From Jannaschia sp. Os4 (GTDB lineage: Bacteria > Pseudomonadota > Alphaproteobacteria > Rhodobacterales > Rhodobacteraceae): a stretch of DNA of 64,000 nucleotides. Where the stretch lies: contig NZ_JAFCAR010000006.1 of assembly GCF_016820245.1 (NCBI RefSeq), forward strand, positions 1 through 64,000. Direction: 5' to 3'. The number at the start of each line of letters is the position of its first letter. Position 1 is the stretch's first letter. The notes under the pieces were generated by a model. The model saw nothing but the letters and a program-made list of their open reading frames with translations. It did not search any database and was not told the DNA's origin. Both the position numbers and the translations under genes were made by a program. Shown one piece after another: positions 1-64,000 of this stretch.

Positions 1-2728
1 CCCCGTCCACGTCGAGGGTGCCGTCCGTGACGGTGGTGCCGGCCGACACCGACGCCGCGCCGTCCACCGTGGTGGTCGCGCCCGTCACCTCCAGCGTGCC
101 GGTGATGCTCCCCGCGAGGTCGCTGTCGCCCGCGCTGGTCACGTTGCCCGCGATCGCGCCGTCGAGGTCCAGCGCCCCGTCGGTGCGGACATCCACGTTC
201 GAAGTCAGCGTCTGGTCGACGTCGAGCGTGCCGTCCGTGACCGTGGTGCCCGCCGAGGCCGAGGCCGCGCCGTCCACCGTGGTGGTGCCGCCCGTCACCT
301 CCAGCGTGCCGGTGATGCTCCCCGCGAGGTCGCTGTCACCCGCGCTGGTCACGTCGCCCACGATCGCGCCGTCGAGATCCAGCGCCCCGTCGGTGCGGAC
401 ATCCACCGCCGAGGTGAGGGTCTGGTCCACGTCGAGCGTCCCGTCCCGCACGACCGTGCCGCCCGTCACGGTGCTGTTGCCGTCCACCGTGGTCGTGCCG
501 CCGTTCACGATCAGCGCGCCGCCGAGGTCGGCGGCCAGCGTCGTGGTCCCGGTCGAGGTCAGGTCGAACGCCCCCGTCAGGGCCGCGTTGACGTCGAGGA
601 CGCCCGCGTTGGTCGATGCGGCGCCGAGCGCCGTGGCCGCGTTCACCGTCAGCGTGCCGGCGGCGTTGCGGAACCCCGCCGTGAGGGTCGTGGCGCCGTC
701 GATCGTGACCGACCCGGTGCCGTCCTGGCTCAGGCGGTCGGTGACGGTGCCGGCCAACGTGCTGGCGCCCGCGCCCCGGAAGCGGAGCTCGCCGTCGACG
801 GTCCCGCCGTTCAGGTCGAACACGCCCGCGTCGTCGATGGTCGTCCTGCCGCGGAGCGTGCCCTCCACGGTCACCGTCCCCGCGAGCGAGCGGATCGTGT
901 CCGCCTCCAGCGTCGCGTCCGCGGCCACCTCGATCGCATCGACCGAGGTGGAGCGGTTCGTCAGCGTCGTGATGCCCTCGACGGTCGTGGAGCCGTTCAC
1001 GTCGATCGTGCCGGTGCCCCGCTGGGTCAGCGCGTCGTCGCCCACGGTCACGGTCGTGCCGGTGCCGTCGAACACCAGCGCGCCCTCGTTCGTGATCTCC
1101 TCGTCGCCCGCGTCGTCCGCGTCCGCGTCGAGCGTGCCGTTCCCCTCGAAGGTGATCGTGCCCGTCGCCTCGTTCACGATGGCGCCGTTGTCGACGATGG
1201 CGCCGCCGTCGGCGACCGTGGTCGCGCCCGAGTTGGTGAAGGTGTTGCCGGTGCCCTCGACCGTCGCGTTGGCGCCGATCTGGAGGGTGCCGTTCTCCTG
1301 CACGTCGAAGGAGCCGGCCGTGAGGGTCTGGCCCGCGCCCACCGCCACGGTGCCCGTCTCGGCCACCACCACGTCGGTGGAATCGTTCGCCGTCCCCACG
1401 GTGATCGAGTCCGACACCGTGACGGTCGCGCCGTTGGACACCTCGAGGTCGTTGGACTGGTCGGCGGAGAGGGTCGCGTCGATGCCGTAGTCGACGAGCG
1501 CCGTGTCGAAGGTCACGGTGCCGGTGGTCGCGTGCCCGGCCCGCAGCTCCACCCGCTCGGCTTGGATCGTCAGCGAGCCTCCCGCGACCGCCACGATGTC
1601 GCCCGCGCCGGTGTAGGTCTCGTCCAGCACGATCGTCCGGTCGACCGCGCCGCTCGAGCGGATGGTCCCCGCGTTGGTGATCGTGTCGCCGGTGACCGTG
1701 CCCGTCAGGCGCAGGAGGGATTCGTCGCGCACGTCGACGTCGCCGTCGAACGCGCCCTCAACGAGCAGCGTCGACGCGCCCGCCGCCGTCCCGTCCCCCA
1801 CGACCACGCCCGACCGCGCCGAGAGGTCGCCCGCGGCCTCGACCGTCAGGTCCCCGCCGGCGAGGTCGATCTGACCCGAAACCACGCTGGTCCCGTCGAC
1901 CGCCCCCGTGCCGCCGGTCAGGCGGAGCGTGCCCGTCAGGTCGCCGGACAGCACCACCTCGCCGGACGACTCGACGTTCCCCGCGAGCGTGCCCGCGCTG
2001 GTCAGGCGCCCGCCGCCCGTCACCGAGATGTCGATGTCCTCGCTCTCGCTCGAATCCGCCGTGAGCGTGCCCGCGTCGACCTGCAGCGTCCCGCCGGAGA
2101 CGATCACCTGCTCGGCCACGTCGAGGTCGCCCGTCACCTGCGTCGTGCCGTCCGTCACCTCGAGGCGCCCGCCCACGGACCCGCTCAGCGACAGCGTGCC
2201 CGCCTGGCCGGCGGTGAGCGTCCCGGTCGGTCCCGTCGAGAGCGAGACGTCCCCGTCCCCCGCCGTCGCGAGGTCGCCCTGCACCGCGTTCCCGGTCAGC
2301 GTGGCGGACGCGCCGGTGCCCACCGTCAGCGCGCCGCCCACCGACAGCGTGTCGTCGCCCGCCGCGTCGATCGTGACGGTCCCGTCCACGGCGACGTCGT
2401 CGGCCTCGGCCTCGTAGGCCGCGCCCGCGTCGTTGATCGTGACGGTGTAGGTGCCGGCCCCGAACGTGGCGTCGTCCCCGGCCTCGAACGCGGCCGGATC
2501 GCCGCCCGCGTCGGTCCAGTTCTCGTCCGTCCCGTTCCAGTCGTTCTCGCCGATGGTCCAGGTCAGCGGCTCCGCCCGAGCGGGCACTGCCAGCGCGAGC
2601 AGCGCGCCGGTGGCCAGCACGAAGACCAGCTCCGTCGCGCGGCCCATCCGGCACGCGCGCGTCAGGCTGCGCTGGCGGATTCCGGTCTGGCGAACGGCGG
2701 CGGAGGGGGTCGCGGTGGAGCGGGGCAT
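1..2728 (-). CDS. Large secreted beta-helix adhesin, N-terminal part (gene cut by left edge)
   Basis: The frame is open from the ATG at 2728 to base 1 (909 codons, no stop), so only the N-terminal part is present. The chosen start gives an extended N-terminus, then a hydrophobic stretch (ELVFVLATGALLALAVPARA) that looks like a Sec signal peptide; an ATG at 2647 would give a compact signal peptide and is equally possible. The mature part begins with a WTIGENDWNG-type segment and continues as Thr/Gly/Asp-rich short strands (TVDG, TLDVDG, TVTD), typical of right-handed beta-helix passengers of autotransporters or two-partner adhesins. Two 70-residue tandem units lie near the left edge. The C-terminal anchor is outside the window, so the secretion type cannot be decided. 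It lies 128 bp downstream of the protease gene on the same strand. Confidence 0.8.
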   Translation of the reverse strand, partial: MPRSTATPSAAVRQTGIRQRSLTRACRMGRATELVFVLATGALLALAVPARAEPLTWTIGENDWNGTDENWTDAGGDPAAFEAGDDATFGAGTYTVTINDAGAAYEAEADDVAVDGTVTIDAAGDDTLSVGGALTVGTGASATLTGNAVQGDLATAGDGDVSLSTGPTGTLTAGQAGTLSLSGSVGGRLEVTDGTTQVTGDLDVAEQVIVSGGTLQVDAGTLTADSSESEDIDISVTGGGRLTSAGTLAGNVESSGEVVLSGDLTGTLRLTGGTGAVDGTSVVSGQIDLAGGDLTVEAAGDLSARSGVVVGDGTAAGASTLLVEGAFDGDVDVRDESLLRLTGTVTGDTITNAGTIRSSGAVDRTIVLDETYTGAGDIVAVAGGSLTIQAERVELRAGHATTGTVTFDTALVDYGIDATLSADQSNDLEVSNGATVTVSDSITVGTANDSTDVVVAETGTVAVGAGQTLTAGSFDVQENGTLQIGANATVEGTGNTFTNSGATTVADGGAIVDNGAIVNEATGTITFEGNGTLDADADDAGDEEITNEGALVFDGTGTTVTVGDDALTQRGTGTIDVNGSTTVEGITTLTNRSTSVDAIEVAADATLEADTIRSLAGTVTVEGTLRGRTTIDDAGVFDLNGGTVDGELRFRGAGASTLAGTVTDRLSQDGTGSVTIDGATTLTAGFRNAAGTLTVNAATALGAASTNAGVLDVNAALTGAFDLTSTGTTTLAADLGGALIVNGGTTTVDGNSTVTGGTVVRDGTLDVDQTLTSAVDVRTDGALDLDGAIVGDVTSAGDSDLAGSITGTLEVTGGTTTVDGAASASAGTTVTDGTLDVDQTLTSNVDVRTDGALDLDGAIAGNVTSAGDSDLAGSITGTLEVTGATTTVDGAASVSAGTTVTDGTLDVDG
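11..430 (-). repeat. Two tandem 210-bp units in the adhesin gene
   Basis: Bases 11-220 and 221-430 are near-identical 210-bp units, each encoding 70 residues with the landmarks GTLDVDQTLTS, DVRTDGALDLDGAI and GDSDLAGSITGTLEVTG. A diverged partial copy starts at 431. The period is a multiple of three, so copy-number changes would keep the frame. The array may continue beyond the left edge. Confidence 0.85.
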
Positions 2729-2856
2729 GGGCAGGGAACCGGTCTGGGAGGCAAACAGTTGGGCCTACCTTTGGCACCGACCCCGTGATGACAATGGGGA
2801 TCGTGTCGCCTCGGCCACCCTATTGCCCCCGCGTCACACCCCGCCCCGCGATCGCC

Positions 2857-5745
2857 TCACGTCGGCACCGTCTCGCGGCCCCGTGCCCAGTCGGTCGCGG
2901 CGGTGGCCGCCGCCGCGCGATGCGCCCGCAGCGCGGCCTCCGCGCGCCGCGTGCGGGCGTCGACCTTCTCGACAACCTTCGGGTCGTCGAGTTCGCGGCG
3001 CACCCATTTCTTGGTCCCGTCGGGGCGGGTGACCTTCTTCAGGACGCTCCCCGGCGTCTCGTAGTTGCGCAGCACGTCCGACGTCGCCGTCCGCAGCCGC
3101 ACCCCCCCGCGGTTCAGCCGCCGCCAGACGCCGCGGTAGTCGCGCCTCATCTCGTCCACGAGGTAGGCCAGCTGCATGTCCATCAGGAACAGCACCCCCG
3201 GGCCCGCCGGGATGCCGCGCCACGTGAACTCGAACAGCCCCCGCCGCCGCGCGCCGGACGTCCACTGCGCGAGGCCCACCCCCGCGGAGCGGGGCCCGCG
3301 CGTGCCGCGCCGCCGCGTCGCCACCGCCCGCGCCGAGAACCGGCGCCGGGCCTTGGACCCCGCGGCGCGCGCGGCGCGCGGGTCGGCGGCGCCCGATCCC
3401 TCGACCCGCTGGGGCAGGATCGAGCTCTCCGCGTCGAGGTTGCCGACGATCGCGGCGGCGGCCACGTCGGACAGGCCGTGGCGCCCGGTCAGCACCGTCA
3501 TCGCGTGCCGCCGCCGGTCGTCGATGTCGACCATGGTCCAGTCCACCATCGGCCCGGCCCGGCCCAGCGAGCGCCGCAGCAGCACCATCGCCTTCGGATC
3601 GACCCGTGCCGGGGGCGTGCCGCCGAACCGGGCCGCCACCACGCCCCGCGCGATCAGCGCCCGCGCCGCCGCGGCGTCCGCCCCCAGGCGGACCGGACCG
3701 GTCCCCGCGCGGTTGCGGTCGTGCTCGCGCTCGAGGAACGCCGTCACCCGCCGCCAGTCGTCCGCGTCCATCGGCATCGCGGGCAGCACCGCGCGGGCCC
3801 AGCCCGCCGCGCCGGTGCCGAGGCCGCGCCACCCGGACGCGGCGTGGAGCGCCTCGCCCACCGACAGGGCGGCCCCGCGCGCGTCGCGCGGCAGCGCGAC
3901 GGCGCCCGGCGGCACCCGGTAGGGCGGGCGGCGCGGCGGCAGCCGGAGCGTGCCGTCGTCCGGGCGGTAGCCCGCCGTCAGCCACGTGGCCACGGCGCTC
4001 CATTGGGTCTGCGTGAGGGTCGGGGTCATGGCATCGGTCTCCTTTGGGTGAAGGGAAGCGGCGCGGATGGCCGCGAGCGCGGCCTCGGGGCGCACCGCGC
4101 CGGCGGCGCTGCCCAGCCCCGCGCCGGGCGGGTCGGGCGGCAGGGCCGCCGCCGTCCGGGCGAGGGCGGCGCGCAGGGCCGCGGCGTCGGCCTCGGGCCG
4201 GGCCTGCAGCATCAGGGCGCAGAGCCCCGCCACGTAGGGGGCGGCCATGGAGGTGCCGCTCTTGCGCGTCGTGCCCCCCGTGGCCCGCGCCGGGCCGCCC
4301 GCCCGCGCCGCGCGGATCCACGTGCCGGGGGCCGCGATCACGGGGACCGCGCGCCCGTCGCGCGACGGCCCCGCCGACGAGAAGGACGCGATGGCGCGCC
4401 CCGTCCGGTCCAGCGCCGCGCAGGTCAGCGTCCGCCGCCCGTGGGCGATGGTGCCGCAGGTGTGGCTGTCGGAGACCGGGCCGCGCACGAAGCGCGACTG
4501 CTGCGTCCCGCGCCCGTCCCGCTCGATCCATGCGTGCCAGCGCCCGTCGCGGACGCGGTCCCCCCGCAGCCCGACCGTCCACAGGCCGGACGGGGCCGAG
4601 GGGTAGAGGAACACGTTGACGTGCGTGTCGCCGTTCCCCGGGTCGCGGAGCCGGTGGTAGGCCCGCCCGACGATCCGCCCGCCGAGCCGTAGGGCCCGTC
4701 GGGCGCCGGGCGGCACGTCGACCGCCCCGAGGCCCGGCCCCGTGAGCGTCACGCCGATCCGGTCCGCGCCCGGATACCAGATCTCGAGCTCGTTCGTGGT
4801 CGCGTCGCCCGGCGCCACCGCCCAGCCGAGCGCGTCCGCGCCGCCGCCGCCGAGGCGCCCGTGCGCGTGGATCGCTTGCCCGCGGTAGTTGCCGGCGCTC
4901 TGGACCACGACCGTGCGGGGCCGCCCGGCCACGTGGTCGAGCGCCTGCTCGATCAGGGTGCTGCCGTCGTGCGGACCGCCGTGGCGCCCCATCGAGATGT
5001 TGAGGACGCAGGGCCGCCCGCCCGCCGTGCGGAGCACGAAGTCCACCGCCTCCAGCACGCGCGCGCTGTCGCCGAAGTTGCGTCGTCCCCCGGTCCCGCG
5101 CGAGGCGACGTGGACGAAGACGAGGTCGGCCTCCGGTGCCATGCCCGTCGGCGCGCCGGGCCGCGCGCTCCCGGCGGCGATGTCCATCACGTGCGTCCCG
5201 TGCCCCGACCCGAGGGCCAGCGGGTCGTGGCCGGCCGCCGCGTACGGGTCCGGCGCGGCGAGCGCGGCGTCCAAGGCGGCCCGGTCGAGGACGCGCCCGT
5301 AGCCGAGATGCGTCCGCTCGCCCGGCGCCGGGCGCCCGTGCTGGTCCCACAGCGCGAGCAGCCGCGTGCCGCCGTCCGGGCGGCGGAAGGCGGGATGGAC
5401 GAAGTCGCAGCCGTAGTCGATCACGCCCACGACCACGCCGCGCCCCGTCTCGGGCACGCGCGGGCGGCGGCGGTCGCCGCCGGGCGCGGCGCGGGCGCGG
5501 CCGTGGGGCGGCGCCGCGCCGTCCGGCGTCCGCAGCCGCCGCCCCGCCTTCAGCGAGGCCACCGCCGGGTGCGCGCGGACCGCGAGGATGTCGCGGCGGT
5601 CCAGCCGCGCCGTGACGATGGGGCCGAACCGGGCCCGCAGCCGGAGCGCGGCGGGCGGCGCGATCCCGGGCCGGAGCCGGGCGATCGCCTCGACCGACGA
5701 GTCCGGCGCGCCGTGCGCGATCTCCTCCCAGAGCTGCGGATCCAT
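2857..5745 (-). CDS. Subtilisin-like S8 protease fused to a phage-tail-lysozyme-like domain
   Basis: Predicted 962-aa two-part protein. Residues about 100-560 form an S8 peptidase with Asp110 (GVIDYG), His182 (GSGHGTHV), oxyanion Asn286 (QSAGN) and Ser499 (SGTSMAAPYVAG), so the triad is complete. Residues about 573-962 form a second module; around 745-840, GNLDAESSILP followed by GVGLAQWTSG resembles the phage tail lysozyme family, with Glu773 as candidate catalytic residue. No signal peptide is visible at either start. The ATG at 5745 follows a GAGGA ribosome site. An in-frame ATG at 4029, at the domain junction, has its own strong ribosome site, so the lysozyme part may also be made alone. 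It is the last gene of the left operon and follows a strong hairpin. Family assignments are from motifs; the role is unknown. Confidence 0.85.
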   Translation of the reverse strand: MDPQLWEEIAHGAPDSSVEAIARLRPGIAPPAALRLRARFGPIVTARLDRRDILAVRAHPAVASLKAGRRLRTPDGAAPPHGRARAAPGGDRRRPRVPETGRGVVVGVIDYGCDFVHPAFRRPDGGTRLLALWDQHGRPAPGERTHLGYGRVLDRAALDAALAAPDPYAAAGHDPLALGSGHGTHVMDIAAGSARPGAPTGMAPEADLVFVHVASRGTGGRRNFGDSARVLEAVDFVLRTAGGRPCVLNISMGRHGGPHDGSTLIEQALDHVAGRPRTVVVQSAGNYRGQAIHAHGRLGGGGADALGWAVAPGDATTNELEIWYPGADRIGVTLTGPGLGAVDVPPGARRALRLGGRIVGRAYHRLRDPGNGDTHVNVFLYPSAPSGLWTVGLRGDRVRDGRWHAWIERDGRGTQQSRFVRGPVSDSHTCGTIAHGRRTLTCAALDRTGRAIASFSSAGPSRDGRAVPVIAAPGTWIRAARAGGPARATGGTTRKSGTSMAAPYVAGLCALMLQARPEADAAALRAALARTAAALPPDPPGAGLGSAAGAVRPEAALAAIRAASLHPKETDAMTPTLTQTQWSAVATWLTAGYRPDDGTLRLPPRRPPYRVPPGAVALPRDARGAALSVGEALHAASGWRGLGTGAAGWARAVLPAMPMDADDWRRVTAFLEREHDRNRAGTGPVRLGADAAAARALIARGVVAARFGGTPPARVDPKAMVLLRRSLGRAGPMVDWTMVDIDDRRRHAMTVLTGRHGLSDVAAAAIVGNLDAESSILPQRVEGSGAADPRAARAAGSKARRRFSARAVATRRRGTRGPRSAGVGLAQWTSGARRRGLFEFTWRGIPAGPGVLFLMDMQLAYLVDEMRRDYRGVWRRLNRGGVRLRTATSDVLRNYETPGSVLKKVTRPDGTKKWVRRELDDPKVVEKVDARTRRAEAALRAHRAAAATAATDWARGRETVPT
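4027..4045 (-). promoter_or_regulatory. Internal ribosome binding site and start at the protease/lysozyme junction
   Basis: On the minus strand AAAGGAG (4045-4039) sits 9 nt before an in-frame ATG (4029-4027), inside the open frame of the fusion gene. The spacing and sequence are as good as those of the true starts in this operon (for example AAGGAGAC before 7092). It predicts a separate product of about 390 residues beginning MTPTLTQTQW. Confidence 0.6.
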
Positions 5746-5777
5746 CCTGTCGGTCCTCGTGGCGGGGTGGGGAAGGG

Positions 5778-5801
5778 GGCGGCCCGGCGCACCGGGCCGC
5801 C
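5778..5801 (-). terminator. Strong GC hairpin between the 168-aa gene and the protease gene
   Basis: Perfect 10-bp inverted repeat (GGCGGCCCGG, loop CGCA, CCGGGCCGCC) starting about 10 bp after the upstream stop. There is no clear U tract on the minus strand, so it may attenuate transcription or protect mRNA rather than fully terminate. Confidence 0.5.
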
Positions 5802-5811
5802 GCGAAGGGCC

Positions 5812-6318
5812 TCAGCCCTTCTTCGCGGAGGCGGGAGGGGCCTCCAGCGCGACGAGGCGCCCGTCGAACGCGACCAGCCCCTCGCGCATCTCGTCGCGGC
5901 TCGCGCGGACCAGCTCGTGCAGGTCCTCCGCGAGCGGCTCCATCGCCTTGCGCACGACCTTCGGCTCGGCCTCGACCATCCGCTGCACCGACCGCGCGAG
6001 CGACTCCCGCCCCTCCGGGGTCCGGAAGAACCCCTCCACGGAGGCGGCGGTGACGACCTGCTCCGTCGAGGGGTCGTCGGCCACCACGACGTCGTCCGCG
6101 TCCCCGTCCGAGCCGATGGCCCTCGCCTTCGGCAGCCGGCTCTCGATGAGCCGGTCGGAGAGGATCAGCTTCACCAGGAGGTTCCCGGGGATCATGCTGG
6201 TCAGCAGCGCGACCCGGTCCGCCTCGGAGGCGTCGAGCCCCTTCTCGCGGCCCCGACGCTGGGCGAGCACGTAGCTCCCCACGTCGAAGCCGCCGGGGGC
6301 GGCGTCGAACACGCCCAT
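5812..6318 (-). CDS. Hypothetical 168-aa helical protein in the S8-lysozyme operon
   Basis: I do not recognise a family. The 168-residue product has no signal peptide or membrane span. Residues about 30-65 are a Leu/Ile-rich helical stretch (LLTSMIPGNLLVKLILSDRL), about 70-85 an acidic loop, and about 95-158 a long charged helix that may be a coiled coil. It ends in a short Lys tail (SAKKG). It starts 3 bp downstream of the preceding gene's stop and is followed by the hairpin at 5778-5801. The tight spacing supports expression with the two upstream proteins. Confidence 0.7.
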   Translation of the reverse strand: MGVFDAAPGGFDVGSYVLAQRRGREKGLDASEADRVALLTSMIPGNLLVKLILSDRLIESRLPKARAIGSDGDADDVVVADDPSTEQVVTAASVEGFFRTPEGRESLARSVQRMVEAEPKVVRKAMEPLAEDLHELVRASRDEMREGLVAFDGRLVALEAPPASAKKG

Positions 6319-6321
6319 GGC

Positions 6322-7092
6322 TCAGTCCCCCCCCTTGATGGCGTCCGCGAAGACGAGGAGCATCAGCGGGTTGTCGAAGCCCATCCCGCCGCCGTCCTTG
6401 CCGCCGAGGCCGCCACTCATCAGCAGCGGGAGCAGCTTGGAGAGCATGTCGCCCTTCTCGGAGAGCTTGACCTCCTTGCCGACGCCGAAGTCGGACCCGG
6501 CCTGCACCGTGTAGGTCTTGGTGCCGCCGTCCATCAGCGAGAACAGCATCTGCATCTGCGCCTGCGACGCCATGTCGGCGCGCATCTTGTCGATGGCCTT
6601 GGTCTGGACCTTGTCGACCCGCGCCAGCGTCCCGATCCGGCGCGCGTTGGCCTTGATCGCCTCGTCCGTGGTCCGGATCGCCGCGCCGTTGCGGCGCACG
6701 TCCACGCGCACCTTGCCCAGCGACTTCGCCAGCTCGGCCCGCGTCACGAGGCCCCGGATCTGGCGGCTCGTGACGTAGCCCCGCCCGGTCGCCGTCCGCA
6801 GCGTGCGCCGCACGCCGCGCCGCACCCGGCGCCGCCCGCGCCGGCGGATGTTGCGGACGAGCCCGCCGATGAACTCCGGCGCGTCGTCGTCGAACGCTTC
6901 GTCGTCGTCGTCGTCGTAGAAGCCCTCGTCCTCGTCGCCCCAGTCCTCGTCGTCGTCGTCGTCCCAGTCGAACGACCCGTCGAGATCGTAGGCGTCCAGG
7001 TCGCCCATGTCCTCCCAGTCGTCGTCGCCGCGGTCGAACGCCATGTCCTCCGGCGCGAGGCCCTCGGCCGCGCGGATCTCGTCGTAAGTCAT
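6322..7092 (-). CDS. Hypothetical 256-aa protein with an acidic block followed by a basic block
   Basis: The start at 7092 is chosen because AAGGAG precedes it at good spacing and the ATG overlaps the preceding stop by 4 bp (ATGA); the frame is open further upstream but runs over the previous gene. Residues 20-70 are almost continuous Asp/Glu with scattered aromatics, residues 79-100 are a run of Arg (NIRRRGRRRVRRGVRR), and 110-175 look like a charged helix or coiled coil. The C-terminus (175-256) is Met/Leu/Gly-rich (QAQMQMLFSLMDGG, LLPLLMSGGLGG). Such charge segregation suggests self-association or assembly. No known domain is recognised. Confidence 0.75.
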   Translation of the reverse strand: MTYDEIRAAEGLAPEDMAFDRGDDDWEDMGDLDAYDLDGSFDWDDDDDEDWGDEDEGFYDDDDDEAFDDDAPEFIGGLVRNIRRRGRRRVRRGVRRTLRTATGRGYVTSRQIRGLVTRAELAKSLGKVRVDVRRNGAAIRTTDEAIKANARRIGTLARVDKVQTKAIDKMRADMASQAQMQMLFSLMDGGTKTYTVQAGSDFGVGKEVKLSEKGDMLSKLLPLLMSGGLGGKDGGGMGFDNPLMLLVFADAIKGGD

Positions 7093-7535
7093 GTCTCGTC
7101 TCCTTCGAGCAGGATGGCGCCGTCCCAGCGGACGCGGCGCGGATGGTCCGGGCGGCGGAGGCCGCCCGGCATGGCGGTCCGGCGGCCCCTGCGGGCCAGG
7201 ACCGGAGCGATGAAGAAGGCGAACCCGTCCGGGTCCGGCGCCCGCGCTCCCGGCGCGCCGCGCCCCGCGCAGGCGGGACAGCCCCCGTCCGTGCCGAAGC
7301 AGCAGGCGCAGGCCCCGATCGCGGCGGCGAAGCGCGCGATCAGGTCCGCCCGCGCGTCGATGCGGTCGATGTCGGGCGAGGCGTCCCCCTCGGGCGGCGG
7401 GAGGTCCGCCCCGATCGCCTCGCCCGCGTCCGCCTCGGCGGACGATCCGGCCATGTGGTCGAGCAGCGCGCGCTGCAGCGGCGACAGGTCGTCGCGCCGC
7501 GCGCCGAGCGCCTCCATGAGCAGCTCCGGGGTCAT
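7089..7535 (-). CDS. Small hypothetical protein with a Cys cluster (possible zinc knuckle)
   Basis: 148 residues. Positions 76-89 carry five cysteines in the pattern CACC-x6-CPAC followed by AGRG, resembling a zinc-binding knuckle with a DnaJ-like CxxCxGxG flavour. The N-terminal half is helical and acidic; the C-terminus ends in RVRWDGAILLEGDET. It overlaps the upstream and downstream genes by 4 bp each, so the three are probably translationally coupled. No signal peptide is present, consistent with a cytoplasmic protein. Zinc binding is inferred from spacing only; function unknown. Confidence 0.7.
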   Translation of the reverse strand: MTPELLMEALGARRDDLSPLQRALLDHMAGSSAEADAGEAIGADLPPPEGDASPDIDRIDARADLIARFAAAIGACACCFGTDGGCPACAGRGAPGARAPDPDGFAFFIAPVLARRGRRTAMPGGLRRPDHPRRVRWDGAILLEGDET

Positions 7536-8467
7536 CGGACGATGTCGAAGGGATGGATGTCCCCCGCCTCGTCCCAGTCGTCGTCCCCGTCATCGTCGTC
7601 GGACCAGTCGTCCCAGTCCCCGGCCGCCTCGGTCAGCGCCTCGAGGGCGGCCGGATCGCCCGGGACGGCGGCCAGGAGCGCCAGGGCGTCCTCCGCCTCC
7701 TCCCCCGCGCCGCCCTGCGCCGCGAGGCCCACGCTCGACATGACCGCGTCGACCGGCACCCGGCGCCCGCCCACGATCACGGTGCCCCGCCCGGCCCGCC
7801 CGATCAGCGCGGCCATGATCGACTGCAACACCTCGGGTCGCGCCAGCATCTGCATCAGCAGCTGCGCCGCGATCGCGCTCGCCGGAGCGGGGGCCTGCCG
7901 CGCGACCGTCCGGCGCAGCCGGACCTGCGGTCGCGTGGGCGGGCGCACGGGGCGGCGGCGGGGCGGCCCGTGCGGGCGCCGCACATGGGCGCGGGGCCGG
8001 GGCCGCGCGGACCAGGTCGGGCGGGGCGCGGGGCGCGGGGCCGGGCGGCGCGGGGCCGCGCCCTGCTTGGCGAAGCTGCCCAGCAGCGCGAGGCCCGCCC
8101 CGGCGCCCGCGCCGATCGCGGCCCCCTTCGGCCCCAGCATCATGCCCGACTGCGCCCCGGAGGAGGCGCCCTTCGCGATCGCCGGGAGCGCCTTCACCAG
8201 GGCGGGGCCGACCGTCTTGGCCACCTTGCCCACCGCGCGCCCGATGCTCTTGAGCGACCACTCCGCCTCCTCGGCCGAGAGGCCGGACAGCGCCTCGAAC
8301 TCGACCGCGAAGGCCTCGTCGTCCAGCGGGCCCAGCTCCTCCGCCGCCACGGCGCGCAGGGTCGGGTAGCGCGAGCCCGGCCACCCCGCGTCCTCCGGGC
8401 CGGAGTCCGCCCAAGCCTCCGCGCCGTCGAGGCCGAACAGCTCGTCGTCGTCGTAGGGATCCCGCAT
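7532..8467 (-). CDS. Hypothetical 311-aa protein: cationic helix, glycine zipper, Pro/Arg linker, acidic tail
   Basis: First gene of the left operon, preceded by the divergent control region. Residues 71-99 (SLKSIGRAVGKVAKTVGPAL onward) form a Lys/Arg-containing amphipathic helix resembling membrane-active peptides. Residues 100-132 are a Gly/Ala glycine-zipper stretch (AAIGAGAGAGLALLG). Residues 137-186 are a Pro/Arg-rich linker, 195-255 a hydrophobic helical region (IAAQLLMQMLARPEVLQSIM), and 283-300 an acidic Asp/Trp block. There is no classical signal peptide. The acidic tail could shield the basic region. I recognise no family; membrane insertion is an inference from composition. Confidence 0.75.
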   Translation of the reverse strand: MRDPYDDDELFGLDGAEAWADSGPEDAGWPGSRYPTLRAVAAEELGPLDDEAFAVEFEALSGLSAEEAEWSLKSIGRAVGKVAKTVGPALVKALPAIAKGASSGAQSGMMLGPKGAAIGAGAGAGLALLGSFAKQGAAPRRPAPRPAPRPTWSARPRPRAHVRRPHGPPRRRPVRPPTRPQVRLRRTVARQAPAPASAIAAQLLMQMLARPEVLQSIMAALIGRAGRGTVIVGGRRVPVDAVMSSVGLAAQGGAGEEAEDALALLAAVPGDPAALEALTEAAGDWDDWSDDDDGDDDWDEAGDIHPFDIVR

Positions 8468-8535
8468 CTCTCGTCTCCTCGCTGCATGTCGGATCGCGTC
8501 TCCCCACCCTCATCGCGCACCGAATCCACGACTCC

Positions 8536-8563
8536 CTCACGGGCCGCTCACGCCACGCTCACG
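8536..8563. promoter_or_regulatory. Candidate SARP operator: three heptamers at 11-bp spacing
   Basis: CTCACGG/C occurs at 8536, 8547 and 8558, each separated by 4 bp, giving an exact 11-bp period; a weaker copy (TCCACG) lies one period upstream at 8525. SARP regulators are known to bind direct heptamer repeats at this period. The site lies in the 159-bp region between the divergent SARP gene and the five-gene operon. Confidence 0.6.
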
Positions 8564-8626
8564 GACGGGGCCGATCGTCGATTCGCACGGCCCCGCATGG
8601 GGGCCGAATTCGAAACGGAGCCTTTG

Positions 8627-9397
8627 ATGACCCTTCGCATCCACCTCTTCGGCGGCCTCCGCCTCCAACGCGGCCCCCGCGCCCTGCCCCTCGCCGCCGA
8701 CACGCCGCGCGCCCTGCTCGCGATGCTCGCGCTCAACCCCGGCCAGACCTTCGCCCGCGGCGAGTTGTCCGGACGGCTCTGGCCCGACCTCGACGGCGAG
8801 CGGGCCCGCGCCGCGCTCTCGACCGCGCTCTGGCGCCTCAAGCGCGCGACCGGCGGACTCGATCTCGTGGAGGCGCCCTCGCGCGGGACCGTGCGGCTGG
8901 GCGGCGCGGCGCGCCCGTGGATCGACGTTCCCGCCTTCGAGCGGCGGCTCGACCGGCTGCGCGCCCTGCCCGCGCCCGACCTGCGGCTGGCGCGCCGCGC
9001 GGCGGAGGCCTGCGCGCGGCCCGCCCTGCTTGACGTCGAGGGCGAGTGGGCCGCGACCGAGGCCGAGCGGCTGCGCGGCCTGCGGTCCGAGGCGCTGGAG
9101 GCATGGATGCGCGCGGCCCGCGCCGAAGGCCGCGCCACCGAGGCGCTGCACGCCGCCGCGATGCTGATCGAGGCCGAGCCCTTCGAGGAGGCGCCGCGCG
9201 CCCTGCGCTGCGCCCTGCTCGCCCGGCGGGGCAGCCGGGCGCGGGCGCGGATGGAGCACCGCCTCTTCTCGGCCTTCCTCCAGCGCGAGCTGGGCGTCGC
9301 GCCGGGGTTCGGCCCCGACGGCGAGCCCCACGCCGATCCGACCGTCCCGCCCGCCCCGCCCGTCGGCCCCGCCGCGCCGGCCTATGCCGTCAGATGA
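8627..9397 (+). CDS. SARP-family transcriptional activator (winged helix plus BTAD domain)
   Basis: 256-aa regulator. Residues 1-85 form an OmpR/SARP-type winged helix (RIHLFGGLRL, then ALLAMLALNPG and a recognition-helix region AALSTALWRLKRA). Residues about 95-235 are the helical bacterial transcriptional activation domain typical of SARPs, including GRATEALHAAAMLIEAEPFEE. The ATG at 8627 has a GGAG site 7 nt upstream. It is divergent from the left operon and the shared intergenic region holds 11-bp-period repeats, so it probably activates that operon. Its 3' end overlaps the second regulator gene by 8 bp, tail to tail. SARPs are best known from Actinobacteria. Confidence 0.85.
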   Translation: MTLRIHLFGGLRLQRGPRALPLAADTPRALLAMLALNPGQTFARGELSGRLWPDLDGERARAALSTALWRLKRATGGLDLVEAPSRGTVRLGGAARPWIDVPAFERRLDRLRALPAPDLRLARRAAEACARPALLDVEGEWAATEAERLRGLRSEALEAWMRAARAEGRATEALHAAAMLIEAEPFEEAPRALRCALLARRGSRARARMEHRLFSAFLQRELGVAPGFGPDGEPHADPTVPPAPPVGPAAPAYAVR

Positions 9398-10871
9398 GGT
9401 CCGCGCGCGCGACCTGCAGCAGGTCGCGGCGGCGGAGCCCCGCGACCGGATAGTCCGGCTCCAGCATCCGGCGCGGGGCGAAGCCCGGCTCCAGCCGGGC
9501 CAGCACGGCGAGCGCCTCCGCCGCCTCCGCCTCCAAGCCGGCCCGGAACGCCAAGGCGGCGACGAAGCGGCGCGGGGCGCGCGCCTCGGGGGCGTGGGCG
9601 ACCGCGCGGCGCGCGTGCTCGAGCGCCGCGCCGTCCCGCCCCGCCAAGACCGCCGCCGAGGCCGCGGCCAAGGCCGCGCTCGCAGGGCGCCGCTCGGACT
9701 GGACCCCGCCGCGCGCCGCGAGCGCGAGGCGGTACGCCTCCTTCGCCCGCCCCGCATGCGCGAGGGCCGCGACCGCCGCGAAGGTGGCAATCCCCTGCCC
9801 CGCGTCGCGCCGCCGCGCCTCGCCCACGAGGTCCAAGGCGGCGCCCACCTCCCCCTGCCGCAGGCGCACCAAGGCCAAGGACGACAGCACGATCGGGTTG
9901 CCCGGCTCCGCCTCCCGCGCGCGCAGGGCGAGGTCCGCCGCCTCCGTCAGCACCCGCGCCCCCGCCAGCCGCTCGATCTCCCGCGCGTGGTAGATCTGGG
10001 CGCGCAGGGCGTCGGCCACGGCGGGCCGCAGCCCGCTCCGCCCCGAGGCGAGCACCGCCTCGTCCCGGTCGAGATCGGCGGGCGAGAACCGCCCGAACGC
10101 GTCCAGCCCCCGCAGCCCCGTCACCTCCAGCGCGGCCAGCGCCATCCGGTGGCTCGCCCGGCCCAGCCGCACGCCGAGGCCGGGGCGGTCGAGGTCGATC
10201 GTCTCGAGATGCGACCACATCCGCCCGCTGCGCTCGTCGGTGGCGCGCAACTGCACGACCGTCGCGCTCCCGCCCGTCGCCACGGCCCCGAGGCGCAGCC
10301 CCGTGCCCGCCGCGTCCCGCGCCCCCGCCGCCACCCGCAGGTCGACGAGGTCGGCCAGCCGCTGCGCCGCCTCGTGGACCAGCATCTCCGCGATGGGGTG
10401 GGGGGCCGCGCCGAGGTCCGCGCGCAGCACGAGGGGGCCGTCGCCCGGCGGCGCGGCCCCCCGCCCGTCCTCCGCCTCGAAGCCCATGCGCCGCTCGCGG
10501 AGCCAGTCGTCGAACTCCGGGTCGGGGATGTCGAGGTCCGCGCAGAAGCGCGCGCCCTCCGCGACCGGGGGAAGGCGCACACGCACCGCCTCGGGGTCCA
10601 GCCCGATCCAGCCCGGCCCGCCCACGAGCGCGCCCCGCGCGTCCCTGAGGCCGCGCCGGATGGCCCCCAAGGTCGTGCGCAGGCTCGCCCCGCCGCGCGC
10701 CGCGTCGCTGTCCGACCACAGCCGGTCCTGCACCGCCGCCCGGCTCAGCCTCAGGCCCGGCGCGCAGCCGAGCAGCGCCAGCACCGCGCGGGCCTTGGCG
10801 CCGCGCGGCGTCAACTCCTGCCCGTCCGGCGTCAGAACCCGGACGGGACCGTCGAGGACCAAGTCGAGCAC
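9390..10871 (-). CDS. Second SARP-like regulator with long C-terminal helical/TPR-like region
   Basis: About 493 aa. The N-terminus (VRVLTPDGQELTPRGAKARA, then LLGCAPGLRLSRAAVQDRLW) is a SARP/OmpR-like winged helix; a central region carries LDIPDPEFDDWLRERR; the C-terminal 220 residues are Ala/Leu-rich helices that look like TPRs (YHAREIERLAGARVLTEAAD, IVLSSLALVRLRQGEVGAAL). The start is uncertain: the GTG at 10871 is close behind GGGAGG (2 nt), and a TTG at 10862 is better spaced for the same site. The frame also continues upstream over the next gene's start, which I rejected. It is divergent from the PAP2 operon and probably controls it. Confidence 0.75.
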   Translation of the reverse strand: MLDLVLDGPVRVLTPDGQELTPRGAKARAVLALLGCAPGLRLSRAAVQDRLWSDSDAARGGASLRTTLGAIRRGLRDARGALVGGPGWIGLDPEAVRVRLPPVAEGARFCADLDIPDPEFDDWLRERRMGFEAEDGRGAAPPGDGPLVLRADLGAAPHPIAEMLVHEAAQRLADLVDLRVAAGARDAAGTGLRLGAVATGGSATVVQLRATDERSGRMWSHLETIDLDRPGLGVRLGRASHRMALAALEVTGLRGLDAFGRFSPADLDRDEAVLASGRSGLRPAVADALRAQIYHAREIERLAGARVLTEAADLALRAREAEPGNPIVLSSLALVRLRQGEVGAALDLVGEARRRDAGQGIATFAAVAALAHAGRAKEAYRLALAARGGVQSERRPASAALAAASAAVLAGRDGAALEHARRAVAHAPEARAPRRFVAALAFRAGLEAEAAEALAVLARLEPGFAPRRMLEPDYPVAGLRRRDLLQVARADLI

Positions 10872-10979
10872 GGCCTCCCGCCCCTTGCCTGATCGGACCA
10901 GCCTAGACAGTATCGCCTCCACCGCAACGGCGCACCCCGCTCGCGGCGGGACGCGCCCCCATCCGGAAGGGGCCCGCCC

Positions 10980-12032
10980 ATGTCGTTCCTGCACGCCGAG
11001 CACGCCGAACATGCGGAGCACGCCGAACACGCCGAGCATGCCGAGACCGCGCGCGGCCAGCGGGGCGGCGTCCTGGCGAGCGCCCTGATCCGGGCACGCG
11101 AGGCGCTGGTCGGCACCGACGAGATCGCGGTCGACCCGTCCATGGTCCGCGCGGAGGAGGACGAGGCCGGCGGCGAGGCCGCGCGCCTCGCCCGCCTCGC
11201 CGCCGGCCACCGCGCCGCCGTGCTCGCCTTCGCCGCGATGGAGGGGCTACGCGTCGCGCCCGCAGCCGGCGGCGTCGCGCTGCACCGGGACGGCGCCCCC
11301 CTCGCGACCTTGGTCCGCCCGTCGCCGGAGGTGCTGGCCGAGGGCCTCGCCCTCGTGGCGGGCTACGCCGACCTGCGCACCGACCGCGCCGCAGAGATCG
11401 ACGCGCAGGTCACCGCGCTCCTGCCCTTCCTCGGCGCCGTCGCGGGCCTCTCCGCCGCCCGCACTCCGCGCACGCTGGACCTGCTGTCGCTCGTGATCGA
11501 CTGGTCCGGCGCGGTCGGCCAGCGCATGAAGCTCGCCCTCGGCGTCCCCCGCCCGCACACGCTCTCGCCGCTGGTCCAGCCGATGATCCGCACGCCCGAC
11601 CACGGCGCCTACCCGTCGAACCACGCGGTCCAGTCCTTCGCCGCCGCCGAGACCCTCGCCGCGCTCGCGGGCGACCCGACCGGCGACGGCGCGCTGGCCG
11701 AGCAGCTGCGCCGCATGGCCGCCCGCATCGCGATGAACCGCACCGTCGCGGGGGTCCACTACCCGGTCGACAGCGCGGCGGGCGCGGTGCTGGGCACCAC
11801 CCTCGCCCGCCACCTGCGCGCCCGCGCCACCGGCGGCCCGGCCCCCGCGCCCGCGACCTTCGACGGCACCGGCTGGACCGCCGCCGACCTCCACGGGACC
11901 GGCGTGGCCGCCGCGCGCGACTTCCACCTCGACGCGATCCGCGACCGCCTCGCGGACGCACCCGGCGACCCCGTCGCCCGCGATCCGCTCCTCGGGGCGG
12001 CGTGGGACGCGGCGGCGGCGGAATGGCCGTGA
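10980..12032 (+). CDS. Soluble PAP2 / vanadium-haloperoxidase-like phosphatase with N-terminal HAE repeat
   Basis: 350 aa. The PAP2 phosphatase/haloperoxidase signature is complete: Lys184-x6-Arg191-Pro (KLALGVPRP), a PSNH motif at 212-215, and Arg254-x5-His260-x3-Asp264 (NRTVAGVHYPVD). PSNH replaces the common PSGH. No clear transmembrane helices or signal peptide are visible, so a soluble haloperoxidase-like or acid-phosphatase-like enzyme is more likely than a membrane lipid phosphatase. Residues 5-22 are six perfect His-Ala-Glu triplets. It is the first gene of the right operon, with its stop overlapping the next start. Confidence 0.85.
   Translation: MSFLHAEHAEHAEHAEHAEHAETARGQRGGVLASALIRAREALVGTDEIAVDPSMVRAEEDEAGGEAARLARLAAGHRAAVLAFAAMEGLRVAPAAGGVALHRDGAPLATLVRPSPEVLAEGLALVAGYADLRTDRAAEIDAQVTALLPFLGAVAGLSAARTPRTLDLLSLVIDWSGAVGQRMKLALGVPRPHTLSPLVQPMIRTPDHGAYPSNHAVQSFAAAETLAALAGDPTGDGALAEQLRRMAARIAMNRTVAGVHYPVDSAAGAVLGTTLARHLRARATGGPAPAPATFDGTGWTAADLHGTGVAAARDFHLDAIRDRLADAPGDPVARDPLLGAAWDAAAAEWP
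10992..11045 (+). repeat. Six 9-bp units encoding (His-Ala-Glu)6
   Basis: Six in-frame 9-bp repeats of the form CAY-GCS-GAR directly after the start codon region. Synonymous differences (CAC/CAT, GCC/GCG, GAG/GAA) show it is not a freshly slipped array. A His/Glu-rich N-terminus may bind metal; that is inference. Confidence 0.9.
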
Positions 12033-12247
12033 CCCCGCCCGACGCCCCCCGCTGGTCCGCGCCCCGCCGCCCGGAGGATGCGCCGGACCTGCCCTATGTC
12101 GACCACTGGTTCCACGCCCGCGCCGCCCGGACCGCCGCCGCGCCGGCATGGCGGAAGCACGTCGAGCCGCCCGCCGCGGACGTCCCGCGCGCTCTGTCCG
12201 ACGCGGTGGAGCAGGTCCTGCGCGACACCGACGAGGCCGCATCGTGA
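12023..12247 (+). CDS. Small hypothetical 74-aa protein between PAP2 and S8 genes
   Basis: Starts at the ATG at 12023, overlapping the PAP2 gene by 10 bp, and ends in a GTGA overlap with the protease start at 12244, so all three are probably translationally coupled. The product is Pro/Ala-rich with the sequence LPYVDHWFHARAARTAAAPA in the middle and a helical C-terminus (ALSDAVEQVLRDTDEAAS). It has no signal peptide or known domain. Position directly before a protease invites the idea of an inhibitor or folding partner, but nothing in the sequence proves it. Confidence 0.6.
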   Translation: MAVTPPDAPRWSAPRRPEDAPDLPYVDHWFHARAARTAAAPAWRKHVEPPAADVPRALSDAVEQVLRDTDEAAS

Positions 12248-13968
12248 TCGCCCGCGAGCAGCTCGAGGCCTTCCGCCCCCTCAGCGAGAACCTCTCCGCC
12301 TTCCTGCGGCCCGACAGCGTCCATCCGCGCGCGGGCGGCCCCGGCGACCCGCGGGCGACCCACCCCCTCGCCTATCCCGACGGGCCCGAGCCGGACCCCC
12401 ACGGCTTCCTGTCGGACGGCGCGGTCCCGGAGGACGAGGACTTCCGCATCCTCGCGGTGATCGACGACGTCCTGCCGCTCACCCACCGGACCCTGCAGGC
12501 CGCCGACGGCGCCTCGCGGATCGCCTCGGTCTGGCTGCAGGGCGCCCGCGCCGCCCCGTCCCGCGACCCGGACGCGCCCGGCCGCGACCTGCCCTTCGGC
12601 CGCGAGCTGCGCGGGCCCGCCATCGACGCGCTGCGCCACGCGCACACCCACGGCGGCACGCTCGACGAGGAGGCGATGCTGCGCGCGGCAGGCCTCGTCG
12701 ATCCGGGGCGCGGCGCGCTCCACTGCGGGGGGCGCCGCGCCCGCCACGGGGCCGCGGTGACCGACCTCCTCGCCGGGGCCGAGCCGGGCGACCCGCTCGC
12801 CCGGTGCCCCGTGATCGGCGTCGGCCTCGCCCCCGAGGTGGTCCGCGACACCCTCGGGACCTTCGCGCCCTACTACATCCTCGCGGCGACGCTGCACGTC
12901 CTGCACCGCGCCCGCCGCCTCTGCCGCTGGATCGAGGCCCGGCGCGGCTGGGAGGCGGGGCGCCTCGCGCCGCCGGTGGTCGTCAACCTCAGCTTCGGCC
13001 TCACCGCGGGGCCCAAGGACGGCTACGGCCTCGTCGAGCGGTTCCAGGACGCCGTCGCCCGCGAGGCCGACCGTCCCGGCGCGGACCCCGCCGACCGCCT
13101 CGGCCCGGTGCGCTTCATCCTGCCGGTGGGCAACCACCGCCTCGCCCGGTGCCGCGCGGCGCTCCGCCCGCGCGAGACCGTGACGTGGCGCGTCGCCCCC
13201 GGCGACCGCACCCCCTCCTTCGCGGAGATCTGGGGCCCGCCGCGCAGCGCCCTGCCCGAGCGTCCGATGCAGGTCGCCCTGCGCCTTCCGGGCGGCGCGG
13301 AGATGCGGACCGCCTTCACCGCGCACGGGCAGCGCACGGATCTCGAGGCCCCGGACGGCACGAGCCTCGCCACCGCCTATCTCTCGCGGGCCTCCGTCGG
13401 CGGCACGGTGCGCGAGACGATCACCCTCGCCCTTCCCCCGACGGACGGCTCCGTCCCCACGGCGGGGCCGGGCGGCCACGGGATCACGCTGCACGCCGAC
13501 GCGCCCGCAGACCTCTACGTGCAGCGCGACGATTCGGTGCGCGCCTACGCTTCCGGCGGCCGGCAGTCCCACCTCGACGACGGCGCCTACGCGCCGACCG
13601 ACCCGTCGGGCCGCCCCCGCGCCCACGACCCCGGCACGCCCGGCCCCGTGCGGCGGAGCGGGACCGTCAACGCCTTCGCCTGCGGACGCCATCAGGTCCG
13701 GGTCGGCGCCGTGACGGAGGCCGGGGCGGAGGTGCCCTACTCCGCCCTCCCCGAGGGCGCGCCGGACGGGCGCGACCACGCAGCGGTGGCCGAACGCGGC
13801 GTCGCCCGGCGCGGGGTCGTCGCCCGGGGCCTCTATGCCGCCTCCGCCGAGGCCGCCTCCGGGACCAGCTTCGCCGCCCCCCAAGTGGCCCGCGCGCTCG
13901 TGGCGGACGGGGGGACGATCGGCCCCGCCGCCCTCGTCCGTCCGTGGCGCGCCCATCGGGAGTGGTGA
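12244..13968 (+). CDS. Second subtilisin-like S8 protease
   Basis: 574 aa from a GTG start overlapping the previous stop. The S8 triad appears conserved in a diverged form: Asp74 (LAVIDDVLP), His168 (RARHGAAVTDLLAG), oxyanion Asn297 (LPVGNH) and Ser542 (SGTSFAAPQVAR). An insertion of about 90 residues separates the Asp and His motifs, and a beta-rich insert lies between Asn and Ser (about 305-520), so the protein is larger than a minimal subtilisin. The His motif lacks the usual HGTH, so activity is likely but not certain. No signal peptide. Last gene of the right operon; it ends 5 bp from the convergent parB gene. Confidence 0.8.
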   Translation: MIAREQLEAFRPLSENLSAFLRPDSVHPRAGGPGDPRATHPLAYPDGPEPDPHGFLSDGAVPEDEDFRILAVIDDVLPLTHRTLQAADGASRIASVWLQGARAAPSRDPDAPGRDLPFGRELRGPAIDALRHAHTHGGTLDEEAMLRAAGLVDPGRGALHCGGRRARHGAAVTDLLAGAEPGDPLARCPVIGVGLAPEVVRDTLGTFAPYYILAATLHVLHRARRLCRWIEARRGWEAGRLAPPVVVNLSFGLTAGPKDGYGLVERFQDAVAREADRPGADPADRLGPVRFILPVGNHRLARCRAALRPRETVTWRVAPGDRTPSFAEIWGPPRSALPERPMQVALRLPGGAEMRTAFTAHGQRTDLEAPDGTSLATAYLSRASVGGTVRETITLALPPTDGSVPTAGPGGHGITLHADAPADLYVQRDDSVRAYASGGRQSHLDDGAYAPTDPSGRPRAHDPGTPGPVRRSGTVNAFACGRHQVRVGAVTEAGAEVPYSALPEGAPDGRDHAAVAERGVARRGVVARGLYAASAEAASGTSFAAPQVARALVADGGTIGPAALVRPWRAHREW

Positions 13969-13973
13969 GGGCG

Positions 13974-15065
13974 TTAGAGCGGCCCGAGTAGCCGCTCGAT
14001 CTCGTGCATCACCGCCTCGACGACCTGCGTCGACACCGGCCCCTCGAAGCGGATCATGTGACCCTTGGCGTCGGTCACGTGCCGGGCCGACATGCCGTTG
14101 GCGAGCTCGACCCTACGATAACCCACTGATTTCGATAGTTTATCGGCGGGATCGATCCCCCCTGCCCCGCCGTCCTTCGCCCTCCTGCGCCGGGCGCCGT
14201 CCTCCGGCGGCAGGACCGCGGCCAGGACGGGGGCGAGCACCCCCCACTCCGCCTCCGCGTCGGTCCCCATCCCTGTCCCCAAGGCCTGCCGGAGCGCCGG
14301 CCCCTGCCGCGCCTTGATCGCCTTGGCGAGGCGTAGGCACTGCCGCTCCGACAGTTCCTGCGGGAAGGTCAGCAGGTCGCCCAGCTCCTCGTGGACCAGC
14401 GCGAAGGACCGGACCTTCGACCGCTTCGCCTTGGACGCCTGCGCGAAGAGCGCGTTGGTCGCCGCCTCGAGGTCGGGGAACGCCCCGTCCCGCACGGCGG
14501 TCGCGGCGATCCGCCCCCGCTCGTAGGAGGACAGGTCCGCGCGCATCTCGTTCTCCTCGACCATCGCGACCAGCGCCTCGGGTCGGCTCCGCGCGGGCCG
14601 GACGAAGGCGCGGATCGTGGCCCCCTGCCCCGCCACGTCCCGCGTCGCCGTCAGCCGCCGGAGCCCGGACACGAGGTCGTACTGCCCCCCGTCCCGCTCG
14701 GTCACCTCGATCGGCAGTCGCAGCCCGTTCTCGCGGATCGAGCCGCGCAGCTCCTCCATCCCCTCGGGATCCAGCCTCATGCGGTCCCGCGTCATCCCGT
14801 CCGTCCGGATCGCCTCGAGGGGCAGGTCGCGCACGAGCCAGCCCTCCGCCTCGGCGCGCCGCCACGCCTCCGCGTCGCGTCGGTCGCGGACCCGCGCCGC
14901 TTCCTGCTCGGGCGTCTCGGCGCTGCCCAGCGAGGCGGCCTCCGCCGCGACCTGCGCGATCGGCGCCATCCGGGGTTTCGCTGCGAAACCGCCGGCGGCC
15001 GTCTCCGCGTCCAGCTTCGCGAGGTCCTCCGCGGACGGGGCCTCCAGCTTCCTGCGCCGCGCCAT
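13974..15065 (-). CDS. parB: ParB/RepB-type plasmid partition protein
   Basis: 363 aa. Residues about 85-185 form the ParB/Srx-like domain (LPLEAIRTDG, ELRGSIRENGLRLPIEVTE, YDLVSGLRRLTAT, VEENEMRADLSSYERG), followed by a helix-turn-helix region (LEAATNALFAQASKAKRSKV) and a C-terminal part ending EAVMHEIERLLGPL. It should bind parS and bridge plasmid copies to ParA. The start at 15065 has GGAGG 7 nt upstream and overlaps the parA stop, giving a parAB operon. The gene contains a 15-bp palindrome, a candidate parS, at 14975-14989. Confidence 0.92.
   Translation of the reverse strand: MARRRKLEAPSAEDLAKLDAETAAGGFAAKPRMAPIAQVAAEAASLGSAETPEQEAARVRDRRDAEAWRRAEAEGWLVRDLPLEAIRTDGMTRDRMRLDPEGMEELRGSIRENGLRLPIEVTERDGGQYDLVSGLRRLTATRDVAGQGATIRAFVRPARSRPEALVAMVEENEMRADLSSYERGRIAATAVRDGAFPDLEAATNALFAQASKAKRSKVRSFALVHEELGDLLTFPQELSERQCLRLAKAIKARQGPALRQALGTGMGTDAEAEWGVLAPVLAAVLPPEDGARRRRAKDGGAGGIDPADKLSKSVGYRRVELANGMSARHVTDAKGHMIRFEGPVSTQVVEAVMHEIERLLGPL
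14975..14989. promoter_or_regulatory. Candidate parS palindrome inside parB
   Basis: GTTTCGCTGCGAAAC, a perfect inverted repeat with 7-bp arms and a central base. An identical copy lies in parA in a different reading frame. Similar GTT...AAC palindromes serve as centromeres of alphaproteobacterial partition systems. Confidence 0.6.
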
Positions 15066-16450
15066 CACTCGCCTCCCCCGTTCCGTTCCATCTCGTCGCG
15101 CCACCAGCATCCCAGCAGCAGGTCCTTGAAGTCGGCGTAGGTCCGGTCGAACGCCTCGCGCCCCCTCAGGTAGGTGTCGCGGTTGAAGTCCCGCGGATCG
15201 GCCTCGTAGATGCCCGAGACCCGCTCGCCGGCCTGCCCGACGAGTGCCGTGAACTCTTGGCGGTGGGGGGCCATCATGTCCCCGAAATAGGCCTGCACGA
15301 CGTTCGCGAGATCGGCCTGCTGCCCCGCGTCGTAGCGGGTGAGCACCGTCCGGACCGCATCCCACTCGAACCGCTGCTCCGGCAGCCCCGCGGTGCGGCG
15401 CACGGCGTTGTCGCCCTCCTCGATGCTGGCGAAGGTCGCGTGGAGCATGTCGAAGAACCGGCCCGTCGAGTCGAACTCGAGGAAGGACGCGCCCAGCGGG
15501 ACGAGCAGGATGTCCGCCGCCGAGAGCGCGTTGATCGTCAGGTAGCCGAGGGCGGGCGGCGTATCGAGCAGGACGATGTCGTAGGCGTCGAGCAGGCCCT
15601 CGGCCTCGAGGAAGTTGGGCAGGGCGTCCCAGAGCGGCCAGTCGCGGGCGGTCATGCGCCAGACGGGGATCTGGAACTCGGCCCAGTAGAGGTTCAGCTG
15701 CGCGCCGATGAGGTCGATGTTGGGCCAGTGCGTCGTCTGGACGACGTCCTTCGCCGTCACGTCCAGAGCGGCGGTCATCGTCTCGTCGAGGGGCAGGGGG
15801 GCGAGGCCCTCCGCCTCCCGGACGTGGTTTCGCTGCGAAACGTGGCTGGCGTAGTCCTTGGCCAGCAGGGGGAAGACCGTGGACCATTCGTCGGGCACGT
15901 CGCCCCCGAGGATGGAGGTCATGGAGCCTTGGGAGTCGAGGTCGATCACCAGCACCCTGTAGCCGTCCAGCGCGGCGGCCATCGCGAGATGGGCCGCAGT
16001 GGAGGTCTTGCCGACCCCGCCCTTGAAGTTGGCGACGGCCACGACCTTGGCCTGCACGCCGTCGGGGCGCCACGGCTTGTACTGCTTCGCCTTCGACCCC
16101 TCGGAGTCGAAGTGGTCCCGGAGGGCCACGATCTCGTCGAGGGTGAACCACCGCGTCCCGCCCGATCCCTCGCCTTGGGGCAGGTCGGGGTTCGACTTGA
16201 GCACGCGCCGGAAGTGGGCGGGCGCGACGGGGATCATGTAGCGGCAGATCTCCCACGTGGAGAACCGGCGGAGGCGCTTGGTCCCGTCAGGGGCGTAGCC
16301 GCGCTTGGCGAGGTCCGTGCGGCCGTGGGCGGCGCGGGCGGCGGCTTGGGCGAAGCGGCTGGTGCCGACGGGCTCGGTGAGGCGGTCGAAGCTGCGCTCG
16401 GGGTCGAGGCCGTGATAGGGGGGCGGGGGGAGGTCGGGCTTGCGGGTCAT
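15065..16450 (-). CDS. parA: ParA/RepA-type partition ATPase
   Basis: 461 aa. An N-terminal MerR-like DNA-binding region (about 60-115; RFSTWEICRYM, RWFTLDEIVALRDHF) precedes the ATPase domain with a deviant Walker A KGGVGKTS at 143-150, a LVIDLDSQGS motif and LLDTPPALGYLT. This layout is typical of plasmid ParA proteins that autoregulate. ParA moves or positions plasmid copies together with ParB/parS. It is divergent from rep across the origin region. The size is normal for the family. A 15-bp candidate parS lies inside the gene at 15827-15841. Confidence 0.93.
   Translation of the reverse strand: MTRKPDLPPPPYHGLDPERSFDRLTEPVGTSRFAQAAARAAHGRTDLAKRGYAPDGTKRLRRFSTWEICRYMIPVAPAHFRRVLKSNPDLPQGEGSGGTRWFTLDEIVALRDHFDSEGSKAKQYKPWRPDGVQAKVVAVANFKGGVGKTSTAAHLAMAAALDGYRVLVIDLDSQGSMTSILGGDVPDEWSTVFPLLAKDYASHVSQRNHVREAEGLAPLPLDETMTAALDVTAKDVVQTTHWPNIDLIGAQLNLYWAEFQIPVWRMTARDWPLWDALPNFLEAEGLLDAYDIVLLDTPPALGYLTINALSAADILLVPLGASFLEFDSTGRFFDMLHATFASIEEGDNAVRRTAGLPEQRFEWDAVRTVLTRYDAGQQADLANVVQAYFGDMMAPHRQEFTALVGQAGERVSGIYEADPRDFNRDTYLRGREAFDRTYADFKDLLLGCWWRDEMERNGGGE
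15827..15841. promoter_or_regulatory. Candidate parS palindrome inside parA
   Basis: Identical 15-bp copy of the parB palindrome. Here it encodes V-S-Q-R-N, whereas in parB the same DNA encodes F-A-A-K, so protein conservation does not explain the identity. It uses A/T-rich codons in very GC-rich surroundings. Confidence 0.6.
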
Positions 16451-16639
16451 GTCGCTCTCTGCTCGGGCGGGTCATGCGATTCCACGCATGTTGCCCGAAT
16501 CGTCGCACATGAACCGCCCCGAGTGAATCGGTTTCCCCGAATCCGGAGGAGACGCGCAACAGCAAGGTTGTGAGTCTTGAGGGTCTTTAGAAGGTTTGGG
16601 TCGCGTAACCCACGCCGTGCCAAGCGAAACCTCGGGGCA

Positions 16640-16745
16640 GGGGACCCAGACGCGGGACGGGGGGCACCCGGCTGCGGGATCGGAGGAACCCGGATGCGGG
16701 GGAGCAGGCACCCGGGGACGGGGCGACGGGAACCTGCCTACGGGA
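16640..16745 (+). repeat. Five iterons at exact 22-bp spacing
   Basis: The core ACCC/T recurs at 16644, 16666, 16688, 16710 and 16732, exactly 22 bp apart. Each core is followed in most copies by GG and, about six bases on, GCGGGA or ACGGG. This is the expected initiator binding array for an iteron-controlled Rep_3-type replicon. Confidence 0.8.
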
Positions 16746-16764
16746 CCGATTCGCCGGCGGGACG

Positions 16765-16850
16765 CGGAGCAGGGCCTATTGCAAGGGAATCGGACGATCC
16801 GGGGCCGGGCGAACGGTGCTCCGGCCCGCCGCGCAACGGGCCCTGCTCCG
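16765..16850. repeat. 12-bp inverted repeat flanking 62 bp in the origin
   Basis: GGAGCAGGGCC at 16766-16776 is exactly inverted at 16839-16849 (GGCCCTGCTCC), with a further matching base pair in one arm. It lies between the iterons and the operator palindromes and may be structural or mark a second protein-binding region. Confidence 0.5.
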
Positions 16851-16885
16851 GAGTATCCCGGAAACGGGTGCCTTTCCGTCCCGTA

Positions 16886-16959
16886 GACGGGTTCCCGTCG
16901 CCGCAGCGCGGCAGAGGTGGTACGGGTACCCGGAGGCGGTTGGCGGACGGGTGCCCGTC
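16886..16959. promoter_or_regulatory. Paired rep operator palindromes resembling inverted iterons
   Basis: GACGGGTTCCCGTC at 16886-16899 and GACGGGTGCCCGTC at 16946-16959 are near-identical palindromes 60 bp apart. A related ACGGGTACCCG lies between them at 16922. The half-site matches the inverted iteron core, as expected for repression of rep by Rep dimers. Confidence 0.6.
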
Positions 16960-17002
16960 GTGCCAGAACGGCGGGGCAGGGGAATCGCGGATGGAGCGGG
17001 CG

Positions 17003-18280
17003 ATGGCGCGCAAGCTGGTGGATATCCCGAGGACGGCGCTGCAGGGACCGCTGCGGCGGGAGACCGTGAAGAAGAACGTGGCAGCGATCCACGTCTCGGG
17101 CAAGCTTTCGCTGCTGCAGCGCAAGCTGTCGAACGTGCTGCTGCTGAACGCCTACGACCACCTGACGGACCGCCCGTCGCACCGGATCGACGCGCGCACG
17201 CTCTGCCTGATGATCGGCTACAACTCCAACGACGTGGCCACGCTGAAGGACGCGCTGCGCTCGCTGGCCGAGACGACGGCGGAGTGGGACATGCTGGACG
17301 AGCGCGGGCGGCAGGAATGGGGGGTCTCGGCGCTGCTGTCCTACGCCACGCTGAAGGACGGGGTCTGCGAGTACGCCTACTCGCCCGCCTTGGCGGCCAA
17401 GCTGCACGACCCGAAGGTCTTCGCGCTGATCAACATGAACATCCAGCGCCGCTTCACGAGCGGGCACGCGCTGGCGCTCTACGAGAACTGCTACCGCTTC
17501 CACCGGGTCGGCAGCACCGGCTGGTGGCCGATCGACCTGTTCCGGCGGCTGATGGGGGTGGGCGAGAGCGCCTACTACGAGAGCTTCAAGCACCTGAACG
17601 CCAAGGTCATCAAGCCGGCCGTGGCGGAGGTGAACGCCACGTCGAACATCGTGTTGGAGCCGGAGACGCGGCGCGAGGGGCGGCAGGTGGCGGCGATCCG
17701 CTTCCTGATCCGGGAGAACCCGCAGCTGGCGATGCTGGACATGGGCGACGCCGAGGGCGCGCGGGGCACGGACGCCTACGCCCGGCTGCGCGAGACCGGG
17801 GTGGCGGACCGGCTGGCGCGGCAGTGGATCGCGGAGCACGGCGAGGACTGGGTGGCGGACAAGCTGGACTGGCTGGCGGGGCAGGGGGGCGTGCGCGAGC
17901 CCGCGCGCTACCTGTCGGCGGCCATCGCGGGCGGGTGGGCCGGGGAGACGGCGGGGCCGGGGCCGGAGGCGCCCCCCTCGGAGGAGGCGGTCGCGGCGGC
18001 CGAGGCCCGGCGCGTGGAGGCCGTGGCCGCGGACGCGGAGGCCGAGGCGCGCGAGGCGGCGCGCGCGGCGCGGGGCGCGCGGCTGGAGCGGGTGCTCGCC
18101 GTGGTGGAGGCGCGTAGCCCGACGCAGCGGGACGCGGACCGGCGGCTCTTCCTCGGGACGCTGGAGGGGGAGATGGAGCGCGCGGACTTCGCGCGGCGCG
18201 GATGGCGGTCGGCGCTGAACGCGGGCGCCGTCCATGCCTTCTGGGAGGGGCTGGAGCCCGACATCTTCGACGGCCTGTGA
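17003..18280 (+). CDS. Plasmid replication initiator (RepB / Rep_3-like)
   Basis: 425 aa from the ATG at 17003, chosen because GGAG lies 6 nt upstream; an ATG at 16991 is possible. Residues about 15-245 have the paired winged-helix layout of Rep_3-type initiators (LLQRKLSNVLLLNAYDHL, TLCLMIGYNSNDVATLKDAL, HALALYENCYRF, DLFRRLMGVGESAYYESFKH, VAAIRFLIREN). The C-terminal third is an Ala/Glu/Arg-rich helical extension followed by a folded tail (FARRGWRSALNAGAVHAFWE). The iteron array and operators directly upstream agree with autoregulated, copy-controlled replication. Together with parAB it resembles the RepB-type plasmid modules of Rhodobacterales. Confidence 0.88.
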   Translation: MARKLVDIPRTALQGPLRRETVKKNVAAIHVSGKLSLLQRKLSNVLLLNAYDHLTDRPSHRIDARTLCLMIGYNSNDVATLKDALRSLAETTAEWDMLDERGRQEWGVSALLSYATLKDGVCEYAYSPALAAKLHDPKVFALINMNIQRRFTSGHALALYENCYRFHRVGSTGWWPIDLFRRLMGVGESAYYESFKHLNAKVIKPAVAEVNATSNIVLEPETRREGRQVAAIRFLIRENPQLAMLDMGDAEGARGTDAYARLRETGVADRLARQWIAEHGEDWVADKLDWLAGQGGVREPARYLSAAIAGGWAGETAGPGPEAPPSEEAVAAAEARRVEAVAADAEAEAREAARAARGARLERVLAVVEARSPTQRDADRRLFLGTLEGEMERADFARRGWRSALNAGAVHAFWEGLEPDIFDGL

Positions 18281-18286
18281 GCGGGC

Positions 18287-20083
18287 CTAGCCCTCGGCCT
18301 CCAGCGCGAGGTTGAGCAGCGTGCGGTAGTCGGCGCTGCCCTGCTCCAGCTCCTCGCGCGTGCCCGCCGCCACGAGGCGCCCGCCGTCGAGCAGCAGGAT
18401 CCGGTCCACGTAGTCAAGGGTCGCGGGACGGTGGGTGACGAAGATCAGGGTGCGGTCGGCGCGCGCCCGGCCCGCGACCGCCTCCAGCACCCGGCGCTCG
18501 GTCTCGACGTCGAGCGCGGCCGTGGCCTCGTCGAAGATCGTGACGGGCGCGTCCTTGAGCAGCGCGCGGGCGATGCCGACGCGCTGCCGCTGGCCACCCG
18601 ACAGGCTCTTGCCGCCGGGACCGACGATCGTGTCGATCCCCTTGGGGAGGGCGGCCACCACGTCCGTCAGGGCCGCGCGCTCCAAGGCGTCGGCGACTTG
18701 GGCGTCCGTGGCGTCGGGGCGCCCGTCGCGGACGTTCTCGGCCAAGGTCGCGTCGAACAGGAACACGTCCTGGGAGGTGAGCGCGACGGTGCGGCGCAGG
18801 CCCTCGGGCGAGGTGTCGCGCAGGTCGTGGCCCCCGATGCGGACCGTGCCTGAGGAGGGGTCGTGGAACCGCTGCACGAGGTCAATGAGGGTCGACTTGC
18901 CCGCGCCGGAGCGCCCGATCACGGCGACGCGCTCGCCCGGCGCGATCTCGAGGGTGACGTCCTGCAGCGCGGGGCTGCCGCCCTTGTAGACGAAGGAGAC
19001 GTTCTCGAAGGCGACGGCGGGCGCGCCCGCGGAGGGGTCGGCCCCGCCCTCGGCCCGCAGGACGGGCGGCGCGTCGATCAGGCGGAACATGCGCTGCGCG
19101 TGGATGAGGTTCTTCTGCACCTCGACGTAGATCTTGGAGAGCCGCGAGGCGGGCTGGTAGGCCATCAGGAACGCGGTGAGGAAGGCGGTGAACTCGCCCG
19201 GCGTCTCGCCCTGCGCGATGGTCTGCCACGCGGCGTAGACGACGAAGAGGCCGACCACGAGGCCGCCGAGCAGCTCCATCATGGGCGAGGTGGCCGAGGT
19301 GACGCGGGCGATCGACAGCATCCGGTCCTCGAGCGCGGTCACGGCCCGCTCGAACCGGTCCACGGTCTTCGTCTCGAGGCCGTAGGACTTGACCGTCTTG
19401 ATGCCCTCGAACGCCTCGGCGCCGATCGCGATGTAGGCGGCGTCGGCCTCGCGCTCGGCGGTGGCGAGGTCGCGGACCCGCTTGGAGAGGCGCGAGACGG
19501 TGAAGAAGATGAGCGGCAGGAAGACGGTGCAGAACAGCGTCATCCACGCGTCCTGCATCAGCATCACGCCGAACAGGGCGATCACGGTGAGGATGTCCAT
19601 CGCCATCGTGTTGGCGACGCCGGTGACGATCTTCCCGGCGGCGTTCCCGAAGAGGCGGACCTGCGCCATCTGGCCCGCCGCATGGTCGCGGGCGAAGAAG
19701 CCCGCGTCCTTGGCGATCATGCGGCGGAACACGGTCTTCTGGTAGCCGGCGGTGATTGAGCGCTTGAACACGAGCGAGACGACCGAGTTGGCGTAGGTGA
19801 ACCCCGCCTTGCCCAGCGTGACGCCGACGATCAGCGCCGCCGCGCCGAGAGCGGCCGCTGTGTCGGCGGCCACGAAGACGTCGTTGACGATCACGCGGGT
19901 GGAGTAGGCGAGCGCGGCGGTGAAGCCCGCCACCCCGAGGATGCAGACGATCATCGCGCCGTAGAGCTTCCAGCGCGGTGGGATGGACTCGCGGATCAGG
20001 CGCACCGCGACGGCGGCGGTGTCGGCTCCGGTGACGCCCGGCTTGGGGGCGGCCTCGGCCTGCGGGGGCGCGGCGTCGGTCAT
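18287..20083 (-). CDS. ABC exporter, fused membrane and ATPase domains (MsbA-like)
   Basis: 598 aa half-transporter. About six membrane helices lie in residues 25-320 (MIVCILGVAGFTAALAYSTR, ALFGVMLMQDAWMTLFCTVF, LLGGLVVGLFVVYAAW). The C-terminal ATPase has Walker A GRSGAGKST, a Q-loop region TSQDVFLF, signature LSGGQ, Walker B VTIFDEATAALD and H-loop FVTHRP. The start at 20083 is chosen from where the acidic N-terminus MTDAAPPQAE begins. It probably works as a homodimer exporting lipid, lipopeptide or drug; no peptidase domain or membrane-fusion partner is nearby, so secretion of the neighbouring giant protein by it is not supported. Confidence 0.9.
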   Translation of the reverse strand: MTDAAPPQAEAAPKPGVTGADTAAVAVRLIRESIPPRWKLYGAMIVCILGVAGFTAALAYSTRVIVNDVFVAADTAAALGAAALIVGVTLGKAGFTYANSVVSLVFKRSITAGYQKTVFRRMIAKDAGFFARDHAAGQMAQVRLFGNAAGKIVTGVANTMAMDILTVIALFGVMLMQDAWMTLFCTVFLPLIFFTVSRLSKRVRDLATAEREADAAYIAIGAEAFEGIKTVKSYGLETKTVDRFERAVTALEDRMLSIARVTSATSPMMELLGGLVVGLFVVYAAWQTIAQGETPGEFTAFLTAFLMAYQPASRLSKIYVEVQKNLIHAQRMFRLIDAPPVLRAEGGADPSAGAPAVAFENVSFVYKGGSPALQDVTLEIAPGERVAVIGRSGAGKSTLIDLVQRFHDPSSGTVRIGGHDLRDTSPEGLRRTVALTSQDVFLFDATLAENVRDGRPDATDAQVADALERAALTDVVAALPKGIDTIVGPGGKSLSGGQRQRVGIARALLKDAPVTIFDEATAALDVETERRVLEAVAGRARADRTLIFVTHRPATLDYVDRILLLDGGRLVAAGTREELEQGSADYRTLLNLALEAEG

Positions 20084-20542
20084 GACGGCCCCATCTCGTC
20101 GCTCGGAGGGGGGAGCGCAAGGGTGCGCGGGGCGGCGACGTCGGGTCCGCGCGGCGCGCGGCCATGGCGCGGAGGCCCCGGCGGGGGCGTGGGGCGACAT
20201 CTCCGCACGGGGGAGGGTGGACGGCGGAGGCGTGCCGTCGGGCGGAGGCGCGGAGCCGGTCGGGGGCGCTGTCCAGGGTCGGTAGGGACGGCCCGGGACA
20301 GCGCTCCGGCGGGCCGGAACGGGCTCTATTCATATGTTTCGAGCCGAATCCGGCTCCGTGTCCCCCGCGCGGATCCGCGCCCGTCCCGGCCGATGCAGCG
20401 AGGGCACGGTCAGCGCGGGACCGCGCGGGCCACCCCTTGCCACCCGCGCGCGGCCCCGACCTATTCGCACGAGAGATCGGGCGGCGAAGTCCGGCGCAGG
20501 GGTTCTGATATCGGGGCGGGCCTTGGGGTCCGGGCAGTGAGC
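20084..20542. other. Divergent control region between ABC exporter and giant repeat protein
   Basis: 459 bp without a convincing gene. It contains a local AT-richer stretch with TATTCATATG (about 20328-20337) followed by a short hairpin GAGCCG-AATC-CGGCTC (20341-20356), a possible promoter area for the giant gene. The giant gene's frame stays open back to 20123, but that part lacks protein character and would bury the signal peptide. Confidence 0.4.
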
Positions 20543-23500
20543 ATGGTTTTCGGACGGACGATCCGCGCCTTGGGGCGCGTCGGCGCCTTGGCGCTTGGGC
20601 TGGGCCTGTGGTCGGGCGGGGCGGACGCGACCCCATTCACCACCCAGGTGCCCGGCACCGGACTGACGATCCCGGCGAACTACCCGGAGGCGGGGGGCGC
20701 GGTGATCGTGCTCGTCGGGGTCAACGGCAACAGCTACTTCCAGTTCTCCGACCCCAGCGGCGCCTTCCGCGGGTTCCAGAACAGCGGCCAGCCCGCGCGG
20801 TTCCGCGGCAACCCGTTCACGATCAACGACCCGATCTCGCTCGACTGCGGCGCGTCGACCTGCGCGACCTACTTCGGCGGGTCACTCGCGGCGGCCTACG
20901 TGCGCTTCACCGCCTACGACGGCGACACGGCGCCGGGGGAGTTCGACGAGAACCGGATCACGCTGCGGCTCAACGGCTTCGACGTGGGCTCGTGGTCCGG
21001 GCTGCCGACGCAGGCGACGAACCTCGCGGGGACGACCGCGTTCTCGTCGGGGACGGGCTTCGGCAACAACCTCTTCGCGACCGGGTGGTTCAGTAGCACG
21101 AACCCGCAGCTCCTCGCCAACATCCTGTCGACGGGCCGGACGACGACGCAGGTGTTCGACCGGACACCGAACGACAACTTCTGGGACTTCACCCTCGGCA
21201 ACTCGCTCCAGGACGAGGACATCCGGACGGTCGCGCCGGGCTACGAGCTGACCAAGGGGCTGGCGGCGAGCGAGCCGGACAACGACTACCTCGTGGCGGG
21301 CGAGACCTTCGACTTCGAGTATGTCGTCACCAACATCGGCTCGGTCCCGATCGACGACCTCCAGGTGATCGACGACAAGATCGCGGACGTCACCTGCGAC
21401 GTCACGCGGATCGAGGACGTGGCGTTCGGGCAGACCCCGAACGCGGCGACCTGCACCGGCACCTACACGATCACCCAAGAGGACGTGGACCGCGGCTCGG
21501 TCACCAACGTGGCGCAGGCGCGGGGCACGCCGGAGGAGGGCACCCTCGGCGCGCTGACCGAGCGCTTCACCCTCGACGGGCCGCCGAACCCGGTCGCCCG
21601 CATCCGGGTGCGCAAGGAGACGGTCCCGGCGAACCTCGCCCGCTTCGGCGAGGCGGGGTCGGTGGTGTCCTACGTCCTCAACGTGGACGCGCGGGCGCCG
21701 AACGGGGCCGGGACGCCGAGCGACGTGACGCTGCGCAACGTCGTGGTCACGGACGCGCTGTTCCCCGGCTACTCCTGCACCATCCCCGAGATCGCGCCGG
21801 GCGATCGGGACTCGTCGTGCACGGTGGACTACACGGTCACGCAGGCGGACGTGGACGCGTGGCTCCTCGCGGGCGAGCAGAAGCCGGGCGGGCGGAACGG
21901 CGACGACTCCCTCCAGAACAGCGCGACCGCCGTGGGCGAGAGCGCGCGCGACGGCTCGACGGTCAGCCACACGGACACCGACAACCTCGACGGGCCGGCA
22001 CCCCGCGTGACGCTGACGGTCGCCAAGACCGCGGCGCAGTCCGAGTTCGACGACGCGAACGACGAGATCGACTACACGGTCCGCGTCACCAACACCGGCA
22101 ACGTGACGTGGCAGGACGGCGACCTGACGGTCACGGACCCGCTGCTCCCGGCGCTGTCCTGCCCCGCCGGCGCGGTGGCCCCCGGCGCGACCGTCACCTG
22201 CACCGGCACCTACGCGGTCGACCAAGACGACGTCGACGAAGGCGGCGTGGACAACATCGCGACGGCGGCGGTGGCGGTGGACCTCGCGGGCGGGACGGCG
22301 ACGGCGCAGGCGGACGACGACCTGACCGTGCCGTCGGTGCGCACCCTGTCGGCCAGCTTGGACAAGCGTCTGGCGGCGGGGCAGGCGGGCACCTTCTCGG
22401 CAGCAGCCGACACGGTGGCGTTCGAGTACGTCGTGACCAACACCGGCACGGTGACCATCGACGCGGTGGCGGTGACGGACGACCGGGGCTTCGCGGTGAC
22501 CTGCCCGGCGGGCGGGATCGCGCCCGGCGCGAGCGCGACCTGCACCGGCACGGACGACACGTTCGACCAGGAGGACCTCGACGCGGGGTCGGTGACGAAC
22601 ACCGCCGAGGCGGTGATCTCGGCGGACGGCCTCGCCGACGTGACGACGGACGAGGACAGCGTCACGGTCACCGTCGACGCGATGCCGTCGCTCGCGCTGG
22701 TCAAGACGCCGCCCGTGGTGGACGTGGCCGACTTCGTCGTCGGCGCGACGATCACCTACGCGTTCGACGTCACCAACGACGGCAACGTCACGCTGACGCA
22801 GGCCAACACCGGCGCGGCCCGGCTGACGGTGACGGACGACCGGATCGGGGCGGTGGACTGCGGCCCGCTGCCCTTGGCGCCGGGCGTCACGGTCCGGTGC
22901 ACGGGCGCCTACGAGCTGACCGCCGACGACGTCGCGTCGGGGGTGGTGAACAACGTCGCCTCCGCCGCGGCGGGGACCGCGACGTCGCCGCAGGTGACGG
23001 CGCAGGTCTCCATCGCGGGCAACCCGGCGCTGTCCTTGGAAAAGACGTCGACGACGGCGGACGTGGACGCGGTGACGGACACGATCGACTACGTCTTCAC
23101 GGTCACCAACGACGGCGACACGCAGATCGTCGCGGCGCTGCAGCCCGTCACGATCACGGACGCCCGGCTGACGGGGCCGGCGGTCTGCGCGCAGCCCCCG
23201 ACCCTCGACCCGGGACAGAGCTTCCAGTGCACGGGGCAGCGCGTGGGCGTGACCCAAGCCGAGCTGGACGCCGGGTCCGTCGAGAACAGCGCGACGGCCT
23301 CCTTCCCGTTCGAGCGGGGCGGGGTGACGACGACCATCGCGTCGGACGCGGCGACCGCCTCGGTGCCGGTCGACCCCCAGCCGTCCTTCACCTTCAGCAA
23401 GGACGGCCCCGCGACCTTCTCGGCGGCGGGCGAGGAGCTGACCTACACGTTCACTGTCACCAACGACGGCAACGTGACGCTGACCTCGGCCTCGGTGTCG

Positions 23501-26500
23501 GACCCGCGCATCCCGGGCCTGTCCTGCGCGCTGGGGCCGATCGCGCCGGGCGGGTCGGACGACTGCACGGGCACGCTCGAGGTCAGCCAAGCCGAGTTCG
23601 ACGCGGGCACGCTCCTCAACAGCGCGACGGCCAGCGTCGTGCCCGCGCAGGGCAGCGCGGCGCCGGTCTCCGACGGCCACGTCGTGACCCGCGCGCCCGG
23701 CGCCGGCACCTTCGCGCCGCGCCTCGACAAGACGGCCGACCGCGCCGCCTTCGCGGCGCCCGGCGAGACGATCGCCTACACCCTGACGGTGACGAACGAC
23801 GGGACGCTGACGATCCCGAGCGCGACGGTCGCGGACCCGCTCGCGCCCGCGTCCTTCTCCTGCGTGGTGACGGACCTCGCGCCGGCGGCGAGCACGTCGT
23901 GCAGCTTCGACTACGTCACGGACCAGGACGACGTCGACACGGGTGGCCGGGCGAACGTGGCCACGCTGTCGTCGCCCTCCTTTCCGGACGTGAAGGACGG
24001 GGTGACGGTGGACGGCCCCGCGCGGACGGCCGCGCTCGAGATGACCAAGGAGGGGCCGGCGTCGTTCTCTGGCCCGCTGGAGGACGTGACCTTCCGCTTC
24101 CGGGTCCGCAACGCGGGCAACGTGACGCTCACGGACGTGACGGTGACGGACGAGTTCTTCGATCCGGACCTGACCTGCGTGATCGGCTCGCTCGCGCCGG
24201 GCGAGGAGGACGCGACCACCTGCACGGCGACCTACCGCACGGGGCAGGGCGACTTGGACGTCGGCTCGATCACCAACACGGCGGACGTGAACGCCACCGC
24301 GCCCGCGGGCGTGGCGGCGCCCGACGAGGCCTCGGCGGTCGCGGTCGTGGACGGGCCCGCGCGGACGCCCTCGGTCTCGATCGCCAAGGTGGCGGACAAG
24401 GCGGCCTTCGCGGCGCCGGTCGACAGCCTGACCTTCACCTTCGAGGTGGAGAACACCGGCAACGTGACGCTGACGGATCTCGTGGTCACGGACCCGGCGC
24501 TCGGGTTCAGCTGCCCGGTGGACGACCTCGCGCCGGGCGAGACGGCGACGGCCTGCTCGGACGCGACCCCCCTGTCGGCGGTGCGGCCGACGGCGCAGCC
24601 GGACGTGGACGCGGGGCAGGTGGTCAACTCGGCCACCGTGGCGGGCGAGGCCGCGGAGTCCGGCGCGCCGGTCGAGGACACGGTGACGATCTCGGTCCCC
24701 GGACCGGCGCAGACCGTCGCCATCGAGATGACGAAGTCCAGCCCCGACGGGGCGGGCTTCGACACGGTGGGCCAGATCGTCACCTACGAGTTCGAGGTCA
24801 CCAACCGCTCGAACGTCACGCTCACCGCGCCGATCACGATCTCGGACGCGAAGGTGCCGAACGCGGCCTGCCCGGCGGGCCCGGTCGCGCCGGGCGCGTC
24901 GGTCACCTGCTCGGGCACCTACGAGGTGACGCAGGCCGACCTCGACGCCGGGACGCTCGACAACACGGCGACCGCGAGCGTCACGCAGCCGGTCGTCCCC
25001 TCCGGGCCGAACGCGCCGACCGAGCTGACCGCGACGGACGGCGGCAGCGAGAGCCTGACGCCGGCGCAGCGCCCCGCGCTGACCATCGAGAAGCGGCTGA
25101 AGGCGGGCCAGGCGGCGAGCTTCGACGCCGTGGGCGACCTGCTGACCTTCGAGTACGTGGTCACCAACGCGGGCAACGTGACGACCACCGCGCCTGTCAC
25201 GGTCGAGGACGACAAGATCGCGGGCGTCCTCTCCTGCGCGCCCGCCGGGCTGGCGCCCGGGGCGTCGGTGACCTGCGAGCAGGACTACGAGGCGGACCAG
25301 ACCGGCCTCGACGACGGGGTCGTGACCAACACGGCCTCGGCCAAGACGGTCTTCGACGGGGTGGAGTACGAGTCCAACGACGACAGCGTCACGATCGTGG
25401 CGCGGCAGGATCCGTCGCTCTCCATCGTCAAGACGTTCGAGGGGGTGCTCGACAGCCTCGCCGACACGACGCCCGACCCGAACGGCGGCACCTTGGACGT
25501 GGGCACCATCCTGAGATACCGGTTCGTCGTCACCAACGACGGCGACGTGACGCTGGCCGCGCCCTTCGCGGTGGTGGACTCGATCGGGACACCCGTCTGC
25601 GCCTCGCTGCCGGCGACCTTGGCGCCGGGCGGCTCGTTCGCCTGCACGATGCCCTACGTCGTGATCGACGCGGACCTCGACGCGCAGGGCGTCTTCAACA
25701 ACGCCTTCGCCACCGGCACGTTCGACGGCGCGCCGGTCCGCAGCCCCGACGACGGCGCGACCTTCCCGCGCAACGTGGAGCCGAACATCGACCTGCAGAA
25801 GGAGGTCGTGGCCGTCGGGGGCGACACCGGCCGCTCGACCTTCGCCGAGGCGGGCGAGGTCGTCACCTACCGCTACACCTACACCAACGCGGGCAACGTC
25901 GGGATCCCGAACGCGATCACGATCTCGGACGACAAGATCGGCACGCGGATCTGCCGTACCGAGGGGGCGCCCTCCCTGCCGGTCGGCGGCACGGGCTTCT
26001 GCGAGTTCGACTACGTCGTCACCCAAGCCGACGCGGACGCCAACGTGGTCACGAACGTGGCCACCGCCGCGACCGAGTTCCGGGGCGCCGTCGACGTCTC
26101 GATCGTGACCTCCGAGCCGCAGTCCGTGACGGTCGAAGGCACCGCCTCGCCCGAACTCGCGGTCGTGAAGCTGCAGACCGCCGGCCCGCTGACGGCGGCG
26201 CTCGGCGAGGAGCTGACCTACACGATCACCGTCACCAACACGGGCGACCAGACCCTGTCCGCGATCGACGTCGCGGATCTCGAGATCGACGACCTCGCCT
26301 GCACGATCGACGCGCTGCCGGCGCCCGCCAACATCGTGCTCGGCCCGACCGACGCGGTCGTCTGCGTGGGCACCTACGAGGTGACGCAGGCGGACGTGGA
26401 CCGCGGCTCGTTCACCAACACCGCCACCGCCACCGGCGCCACGCCGCAGGGCGGGACGGTAAGCGGGACGGACAGGCTCACCGTCGGCCTCGTGGACCAA

Positions 26501-29500
26501 GACACGTCCTTCGCCATCGAGAAGACCCTCTTCTCGGGCACCGAGGCGGGCGAGGACTTCTCGTCCGCGGGCCAGGTCGTGTCGTTCCAGGTCGCGGTCG
26601 AGAACACCGGCAACGTGACCATCGTCGAGGCCGTCATCACCGACGACCTCGACGTGACGCCGGCCTCCTGCACGGTCGGGCCGATCGCGCCGGGCGCGAC
26701 GGACACGTCCTGCCGCTTCGACTACGAGGTGACGCAGGCCGACGTCGACGCCGAGCTCGAGATCGACGGAGAGACCCGGGGCGGGTTCACCAACGTCGCG
26801 CGCGCCACCGTCACCTACGGCGACCCCGACGGCACCGTCGAGACGGGGTCGGACGACCTGCTCGTCGTGGGCCCGCTGCGCGAGCCGCGCCTTTCGCTCG
26901 CCAAGGAGGCCGACCTGTCCGCCGTCGCCACGGTCGGCGAGACGGTCACCTACACCTTCACGGTCCTGAACTCCGGCAACGTCACGCTCGAGGGGCCGAT
27001 CGAGATCGACGACGACCGGATCGGCGTCTTCGACTGCGCCGGGCTGCCGCCGGGCGGGCTGCCGCCGCTCGCGACCTACGCCTGCACCGCCACCGACACC
27101 GTGGAGCAGGCCGACCTCGACGGCGGGTCGATGGACAACGTGGCCGTGGCGACCGCGACGTCGGAGCCGCTGGCCCCGACCGCCACCGCGCGCGAATCCG
27201 TGCCCGCGACCCAGACGCCGGGCCTCGCCGTCGAGAAGGTCGCGGACCGGGCGACCGCCGCCGTCGGCGAGACGATCACCTACACCCACACGGTCACCAA
27301 CACGGGCAACGTGACGCTGACCGACGTGACGCTGCGCGACCGCCACGAGAGCGCGTCGGGCACCGAGGATCTCGCGGTCACGGACGAGCGGCTCGTGACG
27401 GAGGCGGGCGAGACGGACGCCACCGACGCGACGGCGGGCGACGGCGTCTGGTCGTCGCTGGGCGCGGGCGACGTGATCGCCTTCACCACGACCTACGAGG
27501 TGACGCAGGCCGACGTGGACGCGCAGGCGGCGCTGACCAACACGGCGCGCGTGCGGGCCGACCCGGCGGACGGGAGCGACCGGCTGGTCGAGACGTCCGA
27601 CGCCTCCGTCAACGTGCCGGGCAAGGCGGCCGGGCTGGAGGTGACCAAGACGGCGGACACGACCGCGCTGTCCTCGCCGCCGGCGGAGGACGAGGTCGTC
27701 ACCTTCACGATCCAGGTGCGGAACGCGGGCAACGTCACCCTGACGGGCGTCGACCTGACGGACACGCCGACCGTGGGCACGACGCCGGGCGGCGCCGCGC
27801 TGACGCTGTCGGACGGGCCGACGCTGGCCTCCGGCGACGCGGATTCCGACCTCGAGCTCGATGTCGGCGAGACGTGGGTCTACACCGCGACGCTCGACCT
27901 GACGCAGGCGGCGCTCGACGCGGGCGGGCTGTCCAACGCGGCGGCGGCGACGGCGGACGATCCGCAGGGCGCCGAGGTCGAGGACGGGACCGACGCCCCG
28001 GTGACGGTGCCGCTCGACCGCGACGCGGCGATCACGGTCGTGAAGGCGGCCAGCCTCGCGGATGGCGGGGACGGGGCCGACGCGGGCGACGTGATTACCT
28101 ACGACTACACGGTGGCCAACGCGGGCAACGTCACGCTCGAGGGGATCGTGCTGGCCGAGACGGGCTTCGGGGGCGTGGGCGACGCGCCGGTGCCGACGGT
28201 CGTCTCGGGCGGCCCCGACCTCGCGCCGGGCGAGTCGATGACCTTCCGCGCGACCTACGCGCTGGAGCAGGGCGACGTGGACGCCGGCGGCGTGACGAAC
28301 CAAGCGACGGCCACGGGCACCGGGCCGCAGGGCGACGTGTCCGACCTGTCGGGCGGCACGGTCGACGACGACGACCCGACCGAGACGGCCCTCTTGCGCG
28401 AGCCGGGCCTGACGGTGGTGAAGTCCGCCGTGCTGGTGGACGACGGCGACGGGCGGACGGGCGAGGCGGACTCCATCGCCTACACCTACGTGGTCGAGAA
28501 CACGGGCAACGTGACGCTGACGGGCGTGGGCGTGGACGAGACGGGCTTCGGCGGCGCGGGCGACGCGCCGGAGCCGGTGGTCCAGCCGGGCGGGGCGGCG
28601 ACGGTCGACCTCGAGCCGGGCGGCACCGCGACCTTCGTGGCGACCTACGAGCTGGAGCAGGGCGACCTCGACCGCGGCGAGGTGGAGAACCAGGCCACGG
28701 CCACCGGGCAGGATCCCGAGGGCGCGGACGTGTCCGACGTCTCGGGCGCGACGGCCGGCGACGACGACGCCACGGTGACCGACCTGATGGGCGTGCCGGA
28801 GCTGACCTTGGTCAAGACGGTGGCGGCGGCGCTCGGCGCGGACGGGGCGACCGCGGGCGACGTGCTGACCTACACCTACCTCGTCACCAACAGCGGCACG
28901 GTGACGGTGGACGGCGTCGACGTGACCGAGCCGGGCGCGGACTTCTCGGGCACCGGCGACGATCCCGAGCCGGTCATCGAGTCCGGCGGCTCGACCACGC
29001 TCGCGCCGGGCGAGAGCGTGACCTTCACCGCGACCTACGAGGTGACGCAGACCGACGTGGACGCGGGCGAGGTGCGCAACCGCGCGACCGCGACGGGCGA
29101 CGATCCGATGGACGCCGGGCTCTCGGTCCGGTCGGTGGACGGGGAGGGCGACCCCGAGACGGTCGCCGCCCTGCCCGCGACGCCCGAGGTGCTGTTCGAG
29201 AAGACCCCGTCGGTGACGGCGGACGTCGTGCCGGGCGACGAGATCACCTACACCTACCGGGTCGAGAACACGGGCAACGTGACGCTGACCGGGCTGTCGG
29301 TCGCGGACCTCCAGACCTCGGCCGCGGGGACGGCCGCGCTGGACGTGTCGGGCGAGACCTTGGTCGCCGACGCGGGGCTCGCGGACGACTCGACCGACGC
29401 CGCGGACGACGGGACGTGGGACGTGCTCGCGCCGGGCGACGCCGTGACCTTCGAGGCGACCTACGAGGTGACGCAGGCCGACGTGGACGCGGGCGACCCG

Positions 29501-32500
29501 CTGACCAACGCGGCGACCCTGTCGGCGACGGACAGCGCGGGCGATCCCGTGACGGCGACCGACGACGCCTCCGTCGCGCCCGAGCCGGGCGCGCCGGGGA
29601 TCGAGGTGGTCAAGACCGCCGACACGGACGCGCTCTCGGCGCCGCCCGCCCCGGGCGAGACGGTGACCTTCGAGATCACCGTCGCGAACACCGGCAACGT
29701 GACGCTCGGCGCGCCGGTCCTGACCGACAGCCTGACCCGCGCCGACGCCACGCCGGTGCCCTTGGACGCGCCGGTCCTCGTGTCCGGCGACGCCGACGGG
29801 GACGACGCCCTCTCGGTGGGGGAGACGTGGACCTACGCGGCCTCGCACGTCCTCACGCAGGAGGACATCGACGCGGGCGGACTGGTGAACGTGGCGCGCG
29901 CCACCGCGGGGACGCCGGACGGCTCGGTGGTGACCGACGTGTCCGACGACGGCGACACGGGCGGTGGCGACACGGGCGACGACCCGACGCGCGTCGGGCT
30001 CGACCGCGAACCGGGGATCGAGACGGCCAAGGTCGTGACCGAGGGCGCCGACGCCAGCGAGGCGGGCGACGTGATCCGCTTCGAGATCACCGCCGCGAAC
30101 ACCGGCAACGTCACGCTCGACGGCGTGACGGTCGCGTCGGACGTTCTGACGCGGGCCGACGGTACCGAGCTGGCCCTCGACGCGGGCCCGGACTTCGCGG
30201 GCAACGACGACGGCTCCGGCGAGGGGACGCTGCGCCCCGGCGAGACGGCGCGGTGGACGGCCTCCTACGCGCTGACCCAAGCCGACGTGGACGCGGGCGG
30301 GATCGGCAACGTCGCGACCGTGGCGGGCACCGGCCCGGACGGCACCCCGGTGGACGACCCCTCGGACCCGGCCACGGTGACCGTGGACCCCGACCCGGCC
30401 CTGTCGCTCGTCAAGCGCCCGGCGGCGGACGCCCCCGCGGCGGTCTCGGAGGTGGACGAGGCGCTGCCCTTCGAGTTCGTCGTCACCAACGACGGCAACG
30501 TGACCATCACCGGCGCGATCACCATCGACGACCCGCTCGTCCCCGACGCGGCCTGCCCGGTGCTGGCGGAGGGCCTCGCCCCCGGTCTCTCGACGGTCTG
30601 CACCGGCACCTACGCGGTGACGCAGGACGACCTCGACCGCGGATCGGTCATCAACGCGGCGACCGCCACGGGCGGCGGCGTGACGACCGAGCGCGTGACC
30701 GCGACCGTGCCCGCGCGGCAAGAGCCGGCCTTGGAGGTCACCAAGACCGCCGCGCCGATCGCCGCCGCCGACTTCGTGGTCGGGGCCGTCGTCTCCTACG
30801 AGTACCTCGTCGTGAACACGGGCAACGTGACCCTGACCGACCCGGTCACGGTGGACGACAACCTGATCGACGCGGTGGCCTGCCCCGCGCTGCCCGCGCT
30901 CGGCCTCGCGCCCGAGGGCGAGCTGACCTGCACCGCGACCTACGAGGTCACGGCGGACGACGTCGACCTCGGGGTCGTGACGAACGTCGCGACCGCGACC
31001 TCGGGCGGCACGACCTCGATCCCGGCCACCGCGACGGTGCCGGACGCGGGCACGCCGGCCCTGTCGATCGTCAAGGCCGCCGAGGCGGGCGCGACCTTCG
31101 CCGAGGTCGGGGACGAGATCCGCTACGACTTCACCGTGACCAACAGCGGCACGCGCGCCTTCGTCCGCGCGGTCGAGGTCGTCGACGACCGGCTCGGCAC
31201 GATCCTCTGCTACGAGCCCACCGCCGCCGACCCGGACTTCCGGCCCGGCGAGACGGTGAGCTGCTCGTCCACCGACGTCGCCACGCAGGACGACCTCGAC
31301 GCGGGCGAGATCGTCAACGCCGCGCGCGGCACGACGACCTTCGGGGGCGGCACGCCCGTCTCCTCGGACGTGGTGACCGAGACCGTCGAGGTCGAGGAGC
31401 AGCCGCTGCTCACGCTGGGCAAGACGGTGGCCGACCTGCCCGCGACGGGGCTGGGCCAGATCCTGACCTACACGCTGACCGCGACCAACGAGGGCAACCA
31501 GACCCTCGAGGGCGTGCGCGTGACCGACCCGCTGCTGTCCGGCTTCGTCTGCGCGGCCCCGACGCTGGCGCGGGGGGACTCCCTCGTCTGCACGGGCACC
31601 TACGAGGTGACGCAGGACGACGTGGACGAGGGCGCGGTCCCCAACGAGGCCGAGGCCACCGGCGAGACCACGACCGGCACGCCGGTCGGGGCAGAAGCCT
31701 CCGTGACGGTCGACCTGCCCGACGCCGCGCCGTCGCTCGCGCTGACCAAGACCGCGACGCCCACGCCCTTCGGCCCCGTCGGCTCGACCCTGACCTACGC
31801 GCTGCGGGCGGTGAACGACGGCGACGTCACCTTGGAGGACGTGGCGGTCACCGACTCGATGGCCCCGGCGGGCTTCTCCTGCGAGGCGGCGACGCTGCCC
31901 GTGGGGGCGGCGCTGGACTGCGCCTTCGGGGTGACCGTCGGGCAGGAGGACGTCGACCGCGGCGAAATCTTCAACGAGGCCGAGGTCGTGGGCACGGGCG
32001 TGCGCGGCGGCGGCGCCTCGGACGAGGCGGAGCTGACCACGGACGGCCCGGACCGCGAGCCGGCGCTCGAGGTCACCAAGACCGTCGCCGTTCCCGGCCG
32101 CGCCGCCGGCGACGTGGTGGAGTTCGAGATCCGGGTCGAGAACGTGGGCAACGTGACCCTGACTGGGGTGACCTTGGAGGACACGCTCACCCGGTTGGAC
32201 GGGACGCCGCTGCCGCTGGATGCGGCCCCCACGCTCGACGCGGCCTCGGACGCGGACGGCGACGGCGCGCTCGACGTGGGCGAGACGTGGATCTACCGCG
32301 CCGCGCGCACGCTCGACCAGGACGACGTGAACGCCGGCGGCGTCCGCAACGTCGCCTTGGCGCGGGCCTTCGGCCCCGCCGGGCGGCCGGCGTTCGACCT
32401 GTCGGACGACGGCGACGACGGCGACGGCGACTCCGCCGGCGACCCGACCGACGCGGTGATCCCGTCGGGTCCGAAACTCGACGCGGTCAAGGTCGTGAGC

Positions 32501-35209
32501 CAGAGCGGCGCGGCGGCGGGCGACACGGTGGTCTTCCGCGTGACGGCGACGAACGTCGGCAACGTGGACCTGACGGACCTGACGCTGTCGGACGTGCTCA
32601 CGCGGGCGGACGGGACGTCGATCTCCGCCGAGGTGACGCCGGTGGACGTGCCCGCCACCCTGTCGCCCGGTGCGGCGGCGACGTGGGACGTGAGCCGTGT
32701 GCTGACGCAGGCGGACGTGGATTCCGGCGGCCTGCGCAACGTGGCGATCGTGTCGGGCGAGGCCCCGGACAGGACGCGGACGACGGACGTGTCGGACGAC
32801 GGCGACGACACCGACGGCGATCCCAACGGCGATCCGACCGAGGCGCCCATCGTGGCCGCCCCGGACCTGGAGGTCGTCAAGACGCTCGTGGAGATCGGCG
32901 CGGCCGAGGGCGAGGCGGCGGTCTTCGAGATCGCCGTGCGCAACGCGGGCAACGTGACGCTCACGGGCGTGGACGTCGCGGACGAGACGACGGGGCTCGA
33001 CGGGTCGGACCCGCGGGACGTCGCGCCGGACTTCGTGTCGGCGGACGCGGGCTCGCCCGCGGGCACCCTGCAGGTCGGCGAGACGGCGACCTACGCGGTC
33101 GAGGTCGCGCTGACGCAAGCCGACGTGGACGCGGGGGGCGTGCTCAACAGCGCGACGGCCAGCGGCACCACGCCGGGGGGCACGGGCGTGTCCGGCGCGT
33201 CCGACCTCGACGGCACCGGCGAGGGCCGGCCGACGCCGGGGCCCGTCGCGGCGGCGCCCGCGCTCGCGGTCGAGAAGACGGTGCTCTCCTCGGAGACGCT
33301 GTTCCCGACGATCGTGCGCTCGACCTTCCGCATCGAGGTGACGAACACCGGTAACGTGACCCAGACCGGGATGCGCGTGGCGGACGACCTCGCGGCCTTC
33401 GCGGCGCCGGGCGAGCTGCTCGCCGAGGCCTATCCCCCGATCGTGACCCAGAGCGGGTTCGGCGACGGCGCGGCGGTCAACCCCGGCTTCGACGGCGCGG
33501 CGGACACCGAACTGCTCGCGGGCGACGGCGTGCTCGGCGTCGGCGCCACCGGCACCGTCGATGTGACGGCGACCTACGTGCTGCCTGCCGGGGGCGGGGA
33601 CCGCGCCAACACCGCGGCGGCGCGGTCGGACCAGCTCGGCGACCCGTCCGAGGGCTCGGCCGTCGTCGGCGCGAACGACCGCGACGGCGACGGGGTGCCC
33701 GACGACATCGAGTCGGCCTCCGCCGACCGCGACGGCGACGGCATCCCCGACGTCGAGGACTTCGACCCCACAGGCTTCCTCTACTGCGAGGACGACGGGC
33801 GCATCCTGTCGGGCGGCCAGATCACCGTGCGGGGCGGCGGGGCGGTGCAGACCGGCGTCGGCGTCACCGGGCCGATCAACGTGGTGGCGGACGGGACGCT
33901 GGGCTTCTACCAGTTCTTCGTCACCGCGCCGGGGGCCTACACACTCGAGGTGTCCTACCCGCCGGTGGGCACGCCCTCGGCCACCCGGACGCCGGGCGGC
34001 ACGCTGGACGCGACCTCCCTGCTGCCGGAGGATCCGGCCTCGCTCGGCTCGAACGAGCGGCGCTCCTCGGGGGTGCTGGCGGACTTCTCGGCGGCGGCGA
34101 ACCCGTTCTTCACCTCCTTCGAGTTCGAGGCGGGCGACCCCTACATCGTCAACAACAACATCCCCGTGATGTCCTGCGGCGCCGTGCGCGACGTGGTCGC
34201 CGCCAAGACCGCCGACCGCACCACCGCCGCCTTGGGCGAGTCGGTGGGCTACACCCTGTCCTTCCGCAACGACACGCAGCGGGACCTCGACGACGTCGTC
34301 GCCATCGACCGGCTGCCCGCCGGGCTGGTCTACACGCCCGACAGCGCCCGCGTGGCCGGGTCGGCGCAGGAGCCCGCGATCTTGGGCAGCGACCTGCGCT
34401 GGACGCTGGACCTCCCCGCCGGGGCGACGCGGACGGTCACCTTCCGGGCGCGCGTCACGACGCGGGCGGGCTACGGCAGCGTGGTCAACGAGACGGTCCT
34501 GACCACGGCGGACGGGCGCGTCCTGTCCAACACCGCGACCGCCGCCGTGCGGATCGAGCCGGAGGCGGTGTTCGCCTGCTCGGACGTGATCGGGAAGGTC
34601 TTCGACGACCGGAACATGAACGGCTACCAGGATCCGCCCTCGCGCGGGATCACCGATCAGGCCTACGACGCCGGCAAGGGCGGCGTCGCGCCGGCCGAGC
34701 TGGTGGGCGAGCCGGGGCTCGCGGGCGTGCGCCTCGTGGCGCCGGACGGGACGATCATCACGACGGACGGGCAGGGGCGCTACTCCGTGCCCTGCGCGGC
34801 GCTGCCGGAGCGCGAGGGGTCGAACTTCGTCCTCAAGCTCGACCCGCGCTCGCTGCCCACGGGCTACCGCGTGACGACGGAGAACCCGCGCGTGATCCGC
34901 CTGACGGCCGGCAAGATGGCGCGGCTCAACTTCGGGGCGGCGGTGGGCCGGGTGGTCGACATCGACCTGACCGCGCGCGCCTTCGCCGCCGACGGCTCGC
35001 CCCGCCGCGAGCTGGGGGCCGGGGTGGACGCGCTGGTGGCGCGCATCGCGGCCGAGCCGTCGCTCCTGCGCCTGACCTACGTGACCGGCGCGGGCGAGGA
35101 CCGGGCCGCCGCCCGCGCCCGCCTGTCCGCCGTGGAAGACCTGATCCGCGCGAGATGGCGGGGGAGGTACCGCCTCGAAATCGAGAAGACCCTGAGGGAG
35201 GGCCGGTGA
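20543..35209 (+). CDS. Giant secreted DUF11/DUF7507-repeat surface protein (about 4888 aa)
   Basis: The ATG at 20543 (or GTG at 20537) gives a Sec signal peptide (ALGRVGALALGLGLWSGGAD, cut after ADA). Residues about 31-230 form a unique N-terminal domain with one Cys pair. Residues about 234-4370 are about 34 Ig-like repeats of 110-135 aa, each with the core Y-x-VTN-x-GNVTLT and VTQADVDAG, of the DUF11/DUF7507 type. Then come calcium-type DRDGDGVPD / DRDGDGIPD motifs (about 4380-4410), a last DUF11 module (YTLSFRNDTQRDLDDVVAID), an SdrD B-like domain (VIGKVFDDRNMNGYQDP) and a helical tail. It is probably an extracellular adhesin or stalk, translationally coupled (ATGA) to an outer-membrane protein gene. 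Confidence 0.93.
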   Translation: MVFGRTIRALGRVGALALGLGLWSGGADATPFTTQVPGTGLTIPANYPEAGGAVIVLVGVNGNSYFQFSDPSGAFRGFQNSGQPARFRGNPFTINDPISLDCGASTCATYFGGSLAAAYVRFTAYDGDTAPGEFDENRITLRLNGFDVGSWSGLPTQATNLAGTTAFSSGTGFGNNLFATGWFSSTNPQLLANILSTGRTTTQVFDRTPNDNFWDFTLGNSLQDEDIRTVAPGYELTKGLAASEPDNDYLVAGETFDFEYVVTNIGSVPIDDLQVIDDKIADVTCDVTRIEDVAFGQTPNAATCTGTYTITQEDVDRGSVTNVAQARGTPEEGTLGALTERFTLDGPPNPVARIRVRKETVPANLARFGEAGSVVSYVLNVDARAPNGAGTPSDVTLRNVVVTDALFPGYSCTIPEIAPGDRDSSCTVDYTVTQADVDAWLLAGEQKPGGRNGDDSLQNSATAVGESARDGSTVSHTDTDNLDGPAPRVTLTVAKTAAQSEFDDANDEIDYTVRVTNTGNVTWQDGDLTVTDPLLPALSCPAGAVAPGATVTCTGTYAVDQDDVDEGGVDNIATAAVAVDLAGGTATAQADDDLTVPSVRTLSASLDKRLAAGQAGTFSAAADTVAFEYVVTNTGTVTIDAVAVTDDRGFAVTCPAGGIAPGASATCTGTDDTFDQEDLDAGSVTNTAEAVISADGLADVTTDEDSVTVTVDAMPSLALVKTPPVVDVADFVVGATITYAFDVTNDGNVTLTQANTGAARLTVTDDRIGAVDCGPLPLAPGVTVRCTGAYELTADDVASGVVNNVASAAAGTATSPQVTAQVSIAGNPALSLEKTSTTADVDAVTDTIDYVFTVTNDGDTQIVAALQPVTITDARLTGPAVCAQPPTLDPGQSFQCTGQRVGVTQAELDAGSVENSATASFPFERGGVTTTIASDAATASVPVDPQPSFTFSKDGPATFSAAGEELTYTFTVTNDGNVTLTSASVSDPRIPGLSCALGPIAPGGSDDCTGTLEVSQAEFDAGTLLNSATASVVPAQGSAAPVSDGHVVTRAPGAGTFAPRLDKTADRAAFAAPGETIAYTLTVTNDGTLTIPSATVADPLAPASFSCVVTDLAPAASTSCSFDYVTDQDDVDTGGRANVATLSSPSFPDVKDGVTVDGPARTAALEMTKEGPASFSGPLEDVTFRFRVRNAGNVTLTDVTVTDEFFDPDLTCVIGSLAPGEEDATTCTATYRTGQGDLDVGSITNTADVNATAPAGVAAPDEASAVAVVDGPARTPSVSIAKVADKAAFAAPVDSLTFTFEVENTGNVTLTDLVVTDPALGFSCPVDDLAPGETATACSDATPLSAVRPTAQPDVDAGQVVNSATVAGEAAESGAPVEDTVTISVPGPAQTVAIEMTKSSPDGAGFDTVGQIVTYEFEVTNRSNVTLTAPITISDAKVPNAACPAGPVAPGASVTCSGTYEVTQADLDAGTLDNTATASVTQPVVPSGPNAPTELTATDGGSESLTPAQRPALTIEKRLKAGQAASFDAVGDLLTFEYVVTNAGNVTTTAPVTVEDDKIAGVLSCAPAGLAPGASVTCEQDYEADQTGLDDGVVTNTASAKTVFDGVEYESNDDSVTIVARQDPSLSIVKTFEGVLDSLADTTPDPNGGTLDVGTILRYRFVVTNDGDVTLAAPFAVVDSIGTPVCASLPATLAPGGSFACTMPYVVIDADLDAQGVFNNAFATGTFDGAPVRSPDDGATFPRNVEPNIDLQKEVVAVGGDTGRSTFAEAGEVVTYRYTYTNAGNVGIPNAITISDDKIGTRICRTEGAPSLPVGGTGFCEFDYVVTQADADANVVTNVATAATEFRGAVDVSIVTSEPQSVTVEGTASPELAVVKLQTAGPLTAALGEELTYTITVTNTGDQTLSAIDVADLEIDDLACTIDALPAPANIVLGPTDAVVCVGTYEVTQADVDRGSFTNTATATGATPQGGTVSGTDRLTVGLVDQDTSFAIEKTLFSGTEAGEDFSSAGQVVSFQVAVENTGNVTIVEAVITDDLDVTPASCTVGPIAPGATDTSCRFDYEVTQADVDAELEIDGETRGGFTNVARATVTYGDPDGTVETGSDDLLVVGPLREPRLSLAKEADLSAVATVGETVTYTFTVLNSGNVTLEGPIEIDDDRIGVFDCAGLPPGGLPPLATYACTATDTVEQADLDGGSMDNVAVATATSEPLAPTATARESVPATQTPGLAVEKVADRATAAVGETITYTHTVTNTGNVTLTDVTLRDRHESASGTEDLAVTDERLVTEAGETDATDATAGDGVWSSLGAGDVIAFTTTYEVTQADVDAQAALTNTARVRADPADGSDRLVETSDASVNVPGKAAGLEVTKTADTTALSSPPAEDEVVTFTIQVRNAGNVTLTGVDLTDTPTVGTTPGGAALTLSDGPTLASGDADSDLELDVGETWVYTATLDLTQAALDAGGLSNAAAATADDPQGAEVEDGTDAPVTVPLDRDAAITVVKAASLADGGDGADAGDVITYDYTVANAGNVTLEGIVLAETGFGGVGDAPVPTVVSGGPDLAPGESMTFRATYALEQGDVDAGGVTNQATATGTGPQGDVSDLSGGTVDDDDPTETALLREPGLTVVKSAVLVDDGDGRTGEADSIAYTYVVENTGNVTLTGVGVDETGFGGAGDAPEPVVQPGGAATVDLEPGGTATFVATYELEQGDLDRGEVENQATATGQDPEGADVSDVSGATAGDDDATVTDLMGVPELTLVKTVAAALGADGATAGDVLTYTYLVTNSGTVTVDGVDVTEPGADFSGTGDDPEPVIESGGSTTLAPGESVTFTATYEVTQTDVDAGEVRNRATATGDDPMDAGLSVRSVDGEGDPETVAALPATPEVLFEKTPSVTADVVPGDEITYTYRVENTGNVTLTGLSVADLQTSAAGTAALDVSGETLVADAGLADDSTDAADDGTWDVLAPGDAVTFEATYEVTQADVDAGDPLTNAATLSATDSAGDPVTATDDASVAPEPGAPGIEVVKTADTDALSAPPAPGETVTFEITVANTGNVTLGAPVLTDSLTRADATPVPLDAPVLVSGDADGDDALSVGETWTYAASHVLTQEDIDAGGLVNVARATAGTPDGSVVTDVSDDGDTGGGDTGDDPTRVGLDREPGIETAKVVTEGADASEAGDVIRFEITAANTGNVTLDGVTVASDVLTRADGTELALDAGPDFAGNDDGSGEGTLRPGETARWTASYALTQADVDAGGIGNVATVAGTGPDGTPVDDPSDPATVTVDPDPALSLVKRPAADAPAAVSEVDEALPFEFVVTNDGNVTITGAITIDDPLVPDAACPVLAEGLAPGLSTVCTGTYAVTQDDLDRGSVINAATATGGGVTTERVTATVPARQEPALEVTKTAAPIAAADFVVGAVVSYEYLVVNTGNVTLTDPVTVDDNLIDAVACPALPALGLAPEGELTCTATYEVTADDVDLGVVTNVATATSGGTTSIPATATVPDAGTPALSIVKAAEAGATFAEVGDEIRYDFTVTNSGTRAFVRAVEVVDDRLGTILCYEPTAADPDFRPGETVSCSSTDVATQDDLDAGEIVNAARGTTTFGGGTPVSSDVVTETVEVEEQPLLTLGKTVADLPATGLGQILTYTLTATNEGNQTLEGVRVTDPLLSGFVCAAPTLARGDSLVCTGTYEVTQDDVDEGAVPNEAEATGETTTGTPVGAEASVTVDLPDAAPSLALTKTATPTPFGPVGSTLTYALRAVNDGDVTLEDVAVTDSMAPAGFSCEAATLPVGAALDCAFGVTVGQEDVDRGEIFNEAEVVGTGVRGGGASDEAELTTDGPDREPALEVTKTVAVPGRAAGDVVEFEIRVENVGNVTLTGVTLEDTLTRLDGTPLPLDAAPTLDAASDADGDGALDVGETWIYRAARTLDQDDVNAGGVRNVALARAFGPAGRPAFDLSDDGDDGDGDSAGDPTDAVIPSGPKLDAVKVVSQSGAAAGDTVVFRVTATNVGNVDLTDLTLSDVLTRADGTSISAEVTPVDVPATLSPGAAATWDVSRVLTQADVDSGGLRNVAIVSGEAPDRTRTTDVSDDGDDTDGDPNGDPTEAPIVAAPDLEVVKTLVEIGAAEGEAAVFEIAVRNAGNVTLTGVDVADETTGLDGSDPRDVAPDFVSADAGSPAGTLQVGETATYAVEVALTQADVDAGGVLNSATASGTTPGGTGVSGASDLDGTGEGRPTPGPVAAAPALAVEKTVLSSETLFPTIVRSTFRIEVTNTGNVTQTGMRVADDLAAFAAPGELLAEAYPPIVTQSGFGDGAAVNPGFDGAADTELLAGDGVLGVGATGTVDVTATYVLPAGGGDRANTAAARSDQLGDPSEGSAVVGANDRDGDGVPDDIESASADRDGDGIPDVEDFDPTGFLYCEDDGRILSGGQITVRGGGAVQTGVGVTGPINVVADGTLGFYQFFVTAPGAYTLEVSYPPVGTPSATRTPGGTLDATSLLPEDPASLGSNERRSSGVLADFSAAANPFFTSFEFEAGDPYIVNNNIPVMSCGAVRDVVAAKTADRTTAALGESVGYTLSFRNDTQRDLDDVVAIDRLPAGLVYTPDSARVAGSAQEPAILGSDLRWTLDLPAGATRTVTFRARVTTRAGYGSVVNETVLTTADGRVLSNTATAAVRIEPEAVFACSDVIGKVFDDRNMNGYQDPPSRGITDQAYDAGKGGVAPAELVGEPGLAGVRLVAPDGTIITTDGQGRYSVPCAALPEREGSNFVLKLDPRSLPTGYRVTTENPRVIRLTAGKMARLNFGAAVGRVVDIDLTARAFAADGSPRRELGAGVDALVARIAAEPSLLRLTYVTGAGEDRAAARARLSAVEDLIRARWRGRYRLEIEKTLREGR
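21242..33660 (+). repeat. Array of about 34 tandem repeats, 330-400 bp each
   Basis: Counted from the recurring VTN-x-GNVT core. Repeats 1-17 (to about 27215) and 26-30 (about 30395-32060) each carry a Cys pair. Repeats 18-25 (about 27215-30395) and 31-34 (about 32060-33660) have none and are longer, about 132 rather than 111-117 residues. The 17-mer GGCAACGTGACGCTGAC recurs exactly in many units. Confidence 0.85.
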
Positions 35210-38200
35210 TGCGCCTCACGACGATCTCCGCCGTCTCGGTCCTCGCGCTGCTGGCCTCGCAGGCCGCCGCCCAAGAGGACACGGGCTTCCTGATCTCCAT
35301 CGACGGCGAGGCCGTCGCGGGCGACGGGTCGCTCGAGGGCATCGTCCCGCGCGCGCCGCTGGACGCCGCGGGGACCGGGCTGGCCCCCGTCGACGTCGCG
35401 CTGGCCGAGGCGGAGGTGCGGGTGCGCTTCGACGGGCTGGCCAGCGACCGGGTCCTCGCCCTCGAGGTGCTCGACGCGCCGGCCCGCCCGCAGGCGGGCG
35501 ACGCGGTGCGCGTGGCGGCGCGGACGAACTACCCGGCCTACCTCGCGGGCGCCGAGGTCGTGGTGGTCGGCCGCGACGGGCGCGGATCGCGCACGCTGGC
35601 CCGCACGCCGATCGACCCGAACGGCGAGGCGGTGGTCCGGTTGCCGCGCGGCGAGGGGCTGGGCGTCATGCTGCGGGTGCGAGATGCCCGGGGCCGCATC
35701 GACGAGACGGTCGTCGTGCCGCTCGACCCGCTCGGGCCGGTCGACGTGCCGGAGGTGGGCGTCGCGGGCGTGGACGTGGAGTCGCCCTTCGACGGCACCG
35801 TGCTCGACGGGCCGTTCCGGGACGGGCTCGGCGCGCGCCGCGGGCGCCTCGACGGGCCGCGCGTGGACGGGACGCCCACGGCGGCGGCGTTGGGCGACAT
35901 GGCCGCCCGGCGGCGCATCCCCGTCAACGGCGGGACGGTGACGGTGTCGGGCTCGAACGTCGTGCCGGGCGCGACCGTCTCGGTGCTGGGCGAGACGGTG
36001 CGCCCCGACGCCGACGGCCGGTTCGTCGTCAGCCGCATCCTGCCCCCGGGCGAAGTGCCCGTGGATGTGCGCGTGGTCGGCCCGAACCAGCGCACCGTGC
36101 TGGAGCGGCAGGTCTTGATCCCGCGCGCGGAGTGGTTCGGCGTCGGCGTCGTCGACGTGACCGTGGGCCGCCGGGCGGGCGACCTGTCGCTGCCGGGCGG
36201 GGGCGAGGCGGACCGGACGTGGGACCGGGGCCGGATCGCGGGCTACGGAACGGGCCGGACGGCGAGCGGCTGGCGCCTGACGGGCCGCGTGGACACCGGC
36301 GAGGAGGAGCTGTCGGACCTCTTCGACCAGCGCGACGACCAGGACGCGGCGTCGCTGCTCGACCGGATCGACCGGGAGGAGCAGGGCTACGGCGAGTTCG
36401 GGGACGACAGCCTGATCGAGGACGGCGCGCCGTCGCGGGGCAAGACCTACCTCCACGCCGAGCGGAACGGGTCGAGCCTCACGTGGGGGGACTGGCAGGC
36501 GACCGTCGGCGGCAACCGCTTCCTGCGCAACGAGCGCACGCTCTACGGGGCGCGGGGCGTCTACGTGTCGCCCGACATGACGTCGCGCGGGGATCCGCGC
36601 GTGGCCGTGGAGCTCTACGCCGCCTCGCCCGAGCGGCTGCCCCGCCGGGACGTGTTCCGGGGCACGGGGGGGTCGGTCTACTTCCTGTCCGAGCAGGACA
36701 TCCACCTCGCCTCCGAGACCGTGACCTTGGAGATCCGCGACCCCGTCACCGACCGGGTGCTGGAGACGCGACGCCTGACCGAGGGGCGGGACTACGACTT
36801 CAACGCGGTGCAGGGGATCGTGACGCTGGACCGCCCGCTGTCGTCCTCGCTGGGCGGCGGCACGGTGGTGACCACGCCGGGCGGCGAGGCGGTCGTCAAC
36901 CTCGTGGTGCAGTACGAGTTCACGCCCACGGCGGGCGACATCGACGGCTACGCGTGGGGCGGTCGGGCCGAGATGTGGGCGACCGACGACCTGCGCCTCG
37001 GCGTCGTGGGCCTCGCCGAGGACACGGGCACCGCCGACCAGACGGCCTATGGCGCGGACCTGCTGTGGCGTCTGGGCGAGGCGTCCTTCGTGGCCCTCGA
37101 CTACGCGCGGTCCGAGGGGCCGGGCTTCGGCTTCCGCACCTCCGTCGACGGCGGCGGGACGTTCGACACCACGGCCGCCGTGGGCGGCGACGGCGAGGCG
37201 GCGGCGGTGAACCTCGATCTCGACTTCGCCGACCTGGGCTTGGCCGCGGAGGGCGGGCTGTCCTTCTACCGCGAGCGGCGGACGGCGGGCTTCTCGTCGC
37301 TCGACCGGCAGGTGACCGTGGACGAGGATCTCTGGGGCGGCGCCGTGGAATGGGCGCCCTCGGAGCGGCTGGCCTTCCGCCTCTACGCGGACGTGCTGGA
37401 GGACGACGCCGGGCGCGAGGCGTCCGAGGCCGGCATCGAGGCGTCCTACGCGCTCAACGCCCGCGACCGGCTCGACCTCGGGGTCGAGTATGTCGAGCGG
37501 CGGGGCGAGACCGCCACCACCGCCACCTCGCGCGACGAGGACGGGGACCGGACGGACGTGGCCCTGCGCTTCACCCGCGCGGCGTCGGACGACCTGACGT
37601 GGTGGGTGTTCGGGCAGGTGACGGCGGACCGGTCCGGCGACTTCCGCCCCAACCACCGTGCCGGCGTCGGCGCGGACTGGGCGCTGAACGAGCAGTGGCG
37701 CTTGGCCGCCGAACTGTCGGGCGGCGCGCGCGGGCCGGGCGGGGACGTGATCCTGCGCTACGACAACGGGGCGGGGACGACCTCCTACGCCGGGTGGAGG
37801 CTCGATCCGGGCCGCGCGTTCGACGGCGTGGCGCTGTCCGGCGACGACCGCGGCACCTTCGTCGCGGGCGGCACGCGCACGCTGGGCGAGGGCGTCGACC
37901 TCTGGGCCGAGAGCACCTACGACCTGTTCGGGCGCCGCCGCGCGCTGACGCAGGGCTACGGCGTCGACTGGCGCGCCAACGACAACCTGACCTTCACCGC
38001 CGCCGCCGAACTGGGCGAGGTGCGCGACCGGTCGCCCTTCGGGGGCGACATCGAGCGGCGCGCCCTGTCGCTCGGGGTCCGCTGGGACGAGGGCGAGGAT
38101 CTGCAGGCCCGCGCCCGGCTGGAGCTGCGCCGCGACCGGGGCCTCGACGAGGGGGTCTCGCAGGACCAGGATGCGGTCCTACTGACGGCGGACGCGCAGT

Positions 38201-38796
38201 GGCGGATCGACGACGCGCGACGGCTGCGGTTCAACCTCGAGTACGCGGACATCGAGAGCGCCGCGAACCTGCTGCCCGAGGGCAGCTACGCCGAGGCGGG
38301 CTTGGGCTACGCGCTGCGCCCGACGCTCGACGACCGCTTCAACCTACTGTTCCAGTACCGCTACGTGCGCGACCTCGTGGGCCAGCAGGTCGACGGCGTC
38401 GCGGGGCAGGGGCCGCGGCAGGAGAGCCACGTCCTGTCGGTGGACGGCGAGTACGACCTCAACGAGCGGTGGTCGCTGGGGGCGAAGTTCGGCGGGCGCT
38501 GGTCCGAGACCTCGCCCGACGGCACCTCGCCCTTCGAGGACAACGACGCGTGGCTCGCCGTGGTGAACACGCGCTGGCACGTCACCCACAAGTGGGACGC
38601 GCTGCTGGAGGCGCGGCGGCTGGAGGCGGACCAGGCGGGCTTCTCGGACACGGGCGTGCTCGGGGCGGTGTATCGCCACGTCGGGCGCAACGCGAAGATC
38701 GGGCTGGGCTACAACTTCGGCAGCTTCTCGGACGACCTGACGGACCTCACGGCGGACGACCGGGGCGTCTTCGTCAACGTGATCGCCAAGTTCTGA
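35209..38796 (+). CDS. Outer-membrane beta-barrel partner of the giant repeat protein
   Basis: 1195 aa from the ATG overlapping the giant gene's stop; GGAGG lies 7 nt upstream. A signal peptide (MRLTTISAVSVLALLASQAA) is followed by a periplasmic part with an Ig-like segment near 245-305 (GGTVTVSGSNVVPGATVSV, VRPDADGRFVV) and an ELRD-like module (TEGRDYDFNAVQGIVTLDRP). From about 590 to the end, alternating aromatic/polar strands (WGGRAEMWATDDLRLGVVGL, AKIGLGYNFGSF) form a large barrel ending in Phe (FVNVIAKF), a typical BAM signal. The coupling suggests it anchors or helps display the giant protein; this is inference. It is not a TonB receptor, as no plug motif was seen. Confidence 0.85.
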   Translation: MRLTTISAVSVLALLASQAAAQEDTGFLISIDGEAVAGDGSLEGIVPRAPLDAAGTGLAPVDVALAEAEVRVRFDGLASDRVLALEVLDAPARPQAGDAVRVAARTNYPAYLAGAEVVVVGRDGRGSRTLARTPIDPNGEAVVRLPRGEGLGVMLRVRDARGRIDETVVVPLDPLGPVDVPEVGVAGVDVESPFDGTVLDGPFRDGLGARRGRLDGPRVDGTPTAAALGDMAARRRIPVNGGTVTVSGSNVVPGATVSVLGETVRPDADGRFVVSRILPPGEVPVDVRVVGPNQRTVLERQVLIPRAEWFGVGVVDVTVGRRAGDLSLPGGGEADRTWDRGRIAGYGTGRTASGWRLTGRVDTGEEELSDLFDQRDDQDAASLLDRIDREEQGYGEFGDDSLIEDGAPSRGKTYLHAERNGSSLTWGDWQATVGGNRFLRNERTLYGARGVYVSPDMTSRGDPRVAVELYAASPERLPRRDVFRGTGGSVYFLSEQDIHLASETVTLEIRDPVTDRVLETRRLTEGRDYDFNAVQGIVTLDRPLSSSLGGGTVVTTPGGEAVVNLVVQYEFTPTAGDIDGYAWGGRAEMWATDDLRLGVVGLAEDTGTADQTAYGADLLWRLGEASFVALDYARSEGPGFGFRTSVDGGGTFDTTAAVGGDGEAAAVNLDLDFADLGLAAEGGLSFYRERRTAGFSSLDRQVTVDEDLWGGAVEWAPSERLAFRLYADVLEDDAGREASEAGIEASYALNARDRLDLGVEYVERRGETATTATSRDEDGDRTDVALRFTRAASDDLTWWVFGQVTADRSGDFRPNHRAGVGADWALNEQWRLAAELSGGARGPGGDVILRYDNGAGTTSYAGWRLDPGRAFDGVALSGDDRGTFVAGGTRTLGEGVDLWAESTYDLFGRRRALTQGYGVDWRANDNLTFTAAAELGEVRDRSPFGGDIERRALSLGVRWDEGEDLQARARLELRRDRGLDEGVSQDQDAVLLTADAQWRIDDARRLRFNLEYADIESAANLLPEGSYAEAGLGYALRPTLDDRFNLLFQYRYVRDLVGQQVDGVAGQGPRQESHVLSVDGEYDLNERWSLGAKFGGRWSETSPDGTSPFEDNDAWLAVVNTRWHVTHKWDALLEARRLEADQAGFSDTGVLGAVYRHVGRNAKIGLGYNFGSFSDDLTDLTADDRGVFVNVIAKF

Positions 38797-38800
38797 GCGG

Positions 38801-39643
38801 TCACACCGGGGCGCGCCGCGCCGACTGGCGGTAGCCGCGCGGCGTCGTGCCGTGGTGGCGCCGGAACAGGCGGTAGAAGTGGCCGAGGTTCGACAGGCCC
38901 ACCGCTTCGGCGACGGCCTCGACCGTCTGGTCCCCGTCGCGCAGCAGGCGGGCGGCGTGGTCCATGCGGACGCCGTTGAGGTAGGTCGTGGGCGACTGGC
39001 CGAGATGCGCCTTCATGGAGCGGCACAGGTGCTCGTGGCTGCGCCCCGCCGCCTCGGCCAAGGCGGCCGCGCCGCCGCGGAACACCGCCGGGTCCATCGC
39101 GCGGCGGCAGGCGCGCGCGAGCCACGGGGGCAGGCCGGGGTCGAGCGCTACGGGATCGCGCAGCACGTCCGCGATGAGGCCGGTCAGGAACGCCTCGAGC
39201 CGGAGCGGCGTGCGCGGTCCCTCGGCCAAGGCGGCGATCCCCTCGGTCGCGCGGCGGAACACGGCGGGGGGCAGGGTGACGAGGTCGGGCTCGGGCGCGT
39301 CGGTCCACCAGAAGCGCCCGGCGCAGTCCCGCGCGTGGCGCGCCCCGAGCGCGTCGACCTCGGCGGAGCGGAGGACGACGTTGAGGATCCGCGCGCGGGC
39401 GCGCCGGGGCGCGTGGACGAGATGGCGGTCGTCGGGCCGTAGGAACGCCGCCGTGCCGGTCACGAGGGCCGTGGCCGCGGTGTCCGTGCGCTGCACGAGC
39501 GGGCCTTCGAGCACGACCATCAGCTCGTGGTAGTCGTGGCGGTGCAGCGTGGCCGGGACCTGCGGGCCGATCGGCTTGACGGTCACGCCGTAGGCCTCGC
39601 CGGGGGCGACGTAATCCTCGACGTGGAAGGTCCGGCAGCGCAT
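38801..39643 (-). CDS. AraC-family transcriptional regulator
   Basis: 280 aa. The N-terminal half is a cupin-like sensor (HRHDYHELMVVLEGP, FLRPDDRHLVHAP) and the C-terminal 100 residues carry the two AraC helix-turn-helix motifs (AALAEAAGRSHEHLCRSMKA, VEAVAEAVGLSNLGHFYRLF) with the usual RLFRRHHGTTPRGYR ending. It is divergent from the PhyH gene at 39800 across a 156-bp region and probably controls that six- to seven-gene operon. The ligand cannot be read from sequence; a sugar or glycoside would fit the neighbours. Confidence 0.92.
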   Translation of the reverse strand: MRCRTFHVEDYVAPGEAYGVTVKPIGPQVPATLHRHDYHELMVVLEGPLVQRTDTAATALVTGTAAFLRPDDRHLVHAPRRARARILNVVLRSAEVDALGARHARDCAGRFWWTDAPEPDLVTLPPAVFRRATEGIAALAEGPRTPLRLEAFLTGLIADVLRDPVALDPGLPPWLARACRRAMDPAVFRGGAAALAEAAGRSHEHLCRSMKAHLGQSPTTYLNGVRMDHAARLLRDGDQTVEAVAEAVGLSNLGHFYRLFRRHHGTTPRGYRQSARRAPV

Positions 39644-39799
39644 GGGGCCAAGTGAGCGCAGGTTTCGGCCCGTCCGTCCACGGTTTCGTCAATCCAGCGT
39701 AGCCTTTCATCAAGCGGCGGCGTCGGCGGCGGGCGGTGCCGGGCGTAGCGTCGGGGGAGGGAGGCGCGCCGACGTACCGTCGTTCGGCGCAGAAGAGAC

Positions 39800-40621
39800 A
39801 TGCTGGACGACCGCTCCGATCTGCGCTTCGCGCCGGTGGCGCCCCGCGAGGGGGGCCGCCTGTCGCGCGACGCGGTCGAGACCTACAACCGCGAGGGCTG
39901 GATCGCGCCCTTCGACGTGCTCGCGCCGGCGGAGGTGGCGGCCCTGCGGGCGTCGGTGGACGGCTGGCTCGCCGCGATGGGGGCGGAGGGCGCCTACGGG
40001 ATCAACTGCTACCAAGCGCGGCTCGCGACCCTGTGGGACTTGTGCCGCCACCCGGCGATCCTCGACCTCGTGGAGGGGATCGTGGGGCCGGACGTCCTGT
40101 GCTGGGCCACCGCGATCCTGTCCAAGCCGCCGGGCGAGGCGCGGGCGGTGCCGTGGCACCAGGACGCGGGGTTCTGGCACCTGTCGCCCGCGCGCACGGT
40201 GACGGTCTGGCTGGCCATCGACGACGCGGACGACGCCAACGCGGCGATGCGGTTCATCCCGCGCACCCACGATCGGGGCGCCCTGCCGATGGAGGCGGTG
40301 GAGGGGGCGGTGTTCGCCCACGGGCTTCGCGACGCCGAGGCGCTGGGGGCGCCGGTGACGAACGTGCTGCGCGCCGGGCAGTGCAGCCTGCACGCCGACA
40401 TGCTGGTGCACGGGTCGGGGCCGAACGGGTCGGACCGGCGGCGGTGCGGGCTGACGCTGCGCTACTGCCCGCCGGAGGTGCGGATCACGGACGAGGGCTG
40501 GCGCCGCGGCGTCGAGGCGGTGGCGTGCCGGGGGTCGTCGGGCGACTGGATCACCCATCCGCGCCCCGGCACGGACGACATCGCGGCGGTCACGTCGCCC
40601 CGCGCGGTGGGCAACAATTGA
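39800..40621 (+). CDS. PhyH-family Fe(II)/2-oxoglutarate dioxygenase
   Basis: 273 aa. The facial triad is visible: WHQDAGFW (His-x-Asp) and the distal His in CSLHADMLVHGSGPN, followed by an Arg in the 2-oxoglutarate site region (RRRCGLTLRYCPPEV). The length is typical of phytanoyl-CoA-dioxygenase-like enzymes that hydroxylate small molecules. It is the first gene divergent from the AraC regulator and its stop overlaps the next start (TTGA). The substrate is unknown; association with an importer and mannosidase suggests modification of an imported compound. Confidence 0.9.
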   Translation: MLDDRSDLRFAPVAPREGGRLSRDAVETYNREGWIAPFDVLAPAEVAALRASVDGWLAAMGAEGAYGINCYQARLATLWDLCRHPAILDLVEGIVGPDVLCWATAILSKPPGEARAVPWHQDAGFWHLSPARTVTVWLAIDDADDANAAMRFIPRTHDRGALPMEAVEGAVFAHGLRDAEALGAPVTNVLRAGQCSLHADMLVHGSGPNGSDRRRCGLTLRYCPPEVRITDEGWRRGVEAVACRGSSGDWITHPRPGTDDIAAVTSPRAVGNN

Positions 40622-41343
40622 GCCTGTCGGTCACATGGCACGGCCAGTCCTGCGTGCGGCTGGCGGCGGACGGCCTGACCGTCGTGACCGATCCCTACAC
40701 GCCCGAGGAACTGGGCTACGCGCCCGTCACCGATCCGGCGGACGTCGCGCTGGCCTCCTCGGACGACGACAGCGCGCATTGCCGGACCGACCTGATCGCG
40801 GGCCGGGACGGGGGCGACCCGATCCGGTGCAACGCGCTGGAGGTGGCGACGGCGGGCGGCGGGGACGCGGGCGAGGCGATGGTCGGGCCGCTGCACCTGC
40901 GCGCCATCGCCGCCGAGGAGTGGGAGCACCACCCCCGCGGCACCGCGGGGCAGAACGCGATGTACCGCTTCGAGATGGGCGGGCTGCGGATCGCGCACAT
41001 GGGCGACGTGGGCAACGCGCTGTCGGAGGCGCAGGTCGCGTTCTTCGAGGACGTGGACCTGCTGATCGCGCCCACGGGCGGGTCGCCCACGATCCAGCTG
41101 CCCGACCTGATGCACATGATCCACCGGATGCGCCCGCGCGTCGTGCTGCCGGTCCACTTCCGGACCTTGGCCTACCGGCCGGCCAACATCCTGTGGATCG
41201 AGGACTTCCTGCGCCACTGGCGGGACGAGGCGGTGCGCTTCGCCTTCGGGCCGCGCGCCACGCTCGACCCGGCGGCGGTGCGGGCGGCGAAGGGGCCGCA
41301 GGTGCTGGTGCTGGACTACCTGCGCGGCGATCCGCCAGACTGA
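40618..41343 (+). CDS. Atypical metallo-beta-lactamase-fold protein (UlaG-like)
   Basis: 241 aa from a TTG start that overlaps the dioxygenase stop; no in-frame ATG exists near the domain start, so the rare start is needed. The fold is indicated by VTWHGQSCVRLAADG, VVTDPYTPEE, RIAHMGDVGNAL and VVLPVHFRTL, in the order of lactonase-like MBL proteins. The usual HxHxDH loop is replaced by SSDDDSAH, so the first metal site is altered. It may be a hydrolase with a changed metal centre or a non-catalytic relative. It is coupled to the dioxygenase and upstream of the ABC importer genes. Confidence 0.8.
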   Translation: MSLSVTWHGQSCVRLAADGLTVVTDPYTPEELGYAPVTDPADVALASSDDDSAHCRTDLIAGRDGGDPIRCNALEVATAGGGDAGEAMVGPLHLRAIAAEEWEHHPRGTAGQNAMYRFEMGGLRIAHMGDVGNALSEAQVAFFEDVDLLIAPTGGSPTIQLPDLMHMIHRMRPRVVLPVHFRTLAYRPANILWIEDFLRHWRDEAVRFAFGPRATLDPAAVRAAKGPQVLVLDYLRGDPPD

Positions 41344-41388
41344 ACTCAACCACGGCCTGAACGGCCGGGTCCTTGGGAGGAGACGAGA

Positions 41389-43113
41389 ATGAGACTTCTG
41401 ACGATGACGGGCGCGGCGGCCGCGCTGATGGCGACGACCGCCTTGGCGCAGGACGTGGCGCGCGAGGACACGGTGATCTTCGACCTCGACCGGACCATCT
41501 CGGACCCCGGCAACTTCAACTGGTTCACGGACGGCACCGGCGTGCGCCGCCTCCAGGGCGCGCACCAGACGATGTGGGAGCCGCTGTTCATCCTCAACTA
41601 CGGCACCGGCGAGCTGGAGCCGTGGCTGGCCTCCGGCTCGGAGCAGAACGAGGACGCGACCGAGTTCACCGTGACGCTCCGCGAGGGGGTGACGTGGTCG
41701 GACGGCGAGACGTTCGACGCCGACGACGTGGTGTTCACGGTCAACATGGCGCTGGAGAACGAGGAGATCACCGCCCGCGAGGCCGCGACCCTGCGCGAGC
41801 AGGTGGCCAGCGTCGAGAAGGTCGACGACCTGACCGTGCGCTTCACGCTGACGGATGCGAACCCGCGCTTCCTCGTGGAGAACTTCGGCGTCCGCATCTT
41901 CGGGTCGTTCCTCATCATGCCCGAGCACGTCTGGGCGGGCGAGGACCCGGCGACCTTCACCTTCCCCGAGCCGATCGGCACCGGCCCCTACACCTTCGAG
42001 AGCGCGGCCACGAACCGCGCGATCTGGACCCGGAACGACGACTGGTGGGGCGCGGCGACGGGCTTCGCGGACCTGCCTGCGCCGCAGCGCGTCATCTTCC
42101 TCGAGACCGGGGGCGAGGAGTCCCGCGCGCAGCTGATGGCCGCCAACGAGCTGGACGCCGCGCAGAGCGTCGGCGTCGGCACCTTCGAGGCGATCCGCGC
42201 GCAGAACCCGAACGTCATCGCGTGGTATGCCGACTATCCCTACGCCGCCGCCGACCCCTGCGCCCGCCAGCTGGAGATCAACACCACCGTCGCCCCGTGG
42301 GACGACCCGCGGATGCGCCGGGCGGTGGCCCACATCATCGACCGCAACCAGATCGTGAACGTGGCCTACGAAGGCACGACCGAGCCGTCGCGCACCATGT
42401 TCGCGCAGTTCGGCTCGATGGACCCGTTCATCTCGGCGGTCGAGGAGGCGGGCTACGGCCTGTCGCCCACGGCGGACGTGGAGGCGGGGCAGGCGCTCCT
42501 GGAGGAGGCGGGGTGGACCCGCGACGGCGACTACTACGCCAAGGACGGCGAGACGCTGTCGGTCGCGATTCACGTCAACTCGGCCAGCCAAGAGTACGTC
42601 CGCACCATCGACGTCATCGTCGAGCAGCTGCAGCGCGCCGGGATCGACGCCCGCGCGGTGCCGGTCGAGAACGGCGTGTTCTGGGGCGAGGTGCTGCCCT
42701 TCGGCGCCTACGAGATGTCCTACTCGTGGCTCTCCTGCGGGTCGGTGAACGAGCCGTGGGCGTCCATGGGCCGCTACACGACCGACACCGTGGTGCCGGT
42801 GGGCGAGCGGACGCCGGGCTTCAACAACACCGCGCGCTGGTCGGGCGAGGGGGCCGAGGCCTACACCGCCATCATGGCGGACATGGAGGGCCGCGCCTTG
42901 GGCGACCCGGAGGTGCCCGCGATGGTGGCCGAGGCCTACCAGTACCTCGACGCCGAGATGCCGTTCATCCCGCTGGTGCAGGCGGCCAAGCTGGTGCCGT
43001 TCAACACGACCTACTGGACGGGCTGGCCCACCGCCGACAACGAGTACAACCATCCCTTCCACTGGTGGAACCACACGCACCAGATCCTGCAGAACTTGGA
43101 GAAGGCCGAGTAG
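41389..43113 (+). CDS. ABC importer solute-binding protein, family 5
   Basis: 574 aa with signal peptide (LLTMTGAAAALMATTALAQD). Family-5 landmarks are GELEPWLASG, FTVTLREGVTWSDGE, FDADDVVFTVNMAL and PIGTGPYTF, and the length fits. Such proteins bind peptides, nickel or oligosaccharides and deliver them to DppBC-type permeases. A strong GGGAGGAG ribosome site precedes it. The GH38 mannosidase at the operon end favours an oligosaccharide or glycoside ligand, which is inference. Two hairpins follow the gene, probably favouring high expression of the binding protein over the permeases. Confidence 0.92.
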   Translation: MRLLTMTGAAAALMATTALAQDVAREDTVIFDLDRTISDPGNFNWFTDGTGVRRLQGAHQTMWEPLFILNYGTGELEPWLASGSEQNEDATEFTVTLREGVTWSDGETFDADDVVFTVNMALENEEITAREAATLREQVASVEKVDDLTVRFTLTDANPRFLVENFGVRIFGSFLIMPEHVWAGEDPATFTFPEPIGTGPYTFESAATNRAIWTRNDDWWGAATGFADLPAPQRVIFLETGGEESRAQLMAANELDAAQSVGVGTFEAIRAQNPNVIAWYADYPYAAADPCARQLEINTTVAPWDDPRMRRAVAHIIDRNQIVNVAYEGTTEPSRTMFAQFGSMDPFISAVEEAGYGLSPTADVEAGQALLEEAGWTRDGDYYAKDGETLSVAIHVNSASQEYVRTIDVIVEQLQRAGIDARAVPVENGVFWGEVLPFGAYEMSYSWLSCGSVNEPWASMGRYTTDTVVPVGERTPGFNNTARWSGEGAEAYTAIMADMEGRALGDPEVPAMVAEAYQYLDAEMPFIPLVQAAKLVPFNTTYWTGWPTADNEYNHPFHWWNHTHQILQNLEKAE

Positions 43114-43127
43114 CCGGCCTTCCCAAA

Positions 43128-43172
43128 CCCCGGACCTGATCCGGGGCCTCGCGGGGCCGGATAGCCGGCCCC
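43128..43172 (+). terminator. Two consecutive hairpins after the solute-binding protein gene
   Basis: First: CCCCGGA / TCCGGGG with a 5-nt loop (43128-43146), which looks like a dispersed alphaproteobacterial REP-type palindrome. Second: GGGGCCGG-ATAG-CCGGCCCC (43153-43172), perfect 8-bp arms. No U tract, so partial termination or mRNA stabilisation is likelier than full stop. Confidence 0.55.
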
Positions 43173-43200
43173 GCGCCCCCTCTGACCGGGAGGCCGCGCC

Positions 43201-44235
43201 ATGTTCGGGATACCCCGTTCCTACCTGCTGAACCGGCTCCTCACGCTGGTCCTCACGATCGTCATCGCCGCGACGCTGATCTGGATCATCCCGCGCCTGT
43301 CGCCCGTCGATCCCGCCGAGATCGCGCTGGGGCGCATGGCCTCGGGCGCCGGGTCCGTCGCGGGATCGGACCAGATCCTCGAGACGCTGCGCGCGCAGAT
43401 GGGCATCGATCAGCCCCTCGTCGTGCAGTACCTCAAGTACATCGGCGGCGTGCTGACGCTGGACTTCGGCCTGTCGACAGCGTCCTTCCCCACCCCCGTC
43501 TCCCAACTGATCGCCGCCGCCTTGCCTTGGACGCTGGGCCTGATGATCCTGTCGCTGATCATCACCTTCGTGGTGGGCAACGCGCTTGGGGCGTTCATGG
43601 CGTGGGACCGCACGCCCAAGCTGGCCCGCGTGGCGATCCCGGCGGCGATGATCTTCACCTCCGTCCCGCCGATCCTGTCGGGCCTGCTCCTGATGTGGCT
43701 CTTCGCGGCCAAGCTGCGCTGGCTGCCGCTGACGGGGGCCTACGGCCTCACGGTCGAGCCGGGCTGGTCGTGGGCCTTCGTCGGCTCGGTGATCGAGCAC
43801 GGCATCCTGCCCGCGCTCTCCATCGTCGTCGTGACCTTTGGCTTCTGGGCGCTCGGGATGCGCGGCCTGATGGTCAGCGTGCAGGGCGAGGACTACGTGA
43901 AGCTGGCCGAGGCCAAGGGCCTGCGCCCGCGCTACATCCTCTACAAGTACATGATCCGGAACGCGATCCTGCCGCAGATCACGGCCTTCGCGCTGAAGGT
44001 CGGGCTGCTGGTTGCGGGGCAGGTGCTGGTGGAGCGCATCTTCGCCTACAACGGGATGGGCAAGCTCCTCTACGACGCGATCCTGAACCAGGACTTCCCG
44101 GTCATCCAAGGCGTCTCCTACGTTATCATCCTGATCACCGCGCTGTCGGTCTTCCTCGTGGATCTGCTCTACCCGCTGATCGACCCGCGCATCCGCCGCG
44201 ACGCCCGCGCGGCCAAGGCGGAGGCCGAGGCATGA
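43201..44235 (+). CDS. ABC importer permease, DppB-type
   Basis: 344 aa inner-membrane protein with about six transmembrane helices (LLTLVLTIVIAATLIWII, WTLGLMILSLIITFVVGNAL, IILITALSVFLVDLLYPLI). The EAA-like loop is visible at YVKLAEAKGLRPRYILYKYM. It forms the translocation pore with the next gene product and receives substrate from the family-5 binding protein. The stop overlaps the next start by 4 bp (ATGA). Ribosome site GGGAGG precedes the ATG. Confidence 0.93.
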   Translation: MFGIPRSYLLNRLLTLVLTIVIAATLIWIIPRLSPVDPAEIALGRMASGAGSVAGSDQILETLRAQMGIDQPLVVQYLKYIGGVLTLDFGLSTASFPTPVSQLIAAALPWTLGLMILSLIITFVVGNALGAFMAWDRTPKLARVAIPAAMIFTSVPPILSGLLLMWLFAAKLRWLPLTGAYGLTVEPGWSWAFVGSVIEHGILPALSIVVVTFGFWALGMRGLMVSVQGEDYVKLAEAKGLRPRYILYKYMIRNAILPQITAFALKVGLLVAGQVLVERIFAYNGMGKLLYDAILNQDFPVIQGVSYVIILITALSVFLVDLLYPLIDPRIRRDARAAKAEAEA

Positions 44236-45197
44236 CCGACAAGTCGACCGACGTCACGCCCCCCCACGCGGACGGCGACCTGCGCGCGCCCGCCACGCGG
44301 GAGGAGCGCCGCGCCGCCAAGCGCGCCCGGCGGTTCGAGAACCCGTGGATGAACCCCAAGCTCTACTGGGGCGCGGGGCTGCTGCTGGGGATCGTGGCGC
44401 TCGGCCTGCTCGGGCGGCTCTTCTGGGACATGGACAGCGTGTTCACGGGGGCGAACCTGCTGAAGCTGCCGCCGGTGGGGTTCGAGAACCTGCGCGGGCA
44501 GGCGGGCACCTTCGCCAACCCGCTGGGGACGGACGGGGCGGGGCGGGACATGGTCGCGCTGCTGAGCTTGGGGGCGCCGAACACGCTCTACGTCGGGCTG
44601 CTGGCCTCGCTGATCGGCATGTCGCTCGGTATCGCGCTAGGCTTCACGGCGGGCTTCGTGGGCGGGCGCGTGGACGACGTGATCCGGGTGCTGTCGGACG
44701 TGATGATCACCATCCCGCCGCTCCTGATCCTCGTGGTGGTGCAGTCGGTCTTCGGGGACGTGTCGCTGACGCTGATGGCGCTGCTGATCGCTGGCTTCGT
44801 CTGGCAGTCGCCCACGCGCCTGATCCGGGCGCAGGTGCTCTCGATGCGCGAGGCGGGCTACGTCCAGATGGCGCGCCTCTCCGGGGCCTCGACGCCGCAC
44901 ATTATGTTCCGGGAGATGCTGCCCAACCTCGTGCCCTACCTCTTCGGCTCGTTCATCGCGTCGGTGACGACCTCCATCGTGACGGCCGTGGGGCTGGAGG
45001 TGCTGGGGCTGGGGCCGCAGCGGGTGCCGACCTTGGGCCGCACGATCTACGAGGCGATCGACGCGGGCGCGCTGATCCAGAACCTGTGGTGGTGGTGGGG
45101 CCTGCCGACGCTGTTGCTGATCGTCATGTTCTTGGGGCTGCTGCTCGTGAACCTCGGGCTGGACGAGGTGTCCAACCCGCGTCTGCGCAAGCTTTGA
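44232..45197 (+). CDS. ABC importer permease, DppC-type
   Basis: 321 aa, starting in the ATGA overlap with the previous gene. A charged cytoplasmic N-terminus (ATREERRAAKRARRFENPW) precedes the membrane helices (YWGAGLLLGIVALGLLGRLF, LYVGLLASLIGMSLGIALGF, TLLLIVMFLGLLLVNLGL). The EAA loop reads REAGYVQMARLSGASTPHIM. DNPLGTDGAGRD-like text (NPLGTDGAGRDM) is a hallmark of DppC. It pairs with the DppB-type permease. The next gene starts 14 bp downstream after GGGAGG. Confidence 0.93.
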   Translation: MTDKSTDVTPPHADGDLRAPATREERRAAKRARRFENPWMNPKLYWGAGLLLGIVALGLLGRLFWDMDSVFTGANLLKLPPVGFENLRGQAGTFANPLGTDGAGRDMVALLSLGAPNTLYVGLLASLIGMSLGIALGFTAGFVGGRVDDVIRVLSDVMITIPPLLILVVVQSVFGDVSLTLMALLIAGFVWQSPTRLIRAQVLSMREAGYVQMARLSGASTPHIMFREMLPNLVPYLFGSFIASVTTSIVTAVGLEVLGLGPQRVPTLGRTIYEAIDAGALIQNLWWWWGLPTLLLIVMFLGLLLVNLGLDEVSNPRLRKL

Positions 45198-45210
45198 GGG
45201 AGGGCGAGCG

Positions 45211-46956
45211 ATGAACGACCTGACGCCCGACGACCCTGTCCTGCGGATCACCGACCTGTCGATCGACTTCCCCACCGCCAAGGGCGTCGTCCACGCGGTC
45301 ACGGACCTGTCCCTCGCCGTGGCCAAGGGCCGCCGCGTGGGCTTCATCGGCGAATCCGGCTCGGGCAAGACGACCACCGCGCTGGCCGTGATGCAGATGC
45401 TCGCGCCGCCGGGCCGGGTGACCGGGGGCGAGGTGATCCTCGGCGGCACGGACATGCTCGCGCTCTCGGAGGACGAGATGCGGCGCGCGCGGCTGTCGAA
45501 GGTCTCCTACATCCCGCAGGGGGCGATGAACTCCCTCAACCCGATCATGCGGATCGAGGACCAGCTCTGGGACGGGGTCACCGCCCACGAGGGCGCGCGC
45601 CCGGCCGAGGAGCTGAAGCGGCGGTCGGACGCCGTGCTGGAGTCGGTCGGCCTGCCCGCCCGCGTGGGCCGCCTCTACCCGCACGAGCTGTCGGGCGGCA
45701 TGAAGCAGCGGGTCTGCATCGCGCTCGGCGTGATCCTGTCGCCGGACCTCATCATCGCGGACGAGCCGACCTCCGCCCTCGACGTGGTCACGCAGCGCCA
45801 CGTGATGCAGACGCTGAAGGACGTGCAGGCACGCATCGGCGCGGGGCTGATCCTGATCGGGCACGACATGGGGCTGATGGCGCAGTCGGTCGACGAGCTG
45901 GCGGTGCTGAAGGACGGGGTGCTGGTGGAGCACGGCACCGTCCGCCAGATCATCGAGGCGCCCGCGCATCCCTACACGAAGGACCTGATCTCCTCGGTCC
46001 CCCTCGTCGGCGGCCCCAGCTTCCTCGACGCCGCCGCCACGCCCGCCGCCGCGCCGCCGCGCGAGACGGAGGCGCCGCTGCTGGAGTTCCGGGGCGTCAC
46101 GAAGCGCTACGGCGACGTCACCGCGCTCCAGCCGATGTCCTTCGCGCTGACCGGCGACGTGCCGAAGATCGTGTCGATCGTCGGCCAGTCCGGATCGGGC
46201 AAGTCCACGATGGGCAGCCTGATGCTGGGCTTCACCCCGCCCACGGAGGGGCAGGTTCTCTACGAGGGGGCGGACGTGTCCAAGATGGGCCAAGCCGCCG
46301 CGCTCGACTTCCGCAAGAACGTGCAGGCGGTGTTCCAGGACCCCTACGCCTGCTTCAACCCGTTCTACCGCGTCGATCACGCGCTGAAGTTCCCCTACAG
46401 GCGGTTCGGCTACGCCAAGTCCGACGCCCACGTGCAGGAGAAGATGGAGGAGGCGTGCGAGGCGGTGGGGCTCGACCCGGCCCTCATCCTGCGCCGCTAC
46501 CCGCACCAGTTGTCGGGCGGGCAGCGCCAGCGGCTGATCGTGGCGCGCGCGCTGATGCTGTCGCCCAAGCTGCTGATCGCGGACGAGCCCGTGTCGATGG
46601 TGGACGCGAGCCTGCGGGCCACGATCCTCAAGAACATTCACGACCTGAAGGACCGCTACGGGATCTCGATCCTCTACATCACCCACGACCTCGCCACCGC
46701 CTACCACGTCAGCGACTACGTCATCGTCCTCTACCAAGGCCACGTCGCCGAGGCCGGGCCGCCGAGGGAGGTGATCGGCGACCCGCAGCACCCCTACACC
46801 CGGATGCTGATCGACTCGATCCCGTGGCCCGACCTCGATCGCGGCTGGGGCACGCCCAGCACCGCGCAGGAGGACGCGGAGCGGCTGGACCGCTTCGCCC
46901 GCGAAACCCGGACCGTGATGCGCGGGGGGATCGAGGGGTTCACCCTCTCGGCCTGA
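45211..46956 (+). CDS. ABC importer ATPase, fused DppD-DppF type (two nucleotide-binding domains)
   Basis: 581 aa containing two complete ATPase domains. The first has GESGSGKTTT, LSGGMKQRV and LIIADEPTSALD; the second, from about residue 285, has GQSGSGKST, LSGGQRQRL and LLIADEPVSMVD. Fused DppDF-type ATPases occur with peptide and oligosaccharide importers and replace the usual two separate proteins. Both sites look canonical. The GH38 gene starts 1 bp after its stop, so the enzyme and the importer are almost certainly co-expressed. Confidence 0.93.
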   Translation: MNDLTPDDPVLRITDLSIDFPTAKGVVHAVTDLSLAVAKGRRVGFIGESGSGKTTTALAVMQMLAPPGRVTGGEVILGGTDMLALSEDEMRRARLSKVSYIPQGAMNSLNPIMRIEDQLWDGVTAHEGARPAEELKRRSDAVLESVGLPARVGRLYPHELSGGMKQRVCIALGVILSPDLIIADEPTSALDVVTQRHVMQTLKDVQARIGAGLILIGHDMGLMAQSVDELAVLKDGVLVEHGTVRQIIEAPAHPYTKDLISSVPLVGGPSFLDAAATPAAAPPRETEAPLLEFRGVTKRYGDVTALQPMSFALTGDVPKIVSIVGQSGSGKSTMGSLMLGFTPPTEGQVLYEGADVSKMGQAAALDFRKNVQAVFQDPYACFNPFYRVDHALKFPYRRFGYAKSDAHVQEKMEEACEAVGLDPALILRRYPHQLSGGQRQRLIVARALMLSPKLLIADEPVSMVDASLRATILKNIHDLKDRYGISILYITHDLATAYHVSDYVIVLYQGHVAEAGPPREVIGDPQHPYTRMLIDSIPWPDLDRGWGTPSTAQEDAERLDRFARETRTVMRGGIEGFTLSA

Positions 46957-46957
46957 C

Positions 46958-49900
46958 ATGTCGGATCACGCCCGCCGCTTCACCGCGCAGAAGATCGCCA
47001 AGCGCATCGCCTTGGTGGAGCACATGGTGCACCGCCAAGCCCGCCCGCTCGACCCGTTCCGCTGGACTGCGCTGGAGAGCGAGGCGACGCCCCCGCCCAT
47101 CGGCCACGACGGCGAGGGGTGGGCACCGATCGAGCCCCACGACCATTGGGCCGGACAGGACGTGCACTACTGCATGACCACGACCTTCACCGTCCCCGCC
47201 GGGTGGACCAAGGAGGACGGGCCGGTCGCGCTCCACCTGCCGATGGGGGTGGCGGGGGACATCTTCACCCACCCCGAAGGGCTGCTCTACCTCGACGGGA
47301 CGCCCTACGCCTCCGCCGACCGGCATCACCACACGATCCACCTGCCACCGGAGATGGCCGACGGTCGGCCCCACCGCGTGCACGTCCACGGCTGGACGGG
47401 CCTCACCGGATGGCCCCCCGACCCCGAGAGCCGGGACCGCCTGCAGATGGGCGAATGCCGCGTGGTCGAGGTGCACGAGCCCACGCGCGACTTCCTCACC
47501 CGCGCGCAGGTGGCCTTGGAGCTGGCGCGGACGATGGACGACGCCCGCCCCGAGCGGCACGCGATCCTCGCGGCCCTCGATGCCGCCTTCCTCGCGCTCG
47601 ACACCCGCGACCCCTTGGGCGAGGCGTTCTGGCGCTCGGTCCCCGCCGCCGCCGCCAAGCTGGCCGAGGGGCTGAGCCGGGCGGGCCGCCCGCTGGACGT
47701 GGACCTGCACGCCATCGGCCACGCGCACATGGACATCGCCTATCTCTGGCCCGTGGGGCAGATGCGGCTGAAGAACGCGCGGACCTACTCGAACGTGCTG
47801 CGCCTGATGGAGCGGTTCCCCGAATACCGCTTCAGCCATTCCCAGCCGCAGCTCTACGCCTACACCGAGGCGGACTACCCCGACATCTTCGCCGCCATCC
47901 GAGAGCGGGTGGCCGAGGGCCGGTGGGAGGTCATCGGCGGCATGTGGGTGGAGCCGGACACCAACCTGCCGGGCGGCGAGGCCTTGGTGCGGCAGCTGCT
48001 GCTGGGCCGCTCGTGGTATCGCGAGAAGTTCGGCGCGGCCGAGACGCCCGTGCTCTGGCTGCCCGACACGTTCGGCCTGACGTGGTCGCTGCCGCAACTG
48101 GTGGACAAGGCCGGCCTGCGCTGGATGGTCGTCAACAAGGCGTCGTGGAACCAGTACAACAAGCTGCCCGCCTCGACGCTCTGGTGGGAGGGGATCGACG
48201 GCACCCGCGTGCTGACCCAGTTCCTGACCACGCCGCGCGGGGTCCAGCACCTGCCCTATCCGACCTCCTACAAGTCCGACCTCACCGCCGAGGAGGTGGT
48301 GGGCACGTGGGAGGCCTCGACCGCCAAGGACCACGTCCGCGACCTGCCGATCGCCTACGGCTACGGCGACGGGGGCGGGGGGCCGACGGGCGAGCTGATC
48401 CGGCGCGCGCGCATCTGGTCCGACATGGCCGGCGCGCCGCGGGTGCGCCCCTCGACGGTGCGGGCCTGCATGGAGGCCATCGAGGGGCAGGCGGCCAACG
48501 TGCCGGTCTGGGCCGACGAGCTGTATCTGGAGGGGCATCGCGGGACGCTCACCTCGCAGGCGTGGATCAAGCGCGCCAACCGCAAGGCGGAGATCGCGCT
48601 GCACGACGTGGAGTTCCTGCTCGCCGCAACGGGGCGGCCCAACCCGCCGGGCCTTCGGCGGGCGTGGGAGCTGCTGTGCCTCAACCAGTTCCACGACATC
48701 CTGCCCGGTACCTCCGTGCCCGCCGTGTGGGAGGACAGCCGCCGAGACTACGCCGAGATCGACGCGATCTGCGCGGAGGCGTCGGACCTCGCGCTGCCCG
48801 GCGGGGGGCGGTCCCTCGTCAACACGACGCCGTGGGACGGCCCCCGCCTCGTGGACCTCCCCGGCGCGCCGGTGGGCGAGGGGATGCAGGCGACCGAGGG
48901 CGGGGCGCTGGCCTACGTGGACTGCGCGCCCCACTCCATCACCCCGATCCGCCCGCGCCCGCCCGAGGGCCGCGTGGCGGTCGCGCGCGACGGCGGAGGC
49001 GGCGTCACGTTGTCCAACGCGCACCTGGAGGTGGTCTTCGACGCGCAGGGCCAGCTCGTCCGCCTGCACGACCGCGACCGGGACCGGGCCGTGCTCGCCG
49101 ACGGGCGCGTGGGCAACCAGCTGCAGGCCTTCGAGGACCGGCCCCTGTCGTGGGACGCATGGGACATCGACAGCTTCTTCGAGGACCGGGGCGAGGTGGT
49201 CGGCGGGCTGACGGCGATGGAGGTGGTGGAGGAAGGCCCCCTCCGCGCCCGCCTGCGGATGGAGCGGCACTACCGGGCGTCGACGATCCGGCAGGACGTG
49301 ATGATCTACGCCGACAGCCGCCGCGTCGACTTCGAGACCGAGGTGGACTGGCAGGAGAGCCACGTGCTCCTGAAGGCGGCCTTCCCCGTGGACGTCTTCG
49401 CCCCCTCGGCCGCCTACGAGATCCAGTGGGGGGCCATCGAGCGGCGGACGCACCGCAACACGTCGTGGGACTACGCCAAGTTCGAGGTGCCCGCGCAGCG
49501 GTGGGCCGACCTGTCCGAGGCCGACTACGGCGTGGCCCTGCTCAACGACTGCAAGTACGGCTACGACGTGAAGGGCAACGTCCTGCGCGTCACGCTCATC
49601 AAGTCCGCCACCTCGCCCGACCCGAAGGCCGACCGGGGCCGCCACGTCTTCACCTACGCGCTGCTGCCGCACGAGGGGCGCTGGAGCGACCCCGCCGCGC
49701 CCGTGCTGCGCGAGGCGGCGTTCCTCAACATGGCGCCCGCGATCGTGCCGGGACGGGGGGACGGGCGGGCGTGGGTCCGCTCGAGCCGCGCCACCGTGGT
49801 GGTCGAGACGATCAAGCCCGCCGAGGACGGCGACGGCGTGATCGTCCGCCTCTTCGACGCCTGCCGGACGCGGGGGCCGGTGACGCTGACCTTCGCGGAC

Positions 49901-50029
49901 GCGCCCGCCTCGGTCCATCGGTGCGCGCTGCTGGAGACGGAGGACATGGAGCCCGTGACGGTGGAGGGGGCGTCCGTGACGCTCGACGTGGCGCCGTTCG
50001 AGATCGTAACGCTGCGGGTGCGGCGCTAG
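46958..50029 (+). CDS. Alpha-mannosidase, glycoside hydrolase family 38
   Basis: 1023 aa, the usual size of bacterial GH38 enzymes. The catalytic zinc ligands His257 and Asp259 lie in IGHAHMDIAYLWP and the nucleophile Asp370 in LPDTFGLTWSLPQL; a further conserved piece is LNQFHDILPGTSV. The N-terminal 240 residues form the ancillary domain before the seven-stranded barrel and the C-terminal half is beta-rich. No signal peptide, so it acts in the cytoplasm on imported mannosides. It immediately follows the ABC importer genes and ends overlapping a convergent gene by 4 bp. Confidence 0.93.
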   Translation: MSDHARRFTAQKIAKRIALVEHMVHRQARPLDPFRWTALESEATPPPIGHDGEGWAPIEPHDHWAGQDVHYCMTTTFTVPAGWTKEDGPVALHLPMGVAGDIFTHPEGLLYLDGTPYASADRHHHTIHLPPEMADGRPHRVHVHGWTGLTGWPPDPESRDRLQMGECRVVEVHEPTRDFLTRAQVALELARTMDDARPERHAILAALDAAFLALDTRDPLGEAFWRSVPAAAAKLAEGLSRAGRPLDVDLHAIGHAHMDIAYLWPVGQMRLKNARTYSNVLRLMERFPEYRFSHSQPQLYAYTEADYPDIFAAIRERVAEGRWEVIGGMWVEPDTNLPGGEALVRQLLLGRSWYREKFGAAETPVLWLPDTFGLTWSLPQLVDKAGLRWMVVNKASWNQYNKLPASTLWWEGIDGTRVLTQFLTTPRGVQHLPYPTSYKSDLTAEEVVGTWEASTAKDHVRDLPIAYGYGDGGGGPTGELIRRARIWSDMAGAPRVRPSTVRACMEAIEGQAANVPVWADELYLEGHRGTLTSQAWIKRANRKAEIALHDVEFLLAATGRPNPPGLRRAWELLCLNQFHDILPGTSVPAVWEDSRRDYAEIDAICAEASDLALPGGGRSLVNTTPWDGPRLVDLPGAPVGEGMQATEGGALAYVDCAPHSITPIRPRPPEGRVAVARDGGGGVTLSNAHLEVVFDAQGQLVRLHDRDRDRAVLADGRVGNQLQAFEDRPLSWDAWDIDSFFEDRGEVVGGLTAMEVVEEGPLRARLRMERHYRASTIRQDVMIYADSRRVDFETEVDWQESHVLLKAAFPVDVFAPSAAYEIQWGAIERRTHRNTSWDYAKFEVPAQRWADLSEADYGVALLNDCKYGYDVKGNVLRVTLIKSATSPDPKADRGRHVFTYALLPHEGRWSDPAAPVLREAAFLNMAPAIVPGRGDGRAWVRSSRATVVVETIKPAEDGDGVIVRLFDACRTRGPVTLTFADAPASVHRCALLETEDMEPVTVEGASVTLDVAPFEIVTLRVRR

Positions 50030-51348
50030 GGCGCCCCGATCCGCGTCTCGAACTCCAGCACCGCGTCGCGCTGCGCCTGCAGCCGCGACTCCCACGGGAA
50101 ACGCGCGACCCAGCCGTGGCGCTCGTCCCGCTCGACGGTCAGCGTCTCGCAGCGCGCCGGCCCCAAGGTGGCGACGACCTCCGGGCCGGGCACGGGGAAG
50201 GCGATGCCGCTCAGCCGCTCCTCGGTCAGGTCGACCCAGACCTCGCCCTGCGCGGCGACCGGGGAGATCCGCAGCCGCGTGACCTCGCCCTCGACGTCGA
50301 GCCGGGCCTCGACGTTGTCGCGGACGAACTTGAACATCAGCAGCCGCGCCCCGCTCGTCGTCAGCAGGCGCCCGTCCTCGCCGTAGCGCGTCAGGCGCCG
50401 CAGCGCGTCGCGGGTCTCGACCGCCTCGTAGCTCCCGACGCAGTGGGCGCGGGTCAGGTGCTGGTTGACGAGGGTGACGCGCTCGCCGGCGACCATGTCG
50501 TCGAGCACCGCCTCGGAGAGCTGGTAGCGCAGCATCTCGGGCGTCCACGTAAGCACGTTGTCCGGGAACTGGCGCTGCGGCTTGAAGACGTGCCGGTCGA
50601 GCAGGGCCGACCGCCCCTCGGCGCGCAGGCGCACGAGCCACGCGTCGACCTCCTCGCGGGGCACGTTGCGCAGGAAGGCGGCACCCCGGAACTGGTAGAT
50701 CCACGACCCGTCGCGCGTCTGGACCACCTCGCCGTCCGAGACGCCTGGCGCGTCGAGCACGAGGCTGGGCGCGCGGCGGAAGAACCTGAGGCCGAGATCC
50801 TTGCGCAGCAGGTCGAGATGGTAGGACGCATGGCCGGGATCGTCCCCGTGCCAGTGGTCCGCGCCGGGCGCGATGTTGTGCGTCTGCAGCGTGTTGCCGT
50901 GATAGGTCCACATCGCGGGCGCCAGCCCGTGGTCGTGCAGAAGGTCGACGCAGCGCCGCGCGAAGTCGTGGTCGAACGACACCTTCCCGACGTCGCCATA
51001 GGTGTGCAGCGTGTCGAAGATCGGCGTCCGGAGCAGGGCGCCCACGGCGTCGGCTTGGGGGAGCGGCGACAGGTCCGCCGCGGCGAGCGCGACCTCGCAT
51101 TTCCGCTTCTTCCCGAGATGGGTGAACACCCAGTAGGAGTTCGACGTCTCGAGGGCGACGTCCTCGTAGCCCTCCGCGAGGCCGTAGAGCATGCGGTGGA
51201 CGCGGAAGAGCGACTCGTAGGTCGTGCTGTCGATGTCCGACACGAAGGCGAGCGCCGAACGGTAGGGGTAGGGCGCGGGCAGGGGGGCGAGGCGGACGCC
51301 GCCGGCCCCCGGCGCGGTCGCGGGCGTCATCGCGTCCCCGTCCATCAT
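50026..51348 (-). CDS. Hypothetical 440-aa protein, possibly NodB-like carbohydrate deacetylase-related
   Basis: I do not recognise it firmly. The N-terminal half has SALAFVSDIDSTTYESLF, FDTLHTYGDVGKVSFDHDF, APAMWTYHGNTLQTHNI and DHWHGDDPGHASYHLDLL; acidic and His residues at strand ends in this order resemble a metal-binding barrel of the polysaccharide deacetylase type. The C-terminal 100 residues are beta-rich. No signal peptide. Its start overlaps the stop of the sulfotransferase gene by 4 bp, so the two are coupled and may modify the same polysaccharide. Deacetylase activity is inference. Confidence 0.7.
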   Translation of the reverse strand: MMDGDAMTPATAPGAGGVRLAPLPAPYPYRSALAFVSDIDSTTYESLFRVHRMLYGLAEGYEDVALETSNSYWVFTHLGKKRKCEVALAAADLSPLPQADAVGALLRTPIFDTLHTYGDVGKVSFDHDFARRCVDLLHDHGLAPAMWTYHGNTLQTHNIAPGADHWHGDDPGHASYHLDLLRKDLGLRFFRRAPSLVLDAPGVSDGEVVQTRDGSWIYQFRGAAFLRNVPREEVDAWLVRLRAEGRSALLDRHVFKPQRQFPDNVLTWTPEMLRYQLSEAVLDDMVAGERVTLVNQHLTRAHCVGSYEAVETRDALRRLTRYGEDGRLLTTSGARLLMFKFVRDNVEARLDVEGEVTRLRISPVAAQGEVWVDLTEERLSGIAFPVPGPEVVATLGPARCETLTVERDERHGWVARFPWESRLQAQRDAVLEFETRIGAP

Positions 51349-52223
51349 CGGCCCGACATCCGCGCCACGCGGGGGGCCACCTCGGCTAAGAGCGCGTCGG
51401 CGTCCACGTGGACGTAGCGGGCGACGTCGGCGCGGATGTCGGCCTCGGCGGCGCCGTGGAACATCAGGCTCTGCGCGCGGGCGAAGGCGGTCTCGTAGGC
51501 GACGTCGTCGAGCGCCGCCTCCTCCCGCACGCGGCGGTCGAGCTCCCCCGGCGCGGCGGGCACGGCGGGCGGGTAGTCGTCGGCCTCCGCGCGGGCGCGG
51601 AGGTAGAGCTCGTAGTCGCGGGGCAGGATCTCCTCGTTGACGATCCGCCGGTCCTCCGCCGACATCTCGTCCATCGTCATGCGGACGTCCTTGGCGCTGT
51701 TCTTGCGGTGCGCCGGATCGCCCATGCGGAACCCGTGCATCGCGCTACCCTCGGGCAGGACCTTGGCGAAGACCTCGTTCACCCGATCGAACGGGACGGG
51801 CCGCACGTCCGGCCCGCCCTTGGACGCGGTGAAGAACGCCCGCTGCGGGCGCGCCTTCGTCATCAGCGGCGGGTCGTCCGAACGCGCCAGTTCGAGGAAC
51901 TCCGCCCACGCGTGCCCGCCGGTGTAGTTGCGGTGGTTCCGCTTGGCGGGGTTCGCGAGCGCCTTGCGGCTGCGCGAGTTGAACCACGACAGCAGCCACG
52001 CCGCCGGCTCGCGCACGACGCCGAACACCAGCAGGTCCTCGAACCCCGCGTCGAGTCCGCGCTCGGCGAGGAAGGCGGCCATCTGGTCGGGGGTGTCGTG
52101 CTTGTGGTTGCCGATCCGCGCATAGGCGAGGTCGGCGTCGGAGCCGGCCACCAGGTGCATCGCCTCCGTGCCGACGCGCTGGTTCGCGACGAAGGCGTAG
52201 CCGAAGCGGCGGGAGATCATCAT
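51345..52223 (-). CDS. Sulfotransferase-family protein
   Basis: 292 aa. FVANQRVGTEAMHLVAGSD matches the 5'-phosphosulfate loop region of PAPS-dependent sulfotransferases in an altered form (the usual Lys is missing), and VFGVVREPAAWLLSWFNS matches the 3'-phosphate-binding motif with conserved Arg and Ser. The rest is helical. No membrane anchor is visible. It lies about 80 bp downstream of glpU on the same strand, with a short hairpin between, so it may be partly co-transcribed. Substrate unknown; a cell-surface glycan is a reasonable guess given the neighbouring gene. Confidence 0.75.
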   Translation of the reverse strand: MMISRRFGYAFVANQRVGTEAMHLVAGSDADLAYARIGNHKHDTPDQMAAFLAERGLDAGFEDLLVFGVVREPAAWLLSWFNSRSRKALANPAKRNHRNYTGGHAWAEFLELARSDDPPLMTKARPQRAFFTASKGGPDVRPVPFDRVNEVFAKVLPEGSAMHGFRMGDPAHRKNSAKDVRMTMDEMSAEDRRIVNEEILPRDYELYLRARAEADDYPPAVPAAPGELDRRVREEAALDDVAYETAFARAQSLMFHGAAEADIRADVARYVHVDADALLAEVAPRVARMSGR

Positions 52224-52277
52224 CGGCGTGAGGTCCTGCTGCCCGGGGCGGTCCGTCGAGCGGCTACACCATCGCGC

Positions 52278-52293
52278 GGGATGGGGCCATCCC
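52278..52293 (-). terminator. Short hairpin after glpU
   Basis: GGGATGG / CCATCCC inverted repeat with almost no loop, 12 bp beyond the glpU stop and before the sulfotransferase start. No U tract; weak evidence for termination. Confidence 0.3.
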
Positions 52294-52304
52294 GACCGGC
52301 GGGA

Positions 52305-52715
52305 TCATACCTTCCAGAAGCAGAAGACCCCCCACCCGATCGAGAGCGCGAGCGCGCCCCAGACCGGCTGGCCGAAGAGGAAGAGCCAGCCGAGGAAGAT
52401 GAAGGCGGTGCCGAGCAGGGTCAGGAACAGCCGGTCGCCGCGCGTGGTGGTCAGGCCGAGCACCCCGTCGCGGGGGGCGCCGCCGGGGCGGCGGATCTCC
52501 AGCACGGTGAGCACGCCCATCGCCGCGAAGATGCCGGCGAAGACGGCGAGGGTGGCGGGCGTCCACGCCATCCAGAACCCGTCGAAGAGCGGCCGGGTCC
52601 AGTCGAAGCCGGTCTCCTCGGGCTGCTGGCCGACATTGCCCCAGCCCGCCTGCTGGGCGTGGGCGGCGCCCGAGACGAGAGCCGGGAGGAGGGCGAGGCG
52701 GACGAGCCGGCGCAT
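52305..52715 (-). CDS. glpU: Small membrane protein of the glycerol ABC importer (DUF2160-type)
   Basis: 136 aa with an N-terminal signal-like segment (MRRLVRLALLPALVSGAAHA) and about three further hydrophobic helices (PATLAVFAGIFAAMGVLTVL, LFLTLLGTAFIFLGWLFLFG, VWGALALSIGWGVFCFWKV). A DUF2160-type membrane protein is a known member of rhizobial glpSTPQUV operons; its role is not defined. It starts 2 bp after the glpQ stop. Identity rests on size, topology and position. Confidence 0.8.
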   Translation of the reverse strand: MRRLVRLALLPALVSGAAHAQQAGWGNVGQQPEETGFDWTRPLFDGFWMAWTPATLAVFAGIFAAMGVLTVLEIRRPGGAPRDGVLGLTTTRGDRLFLTLLGTAFIFLGWLFLFGQPVWGALALSIGWGVFCFWKV

Positions 52716-52717
52716 CG

Positions 52718-53514
<797 letters not shown>

Positions 53515-53518
<4 letters not shown>

Positions 53519-54378
53519 GGATCGTTCCGCGTCATCAGGGTGTAGAAGAGCCACGACACGAGGAGCGTGATGGCGAAGTAGATCAGGCTCATCGCGCCCG
53601 CGGGGCCGAGGTCGAACTGGCCGAGTGCGATTTTCACGAGGTCGATCGACAGCAGCGTCGTCGCGTTGCCGGGGCCGCCGCCCGTCAGGGTGAAAGGCTC
53701 GGTGTAGATGTTGAAGCTGTCGATGAAGCGCAGCAGGATCGCGATGGTCAGCACGCTCTTCATCTTCGGCAGCTGGATGTGCCGGAACACGGCCCAGCGG
53801 GACGCGCCGTCGATCTCGGCCGCCTGGTAGTAGGCGTCGGGGATCGAGACGAGGCCCGCATAGGCCAGCAGCACCACCAGCGACGTCCAGTGCCACACGT
53901 CCATCGCGATGATCGTTACCCACGCGTCGATGGGGTCCTGCGTGTAGTCGAACTGCCAGCCGACCACCTCGTTCAGGAAATAGCCCAGCAGGCCGATGTC
54001 CGGCAGCGCCATGATGTTCCACATGGAGCCGACCACGTTCCACGGGATCAGCATCGGCAGCGCCATCAGCACGAGGCAGACGGGCACCCAGACGCCCTTC
54101 TTTGGCATGCACAGCGCGATGGCCACGCCGAGGGGCACCTCGATCAGAAGGATGATCGACGTGAACAGCACCTGCCGCCCGAGGGCCGCGTGGAACCGCT
54201 CGGAGGTGAGGATCTGCTCGAACCACTGCAAGCCCGACCAGAAGAAGGTGTTGTTCCCGAACGTCTCCTGCACCGAGTAGTTGACCACGGTCATCATCGG
54301 CACGAGCGCGTTGAAGGCGACCAAGAGGACGACCGGCAGGACCAGCAGCCACGCCTTCTGGTTCCACGTCTTGTTCAT
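53515..54378 (-). CDS. glpP: Glycerol-type ABC importer permease
   Basis: 287 aa MalF-type permease beginning MNKTWNQKAWLLVLPVVLLV, with about six helices and the EAA loop YYQAAEIDGASRWAVFRHIQ. FTLTGGGPGNATT is a hallmark of the MalF-type partner. It overlaps glpT upstream and glpQ downstream by 4 bp each, giving tight translational coupling. The start at 54378 is set by this overlap and by the first charged residues before the first membrane span. Confidence 0.9.
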
Positions 54379-55466
54379 GCGCCCCCTCCCGAGACGAGCC
54401 AGCCATCCGCGTAGGCGCGGGTGCGGTCGGGGCGGAAGGACAGGCCCACCGCCTCGCCGGGGCTCGGCAGCCCGCCGGCCCCCGCGTTGGTGATGGCGGA
54501 GACCTTGGCGCCGCCCGCGTCGGTCTCGACGACGGTGTGGCGCCCCACGTCGGCCACCTTGGTGATCGTCGCGGGGATGCCGGTGCCCGGCGCGCCGAGC
54601 GTCACGAACTCGGGCCGCACCCCGATCTCCAGCCGTCCCGCGGCGTCGGCCGCGATCGCGCCGTCGAGCGCGACGTCGTGCCCGTGGAACCGCGCGCCCG
54701 CCCCGCCCCGCTCCGCGGGCAGGACGTTCATGCCGGGCGAGCCGATGAAATGGCCGACGAAGGTGTGGGTCGGCCGCTCGAACAGCTCGACCGGCGTGCC
54801 GATCTGCACGACCTCGCCCTCCTGCATCACCACCACGCGGTCCGCGAAGGTCAGCGCCTCGGTCTGGTCGTGGGTGACGTAGATCATCGTCGCGCGCACC
54901 CGCTGGTGCAGCTCCTTCAGCTTGGAGCGCAGCGCGAACTTCAGGTGCGGATCGATGACGGTCAGCGGCTCGTCGAACATCACCACGTTGACGTCGTCGC
55001 GCACGAGGCCGCGGCCCATCGAGATCTTCTGCTTGTCGTCCGGCGCGAGGCCGGAGGCGCGCCGGTCGAGCATGCCGTCCACCTCCAGCATCGCGGCGAT
55101 GGCGGCCACCTGCCGGTCGATGGTGGCTTGGTCGACGCCCCGGTTCACCAGCGGGAAGGCGAGGTTCTCGCGCACGGTCATGGTGTCGTAGATGACGGGG
55201 AACTGGAACACCTGCGCGATGTTGCGCCGCGCGGGGGGGAGGCCGGTGACGTCCTCGCCGTCGAAGAGGATGCGGCCCTCCGAGGGGCGCAGCAGCCCCG
55301 ACACGATGTTCAGCAGCGTGGACTTGCCGCAGCCGGAGGGGCCGAGCAGCGCGTAGGCGCCCCCGTCCTGCCAATCGACGTCGAGCCCCTTGAGCGCGTA
55401 GTCCGCCGGGCCCGAGGGCGCGGGCAGGTAGCTGTGCGCCAGCCCGTCGAGCGTGATGCGCGCCAT
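54375..55466 (-). CDS. glpT: Glycerol-type ABC importer ATPase with degenerate signature motif
   Basis: 363 aa MalK-type ATPase. Walker A LGPSGCGKST (41-50), Walker B with Asp165-Glu166 (VVMFDEPLTVID) and H-loop His199 (YVTHDQTEAL) are intact, but the ABC signature is LAPDDKQ (140-146) instead of LSGGQ. The C-terminal regulatory domain includes GRLEIGVRPEFVTLG. Start at 55466 is supported by GGAGGG upstream. It likely pairs with GlpS, which has the opposite defect, so only one of the two ATP sites should be fully canonical. Confidence 0.88.
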   Translation of the reverse strand: MARITLDGLAHSYLPAPSGPADYALKGLDVDWQDGGAYALLGPSGCGKSTLLNIVSGLLRPSEGRILFDGEDVTGLPPARRNIAQVFQFPVIYDTMTVRENLAFPLVNRGVDQATIDRQVAAIAAMLEVDGMLDRRASGLAPDDKQKISMGRGLVRDDVNVVMFDEPLTVIDPHLKFALRSKLKELHQRVRATMIYVTHDQTEALTFADRVVVMQEGEVVQIGTPVELFERPTHTFVGHFIGSPGMNVLPAERGGAGARFHGHDVALDGAIAADAAGRLEIGVRPEFVTLGAPGTGIPATITKVADVGRHTVVETDAGGAKVSAITNAGAGGLPSPGEAVGLSFRPDRTRAYADGWLVSGGGA

Positions 55467-55468
55467 CG

Positions 55469-56521
55469 TCAGCGGCCCTCCTGCACGGGCGCCCCGTCGG
55501 GGCCGAACCAGAACCCGTCGGCGGGGTCCATGTGGAAGGTGTGCGGCTCGCCCACCCGGTAGGGGTGGACGCCGTGCGCGAGCGACACCCACGGGCGGCC
55601 GTCGAGGTCGAAGTGGGCCGACGATTCCGAGCCGGAAAGTTCCGTGACCGCGACCGTGCCCTCCAAGGCGACGCCGTTCGCCATCGGCTGGGGCAGGACG
55701 TGGTGGGGGCGGATCGCGAAGGTGTAGTCGCCGTCCGCCCGCGCCGCCGCCCACGTGGCCGATCCCATCCGCGCGGTGCCGCCCGAGACGGTCACGGGGG
55801 CCGCGTTGATGGGGGGGTCCGAGAAGGTGCGCGCCGCCGCCAGCGAGGCGGGGGCGCGGTAGATGTCCGCCGTCGGGCCGAACTGGCGGACGTGCCCGTC
55901 CTCCATCAGCGCGGTCTCGCCGCCGAGCAGGAGCGCCTCCTCCGGCTCCGACGTCGCATAGACGACCACCGCGCCGCGTCCGGCGAAGAGGTCGGGCAAC
56001 TGCTCGCGCAACTCCTCGCGCAGCTTGTAGTCGAGGTTGGCCAGCGGCTCGTCGAGGAAGACGGCGCGGCTGTCCTTGGCGATGGCGCGGGCGAGCGCAG
56101 TCCGCTGCTGCTGCCCGCCCGACAGCTCGTGCGGGCGGCGGTCCAGCATGGGCCGCAGCTTCAGCACGTCGGCGGCGGCCTCGACGCGGCCTTGGATCTC
56201 GGACTTCGGAACGCCCGCCACGCGCAGCGGCGAGGCGATGTTCTCGAAGACCGTCATGTGGGGGTAGTTGACGAAGAACTGGTGCACGAGGCTGATGCGC
56301 CGCTTCTGCGGGTTGCGCCGGGTCACGTCCTCCCCGTCGAGGATCACCTTGCCGGACGCGATCGGGTCGAGCCCCGCCATCATCTTGATCAGCGACGTCT
56401 TGCCCGCGCCGGTGGGGCCCAGCAGGACGTTGAAGCGCCCCGGATGCAGCTCCAGGGTGGTGGGCTTGATGTGGGTCCGGCCCTCCACGACCTTCGTGAT
56501 GGCCTCCAGCCGCAGCGTCAT
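55469..56521 (-). CDS. glpS: Glycerol-type ABC importer ATPase lacking the H-loop histidine
   Basis: 350 aa MalK-type ATPase. Walker A GPTGAGKT (35-42), signature LSGGQQQR (133-140) and Walker B Asp157-Glu158 (AVFLDEPLANLD) are canonical. The H-loop position is Ser191 (VVYATSEPEEAL) where MalK-type proteins have His. C-terminal domain 240-350 ends with DGFWFGPDGAPVQEGR. The stop lies 2 bp before the glpT start. A 106-bp gap with a strong hairpin separates it from glpV upstream. Confidence 0.88.
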   Translation of the reverse strand: MTLRLEAITKVVEGRTHIKPTTLELHPGRFNVLLGPTGAGKTSLIKMMAGLDPIASGKVILDGEDVTRRNPQKRRISLVHQFFVNYPHMTVFENIASPLRVAGVPKSEIQGRVEAAADVLKLRPMLDRRPHELSGGQQQRTALARAIAKDSRAVFLDEPLANLDYKLREELREQLPDLFAGRGAVVVYATSEPEEALLLGGETALMEDGHVRQFGPTADIYRAPASLAAARTFSDPPINAAPVTVSGGTARMGSATWAAARADGDYTFAIRPHHVLPQPMANGVALEGTVAVTELSGSESSAHFDLDGRPWVSLAHGVHPYRVGEPHTFHMDPADGFWFGPDGAPVQEGR

Positions 56522-56592
56522 GTCGTGCCCTTCGTTGGCCGGGCCGGGCCCGGATCGCGGGAGGTCCCGCGCGGTCGTCTGGGAAGAGGGGT

Positions 56593-56619
56593 GCGGCGGC
56601 CCCGTGGGGGGGCCGCCGC
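56593..56619 (-). terminator. Strong hairpin between glpV and glpS
   Basis: Perfect 11-bp arms (GCGGCGGCCCC / GGGGCCGCCGC) with a 5-nt loop, starting 8 bp after the glpV stop. No U tract on the minus strand. Its position fits differential expression of the binding protein over the membrane parts. Confidence 0.6.
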
Positions 56620-56627
56620 TCGGGGCC

Positions 56628-58367
<1,740 letters not shown>

Positions 58368-58439
58368 CGCTGATCCTCCCTGTTTCATCCGGACCTGCCG
58401 GATGCCCGCGAGGCGACCATGCCGTTCACGCATCTGTCA

Positions 58440-58453
58440 ACTATGAAATTAGT
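58440..58453. promoter_or_regulatory. Candidate BlaI-type operator in an AT-rich island
   Basis: ACTA-N6-TAGT inverted repeat within a sharply AT-rich patch (about 58435-58470) between divergent glpV and the BlaI-like gene. On the minus strand it is followed directly by TTGACA (58440-58435). It could control either side. Confidence 0.35.
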
Positions 58454-58545
58454 ATCTACGAAGGAATTCGCAGTTGACCCTCGGTCGGCCTTGCCCGAAT
58501 CCCGGAGGCGGGCCAGCGTGCGCCCGTGGACGAGGGACCCGTGCG

Positions 58546-58950
58546 ATGGCGCGACGGCGCAGCGAACTCCTGACCGGCGTCGAGCTGGAACTGATGAAGG
58601 CGCTCTGGTCCTTAGGCCGGGGCACCGTGCGGCAGGTGATGGCCGCGCTCGCGCCCGCCGCCGACGGGGCAGGGGGGCGGGCCTATACCTCCGTCGCCAC
58701 GACGCTGCGGATCCTCGACGACAAGGGCTACCTCACCTCGGAGCCGCAGGGCCGCGCGCTGATCTACGCGCCCACGCTCACGCGGCGCGACTACGAGGCG
58801 CGCTCGCTGCGCAGCCTCGCGCGCTCGCTCTTCGGCGGCGAGCCCTCGGCCCTCGTCGCGCGGCTGGTCGACGACGAGGCGCTGGACGAGGCGGAGATCG
58901 CTGCGATCCGGGACGTGATCGACGCGCGGATGGGGCGCGGCGATGGCTGA
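58546..58950 (+). CDS. BlaI/MecI/CopY-family repressor
   Basis: 134 aa winged-helix repressor: ELLTGVELELMKALWSLGRG, TVRQVMAALAP, TSVATTLRILDDKGYLTSE and GRALIYAPTLTRRDYEARSL match the family from end to end. The ATG at 58546 is preferred to an upstream GTG/ATG because MARRRSELLTG begins at the usual N-terminus and GAGG lies about 9 nt upstream. It overlaps the M56 peptidase gene by 8 bp, the standard repressor-sensor pair. No beta-lactamase gene is in the window. Confidence 0.9.
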   Translation: MARRRSELLTGVELELMKALWSLGRGTVRQVMAALAPAADGAGGRAYTSVATTLRILDDKGYLTSEPQGRALIYAPTLTRRDYEARSLRSLARSLFGGEPSALVARLVDDEALDEAEIAAIRDVIDARMGRGDG

Positions 58951-60043
58951 GACGCTGGTGGAATGGACGATCGCCGCGAACGCCGCCGTCCTGCTGGCGG
59001 CCGCGGCCCTCGCGATCGCCGACCGCCTCGCCGTCGCCTCGGGCCGCCGCCGCGACTGGACCCTGCGCAGCTGGCTCACCTCCGCCGCGTGGGCCTTGGC
59101 CCTCGCGCTGACGCTGATCTGGATCGCGCCGCTGCCGCGCGGCGGGGTCAACGGGACCGACCTGCTGGTCGGGCAGTACCTGCGCGGCAACCTCGTGGTC
59201 TCCGCCTCCGACCTCTCCGCGCTGCTGGCGTGGCGGGGGGCGCTGGCCCGCGAGCTCGCCGCGCTGGAGCAGCCGCTCCACGCCGCGCTGGCCGCGGTGA
59301 TCGTGGGCGCCGCGATCCTGCGCGCGGGCGCGGTGGCGCTCGCGGCGTGGCGGCTGCGCACGCTCTTGGCGGGCGCCCGCGTGCTGCGACGGATCGGACG
59401 GGTCCGCATCCTCGCCACCGGCGCCTGCGCGGTGCCCTTCGCCGCCGCCGGGCCGCGCGCCCGCCATGCGGTGCTGCCCGAGGATCTGCTCCGCCGCCCC
59501 GGGGAGGCGCGGCTCGCCCTGACCCACGAACTGCAGCACCTCCGCAACCGCGACCCCCAGCGCGAGGTGCTGGTGGCGCTGCTCTCGCCGCTCTTCGCCG
59601 CGAACCCCGCCTTCTGGTGGCTGGTCCGCCACGCCCGCCGCCTGCGAGAGCACGGATGCGACGCCGCCTGCCTCGCCCGCGCGGACGTGGACGCGCGGGC
59701 CTACGCCATCAGCCTGCTCTCCGCCTCCCGGCGGGCGGCGGGGGCGGCGGCGCCCAAGGTGCTGACCGCGCCTCTGTTCCGGCGCGCCGCGCCGGGGGCG
59801 CCGGGCTTCCTGCGGTCCCATCTCGGACGCCGGGTCGATGCGATCACGCGTCCGCCTCTCGCGCGCCCGTTGGGCGGCGCCGGCCGGATCGCGGCCTTCG
59901 CGCTGCTCTGCGCATCCGTCCTCCTCGCGGGGTGGATGCTGCGTCCGCCGGGGGACTGGAGCCACGAGCGGCTGATGCTGTCCTCCGTCACCAACCTCGA
60001 GCGCATGGCCGGCGGCGGCCTTGGCCAGCGACCGCTGCGCTGA
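58943..60043 (+). CDS. BlaR1/MecR1-like M56 membrane metallopeptidase
   Basis: 366 aa. Several N-terminal helices (ANAAVLLAAAALAIADRL, SAAWALALALTLIWIAPL) precede the cytoplasmic M56 zinc site HELQHLRNRD (HExxH) and the downstream CDAACLARADVDARAYA region. A last membrane helix lies near 312-330 (IAAFALLCASVLLAGWML). There is no C-terminal penicillin-binding sensor domain, so the inducing signal is probably not a beta-lactam. It likely cleaves or destabilises the adjacent BlaI-like repressor on induction. Confidence 0.9.
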   Translation: MAETLVEWTIAANAAVLLAAAALAIADRLAVASGRRRDWTLRSWLTSAAWALALALTLIWIAPLPRGGVNGTDLLVGQYLRGNLVVSASDLSALLAWRGALARELAALEQPLHAALAAVIVGAAILRAGAVALAAWRLRTLLAGARVLRRIGRVRILATGACAVPFAAAGPRARHAVLPEDLLRRPGEARLALTHELQHLRNRDPQREVLVALLSPLFAANPAFWWLVRHARRLREHGCDAACLARADVDARAYAISLLSASRRAAGAAAPKVLTAPLFRRAAPGAPGFLRSHLGRRVDAITRPPLARPLGGAGRIAAFALLCASVLLAGWMLRPPGDWSHERLMLSSVTNLERMAGGGLGQRPLR

Positions 60044-60436
60044 GTCGACGGTCCGACCGCATCTCGATGACATAACCGCGCTTATTCGAGTGTCGCGCGG
60101 TCGTGACCGGGATGTCCCTGTCCGGCGTGGCCCCCGTGGCTCGGCGACCCTGTGGAGATGATGCCGCCATCGGACGTGGCGGAGCTGATACGAGCCGCCG
60201 GGCGCCCGTCCGTCAGGCACACCGCACGAAGCTCGGCCTCGGTCTCCTCGCCGATGGGGCCGGTCGCCTCGCCGTCGGGACGGCCCGCGACCGTCTCGGT
60301 CCGGTCGGCGGCCACGTCGAGTTCGGAGGCATCGCCCGAAGGTGACGTCGTCGCCGAACCCCGCCCGGCGCATGGCTGGATTCCCGGCGAGGCGGCATGC
60401 GCGAGGCAGCGGAACGTGCTCCGCAACCGGGCCGGC
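60044..60436. other. 393-bp gap between the M56 gene and the GntR gene
   Basis: No gene with a convincing start was found. On the minus strand 60426-60082 is open for 114 codons from a TTG, with protein-like composition in the middle (ASELDVAADRTETVAGRP), but no ribosome site is visible; it could be a remnant or an unrecognised small gene following the GntR gene by 11 bp. No clear terminator was seen. Confidence 0.3.
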
Positions 60437-61093
60437 CTACTCGGCCGCCGTGGCGCGCGTGGACATCAGGCGGCGGAACTTCTCGCCCTGCACCGCCACG
60501 TGGTCGCGGGTGGCCGTCGCCGCGCACGCCGCGTCGCCCGCCTCGAGCGCGGCGATGATCTCGCGGTGCTCGGCCAAGGACTGCGCCATCCGGCCCCGGA
60601 GCCGGAGCTGGAGGCGGCGATACGGCTTGAGCCGGCGGTGGAGACGCTGTGCCTCGCCCTCGAGGAAGCGGTTGCCCGACTCCGCGTAGAGCCGGAGGTG
60701 GAAGCCCTCGTTCGCCCGGTAGTAGCCGTCCGCGTCGCCCGCCTCGACGGCGGCGGCGCAGGCGGCGTTGGCCGCCGCCAGCCCGGCGAGCGCGTCGTCC
60801 TCGATCCGGGCGGCGGCGAGACGGGCGCAGACGGCCTCGATCTCGGCCATCACCTCGAACATCTCCAGTAGCTCGACCGGGCCGGGCTGCCGGACGAAGG
60901 CCCCGCGCCGCGGGCGCAGGTCGACGAGGCCGGTCAGGGACAGCCGCTGGATCGCCTCGCGCACCGGCGTGCGCGACACGCCGAAGCGTTCGGCCAGCGT
61001 CGCCTCGTCGAGGCGATCCCCGTCCGCGAAGGCGTCCGAGAGGATCAGCTCCTCGATCTCGTCGGCGATGGTCTCGGCGCGTCGCTGCTCCAT
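60437..61093 (-). CDS. GntR-family regulator with FCD domain
   Basis: 218 aa. Residues 1-70 form the GntR winged helix (IADEIEELILSDAFADGDRL, LAERFGVSRTPVREAIQRLS, LVDLRPRRGAFV), and 75-205 the helical FCD ligand-binding domain with candidate metal ligands in HLRLYAESGN, LAEHREIIAAL and RDHVAVQGEKF. Such proteins typically respond to organic acids or sugar acids. It is divergent from the TRAP transporter and most likely represses it through the site at about 61123-61148. Confidence 0.92.
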   Translation of the reverse strand: MEQRRAETIADEIEELILSDAFADGDRLDEATLAERFGVSRTPVREAIQRLSLTGLVDLRPRRGAFVRQPGPVELLEMFEVMAEIEAVCARLAAARIEDDALAGLAAANAACAAAVEAGDADGYYRANEGFHLRLYAESGNRFLEGEAQRLHRRLKPYRRLQLRLRGRMAQSLAEHREIIAALEAGDAACAATATRDHVAVQGEKFRRLMSTRATAAE

Positions 61094-61122
61094 GCCGGGA
61101 CTCTAGCGGACGAAGCTGCGTG

Positions 61123-61148
61123 TGCAATAGCATGCAGATTGTATGCAA
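61123..61148. promoter_or_regulatory. Candidate GntR/FCD operator next to the dctP promoter
   Basis: TGCAATAGCATGCA (61123-61136) and TTGTATGCAA (61139-61148) form a cluster of TGCA/TTGYATRCAA half-sites, AT-rich against the background. A TTGACA -35-like hexamer follows at 61154-61159. The location between the divergent regulator and dctP fits autoregulated repression. Confidence 0.5.
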
Positions 61149-61226
61149 GAACGTTGACAGAGCATCCGGCGATCGCGCAGTTTGGCCGCCAGGACCGGGA
61201 GGAAACGGGTCCATGGGAGGAATGAC

Positions 61227-62201
61227 ATGACGATGAAGACGACGCTTTCCGCGCTCGCGGTGGCCGCGCTCGCGCTGCCCGCCGGCGCCGCCGAGTTCCG
61301 GCTGTCGCACCAGTGGTCGACCTCGGACGTGCGCCATCAGGTCGCGCAGATGATCGCCGACGAGGTGGCCGACGACGGGATCGACATCACGATCTTCCCC
61401 TCCGCGTCCCTGTTCAAGGCGCGCGAGCAGTATCAGCCGCTGACCCGCGGCCAGCTCGACATGACGGTTCTGCCGCTCTCCTACGCCGGGGGCCGCCAGC
61501 CCGCCTTCAACCTGACGCTGATGCCGGGGCTCGTGAAGAACCACGACCACGCCGCGCGGCTCAACGACTCGGAGTTCATGGGCCGGATCGAGGAGAAGCT
61601 GGCCGAGGACGACGTGGTGGTCCTCGTGCACGGCTACCTCGCGGGGGGCTTCGCGGGGAAGGACGGCTGCATCACCTCCCCCGACGACATGGAGGGGCTG
61701 CAGACCCGCGCGGCCGGCAAGGCGTTCGAGCAGATGCTCGCGGGCGCGGGCGCGTCGATCGCGTCCATGGCCTCGTCCGAGATCTACAACGCGATGCAGA
61801 CGGGCGTGCTGGACGCGGCGAACACCTCGTCCTCGTCCTTCGTCTCCTACCGCATCTACGAGCAGGTGGCGTGCTACACCCCCGCCGGCGACTACGCGCT
61901 GTGGTTCATGTATCAGCCCCTCCTGATGAACAAAACGGCCTTCGACTCGCTGACCGAGGAGCAGCAGGCCGCGCTGATGGAGGCCGCCGCCAAGGCCGAG
62001 GCGTTCTACCTCGAGGAGGCGAAGAAGCAGGACGCCGAGTCCGCGCAGGTCTTCGCCGACAACGGGGTCGAGATCGCCGAGATGTCCGCCGAGGAGTTCG
62101 AGGCGTGGCGCACGCTCGCGCAGGAGACGTCCTACAAGGCCTTCGTCGAGGAGACGCCCGACGGGCAGGAGCTGCTCGACCTCGCGTTGTCGGTCGAGTG
62201 A
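61227..62201 (+). CDS. dctP: TRAP transporter solute-binding protein (DctP family)
   Basis: 324 aa with signal peptide (TTLSALAVAALALPAGAAEF). Start at 61227 is 6 nt after GGGAGG; an ATG 5 nt earlier is out of frame. The body shows the DctP fold: FRLSHQWSTSDVRHQVAQMI, ITIFPSASLFKAREQYQPLT, an Arg in the region LQTRAAGKAFEQML that usually binds the carboxylate, and EIYNAMQTGVLDAANTSSSS. Substrate is probably an organic or sugar acid. Three Cys are present, unusual but not unique. Confidence 0.92.
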   Translation: MTMKTTLSALAVAALALPAGAAEFRLSHQWSTSDVRHQVAQMIADEVADDGIDITIFPSASLFKAREQYQPLTRGQLDMTVLPLSYAGGRQPAFNLTLMPGLVKNHDHAARLNDSEFMGRIEEKLAEDDVVVLVHGYLAGGFAGKDGCITSPDDMEGLQTRAAGKAFEQMLAGAGASIASMASSEIYNAMQTGVLDAANTSSSSFVSYRIYEQVACYTPAGDYALWFMYQPLLMNKTAFDSLTEEQQAALMEAAAKAEAFYLEEAKKQDAESAQVFADNGVEIAEMSAEEFEAWRTLAQETSYKAFVEETPDGQELLDLALSVE

Positions 62202-62208
62202 CGTGACC

Positions 62209-62232
62209 GGGGCGGGCCGCGCGGCCCGCCCC
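62209..62232 (+). terminator. 24-bp perfect palindrome between dctP and dctQ
   Basis: GGGGCGGGCCGC directly followed by its complement GCGGCCCGCCCC, seven bases after the dctP stop. As RNA it folds into a roughly 10-bp stem with a CGCG loop. No U tract; likely differential expression of dctP. Confidence 0.55.
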
Positions 62233-62256
62233 TCCCAACCTTCGGAGGGCCGCCCG

Positions 62257-62847
62257 ATGGCGACCGCATCCTCGGCCCACGCCGCGCGCGACGGGGGCAA
62301 CCCGTTCCTGCGCGCGGTGGGCTGGATCAGCACGGTGGCGGGCTGGGCCTCTGCGGCGATGATCGTCGCCGCCGTGGCCATCACCTGCCAGATGATCTTC
62401 GTGCGCTTCGTGCTGAACCAGTCGACGGTCTGGCAGACCGAGAGCGTGATCTACCTGATGATCGCGGCCACGCTGGTCGGGCTTCCTTACGTCCAGCGCC
62501 TGCGCGGTCACGTGAACGTCGACCTGATCCCGCTCGCCCTCAAGGGCGGGGCGCGGCGGGCGATGTTCTACGTGACGATGGGCCTGTCGATCCTGATCGT
62601 CGCCATCATGCTCTTCTACGCGTGGGAGTTCTGGCACATGGCCTTCTCGCGCGGGTGGAAGTCGGACACCGTCTGGGGCGTCCGCCTCTGGATCCCGTAC
62701 CTGTCGCTGATCGTGGGCCTCGGGCTGCTGCTGCTGCAACTCGTCGCCGACACGCTGGCGGTGATGCTGGGGCACGACGCACCCTACGGCCTCGACGAGC
62801 CGCTCGACGCGGCCCCGGTCGCCCGCGACGTCATGGAGGGCCGCTGA
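62257..62847 (+). CDS. dctQ: TRAP transporter small membrane subunit (DctQ family)
   Basis: 196 aa with four transmembrane helices (ASAAMIVAAVAITCQMIFVR, VIYLMIAATLVGLPYVQ, FYVTMGLSILIVAIMLFYAW, LSLIVGLGLLLLQLVADTLA). The motif region FVLNQSTVWQTE, with LRGHVNVDLI in the loop, is typical of DctQ. The ATG at 62257 follows GGAGG by about 8 nt; an earlier GTG at 62203 lies in the hairpin region and is less likely. Its stop overlaps the dctM start (TGATG). Confidence 0.9.
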   Translation: MATASSAHAARDGGNPFLRAVGWISTVAGWASAAMIVAAVAITCQMIFVRFVLNQSTVWQTESVIYLMIAATLVGLPYVQRLRGHVNVDLIPLALKGGARRAMFYVTMGLSILIVAIMLFYAWEFWHMAFSRGWKSDTVWGVRLWIPYLSLIVGLGLLLLQLVADTLAVMLGHDAPYGLDEPLDAAPVARDVMEGR

Positions 62848-64000
62848 TGGACCCGCTCGTCCTCGGCCTCCTGGTCGCCGTCGCCACCATCGTGGTGCTC
62901 TTCTCCGGCGTCTCGGTGGCCATCGGCCTGCTGATCGTGTCGGGGGGCTTCCTCGTGATCTTCGACGGGATGCGCTCGCTCGAGCTGATGCCCGAGATCA
63001 TGTTCGGCAAGCTCGACAACTTCGCCCTGCTCGCGATCCCGATGTTCATCCTCATGGGCGCCTCCATCGCGTCCACCCGCGCGGGTGCCGACCTCTACGA
63101 GGCGCTGGAGCGGTGGCTGACCCGCGTGCCCGGCGGGCTCGTGGTGTCGAACCTCGGCGCCTGCGCGCTCTTCTCGGCAATGTCCGGGTCCAGCCCCGCG
63201 ACCTGCGCCGCCATCGGCAAGATGGGCATCCCCGAGATGCGAAAGCGCGGCTATCCCGACGGCATCGCCGCCGGGTCCATCGCCGCGGGCGGCACGCTCG
63301 GCATCCTGATCCCGCCCTCGGTCACGATGATCGTCTACGGCATCGCCACCGAGACGAGCATCGGGCGCCTCTTCCTCGCCGGCGTGTTCCCCGGACTCCT
63401 GCTCGTGGGGCTGTTCATGGCGTGGTCGCTCTATGCGACGTGGCGGTCCGGCGACGCCGCCGTCCTGACGCCCACGACCTACACCCTGCGCCAGCGGGTC
63501 GAGGTGCTGCCCCGCGTCCTGCCCTTCATCGCGATCATCCTCGGCGTGCTCTACGCGATGTATGGCGGCATCGCGACGCCCAGCGAGACGGCGGCCATCG
63601 GCGCGCTGCTCTGCCTGCTGATCGCGATGGTGATCTACAAGCTGTGGTCGCCCGCCCGCATCTGGGACGTGCTGCGCGACACGACCAAGGAGTCGGTGAT
63701 GATCCTGTTCATCATCGCCGCCGCGGGCGTGTTCTCCTACATGCTGTCCTCGCTCTTCATCACGCAGAGCATCGCGCAGTGGATCGGCACCTTGGAGGTC
63801 AACCGCTGGGTGCTGATGGGGGCGGTGAACGTGTTCCTGCTGGTGGCGGGCTTCTTCCTGCCGCCCGTGGCCGTGATCCTGATGGCGGCGCCCATCCTGC
63901 TGCCGATCATCACGACGGCCGGCTTCGATCCGATCTGGTTCGCCGTGGTCCTGACGATCAACATGGAGATCGGGCTGATCTCCCCGCCCGTGGGCCTGAA
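62847..64000 (+). CDS. dctM: TRAP transporter large membrane subunit (DctM family), cut by right edge
   Basis: The frame is open from the ATG at 62847 to the last base (384 codons), so the C-terminus is missing. Family landmarks: FALLAIPMFILMGASIAST, SAMSGSSPATCAAIGKMGIP, GTLGILIPPSVTMIVYGI, YGGIATPSETAAIGALL and, at the edge, NMEIGLISPPVGLN. It forms the transport channel with DctQ. About 425-430 residues are usual, so only some 45 codons lie outside. Confidence 0.93.
   Translation, partial: MDPLVLGLLVAVATIVVLFSGVSVAIGLLIVSGGFLVIFDGMRSLELMPEIMFGKLDNFALLAIPMFILMGASIASTRAGADLYEALERWLTRVPGGLVVSNLGACALFSAMSGSSPATCAAIGKMGIPEMRKRGYPDGIAAGSIAAGGTLGILIPPSVTMIVYGIATETSIGRLFLAGVFPGLLLVGLFMAWSLYATWRSGDAAVLTPTTYTLRQRVEVLPRVLPFIAIILGVLYAMYGGIATPSETAAIGALLCLLIAMVIYKLWSPARIWDVLRDTTKESVMILFIIAAAGVFSYMLSSLFITQSIAQWIGTLEVNRWVLMGAVNVFLLVAGFFLPPVAVILMAAPILLPIITTAGFDPIWFAVVLTINMEIGLISPPVGL

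What the first reader, a model, noticed from the sequence alone, without database searches (positions are those of the whole stretch)
2857..13968. Mirror-image locus with two SARP regulators and two subtilase operons
Seen directly: [five-gene operon ending in S8-lysozyme, minus][SARP1, plus][SARP2, minus][PAP2, 74-aa, S8, plus]. The two regulators overlap tail to tail by 8 bp, and each is divergent from one protease operon. None of the protease, PAP2 or companion proteins has a signal peptide. SARPs are mainly known from actinobacterial secondary metabolism. Together this looks like one regulated, plasmid-borne system of proteases, a cell-wall lytic domain, a haloperoxidase-like enzyme and membrane-active or assembling companions. 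A toxin, injection-particle or antagonism function is inference.
Basis: partly seen in the sequence, partly recalled or inferred. Interest (0 to 1): 0.82.

Follow-up and report, generated by a model that had tools for sequence, protein, structure and literature searches.

The report
Twin protease operons, species-coded peptide arrays
A bacterial plasmid carries two uncharacterised protease operons side by side: one recurs in unrelated bacterial phyla, and the other encodes an enzyme that nearly always starts with a perfectly repeated short peptide, spelled differently from lineage to lineage.

Summary
The gene map is confirmed. Contig ends overlap exactly by 127 bp and rep/par genes follow, so it is probably a circular ~117.7-kb plasmid. 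Each half is a conserved system of its own.
(1) SARP1 plus operon A-B-C-D-E (E = CspB-like subtilase + lysozyme). The order recurs in five other bacteria (two relatives, Streptomyces, Cupriavidus, Gemmatirosa); D by position only. All four SARP-linked copies have TCAC direct repeats 10-11 bp apart between SARP and A, the known SARP operator design; the two copies with other regulators lack them.
(2) SARP2-like wHTH-TPR regulator, PAP2, small ORF, subtilase. In 96 loci picked by PAP2 similarity the subtilase is next door in 91 and a regulator in 95. 92 of 96 PAP2 proteins carry an N-terminal perfect tandem array (52 different units; HAE x6 here). Neighbouring units avoid identical codons, so the peptide, not the DNA repeat, is selected. 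The PAP2 model resembles soluble class A acid phosphatases more than haloperoxidases.
The halves mostly occur apart, but B of (1) also follows the subtilase of (2) in 17 Paracoccus loci, which links them. Function is inferred: probably protease-activated lytic/membrane-active effectors. Nine literature searches found neither system described.

The parts
7532..8467 (-). gene A, 311 aa: acidic N- and C-termini around a glycine-zipper-like hydrophobic core (layout by eye)
   Evidence: held-out profile of five relatives finds it at 5.6e-33; alignment
7089..7535 (-). gene B, 148 aa: GAC..C.G....C..C.G.G.PG..PD motif, probably metal-binding (inferred)
   Evidence: a Paracoccus B protein finds it at 2.3e-8
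6322..7092 (-). gene C, 256 aa: very acidic leader (net -26 in first 60), Arg-rich stretch, helical/coiled region, hydrophobic C-terminus (layout by eye)
   Evidence: held-out profile 1.5e-37
5812..6318 (-). gene D, 168 aa, unknown; counterpart by position only
   Evidence: held-out profile does not find it
2857..5745 (-). gene E, 962 aa: CspB-like subtilase + phage-tail-lysozyme-type domain
   Evidence: Pfam, PDB, held-out profile 4.1e-159
8534..8563 (+). proposed SARP1 operator: three 8-bp direct repeats, CCCTCACG/CGCTCACG/CGCTCACG, period 11 bp
   Evidence: 0 of 500 shuffles reach it; CTCACG triple: one exact match in the window, two overlapping matches with up to 2 mismatches against 0.01 expected
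8627..9397 (+). SARP1, 256 aa, BTAD regulator
   Evidence: Pfam BTAD 1.2e-9
9390..10922 (-). SARP2-like regulator, 510 aa: winged helix + TPR
   Evidence: family profile A3
10980..12032 (+). PAP2 / class A acid-phosphatase-like protein, 350 aa, residues 5-22 = (HAE)6
10992..11045 (+). N-terminal peptide array (HAE)x6, four different 9-bp spellings
12023..12247 (+). 74-aa companion; counterparts of 57-88 aa in the Paracoccus loci printed; in one open frame with S8 in L104 and probably L071
   Evidence: 2.6e-12 and 2.4e-4
12244..13968 (+). second CspB-like subtilase, 574 aa

Best explanation
Two conserved, SARP-type-regulated protease modules sit side by side on a plasmid. Module 1: SARP1 binds tandem TCACG repeats and switches on A-B-C-D-E. 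A and C look like acid-masked, membrane-active or self-associating proteins; E is a subtilase carrying a cell-wall hydrolase domain. I think the subtilase cleaves or matures A and C (and perhaps itself), producing a lytic cocktail aimed at neighbouring cells or at the producer itself. Module 2: a TPR-bearing regulator controls a soluble phosphatase-fold enzyme whose disordered N-terminal peptide array is an interaction or cleavage element for the co-encoded subtilase. B works with either. Shown: gene sets, homology, synteny, operator repeats, arrays and the selection on them, intact catalytic residues, predicted fold. Inferred: every biochemical step, the targets, and how the proteins leave the cell.
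For: Operon A-E in six genomes: held-out profiles find A 1.5e-8 to 1.3e-38 and C 7.4e-8 to 2e-41 in all 6; B in all 6 (window, G917, G919; L152, L153 held out; L148); E 4.1e-159 to 2.1e-185 in the four tested, S8 by Pfam in the other two. E has a lysozyme domain in the window and G919, peptidoglycan-binding domains in Cupriavidus; patatin or a weak OmpA match follows it in G919/G917, an M4 peptidase in S. canus. BTAD regulators in four of six. Operators. Module 2: subtilase directly downstream in 91 of 96, regulator within 3.3 kb in 95 of 96; arrays in 92 of 96 against 0 of 94 subtilases and 2 of 95 regulators; 594 of 1861 identical adjacent codons against 738 +/- 18. Shared B; shared subtilase type.
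Against: No export gene found inside the locus, no immunity gene recognised, no signal peptides. D is not homologous by profile. The modules are usually separate, and B was found in only 17 of 96 PAP2 loci read. G917's E is a bare subtilase. PADLOC gives only a generic subtilase and a weak IetS match to E. Nothing shows that A or C is cleaved or membrane-active.
Confidence: 0.35

Rival explanations
1. Intracellular regulated proteolysis: as with CspB in spore germination, the subtilases activate cytoplasmic partners in a stress or developmental switch; the PAP2 array is a degron, adaptor site or length-setting spacer, and the lysozyme domain serves the cell's own wall.
For: Best solved relatives of both subtilases are CspB-type germination proteases; no N-terminal hydrophobic segments; regulators with TPR C-termini.
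Against: Lysozyme, peptidoglycan-binding and patatin partners suit wall or membrane attack; the plasmid location suits an accessory trait.
Confidence: 0.25
2. Two unrelated operons placed next to each other by plasmid recombination.
For: Adjacency seen in one genome; modules separate in G917 and alone in G919; PAP2 family in 93 of 295 genera but B in 3 of 295.
Against: B is shared by both kinds of module (17 Paracoccus loci); same type of subtilase and regulator.
Confidence: 0.2
3. Self-assembly: homogeneous arrays (PAP2) and glycine-zipper/acidic proteins (A, C) form a species-private filament, condensate or particle that holds the enzymes; identical units bind only to like.
For: Arrays perfect in peptide but diverse in codons, predicted disordered here, at least 61 unit changes on the tree; many units resemble sticky low-complexity motifs (GGF, SAY, NNS; recalled).
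Against: Units are chemically very different (acidic, basic, aromatic, Gly only); no structural data.
Confidence: 0.15

Closest known systems
SARP/AfsR regulators of Streptomyces
   Same: SARP1 has a BTAD domain; the promoter beside it has 8-bp direct repeats at 11-bp period, the design described for SARPs (PMC10936776, passages seen)
   Different: hosts include alphaproteobacteria, and the target is a protease/wall-hydrolase operon, not an antibiotic cluster
CspB-type germination subtilases
   Same: best solved relatives of both subtilases; catalytic residues intact
   Different: not spore-formers (recalled); E fused to lysozyme or other domains; partners A-D or PAP2
Class A nonspecific acid phosphatases (PhoN type)
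   Different: no N-terminal hydrophobic segment, N-terminal peptide array, nearly always beside a subtilase
Vanadium haloperoxidases
   Different: weaker match; oxidation chemistry untested
Cdz glycine-zipper bacteriocins of Caulobacter (PMC5380434, abstract and outline seen)
   Same: glycine-zipper proteins in an alphaproteobacterium; lysis of neighbours is the suspected outcome
   Different: [quoted passage not shown] none recognised here; no protease core here recalled for Cdz
MoxR-vWA conflict systems (PMC7159879, passages seen)
   Same: peptidase effectors; a MoxR/vWA-like cluster lies beside the PAP2 module in relative G018 (by sequence reading)
   Different: no MoxR or vWA match in this locus; the words PAP2 and BTAD do not occur in that paper's main text

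Membership tests
SARP family (SARP1) | BTAD domain | tested here: met
   Pfam 1.2e-9
SARP family (SARP1) | direct-repeat operator at 11-bp period in target promoter | tested here: met
   definition from PMC10936776. Distance to a -10 element not tested
SARP family (SARP1) | activates transcription of the divergent operon | not testable with these tools
   needs experiment
SARP family (SARP2) | BTAD domain | tested here: inconclusive
   no Pfam hit at E<=1; family profile matches AfsR at 4.9e-7 over positions 5-84 and TPR chains
CspB-like subtilases | catalytic Asp-His-Ser plus oxyanion Asn | tested here: met
   module 2 S8: invariant D74, H168, N297, S542
CspB-like subtilases | similarity across the whole catalytic region | tested here: met
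   E residues 95-514 vs 9sj6 1.6e-25; module 2 family profile 3.2e-22; no subtilase structure predicted
Class A acid phosphatase | fold | tested here: met
   [not shown]
Class A acid phosphatase | periplasmic, with signal peptide (feature recalled) | tested here: not met
   no N-terminal hydrophobic segment; so 'works like', not filed as a member
Vanadium haloperoxidase | vanadate-site Lys, Arg, Ser, His, Arg, His (motif recalled) | tested here: met
   K184, R191, S213, H215, R254, H260 invariant; shared with phosphatases
Vanadium haloperoxidase | halide oxidation | not testable with these tools
   needs assay
Cdz-type bacteriocin | type I secretion genes in the locus | tested here: not met
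   none among the ten proteins of 2857-13968; an ABC transporter lies at 18287-20083 beyond the par/rep genes
MoxR-vWA conflict system | MoxR ATPase and vWA protein | tested here: not met
   no match in the ten proteins

The most novel reading that the evidence does not exclude
The PAP2 arrays are a species-private peptide code: the co-encoded subtilase cuts the homogeneous N-terminal array into identical tri- or tetrapeptides that the co-encoded winged-helix TPR regulator reads, giving each lineage its own intracellular or exported peptide signal. TPR receptors for short peptides and subtilisin-matured signals are known separately (recalled); a signal encoded as a tandem array on an enzyme would be new.
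Probability: 0.08. Interest if true: 0.95.

Novelty: categorically new. Interest (0 to 1): 0.82.

Why it matters
About a third of sampled genera of the family (93 of 295, this genome included) carry this PAP2 family, and in 92 of 96 loci examined the enzyme starts with a repetitive peptide that evolution keeps homogeneous yet rewrites between lineages. I know no bacterial precedent for such a conserved-in-form, free-in-sequence tag, and its meaning is directly testable. Separately, a five-gene operon shared by Alpha- and Betaproteobacteria, Gemmatimonadota and Streptomyces, with matching TCAC operator repeats where a SARP is present, suggests that SARP control extends beyond actinobacterial antibiotics and marks a probable new effector system with interchangeable wall- and membrane-directed domains.

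Tried and rejected
Rejected: DNA microsatellite or slippage as the reason for the arrays, because adjacent units avoid identical codons; copy number does vary between strains. Judged unlikely, not tested directly: the repeats as SARP2 operator DNA, because the DNA spelling differs between units and species while the peptide is constant. No sign of phage origin: B has no relative in viral contigs (0 of 16 pattern matches confirmed); PHROGs matches E (protease, endolysin, weak tail matches) and gives only weak matches (E 0.03 or worse) to SARP1 and PAP2. Not supported: the link between hydrophobic units and same-strand regulators (41 of 48 against 3 of 43, Fisher 6e-15) rests on 2-3 independent tree pairs, so it may be one inherited event. 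Not supported: homology of D. Weak: the 74-aa ORF as a detached N-terminus of the subtilase; two loci show it in one open frame with S8 (L104 2.6e-12, L071 2.4e-4), the other matches (E 0.099 or worse) overlap the reversed-sequence control (best 0.15). An aerolysin-like look of the S. canus E C-terminus is my impression only (Pfam silent). pN/pS 0.007 is biased, since arrays were picked by peptide identity; the codon test is the fair one. Low-yield searches. Searches scored only a few candidates per genome (3 and 8), so their counts are lower bounds. Literature: nine searches (listings and abstract starts seen) gave no description of either system; the library holds open-licence papers only.
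Full report
OBSERVATION. Translational overlaps (A/B, B/C 4 bp; PAP2/74-aa 10 bp; 74-aa/S8 4 bp) make both sets look like single transcripts. The two regulators overlap by 8 bp tail to tail; each diverges from one operon (gaps 159 bp and 57 bp). The replicon is very probably a plasmid: Rep3, ParA and ParB follow at 13974-18280 and the 117,846-bp contig begins and ends with the same 127 bp.

MODULE 1, SARP1 + A-B-C-D-E. tblastn of E on plasmids (35 records, most of them matching the subtilase part only) led to Streptomyces canus (L148), Cupriavidus oxalaticus (L152) and Gemmatirosa (L153); a search with a Paracoccus B protein led to two unnamed members of the same family, G917 and G919. All six loci have the order A-B-C-D-E; G917 has one extra coiled-coil-like gene before E. 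In S. canus B is an ORF not listed in the plasmid annotation, L148:7417-7977 (4.1e-13). Profiles built without the test genome find A at 5.6e-33, 2.1e-12, 2.3e-20, 3.1e-36, 1.3e-38 and 1.5e-8, and C at 1.5e-37, 7.4e-8, 2.1e-17, 5.6e-9, 2e-41 and 2.1e-10 (window, L148, L152, L153, L176 = G919, L175 = G917). D is not found this way in five of six (0.019 in L148), so it is a positional counterpart only. E is 4.1e-159 to 2.1e-185 in the four loci tested and S8 by Pfam in G919 and G917. The part of E behind the subtilase differs: lysozyme in the window and G919 (Pfam), peptidoglycan-binding in Cupriavidus, no clear Pfam domain in S. canus, only a sub-threshold lactamase-fold match in Gemmatirosa's 2,253 aa, nothing in G917. 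Patatin (G919) and a weak OmpA match (G917) follow E; an M4 peptidase follows in S. canus. The regulator beside A is a BTAD protein in the window, S. canus, G917 and G919, an AraC-type response regulator in Cupriavidus and a LuxR-type one in Gemmatirosa. Other plasmid subtilases of this type (Rhizobium, Agrobacterium, Sphingobium, Paenibacillus) were looked at in seven further records without a recognised A-C set (profiles covered these loci). At E <= 1e-40, E-type subtilases occur in 3 of 398 sampled Pseudomonadota genomes including this one (a lower bound).

OPERATOR. Between SARP1 and A lie CCCTCACG-GGC-CGCTCACG-CCA-CGCTCACG (8534-8563), three 8-bp repeats at 11-bp period (0 of 500 shuffles; CTCACG triple exact once in 64 kb). 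S. canus has the same arrangement (TCAC at 6321, 6332, 6343; 0 of 500). G919 has four (10869, 10880, 10891, 10902; 14 of 500 for its best triple in a 625-bp stretch). G917 has three between SARP and A at 10392, 10402, 10413, spacing 10 and 11 (this stretch was not shuffle-tested, and the region upstream of its SARP showed nothing). The two operons with other regulators have a single TCAC in that stretch. Over 1.71 Mb of fetched DNA the triple TCAC-N7-TCAC-N7-TCAC occurs 9 times, 4 of them (two overlapping in G919) in these promoters; at the ten other spacings tried 0-2 times. The motif was first seen in the window and S. canus, so G919 and G917 are the independent cases. SARP operators are described as direct repeats 11 or 22 bp apart, with AfsR contacting the first 8 bp (PMC10936776, passages seen). 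So SARP control of A-E is well supported by anatomy, though not shown by experiment. No such repeat reached the reporting limit in the 57-bp SARP2-PAP2 gap.

MODULE 2, SARP2-like + PAP2 + small ORF + S8. Among 60 relatives, this genome included, PAP2 matches 18 and S8 matches 9 genomes. The 17 loci read from there and 80 named loci (mostly Rhodobacterales such as Paracoccus, Salipiger and Phaeobacter, also Stappia, Microvirga, Methylobacterium, Bradyrhizobium, and the betaproteobacteria Hydrogenophaga and Polaromonas) give, with the window and after dropping one duplicate and one non-module, 96 loci: S8 found in 94, immediately downstream on the same strand in 91, regulator within 3.3 kb in 95. 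The 80 were picked by PAP2 similarity only, and the 17 from PAP2 matches, so the neighbours are independent evidence. In a survey of 295 genera of the family, 93 have a PAP2 of this kind at E <= 1e-30 (neighbours not examined there).

LINK BETWEEN THE MODULES. B of module 1 also stands behind the subtilase of module 2, on the same strand, in 17 of the 21 Paracoccus loci among those read, and in none of the other PAP2 loci except the window. Both subtilases have CspB-type proteases as best solved relatives and align to each other over the whole catalytic region (hhalign 1.4e-38). G917 carries both modules at different places, the second with a (GGL)n array; G919 carries only A-E. G018, whose PAP2 is closest in identity, has beside it acidic-leader proteins, one weakly like A (hhalign 67%; profile 8.2e-6 to 0.078 where listed). 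B itself is rare: 3 of 295 genomes of the family and 1 of 385 of the class, this one included. So the modules are independent but seem to belong to one functional family.

MECHANISM AND RIVALS. Most likely the subtilases act on partners encoded beside them. For module 1 the partners A and C join acidic parts to hydrophobic or Arg-rich parts, and E or its neighbours bring enzymes or binders of wall and membrane; a protease-matured lytic cocktail, for attack or self-lysis, fits best (about 0.35). A CspB-like internal switch (0.25), chance adjacency of two operons (0.2) and self-assembly through arrays and glycine zippers (0.15) remain. Nothing here proves secretion, cleavage or killing.

NOVELTY. 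PADLOC gives only a generic subtilase and a weak IetS match; nine literature searches (named in Tried and rejected) found neither system. Closest in spirit is Cdz (PMC5380434, abstract and outline), which needs a type I secretion system that this locus lacks.

Noticed in passing
window 20543-35209: A 4,888-aa ORF of repeated units starting with a signal-like leader, followed by a 1,195-aa ORF; a giant surface or adhesin-type protein by its look.
   Followed up: no
window 31177-31277, minus: ARAGORN calls a tRNA-Ser inside that giant ORF on the other strand; probably a false positive.
   Followed up: no
contig ends (window 1-127 and L048 end): Identical 127 bp at both contig ends, so the replicon is probably circular, about 117.7 kb; 86% identical copies lie at 5-311 and 215-521.
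   Followed up: partly
L148:7417-7977: B gene in the S. canus plasmid that is not in the listed annotation.
   Followed up: yes
L152:3105-3611: Shortened second copy of A on the opposite strand, next to an 809-aa ORF with peptidoglycan-binding-like sequence (by reading).
   Followed up: no
L029:532-6929: By sequence reading a MoxR-like ATPase, a vWA-like protein and a SWIM-type protein beside the PAP2 module of G018.
   Followed up: no
L150, L154: E-like subtilases on Rhizobium and Agrobacterium plasmids lie with caspase and phospholipase-D-like genes (L150 also S53 peptidase and serine protease) and a short ORF resembling E's N-terminal region by eye.
   Followed up: no
L165: P. inhibens M647 plasmid: annotated PAP2 shorter than in other strains and the annotated ORF after it short, so the module looks disrupted.
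   Followed up: no
L037:13418, L044:12394: TCAC triples at 11-bp period also near the regulator genes of two PAP2 modules.
   Followed up: no
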